From Salminus brasiliensis (lineage: Eukaryota > Chordata > Actinopteri > Characiformes > Bryconidae), in NCBI RefSeq assembly GCF_030463535.1, contig NC_132878.1:28922261-28986260 (forward strand): 64,000 nt of DNA. Reading direction: 5' to 3'. Below are positions 1 to 64,000 of this stretch, in pieces. Positions within the stretch are counted from its first letter, which is position 1, and every line of letters begins with the position of its first letter. The translations under genes were made by a program, and so were the position numbers. Under the pieces are notes generated by a model, which had not been told where the DNA came from, ran no database searches, and worked only from the letters and a program-made list of their open reading frames with translations.

Positions 1-3000
1 GTTCAGACAGAACTGCGTCTGGCTGCAGTCGGGTTCAGACAGAACTGCGTCTGGCTGCAGTTGGGTTCAGACAGAACTGTGTTGGGCTGCAGTCGGGTTC
101 AGACAGAACTGTGTCGGGCTGCAGTCGGGTTCAGACAGAACTGTGTCGGGCTACAGTCGGGTTCAGAGAGAACTGTGTCGGGCTACAGTCGGGTTCAGAC
201 AGAACTGTGTTGGGCTGCAGTCGGGTTCAGACAGAACTGTGTTGGGCTGCAGTCGGGTTCAGACAGAACTGTGTTTGGCTACAGTCGGGTTCAGAGAGAA
301 CTGTGTCGGGCTACAGTCGGGTTCAGACAGAACTGCGTCTGGCTGCAGTCGGGTTCAGAGAGAACTGTTTAGACTACAGTCAGGTTCAGACAGAACTGCG
401 TCGGGCTACAGTCGGGTTCAGAGAGAACTGTGTCGGGCTGCAGTCGGGTTCAGACAGAACTGTGTTGGGCTGCAGTCGGGTTCAGAGAGAACTGTTTAGA
501 CTACAGTCGGGTTCAGACAGAACTGTGTCGGGCTACAGTCGGGTTCAGAGAGAACTGTGTTTGGCTACAGTCGGGTTCAGACAGAACTGTGTCGGGCTCC
601 AGTCGGGTTCAGACAGAACTGTGTTGGGCTGCAGTCGGGTTCAGACAAAACTGTGTTGGGCTACAGTCGGGTTCAGACAGAACTGTGTTGGGCTACAGTC
701 GGGTTCAGACAGAACTGTGTCGGGCTACAGTTGGGTTCAGACAGAACTGTGTCGGGCTACAGTCGGGTTCAGAGAGAACTGTTTAGACTACAGTCAGGTT
801 CAGACAGAACTGTGTTGGGCTGCAGTCGGGTTCAGACAGAACTGCGTCGGGCTAGAGTCGGGTTCAGAGAGAACTGTTTAGACTACAGTCAGGTTCAGAC
901 AGAACTGTGTCGGGCTGCAGTCGGGTTCAGAGAGAACTGTTTAGACTACAGTCAGGTTCAGACAGAACTGTGTCGGGCTGCAGTCGGGTTCAGACAGAAC
1001 TGTGTCGGGCTGCAGTCGGGTTCAGACAGAACTGTTTAGACTACAGTCGGGTTCAGACAGAACTGTGTCGGGCTGCAGTCGGGTTCAGACAGAACTGTGT
1101 TGGGCTGCAGTCGGGTTCAGACAGAACTGTGTTGGGCTACAGTCGGGTTCAGAGAGAACTGTTTAGACTACAGTCAGGCTCAGACAGAACTGCGTCGGGC
1201 TACAGTCGGGTTCAGAGAGAACTGTGTTGGGCTGCAGTCGGGTTCAGACAGAACTGTGTTGGGCTGCAGTCAGGTTCAGACAGAACTGTGTCGGGCTGCA
1301 GTCGGGTTCAGACAGAACTGTTTAGACTACAGTCGGGTTCAGACAGAACTGTGTTGGGCTACAGTCGGGTTCAGACAGAACTGTGTCTGGCTACAGTCGG
1401 GTTCAGACAGAACTGCGTCTGGCTGCAGTCGGGTTCAGAGAGAACTGTTTAGACTACAGTCAGGTTCAGACAGAACTGCGTCGGGCTACAGTCGGGTTCA
1501 GAGAGAACTGCGTCTGGCTGCAGTCGGGTTCAGACAGAACTGCGTCTGGCTGCAGTTGGGTTCAGACAGAACTGTGTCGGGCTGCAGTCGGGTTCAGAGA
1601 GAACTGTTTAGACTACAGTCGGGTTCAGACAGAACTGTGTCGGGCTGCAGTCGGGTTCAGAGAGAACTGTTTAGACTACAGTCGGGTTCAGACAGAACTG
1701 TGTCGGGCTGCAGTCGGGTTCAGAGAGAACTGTTTAGACTACAGTCGGGTTCAGACAGAACTGCGTCTGGCTGCAGTTGGGTTCAGACAGAACTGTGTCG
1801 GGCTGCAGTCGGGTTCAGACAGAACTGTGTCGGGCTACAGTCGGGTTCAGAGAGAACTGTGTCGGGCTACAGTCGGGTTCAGACAGAACTGTGTTGGGCT
1901 GCAGTCGGGTTCAGACAGAACTGTGTCGGGCTGCAGTCGGGTTCAGAGAGAACTGTTTAGACTACAGTCGGGTTCAGACAGAACTGCGTCGGGCTACAGT
2001 CGGGTTCAGAGAGAACTGTGTCGGGCTGCAGTCGGGTTCAGACAGAACTGTGTTGGGCTGCAGTTGGGTTCAGACAGAACTGTGTTGGGCTGCAGTCGGG
2101 TTCAGACAGAACTGTGTTGGGCTACAGTCGGGTTCAGACAGAACTGTGTCGGGCTACAGTCGGGTTCAGACAGAACTGCGTCTGGCTGCAGTCGGGTTCG
2201 GAGAGAACTGTTTAGACTACAGTCAGGTTCAGACAGAACTGCGTCGGGCTACAGTCGGGTTCAGAGAGAACTGCGTCTGGCTGCAGTCGGGTTCAGAGAG
2301 AACTGTTTAGACTACAGTCAGGTTCAGACAGAACTGCGTCTGGCTGCAGTCGGGTTCAGAGAGAACTGTGTTTGGCTACAGTCGGGTTCAGACAGAACTG
2401 TGTCGGGCTACAGTCGGGTTCAGAGAGAACTGCGTCTGGCTGCAGTCGGGTTCAGAGAGAACTGTTTAGACTACAGTCAGGTTCAGACAGAACTGCGTCT
2501 GGCTGCAGTCGGGTTCAGAGAGAACTGTGTTTGGCTACAGTTGGGTTCAGACAGAACTGCGTCGGGCTACAGTCGGGTTCAGAGAGAACTGTTTAGACTA
2601 CAGTTGGGTTCAGACAGAACTGTGTCGGGCTGCAGTCGGGTTCAGAGAGAACTGTTTAGACTACAGTCAGGTTCAGACAGAACTGTGTCGGGCTGCAGTC
2701 GGGTTCAGAGAGAACTGTTTAGACTACAGTCGGGTTCAGACAGAACTGCGTCTGGCTGCAGTCGGGTTCAGACAGAACTGCGTCTGGCTGCAGTTGGGTT
2801 CAGACAGAACTGTGTTGGGCTACAGTCGGGTTCAGACAGAACTGTGTCGGGCTGCAGTCGGGTTCAGACAGAACTGTGTCGGGCTACAGTCGGGTTCAGA
2901 GAGAACTGTGTCGGGCTACAGTCGGGTTCAGACAGAACTGTGTTGGGCTGCAGTCGGGTTCAGACAGAACTGTGTTGGGCTGCAGTCGGGTTCAGACAGA

Positions 3001-3844
3001 ACTGTGTTTGGCTACAGTCGGGTTCAGAGAGAACTGTGTCGGGCTACAGTCGGGTTCAGACAGAACTGCGTCTGGCTGCAGTCGGGTTCAGAGAGAACTG
3101 TTTAGACTACAGTCAGGTTCAGACAGAACTGCGTCGGGCTACAGTCGGGTTCAGAGAGAACTGTGTCGGGCTGCAGTCGGGTTCAGACAGAACTGTGTTG
3201 GGCTGCAGTCGGGTTCAGAGAGAACTGTTTAGACTACAGTCGGGTTCAGACAGAACTGTGTTGGGCTGCAGTTGGGTTCAGAGAGAACTGTGTTGGGCTA
3301 CAGTCGGGTTCAGACAGAACTGTGTAAGGGTACAGTCGGGTTCAGACAGAACTGTTTAGACTACAGTCGGGTTCAGACAGAACTGCGTCGGGCTACAGTT
3401 GGGTTCAGACAGAACTGTGTCGGGCTACAGTCGGGTTCAGACAGAACTGCGTCGGGCTACAGTCGGGTTCAGAGAGAACTGTGTTGGGCTACAGTCGGGT
3501 TCAGACAGAACTGTGTTTGGCTACAGTCGGGTTCAGAGAGAACTGTGTTTGGCTACAGTCGGGTTCAGAGAGAACTGTGTTGGGCTACAGTCGGGTTCAG
3601 ACAGAACTGTGTCGGGCTACAGTCGGGTTCAGAGAGAACTGTGTTGGGCTACAGTCGGGTTCAGACAGAACTGTGTCGGGCTACAGTCGGGTTCAGAGAG
3701 AACTGTGTTTGGCTACAGTCGGGTTCAGAGAGAACTGTGTTGGGCTACAGTCGGGTTCAGACAGAACTGTGTCGGGCTACAGTCGGGTTCAGACAGAACT
3801 GTGTTTGGCTACAGTCGGGTTCAGACAGAACTGTGTTGGGCTAT
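1..3844. repeat. Minisatellite array, 31/32-bp units, about 120 copies
   Basis: A head-to-tail array begins at base 1, so it continues outside the window. The common unit is 32 bp (core GGGTTCAGACAGAACTGTGT followed by a GGGCTGCAG-type tail). A frequent variant carries GTTTAGACTACAG and is 31 bp. Units vary at a few fixed positions (CAGACAG/CAGAGAG, TGT/CGT, GCTGC/GCTAC). The array ends at 3844, where the sequence becomes unique. Because 32 is not a multiple of 3, the repeat is open in all three forward frames, with stops only at the TTTAG variant. This produces long false ORFs with a 32-residue period. No promoter, splice pattern or start context suggests a gene. Confidence 0.97.
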
Positions 3845-4770
3845 AGTGCTACACATTTACCGCTCTATCATAAGGAAGTGAGGTCTTCTGTCTTCTTCCA
3901 CTGAGAGGCTGCGGAAATCCCGCAGATTACCTATTTCTTCTTCCTCCTATTGGACAAAGAGACTCTCTCAGTTATTTAGCATATCATGATCACTTTACTG
4001 TACAACCACAATTATACCCACACTTACAGAGTCTGGAGTTTACCTTTTTTGCCATGGCCTCAGTCTTTGTCCGGAGAAACAGCAACCAGTCAAGTTTCTA
4101 CAATATATACCACACACACACACACACACACACTAGCTGAACAAAATTGTGCAGCATGTAAAAAAACCTGATCCGCCACTTTTCATTTCAACACACACAC
4201 ACACACAACAATCTATTTACCTGAAGGAAGTTAGTTTTGGAATTCCAGGTGTTCTGTGTTAAATTCTCAGCAGTCTGCAAAAGTACCAAAATGTCGCTGG
4301 AGCTGGACTCTCGTGGTTGAGAATACAGTACCTGTAGTTTAGGAATAGAACTGAGCCAGATTCCACTGCAGGTGTTTATTTGTGCGGCATTTACAGCATA
4401 ATGCTCTGTTTATAAACTGTTCAGTAATGAAAAGGCGCAGATCTGATGTTTGTCCTGTGAGAGTGAAAATGCAACCCCATGGTGCACAGCTGGATATTGG
4501 GTACCTTTGAGGGTACATGTATGTATGCATCTATACAGTAACTTTATATACACATGCTCTTCCATGACGTTCTATTCAATAAAATATTGCAAATTGCAAA
4601 TATCTTGTTAAATGCTTCAGCAGCCTAAACTCAAAACCCAAGCCCAAGTGAAGTGCTGAGTATTCTGGTCTCTATACTGACTTTTGTGTTTAGTAGTATT
4701 TAAGCTTAGAGGTCTCTTCAGATCCTAGTCTATACAAACAAGCTAAGGGTATTTTCTGAGTAAACAGTGA
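3845..4770. other. Intergenic DNA with CA microsatellites
   Basis: This is non-repetitive DNA apart from two short (CA)n tracts, at about 4110-4133 and 4191-4206. I see no coding exon, RNA gene or recognisable element. Confidence 0.6.
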
Positions 4771-4831
4771 AGGACTTTTGTAAGTCGCTCTGGATAAGAG
4801 GGTCTGCTAAATGCATTAATTTAAATGTAAA
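4771..4831 (+). repeat. 3' tail of a teleost dispersed SINE/LINE-type repeat
   Basis: The stretch contains TTGTAAGTCGCTCTGGATAA followed by a TCTGCTAAATGCA-type tail and TTTAAATGTAAA. This combination is a widespread 3' end of teleost retroposons. A related sequence in the other orientation lies at about 62530-62700. Confidence 0.6.
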
Positions 4832-4996
4832 CCCTTAACCAAAAACCTAATCCTAAATGAAAACCCAACCCAAAACCTGACCCTAGACCCAAAACCTGAC
4901 CCTAAATCAAAAACCTGACCCCAGACCCAAAACCTGATCCTAGACCCAAAAGCCTTATCCTAAACCCAAAAGTCTTATCCTAAACCCAAAATCTAG
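4829..4996. repeat. Degenerate short-period repeat, ACCCAAAACCTGACCCTAG-like
   Basis: About eight imperfect copies of a roughly 20-bp unit rich in CCTAA/ACCC. It loosely resembles degenerate telomere-like sequence but does not have the vertebrate TTAGGG period. Similar tracts occur at 52915-53350 and 63790-64000. Confidence 0.6.
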
Positions 4997-5204
4997 TTTG
5001 TGTGTTAAGTAATGAGAACTCACCTGTTCAGAGTCCGAAACAGCACTGTTCTTGCCAAAACACACACACACACACACACAAACACCTCTTTATTTGAGAA
5101 ATGAGGAAGCTGTGCAGCTGCTCTGAATGACTGTGCATGTTTTGTATTAATACCAGTGAGTGTGCATAATACAGTGTGTTTAGTACAGCGTGCTGGGAGT
5201 GGTA

Positions 5205-5766
5205 TAGTGCAATGTGTAAAGTGCAGTGTTTATGCAGTGTATATAAAACAGTGTGTAAAGTGCAGTGTATGTGCAGAGTGTGTAAAGTGCAGTGTATATT
5301 CAGAGTGTATAGAAAAGTGTGCAAAGTGCAGTATTTGTGCAGAGTGTATAAAACAGTGTGTAAAGTGCAGTGTATGTGCAGAGTGTATAAAACAGTGTGT
5401 AAAGTGCAGTGTGTATTCAGAGTGTATAGAAAAGTGTGCAAAGTGCAGTATTTGTGCAGAGTGTATAAAACAGTGTGTAAAGTGCAGTGTATGTGCAGAG
5501 TGTATAGAAAAGTGTGCAAAGTGCAGTGTTTGTGCAGAGTGTATAAAACAGTGTGTAAAGTGCAGTGTATGTGCAGAGTGTATAGAAAAGTGTGCAAAGT
5601 GCAGTGTTTGTGCAGAGTGTATAAAACAGTGTGTAAAGTGCAGTGTATGTTTAGAGGGTATAAAACAGTGTGTAAAGTGCAGTGTATGTTCAGAGTGTAT
5701 AGAAAAGTGTGCAAAGTGCAGTGTTTGTGCAGAGTGTATAGAACACTATGTAAAGTGCAGTGTTTG
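5205..5766. repeat. Tandem array of 39-bp units with 78-bp alternation
   Basis: The array is built of a 39-bp unit with core GTGTAAAGTGCAGTGTATG. Alternate units differ (ATAAAACAGTGTGTAA versus ATAGAAAAGTGTGCAA), giving a 78-bp higher-order period. Since 39 is a multiple of 3, several frames on both strands stay open and give a false cysteine-rich 13-residue repeat on the plus strand and a false histidine/leucine-rich one on the minus strand. Confidence 0.93.
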
Positions 5767-6045
5767 ACTGTGAGTCCTGACCACAGCCCAATAGAAAAAC
5801 CTTTGGGATGAATTAGAGCTGAGACTGCGAGCCAGGCCTTCTCGTGCAACATCAGTGTCTGACCTCACAAATGCACTTCTGAAAGAATGGTTGAAAATTC
5901 CCTGTTGAAGCTATAATAGCATAGCAGTAATAGCAATGTAAAAGGGTGGCCCGACATCATATTAAACCCTATGGATTAAGAATGGGATATCACTCAACTT
6001 TATATGCATACAAAGGCAGGCGAGAACACTTTTGGCAATATAGTG
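5767..6045 (+). mobile_element. Decayed Tc1/mariner transposon, 3' part
   Basis: Translation shows remnants of a Tc1-type transposase C-terminus (a Pro-Ile-Glu-like motif, then a Trp-Gly-like stretch) with stops and frameshifts. It ends in a terminal-repeat-like sequence containing ACACTTTTGGCAATATAGTG at about 6026-6045, a typical fish mariner end. The 5' part is missing or replaced by the 39-bp array. Confidence 0.65.
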
Positions 6046-6164
6046 TATATGCAGTGGTTATAAAACTGAGTGCAGTGTGTACAGTACAGTGTGTGGTGAG
6101 TGTGCATAGTATGGTGTGTATAGCACTGTGTGCAGTGTACTCAAACACACATCGTCAAACAGCA

Positions 6165-6602
6165 GGACTGTATGTCTTTGGCCAGACCGAAGCATTCTTA
6201 AAAAGCACCCATAAATGGTTTATGGCAAAGCACTGGAGAGCTCTAAAGGGGTCAGCAATGAGTCCAGATCTAAACTCTATGGGACACCTGTAGAGAGATC
6301 TGAAAACAGCAGTTGGAGAAGAAGAGGTGTGAGAATCTCACTCATGGTTAAAGGAAGAGCCTGATTTCAGTTCGTTTCCAGGGGAAGTGCTACCAAAGCT
6401 TAAGTTGAGGGTGCCCATCGTTTTGTCCAGTCCAGATCTGGAGTTCTGTGTGGGATGAGGTCAGAGAAGATGTTGGGTTGTTCCAGTGCTTGAAACTAAA
6501 GAAATAAACATGAGAACACCAGAGCATTTGTAACTGCAACAATGTTCTGGGAGAGGTGCTACATTTGCTGAAAGGGGTGCCAATAATTTTGACCATGACT
6601 GT
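6165..6602 (+). mobile_element. Second decayed Tc1-like transposon fragment
   Basis: In one frame the sequence encodes a Ser-Pro-Asp-Leu-Asn motif followed by the degraded C-terminus of a Tc1-family transposase, interrupted by a stop. It ends with GGGGTGCCAATAATTTTGACCATGACTGTA-type sequence, a familiar fish Tc1 terminus. It is no longer functional. Confidence 0.6.
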
Positions 6603-6852
6603 AAGTAAACTAATGAAGTAAAATGAATGAACTGTAAACTCTACTAATGCAGGCCTACTGGTTTTACTCTTTCTACAGTTTTTGTTTTTATAGGGCACCG
6701 ATTTCACTGATGATTGACCCAATGAAGATGTTTTGGTAGTGAAGATCATACTGGGCAAGACAGAAGCAGAGATTCTACTAAATAATACAACAGTAAACAA
6801 CATGTAGGTGACATTTAGCTTTACAGTGGATTATTAACACTGTTGTGGGTTT

Positions 6853-7045
6853 ATATACACTATGTGTCAAAATCTTTGTGGATATCCTTTCTAAATGAAT
6901 GTATTTAGCTACTTTAAGCTGCACCCAATGCTAACACAGATGTGCAAATGCACACACACAGCTTGCAGAAGTCTTGCCAATACCAGATAATCATGGAACT
7001 ATTGGCACCAAGACGAATGAATACCAGGCGTTGGCTCACCAGTAT
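6853..7045 (+). mobile_element. Mariner-type terminal fragment
   Basis: It begins TATACACTATGTGTCAAAAT and continues with the sub-terminal sequence of a common teleost mariner family (a TTTAAGCTGCACCCAATGCT block, then a CA-rich stretch). No transposase is present and no partner end was found in the window. Confidence 0.6.
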
Positions 7046-8714
7046 GTGATGCTGAAAGTAAAATGTTAAGAAACCCCAAACTTATCTATTTAGACCCAGA
7101 ACTGACCAAACACAGGCATCTGCGTGTTTATAACCATTTCATGTAATGACTTTAAGAGCTTTTACCAAGACTGTGAATAATTCTGACTCTCAGTTTCCCC
7201 CACCAAACCACTCTCTGGTCACAGCTCAGCTCAGTTTGGGAAACAGGACCCTAGTGTTTTTGGTTAGATGTTCACTTCAGAATTAGGTGATCGGGGCATC
7301 TGCAATCAAGAGCAACTTTTGTACAATCAACTTAAGGAGCTCCTTAGTAAAGACAAAATTGTTATTACAGCCCATGCCAGGGCAGCCCTGGTCAAAGTCC
7401 ATATACAGTTGATGGATGTGCCTGAAAGACTATTTGCATGTTTGGACACTATTGAGTTCTTCATTCATTTTTCTCTTAGTGTCTGAATCATAACGTGAGT
7501 CCCCCACAGTCCGCTGATGATTTTTAATAAACAGTGTTGCTCACTACAGCGGCCGCTGAGACAATGAAAACAACATTCACCAGCCTCTCCTCGCTGTAGA
7601 AAGAGCAGCTATACAGCTTAAAACCAAGACCCTAAAGCATTTGCTGCTACTCCTCAAACAGCACAGGCGCTCAGGATTTACGCAGTCATGGGCAGAGTTT
7701 AAACATGTAGTCCAGTCCAGTTTTTACTGTTTTCTCAACCTGTAGCTAGTTCTCCAAACTTTGCACTGAATCTTCTGATAAGAAACTCCCGCTCGCTCAA
7801 ACACGAACACTGGCTTATTTATGCGAACTCTGAAGCAGGCTGAGAAATTATCCAGAGGAATTCAGATTCACAAGTTTTTACTGCTATGTAGTATCCATGT
7901 GTTACAACAATAATGAGGGAATTAGGATCCAGCAGTCAGTCCACGTGGGCATTAATAAGTTCACATCCTCTACAGAGACACACTTTTTTTTTTTTAACCC
8001 ACAATTAGTATTTATTTATTGAATGTAAAAGGTTGGAGAAAATAGTAAACATGCTTAAACATATTGGTACGTTTTATGTTTTATTTTTATCCCAATGTTT
8101 AAATTTAATAAATAGGAATTGTGCCTAAAATGCACATGTACTTTGAACAGGGGTGCTCCAAACTCTTGCAGAACCACAGCAACTCACAGAACCGAATCAT
8201 CTTCTATGATAGAATTTGCCCCACTATTATTCAAATTAAATCTAGTTTTTGCTTAGATTGGAGTCATTCGCTCCTCTGAGGCCAATGGTTTCTGGAAACA
8301 GAACCGTTATCAAGTTGAAAGACACACTCAACACAGACACCTCCACTTCACTTCCTACCATTCCTGCTCTCTCCCTCTACGTTTCAAACACCAGCTCCCT
8401 AAACTCTGATTATCCGCCTGCACTGCTTTACATCAAAAGGAAAACAAACAAACAAACAAACAAACAAAATCAATTCATTCTTCTTCTTTTTTTTTTTTTT
8501 TTAACTCAACAGCTGTGCAGGAGTGTTACATCACTCAGACATCAGCTTATATTAACTTTTAACAATTAGTTCCTGATTTGCAACACTAAACGCCACATGA
8601 TAATATTCAAATGTAGAAGAAAAAAAAAAAAGACGTAAATATGCATTCAAATTTTTAAATGTTTATCTGAAGATTAAACAACCCCCCCCATATCCCAGTG
8701 CCCATGCACGTGTT
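7046..8714. other. Gene-poor DNA and probable ercc6l 3' UTR
   Basis: No exon or repeat family was recognised. A 72-codon ORF at 7268-7486 has no family resemblance. The right part (towards 8714) should be the 3' UTR of ercc6l. It contains A/T-rich tracts and a (CAAA)n run near 8443-8466. The exact polyadenylation site is not clear. Confidence 0.45.
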
Positions 8715-11700
8715 TCATCTCTGCTGGCTAAGCTGCCTGTAGAGCTGAATGATAAGCAGCTGAATTTCTCCATCTCCGTTGTTGATGTCTATTGCTTTAA
8801 GGAACAGATCCAGAGCTTCCTGCTTTTTCCCCTCTGCAAGACTGCATTTCCCAGAATGTACTAATGCCTCAAACGTGACCTCTGGTGGGCTTTTATTGGT
8901 GGTCGTTGTAGTGATGGGAGGTTGGGTGGCAGTTTCTTGGGAAACTGCTGTTTTGGGAGCATACTGTTCCAAAGCTTCACCAGAAGCTAACTCTACATTA
9001 CTACTGGACTCTTCCAGAGCACTCTCTTCTTCCTCCTCACAGCTCTGATACTGGCTCACTCCCTCGCTCTCACCCGTGTACTCAGAGTTCAGCGTTTCTC
9101 CACTAGGCTCCTCCTCTTCCACAGATTCGTCAGCAGATGTTCTGTTGGTCTCTGAAGCCTGGCTCAGCTCTGCCCCATCAGTGACCTCGTCATCCTTCTC
9201 CTCCTCCAAGTCCTCCAGGAACGACTCCACAAACGAGCGACGGGAGGCTACAGAGGTGTTCAAGCTGCGCCTTCGTTGGGCGCCACTGTTCAGTGCAGAT
9301 TTGGGCGTGGAAGAACCAAGACTTTTAAAGCTGCGAGCCACAGGACTGCTTCCCAACAATGGCTTCTCAGCCTCCTCTTCCTCCTCCTCACTGTCGCAGA
9401 GAACCTGGGCTTTTTTCTTCTTCCTGATCATGTGTAAAGACTCATTTCCAGGGCTGGACATGGCAGACTGCTGAAACATAGGAAAGTCAGAAGCACTGGC
9501 CTCTCCGCTAAGTTCCATCTGCAGCTGGAAGTTCCCCTCTCCACCAGCTGGATTCATCTCTTCATCTGCCTCAGCCGCCGCCTCCTCCTCCTCCTTCTCT
9601 TTCTCCTCAGAGGAGAACATGTCAGCACTGTCCTCCAGCTGCAAGTTAAACTTTCCCTGAAATGAGTCCATTGGAACAGAGCCTTTAGACGCATTCAGCT
9701 CTACCTCCAGCAGTGCTTCAGATGAATCTAATTGGTCAGGAGAGCTGGTATGTGGGGAGAAATGATGGATATTTCCAGGATCCTCATTGACCACAGGACT
9801 GTATTTATTCTCTGCCTGCAGAGACAGCTCCTGTGGGCCGGGAGAAAAGCTCTGATTAGTGTGGTGGTCCTCAGCAAGCGGGTCCTCAGCAAGCGGGTCC
9901 TCAGCAGGAGCAGTCACTAAGCTTTCAGTAGCTGCAGCAGCATCACTAACCGGGTCAGATAAATCAATCACTTCCTCAGACACCAAACACTCACTCTTAA
10001 CTTCTACTTCGCCATCTTCACTGATGATCTCCACCTCGTCAGCGTACGAACGTTCACCTAGCTCCTCTGAGCCAGACTGAGTTAGGTCCACCACAGCAGG
10101 GGGACTCATTGTGTGTGCGCGTTTCCCTCTCTCTCTGCTGGCAGGCTCATCTACACCACGCTGCTTTGCTAGCCTTAGCCAAGCCGGTTCCGTGTTGTTC
10201 GCCACGCTCTCCATCAGCTGGCCATGCAGTTCGGACTCAGCCTGGACGAGCTCCTGTGCTTTCTGCACTCGGGTCTGGATGTAGTAGTCAGATTCCGCAT
10301 CCTGAGGATGGTCGTCGTCCACCGTGTCCTCTTTAGAGAACATCAAGTCGTGGTCAGAGATCCCGAACATTTCCATGCGGTGGAGCTCGGCAATGTGTGA
10401 GTCCAGTTTGGGGTCAGAACGGCGGTGCTGAGAGTGAAGCGCCTGCAGCTGCTGCTGAGTGGAAGACGAGCGAGTGTCCTCCAACGTGAACAGTTCCTTT
10501 AGCTCCTGCTTACTGAAATATCGGAATGGATTCTTCTTATCACCTGTCGTCTGCCGGATCAGAGAGTCTTTAAACACCTGAAATCACCAAGAAAAAAAAG
10601 AAGGCATAAACGTGGTTAAATAAACCATATCCTCCATTTCTCCTGTATTAATTGATTAATTTTACCCTGAGCTAGTTTTAGTGCCTGTTCTTCAAACCAC
10701 TTTCGAAATCTGAAGCACCTCTCTTTGGTGCACATTATCTTATTATTCATCACCTCCTTGCTCTCGCTTTGCCATGCTTGTCCGTCTTTGTCTGTCAGTA
10801 TTAAGATAATTACAAAACTTTACTGAATTTTTAATGGTGCACTGAATGAACCCACTTCTAGTGGATACAAGAATATGTTCAAGGTAACTGTGTGTTGCTT
10901 AGTGTTAATATATGGACACTACTGATTGTTCACTGTAAGTGTTTCCACACATTTGAATACAGAGAGAAAAATTCAACTTCTGAGTTGCATGTAATAGCAT
11001 TCACACATACACTACGTACCTGTCTGCGGTATATTTTCTCCTCCATAGTGCCACAGGTGATGAGTCGGTAGATAACAACATTTTCAGTCTGTCCAATTCG
11101 GTACGCTCTGTCCACTGCCTGAGCATCTGTTGCTGGGTTCCAGCTGGGGTCAAAGATCACCACCCTGTTAGCGGCGGTCAGCGTGATCCCAACTCCGCCC
11201 ACCTGAGTGGTCAGAAGGAAGACGGAGTATCGCCTGTCTGTCTGGAAAAGAGTGATGCGTCGCTCTCTCTCCACCAGCTGGGTCACTGTGCCATCCACTC
11301 GCAGCAGCCGGAAATTTCTGTTCCGAAGGACGCGCTCGATTATGTCCAGCATCTTTCTGGATTGAGAGAACACAAGTGTCCGGTGTTGGTCCTCTTTGAG
11401 CTGCTCCAACAGAGACACCAGAAAGCGCAATTTTCCAGACTCTTCCAGCAGGGTCTCATCCAAGACATGGTCAATGCTGCCTGCTGCCGATTCGTTCTCG
11501 TTGTCCTCGTTGGAGAGTTCTGCAGCATCCCCCTTCTCCAGGCCCAGCTGAGTGACTGCTCGAGCAGAGAGCAGGCGAGGGTGGTCGCAGAGTTTTTTTA
11601 GCACAGTCAGTTCGGCCAGTGGAGATCGAGTGGTCATCAGGAGCGCCTTAATGTGGTCCAATGAAATGAACTGTCTGTAAATGTCCTCCTGCACCTCACT

Positions 11701-14700
11701 CAGGTATGTCCACACAATTAGATCATTCTTACGAGTCAGCGAGGGCATTTCTGCAGTGTCACCTGCATTGGGACAGGCGTTCTCCTTATCCTCCTTTCCT
11801 TCCTTCTCTTTTTCCTCCTGTCTGGTTCCCTTGGCGTTCTGCTTTCTGTTCTGCACCTCGGCCTTCGTCCTGCGGAGAAAATACGGTCTGATAAGATCCA
11901 TTAGGTTTTGGGAGATTTTTAGGCCGAGGGCTTTTTCCCCTGGCGTGGCATCTTTCTCCCTGGCACGAGTGATGGGGTTTTCATACTCCGTCTTAAATGT
12001 TTTAGCAGTGCCCAGCAATGCCCCCTGGCACGCAAAATCGAACAGTGCCCACATTTCCCGCAGGTTGTTCTGAACGGGCGTGCCGGTCAACAGCAAGCGG
12101 TTCTGGGCCGGAATTGCATGGGCACTCTTGGCCGTTTTGGTGGATGATGTTTTGATTTTGTGCGCCTCGTCCAGAATGACGTAATCCCAGCGAAATTCCT
12201 GCTGCTGGAATGTTGCCAGCTGCTCCCAGTTGTTGATGAGCATTTGGTAAGTGGTAATGATGACACCTCCTTTCCGCTGGATGCGCTCCAGGTTCCGATT
12301 CCTCTCCACTCTGCTGGTGCCGTGGAATTCCTTCACTCGCATGCCCGGCGTCCACTTGGCAAACTCACGTACCCAGTTTTTAATGAGGGACGTTGGCATG
12401 ACCAGCAGCGTGTGATTGGCCAGCTCAGCGTCGTACATTCCAGACAAGAAGGAAATGACCTGGATGGTTTTTCCGAGGCCCATATCGTCCGCCAGAATGC
12501 CCCCACGCCGGCCGTCCCGGTGCAGGCTGTAAAGGAAGGCCACACCCTCTTTCTGATGGTCATAGAGTTTGTTATACAGCTCCTTATACAGCATTAAGCC
12601 GCTGCCGTTTACATTTATAAACTCCTCTTCTTCCTCTTCCTCCTGTGACTCTGCATCTTTGATGGCTTCCTGCAGGCGCTGGATTCGGCTCTCTAGCTTT
12701 GCACTGGGCCGCAGCTCGTATGCCAGGCGGAAAAGTTCCAGAGAGCGTCCCAGATCCCCTCGCTGAGCCGCTTCCTTGCCCTCCTCCCTGTACCTGAATA
12801 AACAAAACACACACAAAACACAAACTCTTATTTTAACATCAATTAATCTTGACAAACACTGCTGATGGATTTAAAAAACAAAAAAAAAAAAAAGAAAACT
12901 CTGATCACAGAAAGTAAAACATTCTAAAGGTGCTATCGCTACTAAAGGTACACTATCGCTGGGCTCACCTGCGGCCAAACGCGGTTAGGTAATCTAGACG
13001 TCTAAGCTGGAACTCACCACTTCAGAGTAATGTACCACAGGCCAGTTGCTGATGGCCAAGTTGCATGGCACGGCATTCAGACTTACAACCCCTGGGCTAT
13101 AGCGGTAGAGCCTTAGACTCCAGAGCCACTCTAAGCCCCTGGTTCTACTTTTGTAATAACACTATTACTCATTAATAAGTGTGTCTTTTCTCTTATTCGT
13201 TAACCTGGTTAAACACCACAACCATTGTATTTGCTAATCTCTGTACTGTGCTTGGGGAACAGTTAGCGATCACACTAGATGTGTACTGTGCCCGAGTCCA
13301 ACTGAACTGTGCCTGAGGACACGTCTTCAAGTGGGTGCGAGCACAGTACACTTGTCAAACTGTACTTTGGGGAGGAAATAGCCACGACGAAGAAACACGC
13401 AAATAGGGAATTAAATTTCACATTTCAGAACAGTGAAAAATCTTTGATATTTTCAAAGAAAAAAGTACTTATGCAGCAATTTAACACTCAAGTATACATA
13501 TATGTAAAAAAAATGACAATTTTCTTTAAACAAGCTGCTGAAACTCAACTTTTGGTTTCAGAATCAAAAACACACCACATGGAAACAAAACATGGGTGTA
13601 AAAACATTAGATTCAGTGAGTCTCTGACCTTTACACACATTCTGACAGGTTGACATCCTGACAGAGAGTTTTTCTTTAGATGTGTGCGTGTGAGGTGTAG
13701 GGTTGCAAAGGGATAGAAAATTCCCAGAAAATATCAAAGAAATTTCCAGTAAATAACTGGTATCTTTATATGGGAACTTAAGCTCAGGAAGTATAAAAAT
13801 ATTCCAAAATGTAAACTTTACAAGGCAATTTTGGGAATTTATTGGAAATAATGGATAATTTAAAATAACTCATCATCATACACTATTATCAATGCGCTGT
13901 TTTTTTGGTTTTGGTAACAGCTGACACGAATGCATAATACAAATAAGAACAATGACCTTGCAAGCAGAACTTTATAAATGCTTAATTATTTCACTGAACA
14001 ACCAAAACTTTGTTATAAAAAAAAAACAATCATTCTAGCAATCGTCTTTAAAATGTTAAATAAATAATTAATAAGTACTCATTCTTGGTTACAGAAACAA
14101 GTTGAGGCAAAAAAATAACCTAACTAGTCTCGAATGTAATTGCTCATTAGGCTTTTCTGATTTACCAGATTTTCAGAAACTGAGATTCCACCTTGATTTA
14201 ATAGTTGCTTAAGTTGCTTCAGTACTATTACTAGTGGTGAGTGTCAGCTTTCTAGAAATCATCAGGACATATGCTGTACATGTGATAGAGGAATTAACAG
14301 TGAATGCAGGGGGTGTGGGCTCAATAGCCCTATAGTGTGTAATGTGCTATGTACCTGGGATTTGAGGAGCAGCTTTGCTATTCAATTGTTTTTGGATCAT
14401 ATATTATTTTTATTTTTATTATTTTTTTTTTGTGTGTGTCTGAGTTTGTCACCTCTGGCTAAGAAAATTCCCATTTTAGTCCCATGAATTCCCGTTATTT
14501 CCCATGGTAAATTCCCCCAAAATTCCTGTAACTTTGCAACCCTAGTGAGGTGGGTCCATACCTGCGGCATTTCTCATCATCATCATCAACAACAGTGAGG
14601 GACCTGGAAACAAAATACACATGATGAATCATCACATAGTGATCTGAAAAGGTCATTATTATTAATCCAGCACATTACTACAGTTATTACCATAACTACT

Positions 14701-16179
14701 GGAAAGTATGATACTAAGGTTGCTACAGAGAGAGCTTTATATTCAAATATGCATTTTGTCATTGTTTTCAAAATTCATATATTCAAAATCTGATTATTAT
14801 TTTGACCTCCATACTTTGTTGGTGTTCACTTGTCATAACCAATCAATGAAGAGGATTTAAGATGAGCCTCATCTTTTAAACTAAACAAAATCGCCAACAG
14901 CAATAATTTACACATATTTAGTAAAAAAAAAATAAACTGTAATACTGAACCTTTTCCTTTAATAAAATGTGCCACTCTTCCCAATGTTTTATTAACTATA
15001 TCTAAAATTTATTTTACCCCAGGAGGTCCAGTAGGATTATTTGTGATAATAAATAATTTATTATAATATAATTATTATTAGATAATAAACTGAAGCCAAG
15101 TCACCTGCCCATTGTTTACCTCCCAGAGAAAACCCCTGCCTGACAGGATCAGTTACACTGTATGTATTTTAATACGGGTAAATTATGCACTGCTACAAAC
15201 ACAGGCGTCCTGGCCCACGGACAGCAGGTGTGTCACATGTAAGAGCCTGGAGAGGCGTCTAGTGGAACCGACTCTGATTCTCGACTCCTGCCACCGGAGT
15301 CAACTCCTCGACTCGGCTCAGTTTGAACCAAGATGGTGTCAGACTAAATGTGCTTACCCATCCCGGGTCAATGACTCAGTCTGACTAACTTACTGTTCAA
15401 ACATCTGTTTCACATTACGAAGCTTTTGAGGCGAGGGAGGGAGATCGAGCAGCTACAGGACCCGTGTAGTCCAAGTTCCTCAAAATAAACAGTTAGCTAG
15501 GACAGTTAACCAGTAAATATTTGATTCTGGAGCTGCTGGATGTTTCTTGTCTGAATTTATAGTTGCAGACAGTTTCCACGATTTAACCAATTTCCCTTAC
15601 GATGTAGCACTAGTGCTATATCCCCTCATCCTATTTTCTGCTTTGACACTTCAGGGGCTCTGCAGCAATTCTCTCCGGATTCTGCGGAAACTCTACTAGG
15701 TCTACTTGACAGACCTAAAAAACTACGGATACTTCAGATTCGTACCGGATTAAAGCCACGAATCTCGTCATAGATTTAAGTTTAGCTATACTAGCGACAT
15801 ATTCCCCCAGATCAACCCACAGCTAGCTAGCTAACCACCCCGGCATGTCTCTCTGTGCTGGTAAACACCGAGCTGCTGGTTAAGCAGGTCTGTGGGAGTG
15901 GAGGTGATCCCCTTCACAGCATTTAGAAACTCGATTCACCACAACGCTTCACATTCATCACTCAGTCTGGCGGATTTCACAGGAAAACGGCGAGTTTTTA
16001 AGTGTTAATGACTGTAGTAGCTGTTGCTCATTGTCATCTCTGTCCTAGCTGCTGTCGATGGCTGTAAATTCCCCTCAGAAATAGCGGCGTTAGCCGGGAA
16101 GCTAGCTAACAGTTCAGACCCGGGTCTCCACTCACCGCTCGAGCCTCTCCGCCACGGCGCGCACCTCCGCCGTCTCCAT
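8715..16179 (-). CDS. ercc6l: DNA excision repair protein ERCC-6-like (PICH), SNF2-family DNA translocase
   Basis: Three coding exons on the minus strand: 16179-16136, 12793-11020 and 10577-8715. All have GT-AG borders and matching phases, giving 1226 aa (human about 1250). PICH binds ultrafine anaphase bridges and centromeric DNA and works with PLK1 in mitosis. In sequence order: a TPR-like N-terminus (about 15-50); helicase motif I D-D-M-G-L-G-K-T (about 117-124); DEAH box (223-226); L-L-T-G-T-P motif; helicase C with D-A-Q-A-V-D-R-A-Y-R-I-G-Q shortly before residue 606; N-P-F-R-Y-F at 622-627; a long acidic Ser-rich region; and a C-terminal TPR-like PICH segment (about 1174-1226). The ATG at 16179 was chosen because it opens a 44-nt first exon whose phase fits exon 2. 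The gene appears intact. The long first intron holds a hAT MITE. Confidence 0.96.
13698..14544. mobile_element. Non-autonomous hAT element (MITE) in ercc6l intron 1
   Basis: An 847-bp element with terminal inverted repeats TAGGGTTGCAAAG and CTTTGCAACCCTA. It is flanked on both sides by the perfect 8-bp target duplication GTGAGGTG (13690-13697 and 14545-14552). Internal sub-terminal AATTCCC motifs are typical of a common teleost hAT family. It contains no transposase ORF. Confidence 0.93.
14553..16135. other. Rest of ercc6l intron 1
   Basis: AT-rich intronic DNA. I see no exon, RNA gene or further element with recognisable ends. Confidence 0.5.
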
Positions 16180-16480
16180 GATCAGAGAGTCCCGTGTCTC
16201 AGAGTCAGAACCAGAACCAGAACCAGAACTAGAACCAGAACTAGAACCAGACAGAACGAGCCTCCGCGCGCTGAGATCAAATATAAACACACCCCTCTAA
16301 CTTCTCCCGCCGCGCGCTCCGCCAATCAGCGCCGCCGCCGCTGCTTCCGCTTCTTCTTGTCGTCACGCGCAGCTCATTACCGCCACCAGCAGGAACGGTG
16401 CCGAAATCATCACCCCCCCCCCCCCTCCGCCGCGCGGTGCGCTCCCTCTCGTGCACGCGCGTGAAGCGTCTTTCAGTCGA
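16180..16480 (-). promoter_or_regulatory. Probable ercc6l promoter and 5' UTR, GC-rich
   Basis: The sequence just upstream of the ercc6l ATG is CpG-rich, unlike its surroundings. It contains a CCAAT box (16322-16326 on the plus strand, as in NF-Y sites) and an E2F-like CTCCCGCCG (around 16303-16311), a combination common in cell-cycle genes. A (CCAGAA)n hexamer run at about 16207-16250 lies in the likely 5' UTR, and a poly-C tract at about 16410-16425. The promoter role is inferred. Confidence 0.6.
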
Positions 16481-19327
16481 ATGCCGAGGCAGTCTGTTGT
16501 CTGTAGTCGTTATCTATATTTGCTGGTTTCCTGGTTGAGAAATAATATAAAACGCTCTGTACGTTTAAACTGTTTTAAACTGTTCACTGTTTATATAAAT
16601 GTAACAATTTACATAACATAAACTTATTGAAAGCAGTTAGTAACACCATGTATTATTGTCTAACTTGACTTGAAATACAGTGGTATTTTTTATAAAGACC
16701 ACCAGTAATGTGAAATAATGCATTCAAATTACCTAAGAGAAGTATTTAGCAGAAATGTATTGTTTTCTGGAGGATTGGACCACTTTTCACAAATGTCAGA
16801 GTTTTTAAAGATGCAGGGAGAAGACACAGGCTGCAGAGTCAAGAATGCAGGGAAAGAGAGGAAATATTAAACATACAGATAGTGGGAATAAAGAGAAATC
16901 CGCAAAATCAGCAGAATCTGAAATGTAGAGAGATGAGGAAGTGGAATGAGAGGGAAACTAAATGGAAATAGAGTCTGTTGAGGAGAAGCTGCAGAAGGCA
17001 GAATCAATTAGAGAGAAAGTCTGAAGAAAAGAGGGGAAAGACAGAAGGACATCTCTCCTTATAAAGTCCGACTTGATCAAGACACCACCCACCATTTCTA
17101 CAAAAGTACATCCAAAAGCCCCCCCTCTTAATGATTTCTTCCTCTCACTCTGAGGAAGTTTTTTCTTGCCACTGTTGCCATTGGCCCGCTCTCTTGAATG
17201 TTTTAAAAAGAGGAGAGAACATTTCTCAAGACATCGACATGGCGAAAACAGTTACAGAGAAAGTGATTGAAATCATTGCTTTGGATGACCAGTCTATTGC
17301 TGTGGTAGAAAATACACCATGGTATGCCCTACCCTCTCAACATGCCCCATGCCATAACAGTGCCTGCACCATGTTTGACAGTTGATATGGGATGCTTTAG
17401 ATCGTGAGCCCTTCCCTTTCCTTCTCCACACTCAGATTCGTTTTAGTTTCATCTGTCCAGCCTGTTTTTGAGTGTTACCAGTAGTTTGCATCTTGCGCCT
17501 CAAAGCATGTAATTTCACAGCAGTTGTTAACACACGTTTGAACTATTATGATCATTTCATTTAGCCTAGTAATGAGCATTAGCCTGTTACATTTCTTACT
17601 TCATGGCAGCTCTCCACATTTATTTTAGACATGTTAAGTTTGAATCAGACATTGGATTCATTACATTGGCCATGCCTATTAGCTAGCAAACTGTAATGCT
17701 TCATTTACATTTACATTTACAGATACAGTAACTTTTAGATATAACTATAGAAAAATCATAATCATGATTGTCTTTGTTCGGGCAGTGGAAGTTAACTAAA
17801 GTTAAGTGAGATTGCCAGTGAACATTCTGTGTGAGCCCACAGGAGATTTTTTTCTGAGCAAGATATGAGGTCAATAAGCTGTTGACTATTTGATACTATT
17901 TTATGTCAATTTAATGTCAACTCATATAATCCTGCATAATGCTCTGTGGCTCGCTGAGGAAATGAACAGTGCTGGGAGTTCTGAAGCATCTAAGGGCAAG
18001 TATTGGTACCTCCACCCCCGATGCTTCAGAATATTTGGCGCAGTGCGTCCGTTGTGTGACAGCCTTAACTTAATATAAGCTAACTAGATATCCACCAAGT
18101 TCTGGTACAGAATGCGGAGCTGAAGCACTGTGTACTGTTATATGAATAGGCAGGGAGACTGAATAGGTGGAGATGGGTAACAGAGCTGGCCATGACATTA
18201 ATGTTGGAAGGTACCAACCAACAGGACACAAATAAAGTGCCCTTGAACAAGGCGCCTTACCCACAACTGCTCCCTGGGCTGGAAACATGAACTCACTGTC
18301 AACCTAGTGTGTGTATGTTCTTATCACATGGAAGGGTTATTGTTACAATGAGTAGAGGGTGGAGGCGGAGGCGGACATAAGCGCAGGCGTTTATTAAAAC
18401 AAGGAAAACAAAACCCAACAAACCAAACACAAAGAGACACAAACTAAGAAAATAAGCCAAATACTAAAAAAACAAAGATAATAAGCAGAAGCAAAAACAG
18501 AACAAAACAAGACAGACCAAACTACTACACCGCAAACCAACATGATCATGCACAAAACCAGACAAGGGAAGGTGGAAACAAAGAGGTACTTGTACAGAGA
18601 GACAAGAGGAACACATGGGATTAACAAGGGGGGTGTGGCTATAGAGGAGACACAGGTGGGAACACTAATGAAAAGGAGGGGCTTGAACTGACAAGACACA
18701 AAACAGAGGCAGACATGACAGAAGAGGGGCAGGCATGACAGTTAAAGGCTGAGGTCAAATACCTAGGTGTACAACATAAGTGGGGAATGATGTTTTTTTC
18801 CTTCTTCCTTCCTTATGACAGCAGGACAAATATAAATTCTACATTTGTACAGATCGGTTTCTATATTTGGACTGTATGGGCTGGAGAAGCAAAGAGTATG
18901 TTTTGAATATAATGTCTGAACCATACTGCAAACTCCTTTAAGTCTTCTCTGTAGAAAGTTCGGTGCCATGAAAAAGTATTTTTCTTAATTTTAGTACTGC
19001 ATTTTTGTGTTTTAGGTGTTTGGACAAAATGTTGAATTAAGTGAACCTCAGTATATACTTTAAATTATTTATTTATTTATTATATCATTTATTTTTTCCC
19101 TTTTTTATTGAATAAAACCATACAGCAATATATTGTCCTTCCTGATTCCTTAAACAACCAAATGACCAAACTTTGAGTGATAATGTTATTCAGCTGATCG
19201 AACAAAGCCAGGTAAGAGAAGGGCAGTGTGTGACTGTAGGTGTAGTATGGTGAAAGCTAGAGGCTATAGTGTGCAGATGCTGTTGGAGTTGCATTATCAA
19301 AGTTGTCTGTAATCTGGTGTAATTCTC
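16481..19327. other. Repeat-rich intergenic region between ercc6l and the palindrome
   Basis: No gene is supported. It contains a hAT transposase scrap (17238-17322), a TTTACA run near 17702-17720, a tRNA-SINE-like tail (about 18230-18280, CCCTTGAACAAGGCGCCTTA) and an A/C-rich dispersed repeat at about 18355-18745 ending in GGCAGGCATGACAG. Confidence 0.55.
17238..17322 (+). pseudogene. Short relic of a hAT/ZBED-type transposase
   Basis: One frame reads V-T-E-K-V-I-E-I-I-A-L-D-D-Q-S then V-V-E-N-T. This resembles the segment that precedes the catalytic domain in hAT transposases and ZBED proteins. Only about 28 codons remain recognisable. Confidence 0.5.
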
Positions 19328-19425
19328 TTCTAAACTTTCTTCTTCTCACGTTTGTCTTTTCTTGATCTACTTATGATTCCTATTCCAGAGAATACAGCAA
19401 GTACAGAGAAGCAGTGGAACATCAC

Positions 19426-19431
19426 TTTATT
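19426..19431 (-). terminator. Candidate poly(A) signal of copy A
   Basis: TTTATT on the plus strand (AATAAA on the minus) is in the position equivalent to 44606-44611 in the other arm. Confidence 0.5.
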
Positions 19432-19456
19432 GATGCGTGATGGAGTGAGGGATGTA

Positions 19457-22022
19457 CAGTGGCATGCAAAGGTTTGGGCACCCCTGGTCAATTTCTGCTA
19501 CTGTGAATAATTTTACAGAGATCCGGGTCCGAGCCCCAAGTGAGCAAGACAATGGCGACAGTGGCAAGGAAAAACTCCCCAAAAATAAGCGGAAGAAACC
19601 TTGAGAGGAACCAAGACTCAAAAGGGGAACCCATCCTCCTTGGGTCGACACCGGATAGCAAAAGCATGAACTAAAGAAGTGATGAATGGACGTTAAGTAA
19701 CACCCTACCACCTCACAGAAGTGCTCAGATTAACCACTGAAAAATTCTGTGAGATTCTTGGGTCGTCTTTCATGCACTGCACTTTTGGTCATTTCAGGGT
19801 CGCGGTGGCAATAGGGCAAGCAAAGAAACCTAGACATCCCTGTACACAGCCAGTTCCACCTAGAGGATCCCCAGATGCACCCAGGATAATCCCTCCAGCT
19901 GGTCCTGGGTCTATCATGGTGTTTCCTCCCAGGTGGTCGTGGCGGGTAAACCTCGAAGGTGAGGTTCAGCAGATGCCTGAACTGCATCAGCTGGCTGCTC
20001 TCAGCGTGAAAGAGCAGCAGCTCTCCTCCAAGACAAGAGTGAGCACAGCGACCCAACGGTGAAAAGTTTGTTTGTCTGCTTGTTTCCACAATCTCGTTCT
20101 TTTGGTCAGTAACCAGGGTTTCTGACCATAGGTGAGGGAGAGGATGTAGATCCACTAGTAAATCGAGAGCTTTGCTTGAGGCTCAGCTCTCTCTTCACTG
20201 CTGTGGTCTGGTATAGAGACTGCAGTACTGCAGCCACTGCACCTAACCTGCGGTTGATGCCACAATCCCTCGTCCCATCACTCTTGAACAAGACCCTGAG
20301 GTACTTCAACTCCTCCACATGGGGTAGGTTTACACCCCCTACGTGGAGGGAGAATGACATCGTTTTCAGGATGCAACCATGGTCTCAGACAGGGAGGTGC
20401 TGATTCTCATACTGACCGCTTCTCTCTCAGCTTCAAACTAGTAAAGTGTGCACTGGAGGTCCCCTCATGTAGGAGCCAGCAGGACAACATCATCTGCAAA
20501 CAGCAGAGATGAAACCTCCTGCTCCTGGCTACACCTTGCTATCCTGTCCATGAATATCACAAACAGGAGTGGAGACAAGGCATAGCCCTGATGGAGTCCA
20601 ACAGCAACACTGAACTAGCTTGACCTAGTGCTGAGAATATAGACTCAGCTCTCACACACAGAGTACAAAGACCGAACAGCTCGCATTAGCGGCCGCGGCA
20701 CCCCATACTCCCGGAGCACCTCCCACAGGATGTCTCAAGAAACATGGTCATCAGCCTTCTCCGAGTCCACAAAACACATGTAGACTGGGGTGGCAAACTC
20801 GCATGCCCCCTGAACTATCTGAGGGAGAGTGAAGAGCTGGTCCACCGTTCCACGGCCAGGAGCGAATCAGCATTGCTCCTCCTGAATCTGAGGTGCAACT
20901 AACGGACAGATACTCCTTTCTAGTACTCTTAGTAGTAGACTTCTCTGGGAGGCTGAGAAGTGTGATGCCTCTGTGGTTTGCACACACTCTCCGGTCCCCT
21001 TTCTTAATTAAAAAAAAAAGAAAGAAACTGGGACCACCACCCAGTCCAGAGTCTAGTCCAGAGACACTGTTCCCGAGGACCATGCGACATTGCAGAGGCG
21101 CATCCAACACAACACCTCCCCCTCAATATCTAGAGCCTTCAGCAGTCTCATCCACTTCCTGTGCCTTGTACCTGTGGAGCATTTGAACTACCTCAGTGAC
21201 TTCGGCCACAGAAATGGATTCTGACTCCCTGGAAGCCTTCAGCCCTACTTCCTGAACAGAAGGCATGTTTCTCAGGTTTAGGAGGACCTAAAAGTGTTCC
21301 TTCAAGCACCCGACAATATTCTCAGATGAGTTCAGAGCTTCACTCATGAGCACAGTCTGGAGAGTGTCACTCTTTTCCCCTCTGAGCTGTCGGAGTGTTC
21401 TCCAGAACATCTTAAAGGCCGTCCGAAAGTTCTCCTCCATGGCCTCCCAAACTCCTTCCATGCTCTAGATTTCGCTTCTGCTCCTGCCAAAGCTGCAACC
21501 TTTTTCCTTGTTGGAACCTGTCTGCGGAGACTGGAGTCCCGAGTGAGCCAAGCTCGGAAAGCCTCCTTCTTCCGCTTGACAGCCTCCCACATCGCTGGTG
21601 TCCACCAACGGGTTCCCTGGTTGCCGCCACAACAGGCACCAACAAGCTTTTGGCCACAGCTATGTACAGCTGCTTCCACGACAGAGGTCTTGAACAGGGT
21701 CCTTTTAGACTCCATGTCCACAGCCTCTTCCAGAACATACAAGAAGTTCTCCCAGAGATGGAAGCTGACATTACTCTGGACAGAGTCCACTGCCAGGCTT
21801 TTCAAAGCAGAAACTCTTTTCCCGTCAGGAGATCCAACTCACCACCAGACGGTGAGTCGGTTAACAGCTCAGCACATCTTTACCCGAGTGTCAGAAACAT
21901 CCACGGTCCTCCCACATTACCTGATTGGGCTGAGCCCCACCAGAGTAAGTGGACTGCCCAGCCACCTGATGCTCCCCTGTGGACATTACCCCAAAAAGTG
22001 TCCATAGTTTTGCATGCCACTG
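19457..22022 (-). mobile_element. Tc1/mariner-ended element containing a LINE fragment (left arm copy)
   Basis: The ends are inverted CAGTGGCATGCAAA / TTTGCATGCCACTG and are flanked by TA on both sides (19455-19456, 22023-22024), the Tc1/mariner target signature. Between them, in antisense to the window, lie broken pieces of non-LTR retrotransposon ORF2 (a pre-RT region, a G-I-T-L-L-S-L motif and the reverse-transcriptase F-A-D-D box), with many stops and shifts. It sits 44 bases beyond the stop of the minus-strand CatSper-like gene, inside its 3' UTR. Confidence 0.85.
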
Positions 22023-22067
22023 TAGAACCCTGACCTATATAAACAGCAGCTGAGTGCAGATCTGATG

Positions 22068-25000
22068 TTATTGGATGGTCTCCTCTGCCTCGTCCTAAAA
22101 CAAGAGAAAGAACATGTCAGGAGCTCCTTCATAAGGACAAACATGGTTCTGGTGTTCTCCTACATCTGCAGCTCTTATTTGATGCTTTGCTTCTTTACTG
22201 TCTTACTGACGTTTACTCAGCTCAGCTCATTACTTTAACACTAACATTACTGTGTTGAGTTTGATTGGTTCCTGGAGTTTTCTGTTCTTATTTAAAGTTG
22301 AAAAATGTTCCTTATTATAAATGTTAGTGGTTTTAGCACAATATTTAATATCAGGAAGAACTAAACTTCCTTATTTCCTGCTCTTTAGGCTCTTTGATGA
22401 CTGAATCAGCCGAGCTCCTCTGGCTTTTTATGAGTTGTTCTGTAACTGTAATGGCATGAGTATGGAAAAGCTTCTTACCTTAAAGCTGCTTTCCACTAGT
22501 CTCTCCATCAAATAAGCATCTGTCCCGATGGAGTACTGGGTCTGCTCCATGTTGGTCAGCAGTCTCAGGTACATGGTCATGAGTTCTATCTTCCTAAAAA
22601 CGTAACAAACAACAATCCTTCAGAGAAAAGCAGTGTGAGCTTCAGGCAGTGTGAGTTCATCATCATCCAGTAGATTTGGGCTTTTGCTTCTTTGAGGAAT
22701 ATGCTGATTCTATTGTCATGCTTGAGGCACCAACATATGGGTACTTCTGAAACAGGGTCTCTCACCTCTTGCTGTAGTTCTTAGAACTGAAATGTTGTCT
22801 AAGAGCCTCCTGGTGCAACTCCTCCTCCTCTATCTGAGGCTCACTCAGCTCCAATTCTGTTGAAGTGAGAGAGATCCATAAAACACGGCATCGATACAGA
22901 ACATTAAAGAACAAGTGAACTTCAGTCATTTTAAGAACAAACTGTTTAAAAGGTCAGAAAACCGGGTTCGCTATGGAATCTATGAAAACTGGAAGGTGTG
23001 ACTAAAGCCCTAAAGTCCTTCCTCTGCGTTTTGGCCTTTAGTCGTTTTAGGGGACTGAAAACAGAGGTTTCTGAAAACACTCTCCAGGGTGGAGGTTTTT
23101 GTGTAGCTTATTCTGGTCCAATTCTGCATATCCCCTTACATTTACCACAGGGTGTTTCATCCAAATACATCTTCTCTGACTGAAAAATCACTCTCTCTCA
23201 CTCTTTTTGAACCTGCCAGCCCTTCTGTCAAGCAAGCCATGCTGTCTTTCACACTTACCTATCTCCCTGATGCACTGCAGTTCATCCTCTTGGGCGTTCT
23301 GGATCTGAAATCAGAGGTTAGTTAGAAAACTGAAACATTACACATCTATGAATGGTTCTGCATTTCAGGAGAATCATGAACTCTGCTTACCTGCTGATTG
23401 GTCTTGTTGATAGTGAGCCCTAAGTTGTCCACTAACACTGCAAGGATGATACTTGAAGGACAGAAAACAAACAGGTGAATAAATGAACATTTACATGATC
23501 GGAGTAGTGATCTAGTAGTGAAGTCTACACCATCTGACTTGTGATAGAAACTTGACTCTCTGCTCATCTGAGAGTCTGCAGTTCAACAGTGTGGTGGGAT
23601 GATTGAATTTATACTGTTAAGATAACACAAGTGCAACTGCCTCGACTTTCTACTATTAGACAGTTCAAACAGCCAGATGACTGAAAGCCTTTTATAGACA
23701 TCATTAGTGACTGTAATGTGGATCACAGAATTGGGAAGTGGGAAAACTGGGAGGTTACTCCAGGTCACTTACTTCAGGAGAATTAAATTCTCCACTAAGA
23801 TATACAGCACGAGGAAGATCATGATGTGAGCAGCTCCTGTTGGGTGTAGAAAACAGAGAGTTCAAATTCCAGCTGGACAGACAATAGGCAGTAATTGCCT
23901 TGTAATTGCTTTAATGAGTTTGCTTTTCCTGTGACATGTTGACTACTAGAAAGAGACGAGCCCTTACCGTTGTTACTGCTGGTGCTGTAGACCAGGGACC
24001 AGTCATCCAGCGTCAGCACCTGAAACAAGGTGGTGGTGGTGCTGAAAATACTTCCGAAGCGTTCCGGGTCCGTCTGACTATACAGCACCCGGAGAAAAAT
24101 GGCGAACATGGACAGAATCAAAATCATGATGCATGACGTAGAGCCGATGGAGCGGAGGGACTTCACAGCAGTTGCTAGGATGACCTGGAGCGTGTGAAAG
24201 GAGCTAGAAAGAGAGAGAGAGAGATCGAGTTAGCAGAACTGCTGAGAATCACTTGATTTACAGCTCTTAGTTGATTGATCTTTTACACCTAAAGACTTTA
24301 TATCATAATCTAATAGATCATAACCTAATCATGCTGACATCAGTACAGAATTCATAACAGAGCTAATAAAATAGTGGACATCAGTCAGTGATTCAAAGTG
24401 ATGACACTCAGAACTGCCTAATTATCATGATGACAACAGAGGAGCAGTTTTCCTCACCGCATGGCTTTCAGCAAACGGAATGCTCGGACTGCTCGTGCTC
24501 CTTTCATGATCTTCAGCATCCGGAAGATGCTGGAGGTTTGCTTGCTGCTAAAGAGTCCTGTGGACTGCAGCAACGGCAGTGTGAAGTCTACCACACTCAT
24601 CACCACAATGATGAGATCTGAAAGAAAAAAGAGGAAGAGGAAGAAGAATGAAGAGTCTGGAGAAGTTCTAACATACTAACATATACAAACTCAGTCCCTG
24701 ATCTTCTAAAATCATCTGCAAATGGAGTTCAGCTTGCAGGAACTGGCTGCCATTTGAAGACCAAGTTGACTACTCTCATAAGAGACAGATCAGCTCACCC
24801 ATATTGTTCCAGTGGTTCAAGAAGTAGTTGTGCCCCAATACCACAAGCTTCAGGAAGAACTCCATCAGGTAGATACCCAGGAAACAGGCATCCACCACTG
24901 AGAACACCCAACCTGTTCCAGCCACATAAAACAACATGTACAGATAAGCCCTTTTACTCACCCTGTAATCTGACAGACAGCACTTTACCATTAGAGGAAA

Positions 25001-26716
25001 GTGACGAGTGAACTAACTGGATTCAGTCTGGATGTGTATTATCCTCTGCACTCCATGCGTGTGTGTGTGTGTGTGTTCATGTACGTCACTGGGTTGTGCC
25101 CATATCTTTTATCAGCGTCAAGTTCAAGATTTATCCCCAACCAAAAGCCAAAATGAGACAGAGTGAACATGAGCTCTAGACAGTGTGTGACCGCACCTGC
25201 TCTCACACTGACGCTGGGAAAGGCCAGGGCGATCAGCATCAGGGTGTCCAGCACCACCACCAGCAGGATGAAGTGGTTAAACAGAGGCGTCTCAGTGAAG
25301 TTCAAGAGCAGGTTGTAGATCTGCTCCACGTGTGTCCACCAGTCCTTCCTTAAAGCACCTTCAGCCTTAGACTGCTGACTGCACTGATCCCCTACAGACA
25401 GGGAGAGAGAGAGAGAATGATGAGCATGTGGAGTGGAGGTAAAAGCTCTGTCAGAGTTACCTCCTTCTTCTTCTTCTCCTTCATCTTCTTCTCCTTCAAG
25501 GCTGTCCTGTTCTGCGGTGCTGTGCTTCTGCTGTCTCAGCACACAGCATCCATAGAGGATGTAGAGGAACAGGATGCTCACAATGGTGGTCAAGGTCATC
25601 TACAAACACAGAGAGCGTCTTAAAGGGTTGTGTCTGTGTGAGTGTGAATGATTTGTGATGACTGAGGTGACTTTTCATCTGAATTTAGAGCTCTTCTACT
25701 TAAACAGTCTCATGTTCTTAGAATCCATTAGATTGTGTAAAATGTCTGAAGATCCAGCTGAAGAAATCCCTCACCCCCATGTAGAAAAGAGCTCTCAGTG
25801 GCATGAGAGGAAGACCATGAACATGTAGCTCAAACTGGGCGGTATGCTCACAGTACGTGGTCCTGTCCACTTCCCTACACACACACACACACACAAACAC
25901 AGAGGTAATTAAATACATGCACTTGTTCCAGTCCTTCACCTGTGATGTTCAAACAGAGGGGGGCGGAGCTTAATCCAAGCTTAAGTTACTCCAGGTAGCT
26001 CTAGTGACCAAACAGCATAAATCTGTCTGCTTGTCTATTTTCAGGATCACCGAGTCATCACCCAATCAGCACTCTGAACACGTTGGTTCTCTGTGGGCCG
26101 CAGAGCTGAGTTAAGCATGCGTAGTGAGGAGATCCTACCTAAACTGACCCAAATTCAGATCTCTGATTTCTCTGTGGACTCAAGGGCTCACGTACTTGGG
26201 GTGAATCTCCTCCACTGAGTAAAGCTTACTGTCACTGATTCTAATGACTCTCTCTAGGTCCTCGAAAAGCTCCACAGGGAGGAGGAAATGACTCCGGTGA
26301 GCTGTTTGTGAATTTCGGTGTGTCAAGCTTCTTCTACATTGAAAGAGAAAAACAACAAGAGGACGTACTTGTTGGAGACCTCAATGATGAAGAAGAAGTC
26401 TGGATCCAGCAGACCTTCAGGTGTTAGATCTCCACAGGGGGAGTTCCTTTGACATACCCATCTACACACACACACACACACACATAGTTGATAGGTATAG
26501 AAAAACAGAAGAGGGCGCTGTTGCTTTAACTTTTACTCAAAGTCAAATACAGTTCATTTCTAAGTAAATCAGCAGTGGTAGTTCCCACCTGACCCAGTTT
26601 AAGGAGTCCCTCATCTCAAGGAAGCCCTCTTTGGTCACGTTAACAGAGTCTGGGATGTTCTGTAACGTCCACACAAGAGTCTCCCCGGATGTTGCACTGA
26701 CACACACAGACACACA

Positions 26717-26770
<54 letters not shown>

Positions 26771-27336
26771 GACAGACAGACAGACAGACAGAGGGAAGAT
26801 AATAATGTTAATATGACACACAGCAGTTAGACCGGCTGGTAATCTGAACTGTCTCATTCAGTCTATCTGATATAGAAACCTGTCACTGAAGCTGCTGTAT
26901 TTCAGGATCTCCTCTTCACTGTAACGACGGATGTTGTCTCTGGAATAAGGACCCCCACCTACTACCTTAAAGGTGTAGCTTTGAGCAAACAAACACACAC
27001 AGGACTAAAGTTAGGGACTGAGGTTAAAGTGTGGTGTGTTCTAGATCAGACATTTGATACGAGGATGAAAATGAAAAAAGCAGATCATTTATTTGTAGAC
27101 TTGAAACTTTTGAGGAGCAAAAATGAGGCTGGATTTCAGTGACTAATCTCCTAATAGATTGTGATGAATTATTCTGATACTATATTGATACACTACAGCA
27201 CCGATTACACCCAGATGAAGCATAACATCAGTAATATGAGAAATATATGGAATAATGCTTAGAACCCTTACCTGCCCAGGAACCTGTCAAGTTCTCCAGA
27301 GACGTTACCCTTAATACCAAAGACTGGATAGAAGAC

Positions 27337-27379
<43 letters not shown>

Positions 27380-28316
27380 TGTGTGTTAGGTAAACTTTAA
27401 CACACACACACACAGACACACACCATACACAGAGCCATGAGCTCCTAGGTAAGAAAGTAAGTGATAAAGAGCTTTGGGTGTTCTAGACTCGTGCTGTCTT
27501 CACGTCTCCAGAACAATCATAAATACGGGTTCCTGACCTAAAAATTCCCATCAGTGTTTCTTCCAGTCGTAATTCTAGGAGAGAATTTGAACACAGATTT
27601 CAGAGCTTCTGATTGGTTCCTAAACTTTACCCGTTCTACACGCTGCAGGTAAAGGGGGCTTTTGTGCTCGATGGCAGCTCTTTTCATTTTTATAGAAAAA
27701 GACCATTTCTGATGATATTTTTAATGAAAAGACACCAAACTGATCAGGGGAGCTAACTGCCTAACCATGCTCTCAAACACAAAGCTCTTAAATGGGAAGA
27801 TCCTGTCTCTCCTTCTTTGCACAGGGGAACCAGGACCATATGAAAAGCATGTGAAAGCAGCATCAGCTAGGGGGGATTTCACACAGCAGGATTTCTCAGT
27901 TAGTCAGATCATAGAAGCCAAAACTGAGGACTGTCCAGTGAGAGGGGGGGGGGGGGGGGGTGAGGGACCCTCCTTTAGGACAATCTTCAACTGTTTGCTG
28001 TGCAGCTTATTGAGAAACCCTCCTTCCCTGCAGTCTGCAGTGAGAGTGGAGCCTTACGGTCTTTGTAGAAGAAGCAGGGCACGCCTGGTTCTGGTGTTGG
28101 ACAGTGGAAGTAATGGCGGTTCAGGCGTTTGCTCTCCTGAAGAGTGCTGTTAACATCAAACACCAGCTGGCTGCCCGGCAGACACTGAGAGACGCTCTGG
28201 AAGACACAAGCAGGTCATAATGAATGCTGCCATTATTGATGGATATTCTCATGATGATTATTTTAGGTTTCTGCATCCATTAACATTAAGAACATCAGGA
28301 GAATGAAAACGGTTCA

Positions 28317-28347
<31 letters not shown>

Positions 28348-28859
28348 ACACATACACTACATACAATCCAGTTGAAGTGGAAACTTCATATTCAGCTCAT
28401 TCACAGACACACTCATTAGAATAGCTGCTAACTAAACACTGCTGCTGAGGTAAAGCTGGGGTCTACAAACTCAACTCCGTCTAGGTCTGTTCATTTCAAT
28501 ATTCTATTCTAATAGGAAAAATCAGCATCTCCAGCTCAGACCAGCCCAACTCCCAGCTTGAACATCGATCTCCCTGCTCTAACACACCCACTCCAACCTT
28601 CCAGCACTAGACCTGGGTTCTCCTGCATTAGTGTGTGTTGGGGGTTGTGTACTGTAGACACAGGCATGGAAAAGCATGGTTTCAAAGAGGAGAATTAGAA
28701 GGAGATACCCACAGTGTTACTGTGAACACGCCGGTCCTCAAAGACGTCCATCACGCTGCGTCGACCCACTCTGCTGGAGACGGACCTCTGTGGGTCTTTA
28801 AGGCCAGAGGAGACCACCAGGGCCACAGTGAATAACACTGTCAGTATCTTCACCATCAT
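22068..28859 (-). CDS. CatSper auxiliary-subunit/CATSPER1 fusion channel, copy A (minus)
   Basis: Eighteen coding exons: 28859-28713, 28196-28058, 27335-27272, 26978-26880, 26696-26589, 26461-26369, 25874-25775, 25599-25461, 25391-25197, 24912-24799, 24617-24458, 24203-23968, 23836-23773, 23451-23391, 23304-23259, 22856-22766, 22593-22479 and 22094-22068. All borders are GT-AG, phases agree, and the sum is 1998 nt (665 aa plus stop). It is nearly identical to the plus copy; a visible difference is Lys for Met at residue 614 (exon 22856-22766). Domains are as in the plus copy: signal peptide, ectodomain, extra helix, acidic linker, S1-S6 with T-L-D-D-W. An untranslated exon lies at about 29455-29404. 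Expected role: sperm flagellar Ca2+ entry. No inactivating change was seen. Confidence 0.85.
26698..26791. repeat. (CA)n plus (CAGA)n microsatellite in a CatSper-like intron, copy A
   Basis: A long CA tract followed by CAGA tetramers. The matching tract in copy B (about 37270-37330) is clearly shorter, so length differs between the arms. Confidence 0.9.
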
Positions 28860-29296
28860 AGCTGTTAAAAAATAGAGTTCATAGAGTCGCAGTTTTAAAC
28901 CATATATTTTAAACCATTTATTTTCAAATAAAGGTACAGAATGATTCTCATAGACGTTGTTTGCTGCTTCACAGGTTTTTACATCATTATTAAAGAGATT
29001 AAAAGCTGTAATATTTTAATCGACACTGTATGTAGAAGTTATTATACTCAATAAAAGAACTCAATTATTCAGAGGACACATGTTTCTATTACCCAGATTC
29101 AGAGCATAACCTTAGCTTAGAGTGAAGGTCCTTAATACCTACTTGGCTTTCTGCATTTGGAGAAAGCTAAACCACTGAGATTTCTTTTCCTAACATTTGT
29201 AGAAACACGGTCCAGTGAGGGATTTCAGTCAAACAGTCCTAACTGAACCACGACTAAGTGGACTGTGCTCCACAATATGGACTTCATTTCAGAGAC

Positions 29297-29329
<33 letters not shown>

Positions 29330-29403
29330 GTCACACAATCTTTAATCCCCACCACACATCCTCTATTATCACTCTTACACATTTAGCTACATGTAGCACT
29401 TAC

Positions 29404-29501
29404 CTAATCCCTCTGATTCGACACTCAGCTCATCTGACGAGATTCTGAACTAAACGTCTCAGCTCTGGTTTATAAGAGCGTCTCCACTGATTGTGACGTA
29501 G
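29404..29501 (-). promoter_or_regulatory. Core promoter and untranslated first exon of copy A
   Basis: On the minus strand, TGACGTAG (29494-29501) is a CRE-like site. About 20 bases downstream is TATAAA (29474-29469). The untranslated exon ends at 29404, with the donor GTAAGT complement at 29398-29403. The mirrored elements occur in the other arm. Confidence 0.65.
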
Positions 29502-29578
29502 TCACATTTCCATGGTTACCTCATCAGCCAGAATTCCGTTACTATGGAACAACAGTGATGTCATAGTCATAACTAAAG

Positions 29579-29954
29579 CTCATTAAAACAGGAAAACAGA
29601 AACAAACACACCAACAAAACATTTAAAACGTTGATCTAACCTGTCTCTTACAACAAAAACACTTACTTTTGCATTTCTTGTGACTGTCCGGTGTGTCTAC
29701 ATCAAATGCCAGGTCATATTTGACAAATACCAGAATGTGAAAAGTTAAATATGAAGTTAAATGAATTAAAATTATTTCTACTGGTTCATTCATCATGAAA
29801 TGTTCAAACATCCCACTAAACTGGTCTAAACTGGAGTATGCTGGTCTGGTTTGCTGGTAAAAGGCTGCTGGTTTGTTTAGAGGATGTAAGAAATGGAGTA
29901 TTTGAGAAGGGTTCACTGTGTCAGTTTTCAAGATTTAGCTGACAGGTTGTTGTG

Positions 29955-29991
<37 letters not shown>

Positions 29992-31259
29992 GCAGTAGTA
30001 AAATCTCCGACAGAAGCACTCCTGCACTCTCTTTTTTAGCCCCAGAAAGGTTTAGACAACAGCGCGTCCAGCAGTCAGCTAATCATACAGCAGTTACAGC
30101 TACATGATTCGTGGCGCTGCAGAGGATTTTGGGTTTGTTTACTTCAGGATAGGTTTTGTTTACTGTTTAACTGGTTAAAAACTCATATCATTGATCTAGT
30201 TTAGAGATCCAGACTGTGTGTGTGGGTGTACAGTGTTTGCAGTGCGTACTGTCGACTGAATGCTCTTAGCCTGTAGACTGTAGCTTTCTGCTGTACAGTA
30301 TTGGCACACTCCCAGCTGCTCTCAAATAAACCATAGTTCCAGATCATTTAGCTACTAACTGCACACCTGGATCACTGACAGAGAAGTATCCCCCTCTCCA
30401 TCAAGACTGCTGGTAAAACACCTAGACTGTGTTTCGCCTTCAAAGCTGTGTAAACGAGGACAGTCCTCCGGCACAGGCTGAAGGGTTGCGTGGGGAAGCA
30501 TGGAGATGTGAAGGGGAGTCATGTGGTGGGAAACTTTCGAGACCAGTTGAAGTCTATTAGCGTTAGCTAGCCAAGTTAGCTCCTTTACCGATAGACATCC
30601 TTGTTCATTTCACAGCTAGTTTTTCAATCATTTTTTAAAGGATGTCATTAATTAACCACTCGTGTTTGATGTATTGTAGTTTAACACTCCTGTTTCTGTA
30701 AGACTATTAGCTAGCTCTACTACAGTCAGTCAAATGTAGCCTGTTTGCTGGTCAGATTTGATAGAATACATCAGTGCAGGCAGCATGAAGGAGAAGAAGA
30801 CGAGTGGGTTTTGGGGTCTGTCTTTTATTCAGCTCATTTCTGTGGGCTGTTTTGACTGTTGTGGAGTTGAGAGGATTCTGCTTGTAATGTTTGTAATGTT
30901 TGTAATGATTGTAATGTTCTGTAAAATGATATTTTAGCTGGGAGTTGGTGTCTGTGGTGTAGTAGATTATATATGTCGTTTTGAAAGTAGGTGTATTTTA
31001 ATTTGTTTTACTTGTTACGAATTGTTTACTTGTCAGAATTTGCTTCATTATGATGAAATGATAATATTATGGTGTGTGTTTAGTGACTGTTGGGCTTGAA
31101 CTACCAGCAGGCCCCCTGCTGGCGGCTGGCGGTACATGCTGCCTGCTCACAGTATTTCCATGTTGTAACATTTAAAGAAGCAGTTCCCCAGTCTGTGATC
31201 CACAGTGCAGAATGATATCCGTGAGAGATTTCTAGTCATCTGTCCATTTAAACTGAAGA
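29579..31259. other. Left part of palindrome spacer
   Basis: Single-copy DNA between the arms with no exon that I can support. It contains an (AAT)n tract at about 29959-29990. Confidence 0.5.
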
Positions 31260-31590
31260 AAGTTGAGGTCATCCCACCACACTGTTGAACTACAGACTCT
31301 CAGATGAGCAGAGAGTCAAGTTTCTATCACAAGTCAGATGGTGTAGACCTCACTACTAGATCACTACTCCGATCATGTAAATGTTCATTTATTCACCTGT
31401 TTGTTTTCTGTCCTTCAAGTATCATCCTCGCAGTGTTAGTGGACAACTTAGGGCTCACTATCAACAAGACCAATCAGCAGGTAAGCAGAGTTCATGATTC
31501 TCCTGAAATGCAGAACCATTCATAGATGTGTAATGTTTCAGTTTTCTAGCCTCTGATTTCAGATCCAGGATGCTGAAGATGGGTAAGTGT
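31260..31590 (+). pseudogene. Relic with the S6-end exon of the CatSper-like gene
   Basis: Nearly identical to 40460-40760 of copy B: the intron, the exon at 31438-31498 encoding the end of S6 (I-L-A-V-L-V-D-N) and its donor. Similarity stops abruptly within the next exon, at about 31571. The sequence sides with copy B over copy A (Leu for Phe in the upstream reading). It is isolated, so it is a broken piece. Confidence 0.85.
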
Positions 31591-32069
31591 AGGGCTATAC
31601 GATTTTAGCGTTTCAGCATCGCCATCCTAATGTGCAGCATTGCAGGACGTGCAATATCACATAATGCAAAATGTACATAATTCTACATTGTACTATTATA
31701 ATTTTTCGTGACATATCTGTGAGAGGTTGATTGTATCTGCTCATGAACACAAGGACAGATGTGAGCACAGTAGGTCTGCGCTGTGGGATTTTGTGTGTGT
31801 GTGTTCCCTAAGAAGCTACACTGCAACATCTGTTAGTACAGTGAAGAGGAAAGTTACAATTCTGCAGCTTTAGTTACAGGTCTCTTCAACTGTGGGAGCA
31901 GGCTGTGTCCGCACCTTCAAATCTGAAGACACTTCAAACCCTCACAGTGCCGTCTATCTGTCCGAGGTGCTGAATCCCGGGAATGACCCTTCAGCCAGGA
32001 GCAACGTGTGACCATAAACACAGTGCTGGGAGCAGTGGGATGAGTACCCTCCTTCTCTCCAGTTACCCC

Positions 32070-32480
32070 AGGTAGAGCAGATGCACGGCCTCATCTTCCC
32101 CTTCACCCAGAGGCCTCTGTTTAACAGCTTTATCCTTTTGCTGGTTTTCCTTGATTTCCTGATGCTGTTCACCCTGGCCTTCCCCAGTATTGGTGTAAGA
32201 GCAGGTGTGGTCACACACTGTCTAGAGCTCATGTTTACTCTTTCACATTTTGGTTGTGATCCAGCTTAAGGCAAAGGTTCCCAAACTTTTCATTACAAGC
32301 CCCAACTTTGATTAGATCTCTTCACTTTCCTCTAATGTTAAAGTGCTGTCTGTCAGATTACAGGGAGAGTAAAAGCGCTTATCTGTACATGTTGTTTTAT
32401 GTGGCTGGAACAGGTTGGGTGTTCTCAGTGGTGGATGCCTGTTTCCTGGGTATCTACCTGATGGAGTTCTTCCTCTGGTA
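32070..32480 (+). pseudogene. Relic with S1 and S2 exons of the CatSper-like gene
   Basis: A diverged S1 exon (about 32070-32205; P-L-F-N-S-F-I-L-L and F-P-S-I-G-V-R-A-G) is followed by an S2 exon (32416-32476; G-W-V-F-S-V-V-D-A). The S2 part is almost identical to the intact copies but breaks off after the L-M-E-F-F-L codons, where the sequence changes. The S1 part is much more diverged than the S2 part, giving a mosaic. Confidence 0.8.
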
Positions 32481-33085
32481 TTGTGCTACCTCTGGTACAC
32501 GTGCTCAGATGTTCCCATGCTATGTTACTTATTTCTGTTTTTATTTTTTATACACTTCATACCACAGAGTCACAGACCACCACACTAGAGAAGGAATATG
32601 TTGTGTGTGAACACATTTCATACTTTTTATTATTTATTTACTGGATTTTCATTACATGCTGTTATACACTTTCTATCTTTTTGCCTCCATCAATTGTTCT
32701 TTGTCCGGTTCCATGAATCGTCTGAACCTCCTCCCACCATTGCTTTTTTCAGATCTCCCTGCTGGAGCCTCCTGCTGGTTCCACCGGTCCTTCTATCACC
32801 CTCTCTACAGCTCCACCATCTGCCAACGCTTGTGCCTTTAACCCTCCTCTCATCTCGCCCACTATGATGTTATTTATTTTGGTTACCACTGACGGTGAGC
32901 CTGTGGAGAACAGCCGAGCTCACCTGACTGAAGAAGAAAGAGAGCAGAGGATGAGAGTGGCTCTGCCTGTGTTGTGGACAGGCTGGTCACACTCGTGGTC
33001 CCTCCCCAGAATTCTATCAATGGAATTTTTTTTTTTAATACACCTTAAAAGTCACAGGCCACCACACTAGAGAAACAGTTTTTTT

Positions 33086-33210
33086 GGGCAGTGGTGGCTC
33101 AGCAGTTAGACCCTTCACTCTCTTGAAGAAGGCAGGTGTGTGTTTCTCACTAGTAAGTATGTGTTCACTGCACAGATGGGTTAAAGGTGGAGGCCAATTT
33201 TCAACACAAA
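33086..33210 (+). repeat. Internally deleted tRNA-SINE copy
   Basis: Begins GGGCAGTGGTGGCTCAGCAGTTAGA, sharing its start with the SINE at 56828. It lacks the middle of the element and resumes with the ACAGATGGGTTAAA-type 3' sequence. Confidence 0.6.
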
Positions 33211-33236
33211 TTGTGAATATGGTCGTCTTGTCTTCT

Positions 33237-33313
33237 TGATATCCACTTTTTTCGCTTTTTTTAATAGATGAATTCTTCATTGATTACGTCAGCATGATTA
33301 GGTTATGATCTAA
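33237..33313 (+). pseudogene. Relic of the S4-S5 intron of the CatSper-like gene
   Basis: Contains GATGAATTCTTCATTGAT and then GTCAGCATGATTAGGTTATG, matching the intron at about 39645-39715 of copy B. It is cut where a 66-bp repeat begins. Confidence 0.6.
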
Positions 33314-33315
33314 TC

Positions 33316-33381
33316 AAGGCTTTTTAACGCATCTTAACCAGGTATGCTAATTATTGTGGAGGGCGCTGCACGTTTTTATTG
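33316..33381 (+). repeat. 66-bp direct repeat, copy 1
   Basis: Begins AAGGCTTTTTAACGCATCTT and is identical to 34298-34363. Confidence 0.9.
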
Positions 33382-33764
33382 GACATTTTATTCCAAGCCT
33401 CCCTGACTCAGAATTCTTCTAGTTGTACCAAACAGCACCTTAACTTACCTTCACCTTCTACTACACCAGTTAACTCTCTGTGCCATTCATGTTCCAGGCT
33501 GATCAAACGCTACAGCTGATTCCCTGTTCCCTGATACAGCTGAGTCCCAACCGTCGACCCACACTAGTGCATCCATTTTCTGAAGCCATATGTCAAATGA
33601 CGGATGATATTAAATATATTATAATATATAACCGTATATTCTTTAAACCCTAAAATCATAGACCAGCAGAAATCAGTTTTGCATGAACACATTTTACTCT
33701 TTTATTTTATTTCTGTAGTGGATTACACTCTCTGTCCAATCAGACAGGTACTAGTATCCATATC

Positions 33765-34055
33765 TGTAGATATCACTTTGAATCAGCACTGCTAGATGTC
33801 CACTTTTATTTATTTATTTATTTAATTGTGTGTGTTTTTGTTGCTTTTTTATAGATGACTAATTATTTCAGTATGATTAGGTTATGATCTATTAGATTAT
33901 GATAGTCAAAATGGATTAAAAGATTAATCAACTAAGAGCTGTAAATAAAGTGATTCTCAGCAGTTCTGCTCAATGTACCACAAACATTTGTTGAGTTTAC
34001 TCCCTTATGCTGACTCGAGGTCTCCCTCTCTGATTTTTCTGTAATATGTAATAAT
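33765..34055 (+). pseudogene. Second relic of the S4-S5 intron
   Basis: Matches copy B from about 39640 to 39865, including GTACCAC and CTCGAGGTCTC just before the S5 exon, but no exon follows. It retains the roughly 56-bp segment that copy A lacks. Confidence 0.7.
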
Positions 34056-34087
34056 GATAAAATGATGTTCTACTGGATGTTAATATG

Positions 34088-34133
<46 letters not shown>
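34088..34133. repeat. (TA)n/(TG)n microsatellite in the palindrome spacer
   Basis: An alternating TA run is followed by TG repeats, close to the inner boundary of the right arm. Confidence 0.9.
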
Positions 34134-34297
34134 ATTTAGATGTTTTTTTCTGACTTTAAAAACAAGAAATGCAAACTGCTTCTGTTTTGCACTCAAGAAA
34201 CCTTTATATTGTACCCATGTGTTCTGTGAAAAGTACATCATCGTTTATTATCATGGTTAGAGTGTTTGTGCCAAAAAGCATCTTGGTTATTTATTTT

Positions 34298-34363
34298 AAG
34301 GCTTTTTAACGCATCTTAACCAGGTATGCTAATTATTGTGGAGGGCGCTGCACGTTTTTATTG
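34298..34363 (+). repeat. 66-bp direct repeat, copy 2
   Basis: Identical to 33316-33381, 982 bp away. This copy lies about 130 bp before the right arm begins. Confidence 0.9.
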
Positions 34364-34571
34364 AGTCTTTATTTGAATTTGTGGATTTTAAAAATCCAGA
34401 TAATCCAAAAGTAATGAGATTACATTACTTAAATACGGTAATGCTTTAGAGTATGTTATCATTACATTATGTTTTCATATGTTTTTAAGGTAACCTTTAG
34501 TTATGAATATGACATCACTGTTGTTCCATAGTACCGGAATTCTGGCTGAGCAGGTAACTATGGAAATGTGA

Positions 34572-34669
34572 CTACGTCACAATCAGTGGAGACGCTCTTA
34601 TAAACCAGAGCTGAGACGTTTAGTTCAGAATCTCGTCAGATGAGCTGAGTGTCGAATCAGAGGGATTAG
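34572..34669 (+). promoter_or_regulatory. Core promoter and untranslated first exon of copy B
   Basis: CTACGTCA (34572-34579, the reverse of TGACGTAG) is a CRE-like site. TATAAA lies at 34599-34604. An untranslated exon starting roughly 30 bp later ends at 34669 before GTAAGT. The next exon starts at 35209, two bases ahead of the ATG. CRE sites bound by CREM drive many spermatid genes, which fits a CatSper gene; that link is inferred. Confidence 0.65.
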
Positions 34670-35210
34670 GTAAGTGCTACATGTAGCTAAATGTGTAAGA
34701 GTGATAATAGAGGATGTGTGGTGGGGATTAAAGATTGTGTGACTATATAATAATAATAATAATAATAATAATAGTCTCTGAAATGAAGTCCATATTGTGG
34801 AGCACAGTCCACTTAGTCGTGGTTCAGTTAGGACTGTTTGACTGAAATCCCTCACTGGACCGTGTTTCTACAAATGTTAGGAAAAGAAATCTCAGTGGTT
34901 TAGCTTTCTCCAAATGCAGAAAGCCAAGTAGGTATTAAGGACCTTCACTCTAAGCTAAGGTTATGCTCTGAATCTGGGTAATAGAAACATGTGTCCTCTG
35001 AATAATTGAGTTCTTTTATTGAGTATAATAACTTCTACATACAGTGTCGATTAAAATATTACAGCTTTTAATCTCTTTAATAATGATGTAAAAACCTGTG
35101 AAGCAGCAAACAACGTCTATGAGAATCATTCTGTACCTTTATTTGAAAATAAATGGTTTAAAATATATGGTTTAAAACTGCGACTCTATGAACTCTATTT
35201 TTTAACAGCT

Positions 35211-35709
35211 ATGATGGTGAAGATACTGACAGTGTTATTCACTGTGGCCCTGGTGGTCTCCTCTGGCCTTAAAGACCCACAGAGGTCCGTCTCCAGCAGA
35301 GTGGGTCGACGCAGCGTGATGGACGTCTTTGAGGACCGGCGTGTTCACAGTAACACTGTGGGTATCTCCTTCTAATTCTCCTCTTTGAAACCATGCTTTT
35401 CCATGCCTGTGTCTACAGTACACAACCCCCAACACACACTAATGCAGGAGAACCCAGGTCTAGTGCTGGAAGGTTGGAGTGGGTGTGTTAGAGCAGGGAG
35501 ATCGATGTTCAAGCTGGGAGATGCTGATTTTTCCTATTAGAATAGAATATTGAAATGAACAGACCTAGACGGAGTTGAGTTTGTAGACCCCAGCTTTACC
35601 TCAGCAGCAGTGTTTAGTTAGCAGCTACTCTAATGAGTGTGTCTGTGAATGAGCTGAATATGAAGTTTCCACTTCAAATGGATTGTATGTAGTGTATGTG
35701 TTGTATGTG

Positions 35710-35742
<33 letters not shown>

Positions 35743-36688
35743 GAACCGTTTTCAGTCTCCTGATGTTCTTAATGTTAATGGATGCAGAAACCTAAAATAA
35801 TCATCATGAGAATATCCATCAATAATGGCAGCATTCATTATGACCTGCTTGTGTCTTCCAGAGCGTCTCTCAGTGTCTGCCGGGCAGCCAGCTGGTGTTT
35901 GATGTTAACAGCACTCTTCAGGAGAGCAAACGCCTGAACCGCCATTACTTCCACTGTCCAACACCAGAACCAGGCGTGCCCTGCTTCTTCTACAAAGACC
36001 GTAAGGCTCCACTCTCACTGCAGACTGCAGGGAGGATTTAATGAAGGAGGGTTCTCAATAAGCTGCACAGCAAACAGTTGAAGATTGTCCTAAAGGAGGG
36101 TCCCTCACCCCCCCCTCTCACTGGACAGTCCTCAGTTTTGGCTTCTATGATCTGACTAACTGAGAAATCCTGCTGTGTGAAATCCCCCCTAGCTGATGCT
36201 GCTTTCACATGCTTTTCATATGGTCCTGGTTCCCCTGTGCAAAGAAGGAGAGACAGGATCTTCCCATTTAAGAGCTTTGTGTTTGAGAGCATGGTTAGGC
36301 AGTTAGCTCCCCTGATCAGTTTGGTGTCTTTTCATTAAAAATATCATCAGAAATGGTCTTTTTCTATAAAAATGAAAAGAGCTGCCATCGAGCACAAAAG
36401 CCCCCTTTACCTGCAGCGTGTAGAACGGGTAAAGTTTAGGAACCAATCAGAAGCTCTGAAATCTGTGTTCAAATTCTTTCCTAGAATTACGACTGGAAGA
36501 AACACTGATGGGAATTTTTAGGTCAGGAACCCGTATTTATGATTGTTCTGGAGACGTGAAGACAGCACGAGTCTAGAACACCCAAAGCTCTTTATCACTT
36601 ACTTTCTTACCTAGGAGCTCATGGCTCTGTGTATGGTGTGTGTCTGTGTGTGTGTGTGTTAAAGTTTACCTAACACACACTCTCTCTT

Positions 36689-36724
<36 letters not shown>

Positions 36725-37278
36725 GTCTTCTATCCAGTCTTTGGTATTAAGGGTAACGTCTCTGGAGAACTTGACAGGTTCCTGGGCAGGTAAGGGTTCT
36801 AAGCATTATTCCATATATTTCTCATATTACTGATGTTATGCTTCATCTGGGTGTAATCGGTGCTGTAGTGTATCAATATAGGATCAGAATAATTCATCAC
36901 AATCTATTAGGAGATTAGTCACTGAAATCCAGCCTCATTTTTGCTCCTCAAAAGTTTCAAGTCTACAAATAAATGATCTGCTTTTTTCATTTTCATCCTC
37001 GTATCAAATGTCTGATCTAGAACACACCACACTTTAACCTCAGTCCCTAACTTTAGTCCTGTGTGTGTTTGTTTGCTCAAAGCTACACCTTTAAGGTAGT
37101 AGGTGGGGGTCCTTATTCCAGAGACAACATCCGTCGTTACAGTGAAGAGGAGATCCTGAAATACAGCAGCTTCAGTGACAGGTTTCTATATCAGATAGAC
37201 TGAATGAGACAGTTCAGATTACCAGTCGGTCTAACTGCTGTGTGTCATATTAACATTATTATCTTCCCTCTGTCTGTC

Positions 37279-37316
<38 letters not shown>

Positions 37317-40300
37317 TGTGTGTCTGTGTGTGTCAGTGCAACATCCGGGGAGACTCTTGTGTGGACGTTACAGAACATCCCAGACTCTGTTAACGTGACC
37401 AAAGAGGGCTTCCTTGAGATGAGGGACTCCTTAAACTGGGTCAGGTGGGAACTACCACTGCTGATTTACTTAGAAATGAACTGTATTTGACTTTGAGTAA
37501 AAGTTAAAGCAACAGCGCCCTCTTCTGTTTTTCTATACCTATCAACTATGTGTGTGTGTGTGTAGATGGGTATGTCAAAGGAACTCCCCCTGTGGAGATC
37601 TAACACCTGAAGGTCTGCTGGATCCAGACTTCTTCTTCATCATTGAGGTCTCCAACAAGTACGTTCTCTTGTTGTTTTTCTCTTTTAATGTAGAAGAAGC
37701 TTGACACACCGAAATTCACAAACAGCTCACCGGAGTCATTTCCTCCTCCCTGTGGAGCTTTTCGAGGACCTAGAGAGAGTCATTAGAATCAGTGACAGTA
37801 AGCTTTACTCAGTGGAGGAGATTCACCCCAACTACGTGAGCCCTTGAGTCCACAGAGAAATCAGAGATCTGAATTTGGGTCAGTTTAGGTAGGATCTCCT
37901 CACTACGCATGCTTAACTCAGCTCTGCGGCCCACAGAGAACCAACGTGTTCAGAGTGCTGATTGGGTGATGACTCGGTGATCCTGAAAATAGACAAGCAG
38001 ACAGATTTATGCTGTTTGGTCACTAGAGCTACCTGGAGTAACTTAAGCTTGGATTAAGCTCCGCCCCCCTCTGTTTGAACATCACAGGTGAAGGACTGGA
38101 ACAAGTGCATGTATTTAATTACCTCTGTGTTTGTGTGTGTGTGTGTGTGTAGGGAAGTGGACAGGACCACGTACTGTGAGCATACCGCCCAGTTTGAGCT
38201 ACATGTTCATGGTCTTCCTCTCATGCCACTGAGAGCTCTTTTCTACATGGGGGTGAGGGATTTCTTCAGCTGGATCTTCAGACATTTTACACAATCTAAT
38301 GGATTCTAAGAACATGAGACTGTTTAAGTAGAAGAGCTCTAAATTCAGATGAAAAGTCACCTCAGTCATCACAAATCATTCACACTCACACAGACACAAC
38401 CCTTTAAGACGCTCTCTGTGTTTGTAGATGACCTTGACCACCATTGTGAGCATCCTGTTCCTCTACATCCTCTATGGATGCTGTGTGCTGAGACAGCAGA
38501 AGCACAGCACCGCAGAACAGGACAGCCTTGAAGGAGAAGAAGATGAAGGAGAAGAAGAAGAAGGAGGTAACTCTGACAGAGCTTTTACCTCCACTCCACA
38601 TGCTCATCATTCTCTCTCTCTCTCCCTGTCTGTAGGGGATCAGTGCAGTCAGCAGTCTAAGGCTGAAGGTGCTTTAAGGAAGGACTGGTGGACACACGTG
38701 GAGCAGATCTACAACCTGCTCTTGAACTTCACTGAGACGCCTCTGTTTAACCACTTCATCCTGCTGGTGGTGGTGCTGGACACCCTGATGCTGATCGCCC
38801 TGGCCTTTCCCAGCGTCAGTGTGAGAGCAGGTGCGGTCACACACTGTCTAGAGCTCATGTTCACTCTGTCTCATTTTGGCTTTTGGTTGGGGATAAATCT
38901 TGAACTTGTCGCTGATAAAAGATATGGGCACAACCCAGTGACGTACATGAACACACACACACACACACGCATGGAGTGCAGAGGATAATACACATCCAGA
39001 CTGAATCCAGTTAGTTCACTCGTCACTTTCCTCTAATGGTAAAGTGCTGTCTGTCAGATTACAGGGTGAGTAAAAGGGCTTATCTGTACATGTTGTTTTA
39101 TGTGGCTGGAACAGGTTGGGTGTTCTCAGTGGTGGATGCCTGTTTCCTGGGTATCTACCTGATGGAGTTCTTCCTGAAGCTTGTGGTATTGGGGCACAAC
39201 TACTTCTTGAACCACTGGAACAATATGGGTGAGCTGATCTGTCTCTTATGAGAGTAGTCAACTTGGTCTTCAAATGGCAGCCAGTTCCTGCAAGCTGAAC
39301 TCCATTTGCAGATGATTTTAGAAGATCAGGGACTGAGTTTGTATATGTTAGTATGTTAGAACTTCTCCAGACTCTTCATTCTTCTTCCTCTTCCTCTTTT
39401 TTCTTTCAGATCTCATCATTGTGGTGATGAGTGTGGTAGACTTCACACTGCCGTTGCTGCAGTCCACAGGACTCTTTAGCAGCAAGCAAACCTCCAGCAT
39501 CTTCCGGATGCTGAAGATCATGAAAGGAGCACGAGCAGTCCGAGCATTCCGTTTGCTGAAAGCCATGCGGTGAGGAAAACTGCTCCTCTGTTGTCATGAT
39601 GATAATTAGGCAGTTCTGAGTGTCATCACTTTGAATCACTGACTGATGTCCACTATTTTATTAGCTCTGTTATGAATTCTGTACTGATGTCAGCATGATT
39701 AGGTTATGATCTATTAGATTATGATATAAAGTCTTTAGGTGTAAAAGATCAATCAACTAAGAGCTGTAAATCAAGTGATTCTCAGCAGTTCTGCTCAGTG
39801 TACCACCATTTTTGGGATGATCAGTTTACTCTCTTATATTAACTCGAGGTCTCTCTCTCTCTCTAGCTCCTTTCACACGCTCCAGGTCATCCTAGCAACT
39901 GCTGTGAAGTCCCTCCGCTCCATCGGCTCTACGTCATGCATCATGATTTTGATTCTGTCCATGTTCGCCATTTTTCTCCGGGTGCTGTATAGTCAGACGG
40001 ACCCGGAACGCTTCGGAAGTATTTTCAGCACCACCACCACCTTGTTTCAGGTGCTGACGCTGGATGACTGGTCCCTGGTCTACAGCACCAGCAGTAACAA
40101 CGGTAAGGGCTCGTCTCTTTCTAGTAGTCAACATGTCACAGGAAAAGCAAACTCATTAAAGCAATTACAAGGCAATTACTGCCTATTGTCTGTCCAGCTG
40201 GAATTTGAACTCTCTGTTTTCTACACCCAACAGGAGCTGCTCACATCATGATCTTCCTCGTGCTGTATATCTTAGTGGAGAATTTAATTCTCCTGAAGTA

Positions 40301-42053
40301 AGTGACCTGGAGTAACCTCCCAGTTTTCCCACTTCCCAATTCTGTGATCCACATTACAGTCACTAATGATGTCTATAAAAGGCTTTCAGTCATCTGGCTG
40401 TTTGAACTGTCTAATAGTAGAAAGTCAAGGCAGTTGCACTTGTGTTATCTTAACAGTATAAAGTCAGTCATCCCACCACACTGTTGAACTACAGACTCTC
40501 AGATGAGCAGAGAGTCAAGTTTCTATCACAAGTCAGATGGTGTAGACCTCACTACTAGATCACTACTCCGATCATGTAAATGTTCATTTATTCACCTGTT
40601 TGTTTTCTGTCCTTCAAGTATCATCCTCGCAGTGTTAGTGGACAACTTAGGGCTCACTATCAACAAGACCAATCAGCAGGTAAGCAGAGTTCATGATTCT
40701 CCTGAAATGCAGAACCATTCATAGATGTGTAATGTTTCAGTTTTCTAACTAACCTCTGATTTCAGATCCAGAACGCCCAAGAGGATGAACTGCAGTGCAT
40801 CAGGGAGATAGGTAAGTGTGAAAGACAGCATGGCTTGCTTGACAGAAGGGCTGGCAGGTTCAAAAAGAATGACATCACTTGTTGGTGCTAAAAGATTTCT
40901 ATCTTAATCTTCATGGATTTTCCTGAAGTGACATGAGAGAGTGATTTTTCAGTCAGAGAAGATGTATTTGGATGAAACACCCTGTGGTAAATGTAAGGGG
41001 ATATGCAGAATTGGACCAGAATAAGCTACACAAAAACCTCCACCCTGGAGAGTGTTTTCAGAAACCTCTGTTTTCAGTCCCCTAAAACGACTAAAGGCCA
41101 AAACGCAGAGGAAGGACTTTAGGGCTTTAGTCACACCTTCCAGTTTTCATAGATTCCATAGCGAACCCGGTTTTCTGACCTTTTAAACAGTTTGTTCTTA
41201 AAATGACTGAAGTTCACTTGTTCTTTAATGTTCTGTATCGATGCCGTGTTTTATGGATCTCTGTCACTTCAACAGAACTGGAGCTGAGTGAGCCTCAGAT
41301 AGAGGAGGAGGAGTTGCACCAGGAGGCTCTTAGACAACATTTCAGTTCTATGAACTACAGCAAGAGGTGAGAGACCCTGTTTCAGAAGTACCCATATGTT
41401 GGTGACAATAGAATCAGCATATTCCTCTAAGAAGTAAAAGACCAAATCTACTGGATGATGATGAACTCACACTGCCTGAAGCTCACACTGCTTTTCTCTG
41501 AAGGATTGTTGTTTGTTACGTTTTTAGGAAGATAGAGCTCATGACCACGTACCTGAGACTGCTGACCAACATGGAGCAGACCCAGTACTCCATCGGGACA
41601 GATGCTTATTTGATGGAGAGACTAGTGGAAAGCAGCTTTAAGGTAAGAAGCTTTTCCATACTCATGCCATTACAGTTACAGAACAACTCATAAAAAGCCA
41701 GAGGAGCTCGGCTGATTCAGTCATCAAAGAGTCTAAAGAGCAGGAAATAAGGAAGTTCAGTTCTTCCTGATATTAAATATTGTGCTAAAACCACTAACAT
41801 TTATAATAAGGAACATTTTTCAACTTTAAATAAGAACAGAAAACTCCAGGAACCAATCAAACTCAACACAGTAATGTTAGTGTTAAAGTAATGAGCTGAG
41901 CTGAGTAAACGTCAGTAAGACAGTAAAGAAGCAAAGCATCAAATAAGAGCTGCAGATGTAGGAGAACACCAGAACCATGTTTGTCCTTATGAAGGAGCTC
42001 CTGACATGTTCTTTCTCTTGTTTTAGGACGAGGCAGAGGAGACCATCCAATAA
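35211..42053 (+). CDS. CatSper auxiliary-subunit/CATSPER1 fusion channel, copy B (plus)
   Basis: Coding exons: 35211-35357, 35862-36000, 36726-36789, 37083-37181, 37337-37444, 37566-37658, 38153-38252, 38428-38566, 38636-38830, 39115-39228, 39410-39569, 39867-40102, 40234-40297, 40619-40679, 40766-40811, 41276-41366, 41528-41642 and 42027-42053; 665 aa. Residues 1-19 form a signal peptide. Residues 20-244 form an ectodomain with Cys 54, 81, 90, 189, 195, 225 and motifs F-Y-P-V-F, S-E-E-E-I-L and H-V-H-G-L-P-L. A helix follows at about 245-269, then a Glu-rich linker (about 281-296). S1 is about 334-354, S2 363-387, S3 400-418. S4 has R432, K435, K438, R441, R444, R447, K450. The filter T-L-D-D-W is 517-521 and S6 about 533-562. 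The pore and C-terminal coil match CATSPER1. The ectodomain resembles the membrane-proximal part of CATSPERB; CATSPERG, D or E are not excluded. The donor at 35358 (GTGGGT) is weak but gives the only open phase. Confidence 0.87.
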
Positions 42054-42098
42054 CATCAGATCTGCACTCAGCTGCTGTTTATATAGTTCAGGGTTCTA

Positions 42099-44580
42099 CA
42101 GTGGCATGCAAAACTATGGACGCTTTTTGGGGTAATGTCCACAGGGGAGCATCAGGTGGCTGGGCAGTCCACTTACTCTGGTGGGGCTCAGCCCAATCAG
42201 GTAATGTGGGAGGACCGTGGATGTTTCTGACACTCGGGTAAAGATGTGCTGAGCTGTTAACCGACTCACCATCTGGTGGTGAGTTGGATCTCCTGACGGG
42301 AAAAGAGTTTCTGCTTTGAAAAGACTGTCCAGAGTAATGTCAGCTTCCATCTCTGGGAGAACTTCTTGTATGTTCTGGAAGAGGCTGTGGACATGGAGTC
42401 TAAAAGGACCCTGTTCAACACCTCTATCGTGGAAGCAGCTGTACATAGCTGTGGCCAAAAGCTTGTTGGTGCCTGTTGTGGCGGCAACCAGGGAACCCAT
42501 TGGTGGACACCAGCGATGTGGGAGGCTGTCAAGCGGAAGAAGGAGGCTTTCCGAGCTTGGCTCACTCGGGACTCCAGTTTTCGCAGACAGGTTCCAACAA
42601 GGAAAAAGGTTGCAGCTTTGGCAGGAGCAGAAGCGAAATCTAGAGCATGGAAGGAGTTTGTGGAGGCCATGGAGGAGGACTTTCGGACAGCCTTTAAGAC
42701 GTTCTGGAGAACACTCCGACAGCTCAGAGGGGAAAAGAGTGACACTCTCCAGACTGTGTTCATCAGTGAAGCTCTGAACTTGTCTGAGAATATTGTCAGG
42801 TGCTTGAAGGAACACTTTTAGGACCTCCTAAACCCGAGAAACATGCCTTCTGTTCAGGAAGTAGGGCTGGAGGCTTCCAGGGAGTCAGAATCCATTTCTG
42901 TGGCCAAAGTCACTGAGGTAGTTCAAATGCTCCACAGGTACAAGGCACAGGAAGTGGATGAGACTGCTGAAGGCTCTAGATATTGGGGGGGAGGTCTTGT
43001 GTTGGACGCGCCTCTGCAATGTCGCATGGTCCTCGGGAACAGTGTCTCTGGACTAGACTCTGGACTGGGTGGTGGTCCCCGTTTCTTTCTTTTTTTTTTA
43101 ATTAAGAAAGGGGACCGGAGAGTGTGTGCAAACCACAGAGGCATCACACTTCTCAGCCTCCCAGAGAAGTCTATGTCAGAGTACTGGAAAGGAGTATCTG
43201 TCCGTTAGTTGCACATCAGATTCAGGAGGAGCAATGCTGATTTGCTCCTGGCCGTGGAACGATGGACCAGCTCTTCACTCTCCCTCAGATAGTTCAGGGG
43301 GCATGCGAGTTTGCCACCCCAGTCTACATGTGTTTTGTGGACTCGGAGAAGGCTGATGACCATGTTTCTTGAGACATCCTGTGGGAGGTGCTCCGGGAGT
43401 ATGGGGTGCCGCGGCCGCTAATGCGAGCTGTTCGGTCTTTGTACTCTGTGTGTGAGAGCTGAGTCCATATTCTCAGCACTAGGTCAAGCTAGTTCAGTGT
43501 TGCTGTTGGACTCCATCAGGGCTATGCCTTGTCTCTACTCCTGTTTGTGATATTCATGGACAAGATAGCAAGGTGTAGCCAGGAGCAGGAGGTTTCATCT
43601 CTGCTGTTTGCAGATGATGTTGTCCTGCTGACTCCTACATGAGGGGACCTCCAGTGCACACTTCACTAGTCTGAAGCTGAGAGTGAAGCGGTCAGTATGA
43701 GAATCAGCACCTCCGCGTCTGAAACCATGGTTGCATCCTGAAAACGATCTCATGAAGTACCTCAGGGTCTTGTTCAAGAGTGATGGGACGAGGGACTGTG
43801 GCATTGACCGCAGGTTAGGTGCAGTGGCTGCAGTACTGCAGTCTCTATACCAGACCACAGCAGTGAAGAGAGAGCTGAGCCTCAAGCAAAGCTCTCGATT
43901 TACTAGTGGATCTACATCCTCGCCCTCACCTATGGTCAGAAACCCTGGTTACTGACCAAAAGAACAAGATTGTGGAAACAAGCAGACAAACAAACTTTTC
44001 ACCGTTGGGTAGCTGTGCTCACTCTTGTCTTGGAGGAGAGCTGCTGCTCTTTCACGCTGAGAGCAGCCAGCTGATGCAGTTCAGGCATCTGCTGAACCTC
44101 ACCTTTGAGGTTTACCCGCCACGACCACCTGGGAGGAGACACCATGCTAGACCCAGGACCAGCTGGAGGGATTATCCTGGGTGCATCTGGGGATCCTCTA
44201 GGTGGAACTGGCTGTGTACAGGGATGTCTAGGTTTCTTTGCTTGCCCTATTGCCACCGCGACCCTGAAATGACCAAAAGTGCAGTGCATGAAAGATTAAG
44301 GTTAATCTGAGCACTTCTGTGAGGTGGTAGGGTGTTACTTAACGTCCATTCATCAGTTCTTTAGTTCATGCTTTTGCTATCCGGTGTCGACCCGAGGAGG
44401 ATGGGTTCCCCTTTTGAGTCTTGGTTCCTCTCAAGGTTTCTTCCTCTTGTTTTTGGGGAGTTTTTCCTTGCCACTGTCGCCATTGTCTTGCTCACTTGGG
44501 GCTCGGACCCGGATCTCTGTAAAATTATTCACAGTAGCAGAAATTGACCAGGGGGGTGCCCAAACCTTTGCATGCCACTG
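42099..44580 (+). mobile_element. Tc1/mariner-ended element containing a LINE fragment (right arm copy)
   Basis: Same structure as in the left arm: TA-flanked CAGTGGCATGCAAA ends (TA at 42097-42098 and 44581-44582), with decayed LINE ORF2 in the plus orientation. A V-D-S-E-K-A-D-D block lies near 43337 and a F-A-D-D block near 43610. It is about 84 bp shorter than the left copy. No intact transposase or reverse transcriptase remains. The shared position in both arms shows it was present before the inversion duplication. Confidence 0.85.
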
Positions 44581-44605
44581 TACATCCCTCACTCCATCAC
44601 GCATC

Positions 44606-44611
44606 AATAAA
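44606..44611 (+). terminator. Candidate poly(A) signal of copy B
   Basis: AATAAA lies 25 bases beyond the inserted element. No such signal lies between the stop codon (42053) and the insertion, so the original 3' UTR probably continued here and now contains the 2.5-kb element. Confidence 0.5.
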
Positions 44612-44704
44612 GTGATGTTCCACTGCTTCTCTGTACTTGCTGTATTCTCTGGAATAGGAATCATAAGTAGATCAAGAAAAACGTGAGAAGAAGAAAGTTT
44701 AGAA

Positions 44705-46088
44705 TAGCTCACTGTTCACTAGCATCACTCCAACAGCGCTCCACGCTTGTAGTACAGTTAAATATCACAAGAAGAAAAGTCTTTGTTGATGATACAGATC
44801 ATTAACAGCTTTATGTATCAACAGTTTATCCTCCAGCAAGTAGTTTACCCTTCAAACCCACTGCATTCACAGCAAAGACGTGGATTTCCTATTTACACCA
44901 GCCTTTCAGACCTTTATTCCATACTGGCTGATATACTGGCCTGTCCAGTAAGAGTAGAAACTGTCTATCTTGCTTTAGCAGCAGTGTGTGACCTTCACTT
45001 GTTATCTGAAAAGCATGGCTTGATTTCTAAAAATTGACTTAAATACTGAAATACTGACTCTTCAGCTCCACAAATCTTACTGTCACCATGCTGTTCATTA
45101 AAATAACTGATTATAATGCTCTAAAATCAACACACTACACTGCATTTTACATTCCATGAAACATAAACTAGTACAATGATAGAAGCATCTGGACAGTAAA
45201 TGTGTTTCTGTCTGAACATCACATTAGATTTGAATAAGCACACCTAAAAATAAAGTGGAAAAGTAGCTGCGACCGACTTCCCACAACTGGGGGAAACAAT
45301 GAGTGTTGAAAGTCTAGTTGAAAGGAGGGAGTTCAGTGGAGCAGTTTATATTTTTGCAGGTAAGACCAGTTATTCAACTGAAAACAACTGCAGTCACAGA
45401 TCATCCAAAGCTGAAATGAGATCAGAACTGCTGGATATTTATACGGATGTGGATTGTTTCAGCTCATACTATTCTGTAGAGCAAAGATATGGATAGTATT
45501 AATAATTCATATTATTTATGAATCACTTCAATTAAAACAATGAGTATTCATTTACATTCAGACTATTTCCATTTCATGTGATTCTGATTACACTGCAGCA
45601 TCATTGCTGAAGGAGCCTTCAAACCAAGATTCAAGAGTTTCCAGGCATTTGTGCTGCACACATCGAAACTGTCAGTGGACTTCCATCCAGATACCCATCA
45701 ATGCTAAAATTAAGCCTTAACCCTGAGAGCCCAATCAGGACACCAGTGAACTCATTGCACACATAGTTACCATTCACAGGCTGGTCTTTATAGATGTATG
45801 GCATATAAAAAAGGCAATAGAAAACTACAAGGAGCTCAGCAAACCACAGTGTCTGTATTATCATCATCATCAAGAATTACTGTTTTAAAAAAAGGAAGGC
45901 GATAGTTGATAGTTTTGTTGTCGACAGTTATTAAAATGTCAATTGGATTTTATATAATTAGTAGGAAGCCATAAAAACTTCAAATTGTTTGTGTTGCTCC
46001 TGAGGCTGGTGGGAGCTAAATGCAGATGTAGTGAACTGATCAAGCACACAAACAATTAGTAAACGGATCACACATCATTATGAGGACT
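44705..46088. other. Intergenic DNA between palindrome and ufl1
   Basis: No supported gene. An 80-codon minus-strand ORF at 45873-45631 predicts one hydrophobic helix followed by a Cys-containing stretch. I do not recognise it, and no neighbouring exon is evident. Confidence 0.45.
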
Positions 46089-46094
46089 TTTATT
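46089..46094 (-). terminator. Candidate poly(A) signal of ufl1
   Basis: TTTATT on the plus strand gives AATAAA on the minus strand, about 226 bases beyond the ufl1 stop codon. Confidence 0.5.
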
Positions 46095-46319
46095 TGTGTT
46101 TCATTGCAGTTCCCAAAACCCTCAGCGTGAGGGTCAGCTGGGATTTCAGTCTGGGTTTCAGTTCCAGGTCAGTCTGTTATTAAACACTGAATTTCAGCTG
46201 TCATTAGTTTATAACAGTAAACATAATTCATGTTTAATTAAGAAATGTCTTCAGGTTTTACTACTTTGTTTGTCTGAAGGCAGGTGATCCGAACAGTTTC
46301 CACCATTCCGGCTGTGCGC

Positions 46320-49300
46320 TCAGCCCTCCGTGGCGGATGGTTTTCGCGGATTGAGGACGAGCTCTTTGATGTTACTGCTGAGACTGTTCAGCTCCGTTAG
46401 CATGGTCTCCAGTTCAGCAGGACTGTCCTCGCCACCTTGCTCTGCCCCATCTGCCTTTTTCTCCTGACTGTGACTCTGCACCAGCTGCTTCACCACCAGC
46501 CCCTGATACTGCACCAGTAACTTATACTGGTCCTGAGGAGCAAAACACACATACACCATTTTAAATGATAGCATGGAACTACGAGGCTAAAGTGGTTTAC
46601 ACGTAAAGAAAAGTTTATGCATGTCCAGTTAGTACTGTAGCTAAGAAGACAATGTGGCAAACATGAAATGGAATCTTATTCCCTCCAATTAGCACTGGAT
46701 CCAGAGGTGGGTTTCTTATTAGAATTTTCTGCTCCACTTTTAATAGGATGGAAATTACCTTCTGATATTTGTCCTGTAGCTCCAGTGCCTCAGGCACCAG
46801 AATGTAAGTGGTGGAAAAAAATTAACCATCGCTGTAATGTAACGAGTTGAAGGTCATTACCTCAGGCAGTTTGGGCTGCAGGGTGCTGAGGATGTTGGGG
46901 ACGCAGCGGCCTGGAGCGTGCAGCATGCAGTGCATCAGGTTCTGGAACAGCAGGACGCTGGTCAGGTGCAGGATCAGAGCAGGATCCTCCACTGCATTCA
47001 GCTGCTCCAATAAAGCCTGCTTATGGAGGAGAAGAGCCTGCCTAAAACAAACACACAAACACACAGCTGATGAAATGAAAGTAGCACTGAGTAAACTTTG
47101 GAGCCCTTCTCCAGTGGGGCCTGTGGGGGATGTCATTGCAAGCAACTGCAAGAACTGATGTCAAGGTCTAGGTTGCCAGTGGCTGTATCCCCCTGGAAGA
47201 GTCTCCCAAGGCCCAACATGTGTTTTGTGGACTCAGATAAGGCCTACGACCGTGTTCCTCAAGACACGCCACAGCCGCTAATGCGACCTGTTCGGTCTGG
47301 GTGCGAGAGCTGTGTCCGTATTCTCGGGCACTAGGCCAAGCTCGTTCAGTGTTGCCGTTGGACTGCTGGTGAGGATGTCAGGAATTGTATCTGCTGTTTG
47401 CTGATGACATTGTCCTGCTGGCCTCTATGTAGGAGGTTTCTTCAGCACAACAGCTAAGGTGGTCTGAGCATCTGATAAGAATGCCCCCTGGAAGTGCCTG
47501 GGGATTTTTCAGGAGGAGCTGGTACAACTTGCTTGGGACAGAGATGCCTGGGCTTCAGTGCTTGACCTGTTGCCACAGTGACCCAGATGATAATGAAGAA
47601 GAAAAAATGATTGATCTATTTTAATGTCTGCTGAGTGAACATGCACACACCACAACTCCTCTGGAGGCAGATCTACACCAGTACACATGATAAAATGTGA
47701 TTAAAATCTACCTTTCTTTTTTCTTATCTGCTTTCTTCAGCATCAACCCACAATCCTCAGTGGCAGCTTCGAGACTGGACAGGAAGTCCTCGACAGTCTG
47801 AGAAAGAGAGAGAGAAACACTTATTTACTTATTTTCTGCATTAACCACAACAGTCCAACATGTAAACACACACACACACACTTTTATTCAAACCCACTTT
47901 TCCGTTCAGGCTGTTGTGGAGTTTCATCAGCGGCGCTTTAGTTTCATCAGGGAGTTTCCCCAGAATCTTCAGTCTCACCTGAAAAAACCCCACAAACACT
48001 CCATCGTAAGATACTATTATCTTAAATATAATACATATCATTGGTGTGTGTGGGTGGTTGTCATGGCGATGCCTGGTTTCTATCACCACAATTATAATGG
48101 TCTCTATAATGAACCCTTTTAGTTATGTAGGACATTTTGGAAAATGTTCACTCACGTTCACTGAGGAGGCCGCAGCCCTGATTACCGCTGCACAGTGTCA
48201 ACTGACCTTGTATCAGTTTGTTCAATGAACCTTGTAATTATCTGTCCTGCGTGCACACACACACCGCTAAGGAAAGGTGAGTTACTAAGCTGATTAAGTG
48301 ACACGGTCTCTGTGTGAAATGCGGGTGTGGTTACCATGGTACCAGTGTATCAGGGTGTTAGTGGAGCTCCCTATTAAATAGTGCTCACACGATCAACCCA
48401 GTCACCCTAACACCATTGATCTGGTGTGGTAACCATGGTGATGGCAGTGCTGACCTCAGCAGTAATGGAGCTGGGGTTCTCCGTGGTCATCATGAGGTCG
48501 GCTGACATGAAGTTAAGTAGAATGTTGGTCAGGTCAGTGCAGACAGTGCGCAGGACGTGTTTCATCATCAGCTGCTGAGTATCATCTGGAGCACACATGG
48601 GCAATGGGCACAGCAATGCAGTCAGAATGTCATTTTTAAAAAGACTTGCCGGATCATGGTAACAGCTGTGGGAGATGATGGAGTCAAAAGGTTGAAGACT
48701 GATTAAAGTGTTGCGTGTGTGTTGTGCGGGTTTTGAGGTGATGTTTGTGTTTGTTGCCAGCATTGAAAAACGCTACTCTTAGTCACCTGAGAAGAGTTTG
48801 GTCCCTTTCTCAAACAGGCGGATGTTATTGTACAGGTTGTTTATCTCCTCCTGGACGTCCTTCACGTTCTGCTTTCGGTTCCCGCTGGAGCCGGATGAGC
48901 TGGACGAGAGAAAAGCCGAGTGGATCACTTCCTGGTACTTAAGGGTCAGCGGCCTGCAAGAGAAGGACACCATTAGCTTCAGTGTAAAGACTCCTCTGTC
49001 TTTCATAATAAACCAGTGTTTATAATTAAATAATTATAATTAAACCAGTGTTTTACGAAGCTCTGCAGAAAGAAATGAAGGCAGTGTATTACACACTCCA
49101 GCTTTAGTTGTGGTGAAAATAACCTTCTGAGAATGGATCCGAGGTCTGAGAATTAAGTACCCAGACAGCATTCTGTTACAGTGCTGTTGACTGGGTAGGC
49201 GTGGCTAAATGGGTGGGGCAAAAAAAAAAAGTGCTCTGAATGGTTGGGGCTAAACTGCTTTAGGCTGAATGGGCAGGGCTAAAGTGGACTGATGAGTGAA

Positions 49301-52300
49301 TAGTACCTTTTTAAACTGCGTTACATTCCTTTAATATAATTTATTTGGTCTGTAGGTGTACCTCAGAAGCTGCTCTGCGAGCTGCTCTAGTGTGTCCTCA
49401 GGGTAGTCTGTAACTTTTGCCTCCAGAACCTCCAGAATTTTCTCCACAGACAGAAACGCCACCTCAGACTGCTTACTACGTCCTACACACACAGACACAA
49501 AGAGAGGTCTTATGTATAAGTTCATTTTCTACAATTAAAATAAAGTAAGGATTGTTGATCTGTAGATTAGATTTGCTGTAGAACCACAAGCTGTCTAATC
49601 GCTACTCCAAGAGGGGGTAGTGTGCCATTTTGGTTAAAGACCTGCTCTTGCTCCCCTTAGATAAGGTCACAGTTCGATTATTCCACCAGAAGAAGGAGAC
49701 AGGACAGAAATGGATCCAAGAGAATTATAAAGCACTGAACACTGTTTTGGAACCCAGGTGGGGTACAGAGTTCTGATCTCCGGTCTTCCTGGAAACGGTG
49801 GTTCTGCAGTTGGTTTGGTGTGGTCTACAGTGTGTCAAGTATCATGAAAATGATTAATCTAAAAAGTGAGAACGGCTTCTCATTTGTAGCTTTCTACAGG
49901 AAGACATGCTGCACGTCCAAAAACGTTGTTAGAAATTGCCAGGCATTTATTGTCAAACAAAAAAAGGATGAAACCCATTAGATACTATTTTGCAAAAAAA
50001 ACATTGCACAAAGATGTCCGCTAGATCCTGTTCCATCCCCACTGTTCCAAACAATTGCTCCAAACCTCCTTCCTTTCATCTTCTTCATCATAAACAGCTC
50101 TATGTACCACCCGCCTTCAAGTTGTGCCTATCCTAAAGAAGCCAACTCTGGACAGCTTGGACATTGGCAACTACAGACCCATTTCTCTTCTCTCCTTCCT
50201 CTCAAAGATTCTCGAACGTTCCGTCTACAACCAACTGTCTCTCTTTCTCACTCTAAACAATCTTCAGGACCCCCACCAGTCTGGCTTCAAAGCTGCACAC
50301 TCTACTGAAACTGCTCTCATTGCAGTTACAGAGAAGCTCCATGCAGCTAAAGCTGCCAAACTGTCATCGGTTCTGATCCTCCAGCTTTCAACACAGTGGA
50401 CCACAAGATCCTCCTGTCTATCCTTGAAATTACCGGCTCTGCATGGCGATGGTTTGCATCGTACTTGCAGGGACGCTCAAACCAGGTAACATGTCCGCTC
50501 CTTGTAGTCTTACCACTGGCGTTCCACAAGGCTCAGTTCTTGGTCCTCTTCTTTTCTCACTCTATACTAGCTCTCTTGGTAAAGTGATATCCTCTCATGG
50601 ATTCTCTTACCACTGTTATGCCGATGACACTCAACTCATGCTTTCTTTTCCACCGTCTGACACAGGTTTCTACCCGCATCTCAGCATGTCTCGCTTGAAT
50701 GGCGGCTCACCACCTCAAACTTAACCCCAGCAAGACGGAGCTGCTGTACATCCCGGGAACTGCTGGACCTAAAAACGATCTTGCCATCTCCTTTGAGAAC
50801 TCACTGGTCACTCCTTCTACAGAAGCTAGAAGCCTTGGTGTAGTCATGGATGATCAGTTATCGTTCTCAGGTCATGATGCAAATGTAACTCGGTCACGCA
50901 GATTTCTCCTGTACAACATCTGGAGAATTCAACTCTTCCTCTCTAGAGAGGCCGACCAGGTGCTCGTTCAGTCTCTCGTCACTTCAAGACTTGACTACTG
51001 CAACTCTCTTCTGGCTGGTCTCCCTCTGCGCACCATCAGGCCCCTGCAACTCACCCAGAATGCAGCGGAACGGGTCGTCTTCAACGCTCATAAATTCAGC
51101 CATGTGACTCCACTGCTGCGTTCTCTCCACTGGCTTCCTGTAGCTGCCCGCATCAGATTTAAAACCCTGACGCTGGCCTACAAAGCCAAGAACGGACTAG
51201 CTCCTCCGTACTTTGGTAATGGTCAAAAGCGCACCAAGAGCCCTTCGGGCTTCAAGTACAAATCTGCAACAATAACTATAATAATAATAATAATAAGCAA
51301 AACAATAACCAGTCCTGGGAGTGAACAAGTATTCAGGACAATGACCTAAAAACATTTTATCAACAGTAAACATGGTAGTAGGTGGAGGTGGAGGTGTAGG
51401 TGGGGGTGGAGGTGCAGGGTGTGGGGAGGCTTTGCTGAAAGCCATTCTCTTGTCTTATAGTGAGTGAAAACAGTACTATGACAATGTGTGTGTGTGTGTG
51501 TGTGTGTGTGTTTTTACTTTGTGTAGTGTCCTCATCGTCACTTTCTTCGTCTCTCCGGTTCTTTTTTTTGGTTTTTCGGATTCGGATTTCTCGGGCGTTC
51601 CCTCCTCCACCTGATTTCACACTTCCACTGCCCTCTAAAAATCCAAACACACACACACACACACACACATTTAATATGTATTTTTATCATGATATCTTGG
51701 GGGTGCTCTTGGGGGGCCCCCTGGTGGCGTTAGGGCCCGTAAATCGAGTATGCCTTGGGCCACCTCTGACCTACAAAGTGCCAGATTTTCTAATGACCTG
51801 TATGTGGAAGTACAAGGTACTGTGTTTCTAATAAAGTAGCCAGTATGTGGAAGTACAAGGTTGGTGTTTCTAATAAAGTGGCCAGTGAGTATTTCACCTG
51901 AAGCTTTTTTCCGTCGTTCCTCTCGTTTGTCTTTCCTGGAGGGGGCAGAGCTTTCCAGCACTGCTGAAACTTTCAAATCCTCCTCAGTTACCAAAAACAC
52001 AGGGTTATTCTTCACCTCCTAAACTCATATACACACACACGCACACACACACACACACACACACCTTGATCAGGGCCTGGATTATAAATATAAACAGACT
52101 TGCAAGACTTCCTTTAGTTGTTAGCTACATTAGCCTCGTAGCTCTAGGACTGTGGTAAAATGTCAAAAGGTTTCACTGCTCATTAGCTACCTTAGTCTGG
52201 TGAAGTGTCAGTTTAAACAACCAATAGTGGTCCCACCTTCTGTGCCTTCTGCTGCATGATGTCATCAAACAGCGCCATGCAGCTGCCAACAAAATTCTCA

Positions 52301-54390
52301 CTGACGACCACATTGCCGAGGACCCGAGCGGTGGACTGAGCACCCTGCGTCCGCAGAATCTGACCAATCAGGAGCCCTGCATCCTCCTCCGACAGACAGC
52401 TGGGCAACAATGGCTGGGGAGGGGACGAGTTTACACAGAGTTTACACAGCATTCAGATCAATCAGAGTGAGGCTTTAGAAGTACATGGTGAGTTTATGAG
52501 TAAGTCATCATTATGCAAGCATTATGCATGAATTGGTATTTTTTGCTACTGGGCTCCCCCTCTAGCTGGGGGGTGTCATTTCCTTTTACATCACTGCAGT
52601 AAATACAAAACCACCCTCTCATGGAAACTGTACACATACATAAGTTGAGCACCTTTTCTGCTACAGTGAAAGTAAGGGTATAGGGTTACAGTTTACCTGC
52701 AGGTCAACCCAGGTCTGTGAACTGATAGCCTCCTCCACTGATGCCTCCAACTGGGCTACAATTTCTGGCCCGACACACGAAGCTCTCAGAAACAGCAGAT
52801 TACTTGATTTTAAACGCTTCTTAATGTAGCCCACTGGATCAGGAATACCCAATCGGCTTAGTGCCTCAAACTCTGCAGAAAAAAAACATTTACAATTAAA
52901 ACATCAGCTGAAAAGTCCCCAAAAAGTCCTAAACCTTTAAAAATATTTAAAAGTTCTAAACCTACACCCTGACCAAACCATAAACCTTTACCCTAAAAAC
53001 TAAAACTAAACCTAAATCCTACAAAACAAAACCCTCAAAATAAATCTACATACTTAACCATGAAACATGGATCCCTAAACGTTAACCTGACCCCAAGCTA
53101 CACCCTAAACCCAAACAAAACCTAAAGCCTACAACTAAACCTATACCCTAAACCATAATAAAGCCCTAAACCTACACACTAAACTCTAACAAAACGTATA
53201 AACCAACACCTAAACACGAAAACTATACCCAACCAAACATTAAACCCTAAACATAAACCCGTACCATAACAAACCCCTAAAACTAAATCTACACTGTAAA
53301 CTCTACCAAACCCTAAACCTATGCCCTAAACCCAAAAACTAAACCTACACTCTAACCCCAATAGAGGAAGGAATTCAAAAAGAATGACAAGTGAAGTGTG
53401 TGTTCAGTGTGAATCAGGATTGGGGTGAAGTCTGTTTAGTGTAATTCGGGATTAAAGGCGAAGTCTACATTCAGTGTGTATAGGGGTTACAAATGAAGTC
53501 TGATGGTACCCAGGTATCCGTTCTGTTTGAGGAATGAGTCGACCCAGGCATTTTGTGTTTTCGAGTAAATTTCCGGAACATAAACAGCTTTATCCTGCCG
53601 ACCACCGACCACCGTACCCTTCAACCGTCCGGAATTCACCAGCTCTTCCAGAACCGCTGCAGGAAACACACATACACACACACACAAACACAAAGCTAAA
53701 GACATGTGTGGCTTCCATTTATTTTTATTCCACAGTGTATTCTACAGGTTAGCGTACTACTGTGCACACTTGTAAGCGACTCACAAATCAATGTAACAAT
53801 ACTCACAGTATAACAGATTCTCATGGAAGCCAAATGCACTGACCAGAGCACTGACTGCTGTAGGCCTAAAAACATACAGACAAACAAGGTAAACATCTTC
53901 TGTTCAGCATTGAGCACATAAGTGTGTGTATGTGTGTGTGTGCAAATGTGTCAAAAGTATTGACATTGATTACTCAGGTAGAAGTGGAGATACTAGGGTT
54001 TTAAAAAAGACGTCTAAAGAGGTTCAAGTATCAACTTAAGCTTTTTACTCAAGTGTAAAAGTACTGGTTTCAAAATGCCAAAAGCTTAGGCCGAGCCACA
54101 GCCCCCCCCCCCCCCCCCCCCCAAAAAAAAACACATTTTTCTAAAAGCCATAATGAGGAGAATGTTCTGTTAAAATGTTAATGGTGAAAAATGGAGTAAA
54201 TAGGAGTAATGAGGCTATTTTTAACAAGTAACAAGTAATTCCTCCAGTAAAGTAGAGATAACCAAAAGTTCTATAGGAGTAATGAGGCTATTTTTAACAA
54301 GTAACAAGTAATTCCTCCAGTAAAGTAGAGATAACCAAAAGTTCTACTTAAGTAAGGTAACAAAGCATTTGTACTTTGTTACTTGACACC

Positions 54391-54421
<31 letters not shown>

Positions 54422-56456
54422 AAGACACCTGGTGAGGGCACTGAAGACCCCTCGTATTCGAGCTGTGTGTCTGCGGATAAAAGCCTGAGTGAAAATCACA
54501 CCTCGATTAAACTCATCCACCTGTCCATCAATCACTCGCCCAACTCGACCACACAACTCCTGCAAGAGAGAGAGAGAGGGAGAAAGAGAGCGAGTGAGAG
54601 AGAGACAAACATTATGAAAGTTAGAACATCTTATTACCTTAGCGGTAGGATAGCGTTATACAGATGGTATGAGCGAACGTTTATACCACAGTCCACATAC
54701 ATTTAGACATATACAGTATTAATAAAACAGTAAGCATATCTTTGTGGGTTAACAGAGGCTTACTTGACTTTAAATAAGTATATATTATATTTATGTTGTG
54801 CAAATCAGAAAATAGCCAAACAATAAACAGGTGAACATGCCAATTCTGCAGTCTTTATAAGATAAATTGCACTTATTTGATGCATACCGGGATTACGGTC
54901 AATCCGGACCTCATACCTTTGGACGGTTAGGACAGTTAGGACAGTTTAAGCATAGTGTTATTATAACGTTAGGATCATGTTATAGTGCTATGATAGTGTT
55001 ATTATAGGACAAGCATTGTGTTAAGTTAGGCAATACTACATCACAGAGCAAACATAGTGCAGTAACCCTGTTCTCTGTGCCACACCTGTGTGAGGAACTC
55101 TCCAGGTAGGTCATAGGTTTTGCAGAGTTCCGCGGTGTTCACCTGCCCCACTTCCTGTAGCTTATCATTCACTTCCTCTGCAAGCTGGTCCAGATACTTC
55201 CTGCAGGAGGCAGAGTATTACTTTACTACTACTACTACTACTACTTCTACTAATAATAATAATAATAAAAAACACAGACAAATAGAGCCAAGAACCTCCT
55301 ACACCTCCTCATGCCCAATGTCACTTACTCATCGATCAGCTGACCCAAGATCAGGTGTGTTCCTCGATCCTGTTTTGAAACGTCACAGGCTCGGCTCTCC
55401 ACATGCACCAGGTCAACATTAATAATCTGTCAGAATCATCACAAATTGTGTCAGCCATCAATAATCACTAATAATCATTAACAGGCATTTATGAACTTAA
55501 CACACCAACATGTCATCTTAAACAATCGATCAGCCTAAACAACATCAGCACAAACAGACTAAACACTGTATAAAGACCCACCTTCTGGAGTTCCACAATG
55601 TTGATCCGCCCTTTAAAACACAGAGCATTAAAATCAGATTTGTAAACAGTAAAACTGAAATCTAACTGTCCAAAATAAAAACAAATTGTACAATTATTTT
55701 CAGAATTATCTATAAAAAAAACAACACCACTACATTTGAATTTGAATTCTGCACCTGTTCAAACAACACCTACCAAACACACAAAACAGTCTTTACTGAC
55801 CAGATATAACAATAAAATATCAATTAAAAAAAGACTAAATAAACAAATATATGAAAATAATCAGTTTAGATTAGGTTTAGCTTAAATTTAGGCCAAACCT
55901 ATCTGCTCCTTTTAATTTGTCCGCACATCTGCATGCATTCAACCCCCTCAGACTATTACTGTTAGAAAGCACTTTCTGCTGCAACAACAGCTCTAAGGGT
56001 CTTGGGGTGAGTTTCTCTTAGCTTTGCTCCCTGTTTGGAAGTGATTTCCACCCTTTTCTTCCTGAAGGTATACTCCAGGTTGTTCAGATTGGTTGGATGA
56101 CGCTTGTGAGCTGCGAGGTTTTAAACAGTGCCTCCGATCAAGAACTCACTTTTAATGTGTGAGCACTCCTGTGTTTTTTGGCCGTGCACTTGGGATAACA
56201 GGATAAGGTTCTTCCAAGCTTTAGCAAGTTTTCACTGAGGAACAACATCCCCACAGCATGATGCTGCTCACTCATCCCCGACTCACTTACATACACACCC
56301 TTACCTCCATGTGAGTAGAGTTCATCACGGATCTCTCGGCTGATCTGTGCCGGTGTAATGTATTCTTTCCCGTCGAGAGTGTGAACCACATCTAGCTTCT
56401 TCTCCTGAACCAGCTTCATCACAATCTCAATACAGTTCCTCTCAGACAGGCTGAGA

Positions 56457-56506
<50 letters not shown>

Positions 56507-58008
56507 AAAAACACCTGTAGTTACTGGTCTGTGGCTGCTGTGTGTGATATGATAGCACCTAACATCAGACCTGAGCTTAACACAGGAGTAATGCACTACT
56601 ACTTAACACCATTAGGCCTCTCATTACTCTAAAAACCCATGACTGACGTGTTTAGGAGTCATAGTAAATGAGTAGCCCCCTAAGCCATAAATCTAATGCA
56701 ATGTCATCCCTGATTTCATTCTCTGTTCCACTTACAGGAACAGTTCAACAGTTTGTTTGTCACTGGAGCTACGAGGTTATTGCAGCTAACAACTATCAAA
56801 CTATCTTTGGCTGCTGAGTGACATGGCAGGGGCAGTGGTGGCTCAGCGGTTAGAGCTCTGGGCTGTCGATAACAGGGTTGTGGGTTCGATTCCCGGGCTC
56901 GGCAAGCTGCCACTGTTGGGCCCTTGAGCAAGGCCCTTTACGCTCTCTGCTCCCCGGGCGCTGGAGTTGGCTGCCCACCGCTCTGGGTGTGTGTCTGTAC
57001 TCACTGCCCCTAACACATGTGTGTGTGTGAGTGTGTGTTCACTACCAGATGGGTTAAATTTCGCTGTACGCTGTACAGTGACAAATACGTGCACCTTTAT
57101 ATGTCTGTGTATTTTCTCAGAGCTGAGCTCAGAGACTAAAACATCTGTAGCTGAAGCACATCGTCCTGGATGTGCTTCAAATAAACAATTGATCATCTCA
57201 AAAAAGAGATGATTTAACACGGATTAAACTAAATAATTGTCGTTTATGAAAGCTGCAAATGCAGAAAACTGCTACAGAAGGAAACAACGAGGAGTCTCTA
57301 AAGAAAACCTTAAGAAAGTAATTAAGACTTTCACCACAGAATAGGGGAGAACTTCTTACGTTAGTTTTTAAAACTTAAAACTCACTCTGATCAAATTCTT
57401 TATATTTAAGTGTTTTTATTACGATATTTTGTGAACCTGGCCACAGGAGTCCATAACTGCAGCTGTGCTGATCGGTCTCCTGCACTAACAGCGCCGCTAG
57501 CTCTGACAGCGCCGCTAGCAGAGCCTCCTTAACTACTCTAGCACCTAGCTAGCTATAGCTCACCGGCAGGGAGCTGTGACACAATTTACACACAACCATC
57601 TCCTTTCACCCCCGATACTCTTCTCAGGATTTAACACCTCGATTTAAACTCTTAAAATATAAAATGTCCTTTTTTCCCCTCAGTTAAAGAACTTAAAGAA
57701 GCAGCAGGTTGAGCGGAGTTAGCTAGCTTACAGTGTGAATGTAACTGCAGACGTTAGTAAACCGCTTTGCTTCTTTTTTATTTATGATATTATTATTATT
57801 ATTATTATTATTATTATCTATTAAAGTAAAATACTTCCTGGGGACTTGATACGTTTTGTAGCATCAGAAGCTGGATGTGCTTTAGTAACTAGCTAGCTAG
57901 ATGTACTGCTGAATTTAGTGGGTGTTTCTCTCACCGCTGAGCTGAATCTGCAAACTGAGCTCTCTGAAAATCTGCAGCGAGTCTCCGGATTTCCTCCCAG
58001 TCCGCCAT
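46320..58008 (-). CDS. ufl1: E3 UFM1-protein ligase 1
   Basis: Nineteen coding exons: 58008-57935, 56450-56305, 55610-55582, 55426-55329, 55200-55086, 54559-54429, 53865-53807, 53656-53510, 52872-52697, 52413-52237, 52018-51898, 51634-51518, 49482-49362, 48953-48787, 48585-48455, 47978-47898, 47797-47712, 47041-46861 and 46532-46320. Phases agree and total 2370 nt, 789 aa (human 794). UFL1 transfers UFM1 to targets such as ribosomal proteins at the ER together with UFC1, DDRGK1 and CDK5RAP3. The start [18 protein letters not shown] matches the family. Other landmarks are [27 protein letters not shown], the basic [10 protein letters not shown] stretch, [13 protein letters not shown] and [10 protein letters not shown]. 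The gene appears intact. Introns hold two LINE fragments and a SINE. Confidence 0.96.
47150..47600 (+). mobile_element. LINE reverse-transcriptase fragment in a ufl1 intron
   Basis: Encodes, with stops, [13 protein letters not shown] and [11 protein letters not shown], the RT motifs of the same LINE type seen inside the palindrome arms. It is in the opposite orientation to ufl1, with several internal deletions. Confidence 0.75.
50020..51300 (+). mobile_element. L2/CR1-like LINE ORF2 fragment in a ufl1 intron
   Basis: Antisense to ufl1. Frames encode [37 protein letters not shown] and the C-terminal [12 protein letters not shown], all hallmarks of L2-type reverse transcriptase. The F-A-D-D-type box reads Y-A-D-D-T-Q-L. 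One frameshift lies near 50390. It ends in an (ATA)n-like tail at about 51270-51297. It is a different family from the fragment at 47150. Confidence 0.85.
51485..51512. repeat. (TG)n microsatellite next to a ufl1 exon
   Basis: Pure TG tract directly downstream (on the minus strand) of the donor of the 51634-51518 exon. Confidence 0.85.
52915..53350. repeat. Degenerate CCTAAAC-type repeat in a ufl1 intron
   Basis: Some 430 bp of irregular CCTAAAC/ACCCTAAA words without a clean period. Similar in style to 4829-4996 and 63790-64000. Confidence 0.7.
53945..54390. repeat. Dispersed repeat with a 73-bp internal tandem duplication
   Basis: Contains AAGTATTGACATTGATTACT at one side and AAGTTCTACTTAAGTAAGGT at the other, typical of a common teleost MITE-like family. 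Bases 54200-54272 and 54273-54345 are a direct 73-bp tandem duplication. A poly-C/poly-A tract lies at about 54103-54130. Confidence 0.7.
56461..56502. repeat. (CA)n microsatellite beside ufl1 exon 2
   Basis: Uninterrupted CA tract a few bases upstream (in gene sense) of the acceptor of exon 56450-56305. Confidence 0.9.
56828..57092 (+). repeat. tRNA-derived SINE in ufl1 intron 1
   Basis: The head resembles a tRNA gene with an A box (TGGCTCAGCGGTTAG) and a B box (GGTTCGATTCC), that is, an internal Pol III promoter. The body has CCCTTGAGCAAGGCCCTTTA and the tail ACCAGATGGGTTAAATT. A truncated relative lies at 33086. Its length and degraded acceptor arm exclude a functional tRNA gene. Confidence 0.85.
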
Positions 58009-58480
58009 GACTGCTCGTTCTCCTCTAAACACAGGAGAATAAGCAGGTCGTTCTGCAGGTTCAGATATTCCTGCGGATTCAGGGTCTGTTTTGGGTTAGC
58101 GGAGAGAAATGAACCCAATCCGGAACCCCAACGTCAACTATAGCCTCTAAACTCTGACGCGTCCCAATATGTCATGTAGTGCCCCAGCTATCACTTCAGT
58201 GTTCTAGATATAACGCTGCTGTTCTATGTGGCACTCGTGAGTTCTAACTGTCACTCGGGTTCTCTAGCTCTGTGTTTAGTTTCTACTTCCAATTCTAGTG
58301 TTCAGTGGGGAACAATCTTTACGGAGCGACCGCACTCCTTCGTTAGGCAGCGCTGCACCTTGCGAATTGGAACGCGCCCCTACAGCAGCCCCACGTCAGC
58401 ACTGAGGGAGCGGAGTACGGCGAGCCGGCCCGGCCAAACACCCCGCTCTGACATACCTTCTTATACATCGTTTTAATCTT
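58009..58480 (-). promoter_or_regulatory. Probable ufl1 promoter region
   Basis: Upstream flank of the ufl1 ATG. The stretch at about 58320-58450 is more GC- and CpG-rich than its surroundings. No TATA box is visible near the expected position. The call is by location and composition only. Confidence 0.4.
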
Positions 58481-60331
58481 TAAAATGTTTTACGTCATTG
58501 CTGTGTACTAATGTACTAATTAAGATTAAATTCAAATTTTCAGGCCATAAGTAAAGCATAAGTAAAAAATATTTATAAACGTTTTTGTAATTCTCATACA
58601 TAAGGTCAATATGATCATAAATGCACATTTTATGATAAAAAAAAGTATTTACTCAAAATTAAACACTAATACATTTTAACTCTAAACCAATACTTTTATA
58701 GATTAAAAGCAGAAAAGAGCGTTCAGTCAATGAAGTGGGATTATTTCAGTAAATAAAGAAAAGTTTGAGATTTTTCCCACAGCCAGAGAATCTGGTAGCA
58801 CTAATGATAATAGTATCAGTAATATTATGATACTAATAATACTACAAATAATAGTAGTAGTAATAATATGAACAAACATATATATATAATAATCTTTAAT
58901 AATGTTAAATACTGTAATATGCAGTGGTGCAGCAGAGTTGGAGTTGTGGGTCTGAGCTAGTCTCTCTCTGTGAGGAGTGTTTTCCACATGTCTTCATGGG
59001 TTTCCTCCTAACTCCCCCCCCAAAAAATAATGGCTATTGTAAATGACCCATTGTGTGTGAGGTGACCTGTGATAGACTGGCACCCTGTCCGGGGAGGGGG
59101 GGGGTCTATTTTTTTTTAACAGTCATTCATTAGGACTGGGATTTTTTATCTTAGTCTTCCTGTGGCCATTTACCCAAAATCAACACGCTTAATTTATGAG
59201 GCATCTTTCTCATACTCACGTCTGTTTGCGGAGAAGGGGGCGGGGCTATAACATGACTGACAGGAAACCTTCATAAAAACAAAGAAGCGTTTCCGTATCG
59301 GAACATTTGTTTTTCCGACCAGGGTTTCCTCAGGAGCACAGAGCACTTCCGACTGTTGCAACTTTAACCATGGGACACAGTCAGTCCTGAGGCAAGTGCA
59401 CTACCTGTGCTGCGTGTGTTTATTCATTAGGGAATTGTAATTAGGGCGCCATTTGTCTTGTTCTGCAAGAAAAGCTTTCTCTAATGAACCATCCTCGTCG
59501 TGCTACAGAGTGTGTGTTGGTGTGTTGCTAAGAGAGGGTCTCCGCGGCCCTCAGCTCCCTCGGTAAGCAGCGCAGGAGCAACGACGATGAGTACATCTTG
59601 TCTGCGGTCCTCCGTAACAGCATCAGCTCATGTCCAACACACTGATCACGGATTCTCTACTAACAGGTACAAAAGTACAGCTCAAGGAAACAGTGAGAGT
59701 ATGACAGGGTTCGAGGAGAGTGTGCTAAAGCAACATTTCAGAGCACACACACAGAAACACACAACACTGTACCAATATAACAAACGTTTTAATTGAGTTT
59801 CAAATAAAGACACTAAAAATTGCACATTTTCACTGATAAAGCAGCAACTGGTTTAACGGCACATTCTACAACACCAGGCTCACTGTGTCCACAACCCGAC
59901 AACACACACACACACACACACACACACTGTAAACTAATCACACCATTGCACTGCCATTCTGTCATTTCCACTCAGGTAAACATTACAGCTCAGCACTTTC
60001 TTCACTTATCTTAAAGCGACAGTCTGACAAAATAATAATATATTATACCCCTGACTGTAGTCGATTAGCCGAGACGTGTTTGGCGCTTCATTAGTCTTAC
60101 ACTACTATCAAGTCATGGAAGGTTACACCCCACCGATTAGTGCTAGAGCTACAAGGCCAATGTGATTGCTATAAGCTTCCATTACTTTTTAGCTATTAGA
60201 CATGCAGCTCCAGTGTAAAAGTGAGGAAGCACTAGCCATGTTTCAGCTGATCGACTACAGTTAGAGAAAGTGAAATTAGAGCAATTCTATTTTTTTCCTT
60301 AAAGTATTCCCAGAAATAGCATTTTGAGGTC
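58481..60331. other. Intergenic DNA between ufl1 and gpr63
   Basis: Contains AT-rich sequence, (CA)n at about 59903-59927 and the likely gpr63 3' UTR at the right. A possible small plus-strand exon pair around 59369-59650 (see findings) is not strong enough to call as a gene. Confidence 0.5.
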
Positions 60332-61474
60332 CTACACCACAGAGCGATGTTCCCCACATGCGTACACGGTACTGGGGCGGATTCTCCTCCGGGTGTGACC
60401 GGGAAGCTCAGGGAGGAGCTTGCAGTACTTGGGCATGAGGTCTACGCAGGCGTCGCGGAACTTCTTTATCCGCCAGTAGTAGATGAGTGGGTTTAGGGCC
60501 GATTTGAGGTAGCAAAGCCACAGCAGCCACGTGCTGATTTCGAAGAAGCTCCGGCTGGTGTAGAAGGAGCTGCTGAAGGTGGCCACCAGGCTGTAGGCGG
60601 CAAACGGAGCCCAGCACACGGTGAAGACGGAGAAGAGGATGAGGATGGTAGTGAAGGCACGCGTTTTGAAGCTCATGTCGATGTTGATGTGGAAGGGTCT
60701 GCGCAAGCCCGTAAGGCTTAGCTTCCCGGCCTGGCCGAGGCAGATCGAGTCGGAGTTGGAATGGATCCGCAGAGCATTGTGCCGGATGGTGCTCAGGATG
60801 CCCACAAATGTGTACAGCATCACCGAGAATGGGACAAAGAAGAACACCAACACGATCAGCAGCACGTAGGCGTGGTATCCGCGCTCAGCCGTGTAGCCAA
60901 ACACACACTGGGGGGCACGAGGTGGCATCTGTAAGGCTGGGTATCCTACAGACAGCGGAAAGGCCAGGCACAGGGACAGCGTCCAGGACACAACGATAAG
61001 GGCCTTTGCTCGTCTAGGACTGAGTCTGTCCTGCCTCTGCACGATGATCAAAAAACGATCCACACTGATGATGAGTAGCACGGCCACTCCCTCTAGCAGA
61101 AAAAGCCAGAAGAACATGGCCGAAAGCCGGCAGAAGAAGTCCCCGAACACCCATCGCGTGGTGACTGTGGTGACCAGAGCGAAGGGCATGTTGAGCAGCG
61201 CCAGCATCATGTCCGCAAAGGCCAGGCTGGCCAGCAGAATGTTGATGGCAGAGCGCATAGCAGCGCGGCGGTAAACCATCACACACACCACAACGTTCCC
61301 CAGGAAAGCCAGCAGCAGCACACAGGCCATGGCAAGGCAGAAGAAGACCTGCAGGGGGAGTCCAAGGCTCTGCACCTCAGTTAGCGCCACATCCTGCCCC
61401 ACAGGGGCCACCGTCACCCACAGCGTCCTGGTCGCCCCTGAGCTGTTCTCCCAGGAGGATGAGGAGTTTTCCAT
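60332..61474 (-). CDS. gpr63: Orphan class A GPCR GPR63 (PSP24-beta type)
   Basis: Single-exon 380-aa receptor. Seven helices at about 42-66, 76-99, 112-135, 155-175, 202-225, 273-297 and 311-333. Landmarks: N60, D88, the disulfide pair C115/C190, D-R-F (139-141) in place of D-R-Y, C-W-A-P-F (287-291) and N-P-L-I-Y (328-332). N-linked sites lie at N3 and N10 in a short N-terminus. The stretches A-M-R-S-A-I-N-I-L-L-A-S-L-A-F-A-D-M and A-P-Q-C-V-F-G-Y-T and the end V-Y-A-C-G-E-H-R-S-V-V fit GPR63 better than its paralogue GPR45. Human GPR63 is about 419 aa, so this N-terminus is shorter. The ligand is unsettled; sphingolipids have been proposed. Adjacency to ufl1 matches mammalian 6q16-type synteny. 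Confidence 0.95.
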   Translation of the reverse strand: MENSSSSWENSSGATRTLWVTVAPVGQDVALTEVQSLGLPLQVFFCLAMACVLLLAFLGNVVVCVMVYRRAAMRSAINILLASLAFADMMLALLNMPFALVTTVTTRWVFGDFFCRLSAMFFWLFLLEGVAVLLIISVDRFLIIVQRQDRLSPRRAKALIVVSWTLSLCLAFPLSVGYPALQMPPRAPQCVFGYTAERGYHAYVLLIVLVFFFVPFSVMLYTFVGILSTIRHNALRIHSNSDSICLGQAGKLSLTGLRRPFHINIDMSFKTRAFTTILILFSVFTVCWAPFAAYSLVATFSSSFYTSRSFFEISTWLLWLCYLKSALNPLIYYWRIKKFRDACVDLMPKYCKLLPELPGHTRRRIRPSTVYACGEHRSVV

Positions 61475-62526
61475 GGCATGGACTGTGTCTGGTCACTTGA
61501 TGGCAGTGGGTGAACTGGACAGGGCAGGGGATAGGACAGTAGACTGGGCAGTGCTTGGCGTTTCGCCTGCTGCACTAACATGAGCAAACAACATCCTTGC
61601 ATCTGGAGCACCATGTTGGCCACTGAACTCTCAGCCAACTTGCAGCTGACCACAGACACATCTCAGAGCAGAGGGAGAGCCTGTGCAGAGACAGGAACAG
61701 AAAATCAAAACAGTATTAGCATAAATCGCCACCTCAACAAATTTAACAAGTGGGACATTTATTGTGTGCAACACAGATCTGCTAGGTTGGGCCAAACACA
61801 CTGCTCACTGCGAGACATGGCAGTCCAGGCAGAGATGCTGCTGCTGTATTGTTGTGTTGGGAACAATTGATAGATCTACCATTAACTCTGTGTATTGTTG
61901 CCCAGCTTGGTCTACTGTGTTGCTGTGGTAACAGAGAACGTTCCAGCGGGTGATACGTCACAATCTTGAAACCACAGTAACATGGGACCTTATTGGAGTT
62001 TAACACCTGTACGTAGAATTGTTGTCCCCATTCTGGAAGCAGTTTCTTGTAGAAAACTCTACAAGTCAGGCCTGCATGAAGACCACACGAATGCCCCAGA
62101 ACAAATGTAAACTGAGCGTAAAACACACCTTAAATCTTCAGGACCCTTCACACCCGCTCTGCAAGAGCGAGAGTAAGAGTCTCAGCCTGATGCAGCTGTA
62201 ACCTAGCAGCCAGAGAACTTGCTGGTAACCCTAGAGATTCAGGGTCCAGTCCCAGTTGATAATGTCCCTTAAGCGAAAAACGGAAGGACTGTTTTTCTGC
62301 TTTTCTCCACAGCTGGAAACACAGTAAACCAGTAACCCTCACCCAGGGGAGGCAACCAAAGAGAGTAAGAGCTGTCTGGTCCCATTTTAACAAAAAAAAA
62401 AAAATAATAATAACAATAATATATATTTAATGGAATATAACTTTCAACATCAGTTAGTGAATTTTACTTTGATATCAGCAAACTCTTCAAACACTCACCG
62501 TTTTCCAACTTCTTTGACCTAACTGA
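61475..62526. other. Upstream flank of gpr63
   Basis: Probably contains gpr63 5' UTR and promoter. No clear TATA box or exon could be fixed by eye, and no other gene is supported. Confidence 0.4.
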
Positions 62527-62710
62527 TATTTACATTTACATTACACTTACATTTGTTGCATTTAACTGACGCTCTTATCCAGAGCGACTTACAAAATTAC
62601 AGTTATTACAGTGTTAGGAGTCTTTCCCAAGGACTCGCATTGGTGTAGCGCACTCAGACTGGGAATTGAACCCTGGTCTCCCACATGGTGTAATAGCTCA
62701 TAGCAGCTAG
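62527..62710 (-). repeat. Teleost dispersed SINE/L2-type repeat
   Basis: Begins with TTTACATTTACA and TAACTGACGCTCTTATCCAG AGCGACTTACA-type sequence and continues to GAATTGAACCCTGGTCTCCC. This is a very common fish retroposon, here in reverse orientation relative to the tail at 4771. Confidence 0.7.
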
Positions 62711-63789
62711 TGGTTTTATATGTTGCACCAACCACCATATTGACGGGAGAACAACGAGACGTTTTAACTCTCAAACGTCTGATAGGAGAGCTTCACCCTA
62801 AGCAGATGTGCAGTTCAGTTTGTGATCAGTGGACACAAATGCATTTCTGTTCTTACTGTATGATGTTATGAACCTGTGGAGACTGTATGAGCTGTGGGCT
62901 TGGCCTGCTATTTCCAAAGATGCTGTGTGTGGGTTGAGACAGCAGATTCTCCAGAAGTGGGGGAAAAAATGATTCACTCTCTTCTGCGATATTAATATGA
63001 ATAAACACTCCTGGAAGTCCCCCTTTTTTAATGAATTATCGTAGAGAGGAACTTCAGAACGTTTCTACCTGCACTGCGATGGCATCAGAAGTGCCTACCC
63101 ATTTCTGTGCTACAGGAACAAGCTAAAGATGATGGAGAGATTCTTCGCTACACTGTAATCAAAGATGGTATTAGGTTTTCTGCCTGCTCTGAGGGTGAAG
63201 GGGTTTTGGGACACTGATCTTAACCTTACTCCAGACCCTCTGTTTCCGCATCGACCCTGACAACACAGTCACCTTCACCCTCCTCTCACCCCGACTCTTA
63301 ATGACTTCACAGTGATCTTTGTCCTCCTCCAGACTCTCTGTCACTGGCTCGACCCAGTGAGGCCATGGCCTTCTTTTCCCTTCTACAGGCTCGTTGTTTC
63401 CACCCTGACACCGACGCCATGGTGTCTTTCATTCAAAGACTGGTCAGGGACCTAATCTAAGCCCCTGTGCGGGAAAACGGCCCATTGGGTTTTAGGTGTA
63501 AGGTTTGGGAATCTTACAGTTCTCTATCCACTTCAACACACTCTCCACTGTAAAAGTCACCACACATGCTCCTCTATTACAGTACCAAGAATACACTCCT
63601 TACTGGAGCACACTCCACTATCTCACTCCCCGCTCTCCACTATATAACGCAGAATAAAGACGGACATCATTACCTGAACATAAGTAGAGACAAACCACAA
63701 ACCCAACTAGAACAGACACTTAAACCTAAAATTAATTGAGTGTAGAACGCCTTACTGTAGGACTGAAGGATAAAGGTAATGGTCAGATC
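62711..63789. other. Intergenic DNA, nothing recognised
   Basis: No coding exon, RNA gene or repeat end could be supported in this stretch. Confidence 0.5.
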
Positions 63790-64000
63790 AAATCAAATCT
63801 GTGCTTACGATTAAGGTTTAGGGTTCAGGTTTAATCCTGAGCTTTTGGTGTTTATGGTGTAGGATTATTCCTAAACAGAGGTTTAGAGGTTAGTGCTAAT
63901 CCTGAACAGAGATTTAGAGATTAGGATGTAGATTTAATCCCGAGCAGAGATGTGGAGTTCAGTGTTAAGTATGAGCTTAAGGTTATGAGGTTTAAGGTTA
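63790..64000. repeat. Degenerate GGTTTAG-type repeat at window end
   Basis: Irregular TTTAGG/AGGTTTA words, including a roughly 30-bp unit around GAGGTTTAGAGGTTAG. It runs off the window edge. Confidence 0.6.

Follow-up and report, generated by a model that had tools for sequence, protein, structure and literature searches.

A continuous frame joining a CATSPERG stub to a CATSPER1-type pore recurs across the genome of Salminus brasiliensis

We analysed a stretch of 64,000 nucleotides from Salminus brasiliensis (the window), in which positions 35211-42053 of the plus strand hold a continuous frame of 665 codons and a stop, divided among 18 exons with GT..AG borders. This bears out the first-pass annotation, which had read a single phase-consistent frame of 18 exons from an ectodomain into a channel pore. 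From N to C terminus, the fusion protein consists of a signal peptide, a CATSPERG C-terminal ectodomain with its helix, a short acidic linker and a complete CATSPER1 pore. An intact second copy, which the first-pass annotation does not mention, lies in inverted orientation within an inverted duplication whose arms are 97-99% alike, and older remains of a third copy occupy the spacer; the stretch of the probable 5′ untranslated exon also falls within the inverted-copy region. The features are as follows, with the borders of exon 18 fixed by hand.

20062-29578, no strand assigned: inverted duplication, left arm with gene and flanks, over the extent queried
22068-28859, minus: second fusion-gene copy, intact and inverted (18 exons, 665 aa, 2 aa changes)
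31268-31568, 32101-32253, 32318-32474, 33316-33381 and 33865-34031, plus: older partial third-copy fragments in the spacer
34495-43999, no strand assigned: inverted duplication, right arm, over the extent queried
34600-34669, plus: probable 5′ untranslated exon (34600 is a placeholder start), ending gattag before gtaagt; donor 34670, acceptor ..aacag before 35209
35211-35357, plus: exon 1, start codon and signal peptide, residues 1-49; length identical in 18/18 modelled loci outside the window
35862-36000, plus: exon 2, where the CATSPERG-like ectodomain begins, with Cys54, 81 and 90 (gene model, Pfam, 7eeb alignment)
36726-36789, plus: exon 3, CATSPERG_C (gene model, Pfam)
37083-37181, plus: exon 4, CATSPERG_C (gene model, Pfam)
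37337-37444, plus: exon 5, CATSPERG_C (gene model, Pfam)
37566-37658, plus: exon 6, CATSPERG_C, Cys189 and 195 (gene model, Pfam, 7eeb alignment)
38153-38252, plus: exon 7, end of CATSPERG_C, Cys225; gamma transmembrane helix begins near residue 246 (gene model, Pfam, 7eeb alignment)
38428-38566, plus: exon 8, gamma transmembrane helix continued as far as about residue 269, then the acidic linker in the cytoplasm; first codon Met, no in-frame stop
38636-38830, plus: exon 9, end of linker and CATSPER1 channel S1; no Met ahead of S1
39115-39228, plus: exon 10, S2 (gene model, CATSPER1 alignment)
39410-39569, plus: exon 11, S3 and S4, S4 charges at about 39503-39569 (sequence, gene model, CATSPER1 alignment)
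39867-40102, plus: exon 12, S4-S5, S5 and pore loop, TLDDW filter at 40057-40071 (sequence, gene model, CATSPER1 alignment)
40234-40297, plus: exon 13, start of S6 (gene model, CATSPER1 alignment)
40619-40679, plus: exon 14, end of S6 (gene model, CATSPER1 alignment)
40766-40811, plus: exon 15, C-terminal cytoplasmic part (gene model, CATSPER1 alignment)
41276-41366, plus: exon 16, C-terminal cytoplasmic part (gene model, CATSPER1 alignment)
41528-41642, plus: exon 17, C-terminal cytoplasmic part (gene model, CATSPER1 alignment)
42027-42053, plus: exon 18, final codons and stop (comparison of the two window copies)

Profile and structure searches gave both halves of the protein a definite identity. 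CATSPERG_C (PF22846) matched residues 77-266 (Pfam, E 2.3e-49), and residues 54-269 aligned with CATSPERG2 878-1085 of 7eeb_F (E 6.6e-48, 83/208 identical), all six ectodomain cysteines (54, 81, 90, 189, 195 and 225) pairing with gamma2 cysteines. The ectodomain, which the annotation had assigned to the CatSper auxiliary families as a whole, thus falls inside those families and is specifically gamma; auxiliary B, D or E could be ruled out as its source, as Pfam and PDB returned gamma only. Ion_trans matched residues 332-564 (Pfam, E 6.8e-32), and the nearest solved structures to the channel were CATSPER1 chains, at E 8.3e-60 (7eeb_A, 104 of 257 residues identical in the counted part) and 3.8e-53, with a T-type Ca2+ channel next (E 3.5e-36). 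The alignment with 7eeb_A shows S4 charges at every third residue, and the proposed six-helix CATSPER1-type pore with its TLDDW filter is complete. The best solved relatives of the two halves are CATSPERG2 and CATSPER1 chains (7eeb F and A), which we take to be mouse. TLDDW and the six ectodomain cysteines were kept in 20/20 modelled copies. PKD_channel, which belongs to the same channel fold, also scored above its cut-off at residues 443-562 (E 4.1e-6).

The first 877 residues of 7eeb_F presumably contain the beta-propeller; an N-terminal CATSPERG beta-propeller was not in the fusion gene model, and PF15064, searched without a positive control, gave nothing over its cut-off genome-wide (best E 0.86), which fits the earlier proposal that only the membrane-proximal ectodomain was kept. 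Linker residues 270-320 contain 2 His and 15 acidic residues, and the long His-rich cytoplasmic N-terminus of mammalian CATSPER1 type was not found in the fusion protein. That N-terminus is described in passages of PMC11289002 as a mammalian gain, so it is not expected in every CATSPER1.

The architecture extends far beyond the window. We found 81 CATSPER1-like loci in the genome, a number that rules out an isolated chimera, and the gamma module was seen in 79; at 75/77 array loci the CATSPER1 pore exon is preceded on its own strand by a gamma exon 2.0-2.9 kb upstream. Among 18 modelled loci outside the window, none carries an internal stop and 16 share identical phases across exons 1-17. Loci L023 and L027, the latter incomplete, were set apart ahead of these counts; the automatic models add or shift a small exon at L030 and L037, where they may dodge a local lesion, and split the last exon at L024-L026 and L028. 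The copies form four clades over three contigs, with between-clade dS of 0.26-0.60. A search for an unfused CATSPER1 with the 7eeb_A CATSPER1 query recovered the same 81 pore loci, a decayed CATSPER1-like fragment at C7 14.78 Mb and a few matches resembling generic channels; no unfused CATSPER1 was detected among the 148 of 399 candidates scored, a scope in which a weaker one might be missed. Because the architecture is intact in the inverted copy and recurs across the genome, the fusion is not a chance product.

The same genome holds matches to the other pore subunits: CATSPER2-like exons at 11 loci, 39 CATSPER3-like exon matches, and 58 strong and 29 weak CATSPER4-like ones, all counted as exon matches, with one CATSPER3-like gene joined in part. 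The CATSPER3-like filter reads T-I-S-G-W and has no acidic residue. Genome-wide searches, run without a positive control, detected neither of two CATSPERB domains, nor the CATSPERD propeller, nor the C-terminal domain of CATSPERD/E; PF15149 and PF15020 had no match at E<=1 and PF21541 and PF22850 nothing over cut-off in this genome, no control genome having held these families. In the portions of preprint PMC10055175 that we cite, the mouse complex is lost if any pore subunit or delta is lost, and the mouse CatSper structure is quoted as pairing gamma with CATSPER1. Since the mouse complex needs delta, a channel lacking beta, delta and epsilon would need a different assembly.

These observations make it likely, in our judgement, that the gene encodes a gamma-stub-CATSPER1 polypeptide acting in a heterotetrameric, voltage-gated, Ca2+-permeable CatSper-like channel. 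A membrane-anchored CATSPERG stub (signal peptide, membrane-proximal ectodomain and transmembrane helix) would continue, by way of the short linker in the cytoplasm, as the CATSPER1 pore subunit. The topology fits, because the gamma helix ends in the cytosol, where the CATSPER1 N-terminus starts, and, given the mouse pairing of gamma with CATSPER1 (PMC10055175, as excerpted above), the two halves are natural partners; the first-pass suggestion that one auxiliary/pore pair has been fixed covalently gains support from the same pairing. The large N-terminal gamma part, the canopy, would have been lost, after which fusion would hold the auxiliary in a 1:1 ratio with the pore subunit that it touches. 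A CatSper-like channel is probable from sequence, and we infer that the fused subunit would assemble with the CATSPER2-, 3- and 4-like subunits of the same genome, be selective for Ca2+ and be expressed in sperm. The channel may fall short of a complete CatSper complex: CATSPER1-4-like matches are present, and the CATSPERB, D and E modules went undetected in searches run without a positive control.

The sheer size of the family, with 81 CATSPER1-like loci and many CATSPER2-4-like exons, could also suggest that the amplified fused channels left sperm for another tissue such as skin, forming a large family for sensing or ion transport. Contigs of catsper1 and catsper3 are reported from Colossoma macropomum skin in PMC6388931; the values 85.37 and 9.88 in one row of a table there are taken here as RPKM in Colossoma macropomum skin and in the skin of the hybrid. 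However, transposable elements were the most-mapped skin transcripts in that library (same portion of PMC6388931), from which we infer that the skin reads could stem from genomic DNA of the amplified family, and most CatSper genes are testis-specific according to sections of PMC10055175. We regard a move out of sperm as unlikely.

A CATSPER1-type homotetramer that acts by itself and has its own chaperone in the gamma stub seems to us quite improbable. It would accord with the CATSPERB and CATSPERD/E modules going undetected in searches that lacked a positive control, and with the assignment of each detected CATSPER1-like pore exon to the fusion family or the C7 fragment, but it would render the numerous CATSPER2-, 3- and 4-like exons superfluous.

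The joint between the halves bears on whether they are a single gene at all. In 20/20 modelled copies the exon 8-9 junction has GT..AG borders in phase 1; exon 8 (139, 112 or 103 bases) and exon 9 (195 or 201) differ only by multiples of 3, while intron 8 spans 69-863 bases with every residue mod 3 represented, which indicates that the linker is read. Two adjoining genes, a short CATSPERG-C and CATSPER1, separately transcribed and mimicking one frame, would gain from intron 8 retention, which in 18/20 copies yields a short-tailed gamma stub (stop at codon 47-81 from the exon 8 start), and from the Met codon that opens exon 8. Yet exon 8 has no stop, exon 9 offers no Met before S1, and the unspliced intron 8, 69 bases long, is also open in both window copies; together with the preserved junction, this leaves the two-gene arrangement very improbable. 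One mRNA and one polypeptide, the single-product reading that we favour, are very likely on the ground of conservation across paralogues. Because exon 8 opens with a Met codon, an internal start is possible there, and it may yield a product that drops the ectodomain and keeps the gamma helix.

Substitution patterns over seven between-clade pairs, computed by region, revealed purifying selection on both halves of the fusion: dN/dS was 0.27-0.43 in the ectodomain (77-245), 0.17-0.28 in the VSD, 0.15-0.21 in the pore and 0.30-0.37 overall, the gamma helix (0.31-0.76) and linker (0.59-1.68) being weakly constrained. Four near-identical within-clade pairs gave 0.27-1.29. Between the two window copies, 5/1998 coding bases differ against 35/4719 in introns (p 0.015), with 0 coding against 201 intron indel columns; 3′ of 40600 alone, exons (5/340) show no deficit relative to introns (7/1052). 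An assembly artefact or pseudogene field, in which one chimeric locus was recently duplicated without function, might draw on the near-identical arms, the third-copy remains between them, the decayed C7 fragment, the incomplete L027, the possible local lesions in two modelled copies and the within-clade ratios, but is scarcely credible against four diverged and constrained clades on three contigs, the absence of internal stops from all 18 modelled loci and the coding deficit between the window copies, which the 3′ part alone does not show.

More broadly, and tentatively, CatSper may have been rebuilt in this lineage, with the gamma C-terminal module joined to CATSPER1, the canopy and other large auxiliaries lost, and all four pore-gene types amplified in parallel, giving a simplified combinatorial family of heterotetramers with perhaps diversified roles in or outside sperm; we hold this wider scenario to be possible, a little short of an even call. 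In the open-licence PMC literature, judged by titles and the starts of abstracts, no description of a comparable fusion or amplification came up. A natural gamma-CATSPER1 fusion would be independent evolutionary evidence for a functional contact and suggests a minimal auxiliary module able to work without the canopy. Heterologous assembly of CatSper is an obstacle of long standing, and if the other auxiliaries are truly absent, the fused subunit would offer a simpler route to it. That pore genes were amplified in parallel prompts one to ask whether dosage, sperm competition or co-option is involved.

Set against known systems, the fusion channel resembles CATSPER1 (7eeb_A) in its six helices, S4 charges, TLDDW filter and C-terminal region, but where mammals have a long His-rich tail it carries the ectodomain and helix of gamma followed by an acidic linker, and it exists in many copies. 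With CATSPERG (gamma 2, 7eeb_F; PF22846) it shares the C-terminal six-cysteine domain and transmembrane helix; in place of the first 877 residues it has a signal peptide plus roughly 30 residues, and the cytoplasmic end of its gamma part runs on into a channel. CatSper is reported in another teleost, Atlantic salmon, with a 26-exon CATSPERB gene, in the parts of PMC8004680 and PMC7560756 cited here. Relative to the CatSper complex (CATSPER1-4, beta, gamma, delta, epsilon and others), this genome has CATSPER1-like genes and CATSPER2-, 3- and 4-like exons, whereas gamma and CATSPER1 form one gene, the pore genes are amplified, and beta, delta and epsilon went undetected without a positive control. 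In mouse, as passages of PMC10055175 have it, gamma and CATSPER1 are structural partners, and it is these same two that are joined in the fusion gene.

The fused gene occupies window 35211-42053 (+), where 18 exons, all with GT..AG borders, join in a single frame of 665 codons plus a stop, bearing out the first-pass annotation's claim of one 18-exon frame that combines an ectodomain, a helix and a six-helix channel. A probable non-coding exon lies 5′ of the gene and ends at 34669. The encoded protein comprises:

Residues about 1-20: signal peptide, assigned by eye
Between signal peptide and transmembrane helix: ectodomain
Residues about 246-269: transmembrane helix
Residues about 270-320: cytoplasmic linker
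After the linker: six-helix channel bearing the S4 charges and a TLDDW filter

Residues 77-266 match the Pfam family CATSPERG_C (E 2.3e-49, 168.4 bits against a cut-off of 27.6) and residues 332-564 match Ion_trans; PKD_channel likewise exceeds its cut-off on part of the channel (E 4.1e-6). Searched against the PDB up to E 10, the ectodomain retrieved only two CATSPERG2 chains (E 6.6e-48 and 1.1e-47), in an alignment that takes in the transmembrane helix; identity to gamma is 83 of 208 aligned residues, and all six ectodomain cysteines line up with gamma2 cysteines. The nearest PDB relative of the channel is CATSPER1 (E 8.3e-60; 104 of 257 aligned residues identical, channel part counted), with T-type Ca2+ channels far behind (E 3.5e-36). 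The matched CATSPERG2 and CATSPER1 chains are mouse proteins. These searches agree with the earlier assignments of the ectodomain to a CatSper auxiliary family and of the pore to the CATSPER1 type. Because of the Pfam and PDB matches and the aligned cysteines, the auxiliary half is gamma, with its membrane-proximal part alone present. That only this part was retained had also been proposed, and it fits: nothing above cut-off was found in the genome for the CATSPERG propeller. The CATSPERB first and C-terminal domains, the CATSPERD propeller and the CATSPERD/E C-terminal domain likewise gave nothing above cut-off. All these families were without a match in any control genome, so their apparent absence is tentative.

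The junction was compared across 20 modelled genes, the window pair included. In all 20, the borders of exons 8 and 9 are GT..AG and the phase is 1, exon 8 contains no stop codon, and exon 9 contains no Met ahead of S1. Exon 8 (139, 112 or 103 bases) and exon 9 (195 or 201) differ in length always by multiples of three, while intron 8 ranges from 69 to 863 bases with all residues modulo 3 represented. Such a pattern would be expected if selection kept a single reading frame open across the junction, and would not be expected of two genes. The first codon of exon 8 is Met, which makes possible a shorter form that begins there and retains the helix.

An inverted duplication in the window matches 34495-43999 to 29578-20062 at 97-99%. 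Its left arm carries the same 18-exon gene, intact (28859-22068, -), which differs from the right-arm gene at 5 nucleotides and 2 amino acids; the two genes stand head to head. Between them, substitutions number 35 in 4719 aligned intron bases versus 5 in 1998 exon bases (Fisher p 0.015), and indel columns 201 versus 0; the 3′ part alone has no exon deficit (5/340 exon, 7/1052 intron bases). The spacer holds fragments of an older, partial third copy. Beyond the genes, at 20.0-22.0 kb and 42.1-44.0 kb, the arms have a stretch in common whose open frames resemble retrotransposon remains; one such frame, 42297-42818, had no Pfam match. Elsewhere in the window are:

1-3847: minisatellite, a 32-base unit repeated about 121 times
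5277-5763: minisatellite, 12.5 copies of a 39-base unit
8718-10583 (-): long frame, no Pfam match
10933-12870 (-): SNF2 helicase, presumably ERCC6L-like
46825-47160 and 56141-56602 (-): two UFL1 exons
60335-61492 (-): rhodopsin-type GPCR

Used as a query, the window gene's CATSPER1 pore exon matched at least 82 places in the 1.07-Gb genome (this and the following locus counts are lower bounds), distributed over four contigs:

C3: at least 72, in arrays of 53 (+) and 18 (-), plus one at 25.72 Mb
C2: at least 7
C1: 2, the window genes
C7: 1, a decayed fragment

Of the array loci compared, at least 51 of 53, 18 of 18 and 6 of 6 have a CATSPERG_C exon 2.0-2.9 kb upstream on the same strand. Counting the array loci, L024, L027 and the two window genes, at least 79 of 81 loci carry both parts; for the other two, on C3, no gamma exon stands among the gamma matches listed, and they may yet have one. 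A search with the CATSPER1 chain 7eeb_A recovered these 81 loci together with the C7 fragment; no unfused CATSPER1 appeared among the 148 candidates scored out of 399, a depth at which a weak one could escape. At C3 29676926, a CATSPERG_C exon with no CATSPER1 pore exon of its own stands 3.8 kb before a complete unit. The C7 fragment (L023, 14.774-14.783 Mb) adjoins helicase-like exons of what looks like RAD54 type.

Twenty regions were fetched and modelled by spliced alignment, with L023 and L027 (5′ part unrecovered) set apart. All 18 remaining models span query residue 1 to at least 663 with zero internal stops, at 69-77% identity to the window protein. Exons 1-17 keep the same phases in 16; L030 and L037 fit only with a small exon added or shifted, and local lesions in them are possible. 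Four clades are well supported in the tree: C1, C2, the 28-Mb-type C3 genes (including L035) and the 29-30-Mb C3 genes. Across seven between-clade pairs, whole-protein dN/dS was 0.30-0.37 (dS 0.26-0.60), with 0.15-0.21 for the pore, 0.17-0.28 for the voltage sensor, 0.27-0.43 for ectodomain residues 77-245 and 0.24-0.61 for the C-terminus. Values were high in the gamma helix (0.31-0.76) and linker (0.59-1.68), and sequence constraint on both is therefore weak. Four near-identical pairs gave overall values of 0.27-1.29, with changes too few for more.

The other pore subunits were sought with checked human CATSPER2, 3 and 4 sequences; the counts are of exon matches, not gene models. On C1, CATSPER2-like exons mark 11 loci, within 67.77-68.85 Mb and at 10.85 Mb; CATSPER3-like pore exons give 39 matches on C3 and C20, and CATSPER4-like pore exons give 58 strong and 29 weak matches on C8 and C18:

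C3 24.87-25.17 Mb; C20 22.27-22.45 and 28.63-28.88 Mb: CATSPER3-like exon arrays (L052-L055)
C8 28.74-29.43 and 33.96-34.18 Mb; C18: CATSPER4-like exon arrays, strong and weak matches alternating in places

One CATSPER3-like gene, hand-joined from L055, is nearest to CATSPER3 (E 1.8e-26). In L052 and L055, the two loci whose filter was read, it appears to be T-I-S-G-W, without the acidic residue.

Two papers report CatSper as missing from Teleostei (PMC2572835; PMC4749565), and another reports its subsequent discovery in salmon (PMC8004680); in a survey, 13 fishes contributed CATSPER1 and 20-21 contributed CATSPER2-4 (PMC11289002). The literature searched nowhere described a gamma-CATSPER1 fusion or amplified CatSper arrays. 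One fish transcriptome lists contigs of catsper1 and catsper3 in skin (PMC6388931); because transposable elements were the most-mapped transcripts in that library, amplified genomic DNA could account for them.

The fused protein most likely takes the place of CATSPER1 in a CatSper-like heterotetramer, with the gamma contact built in. Fusion would fix a 1:1 stoichiometry and shared trafficking, and the complex it serves would be one that has lost its canopy; since the His-rich tail is missing, altered pH dependence is predicted. The gamma helix followed by CATSPER1 is an orientation that topology permits. In the mouse cryo-EM structure, as cited in a preprint, beta pairs with CATSPER4, gamma with CATSPER1, delta with CATSPER3 and epsilon with CATSPER2 (PMC10055175), and the fusion therefore joins natural partners.
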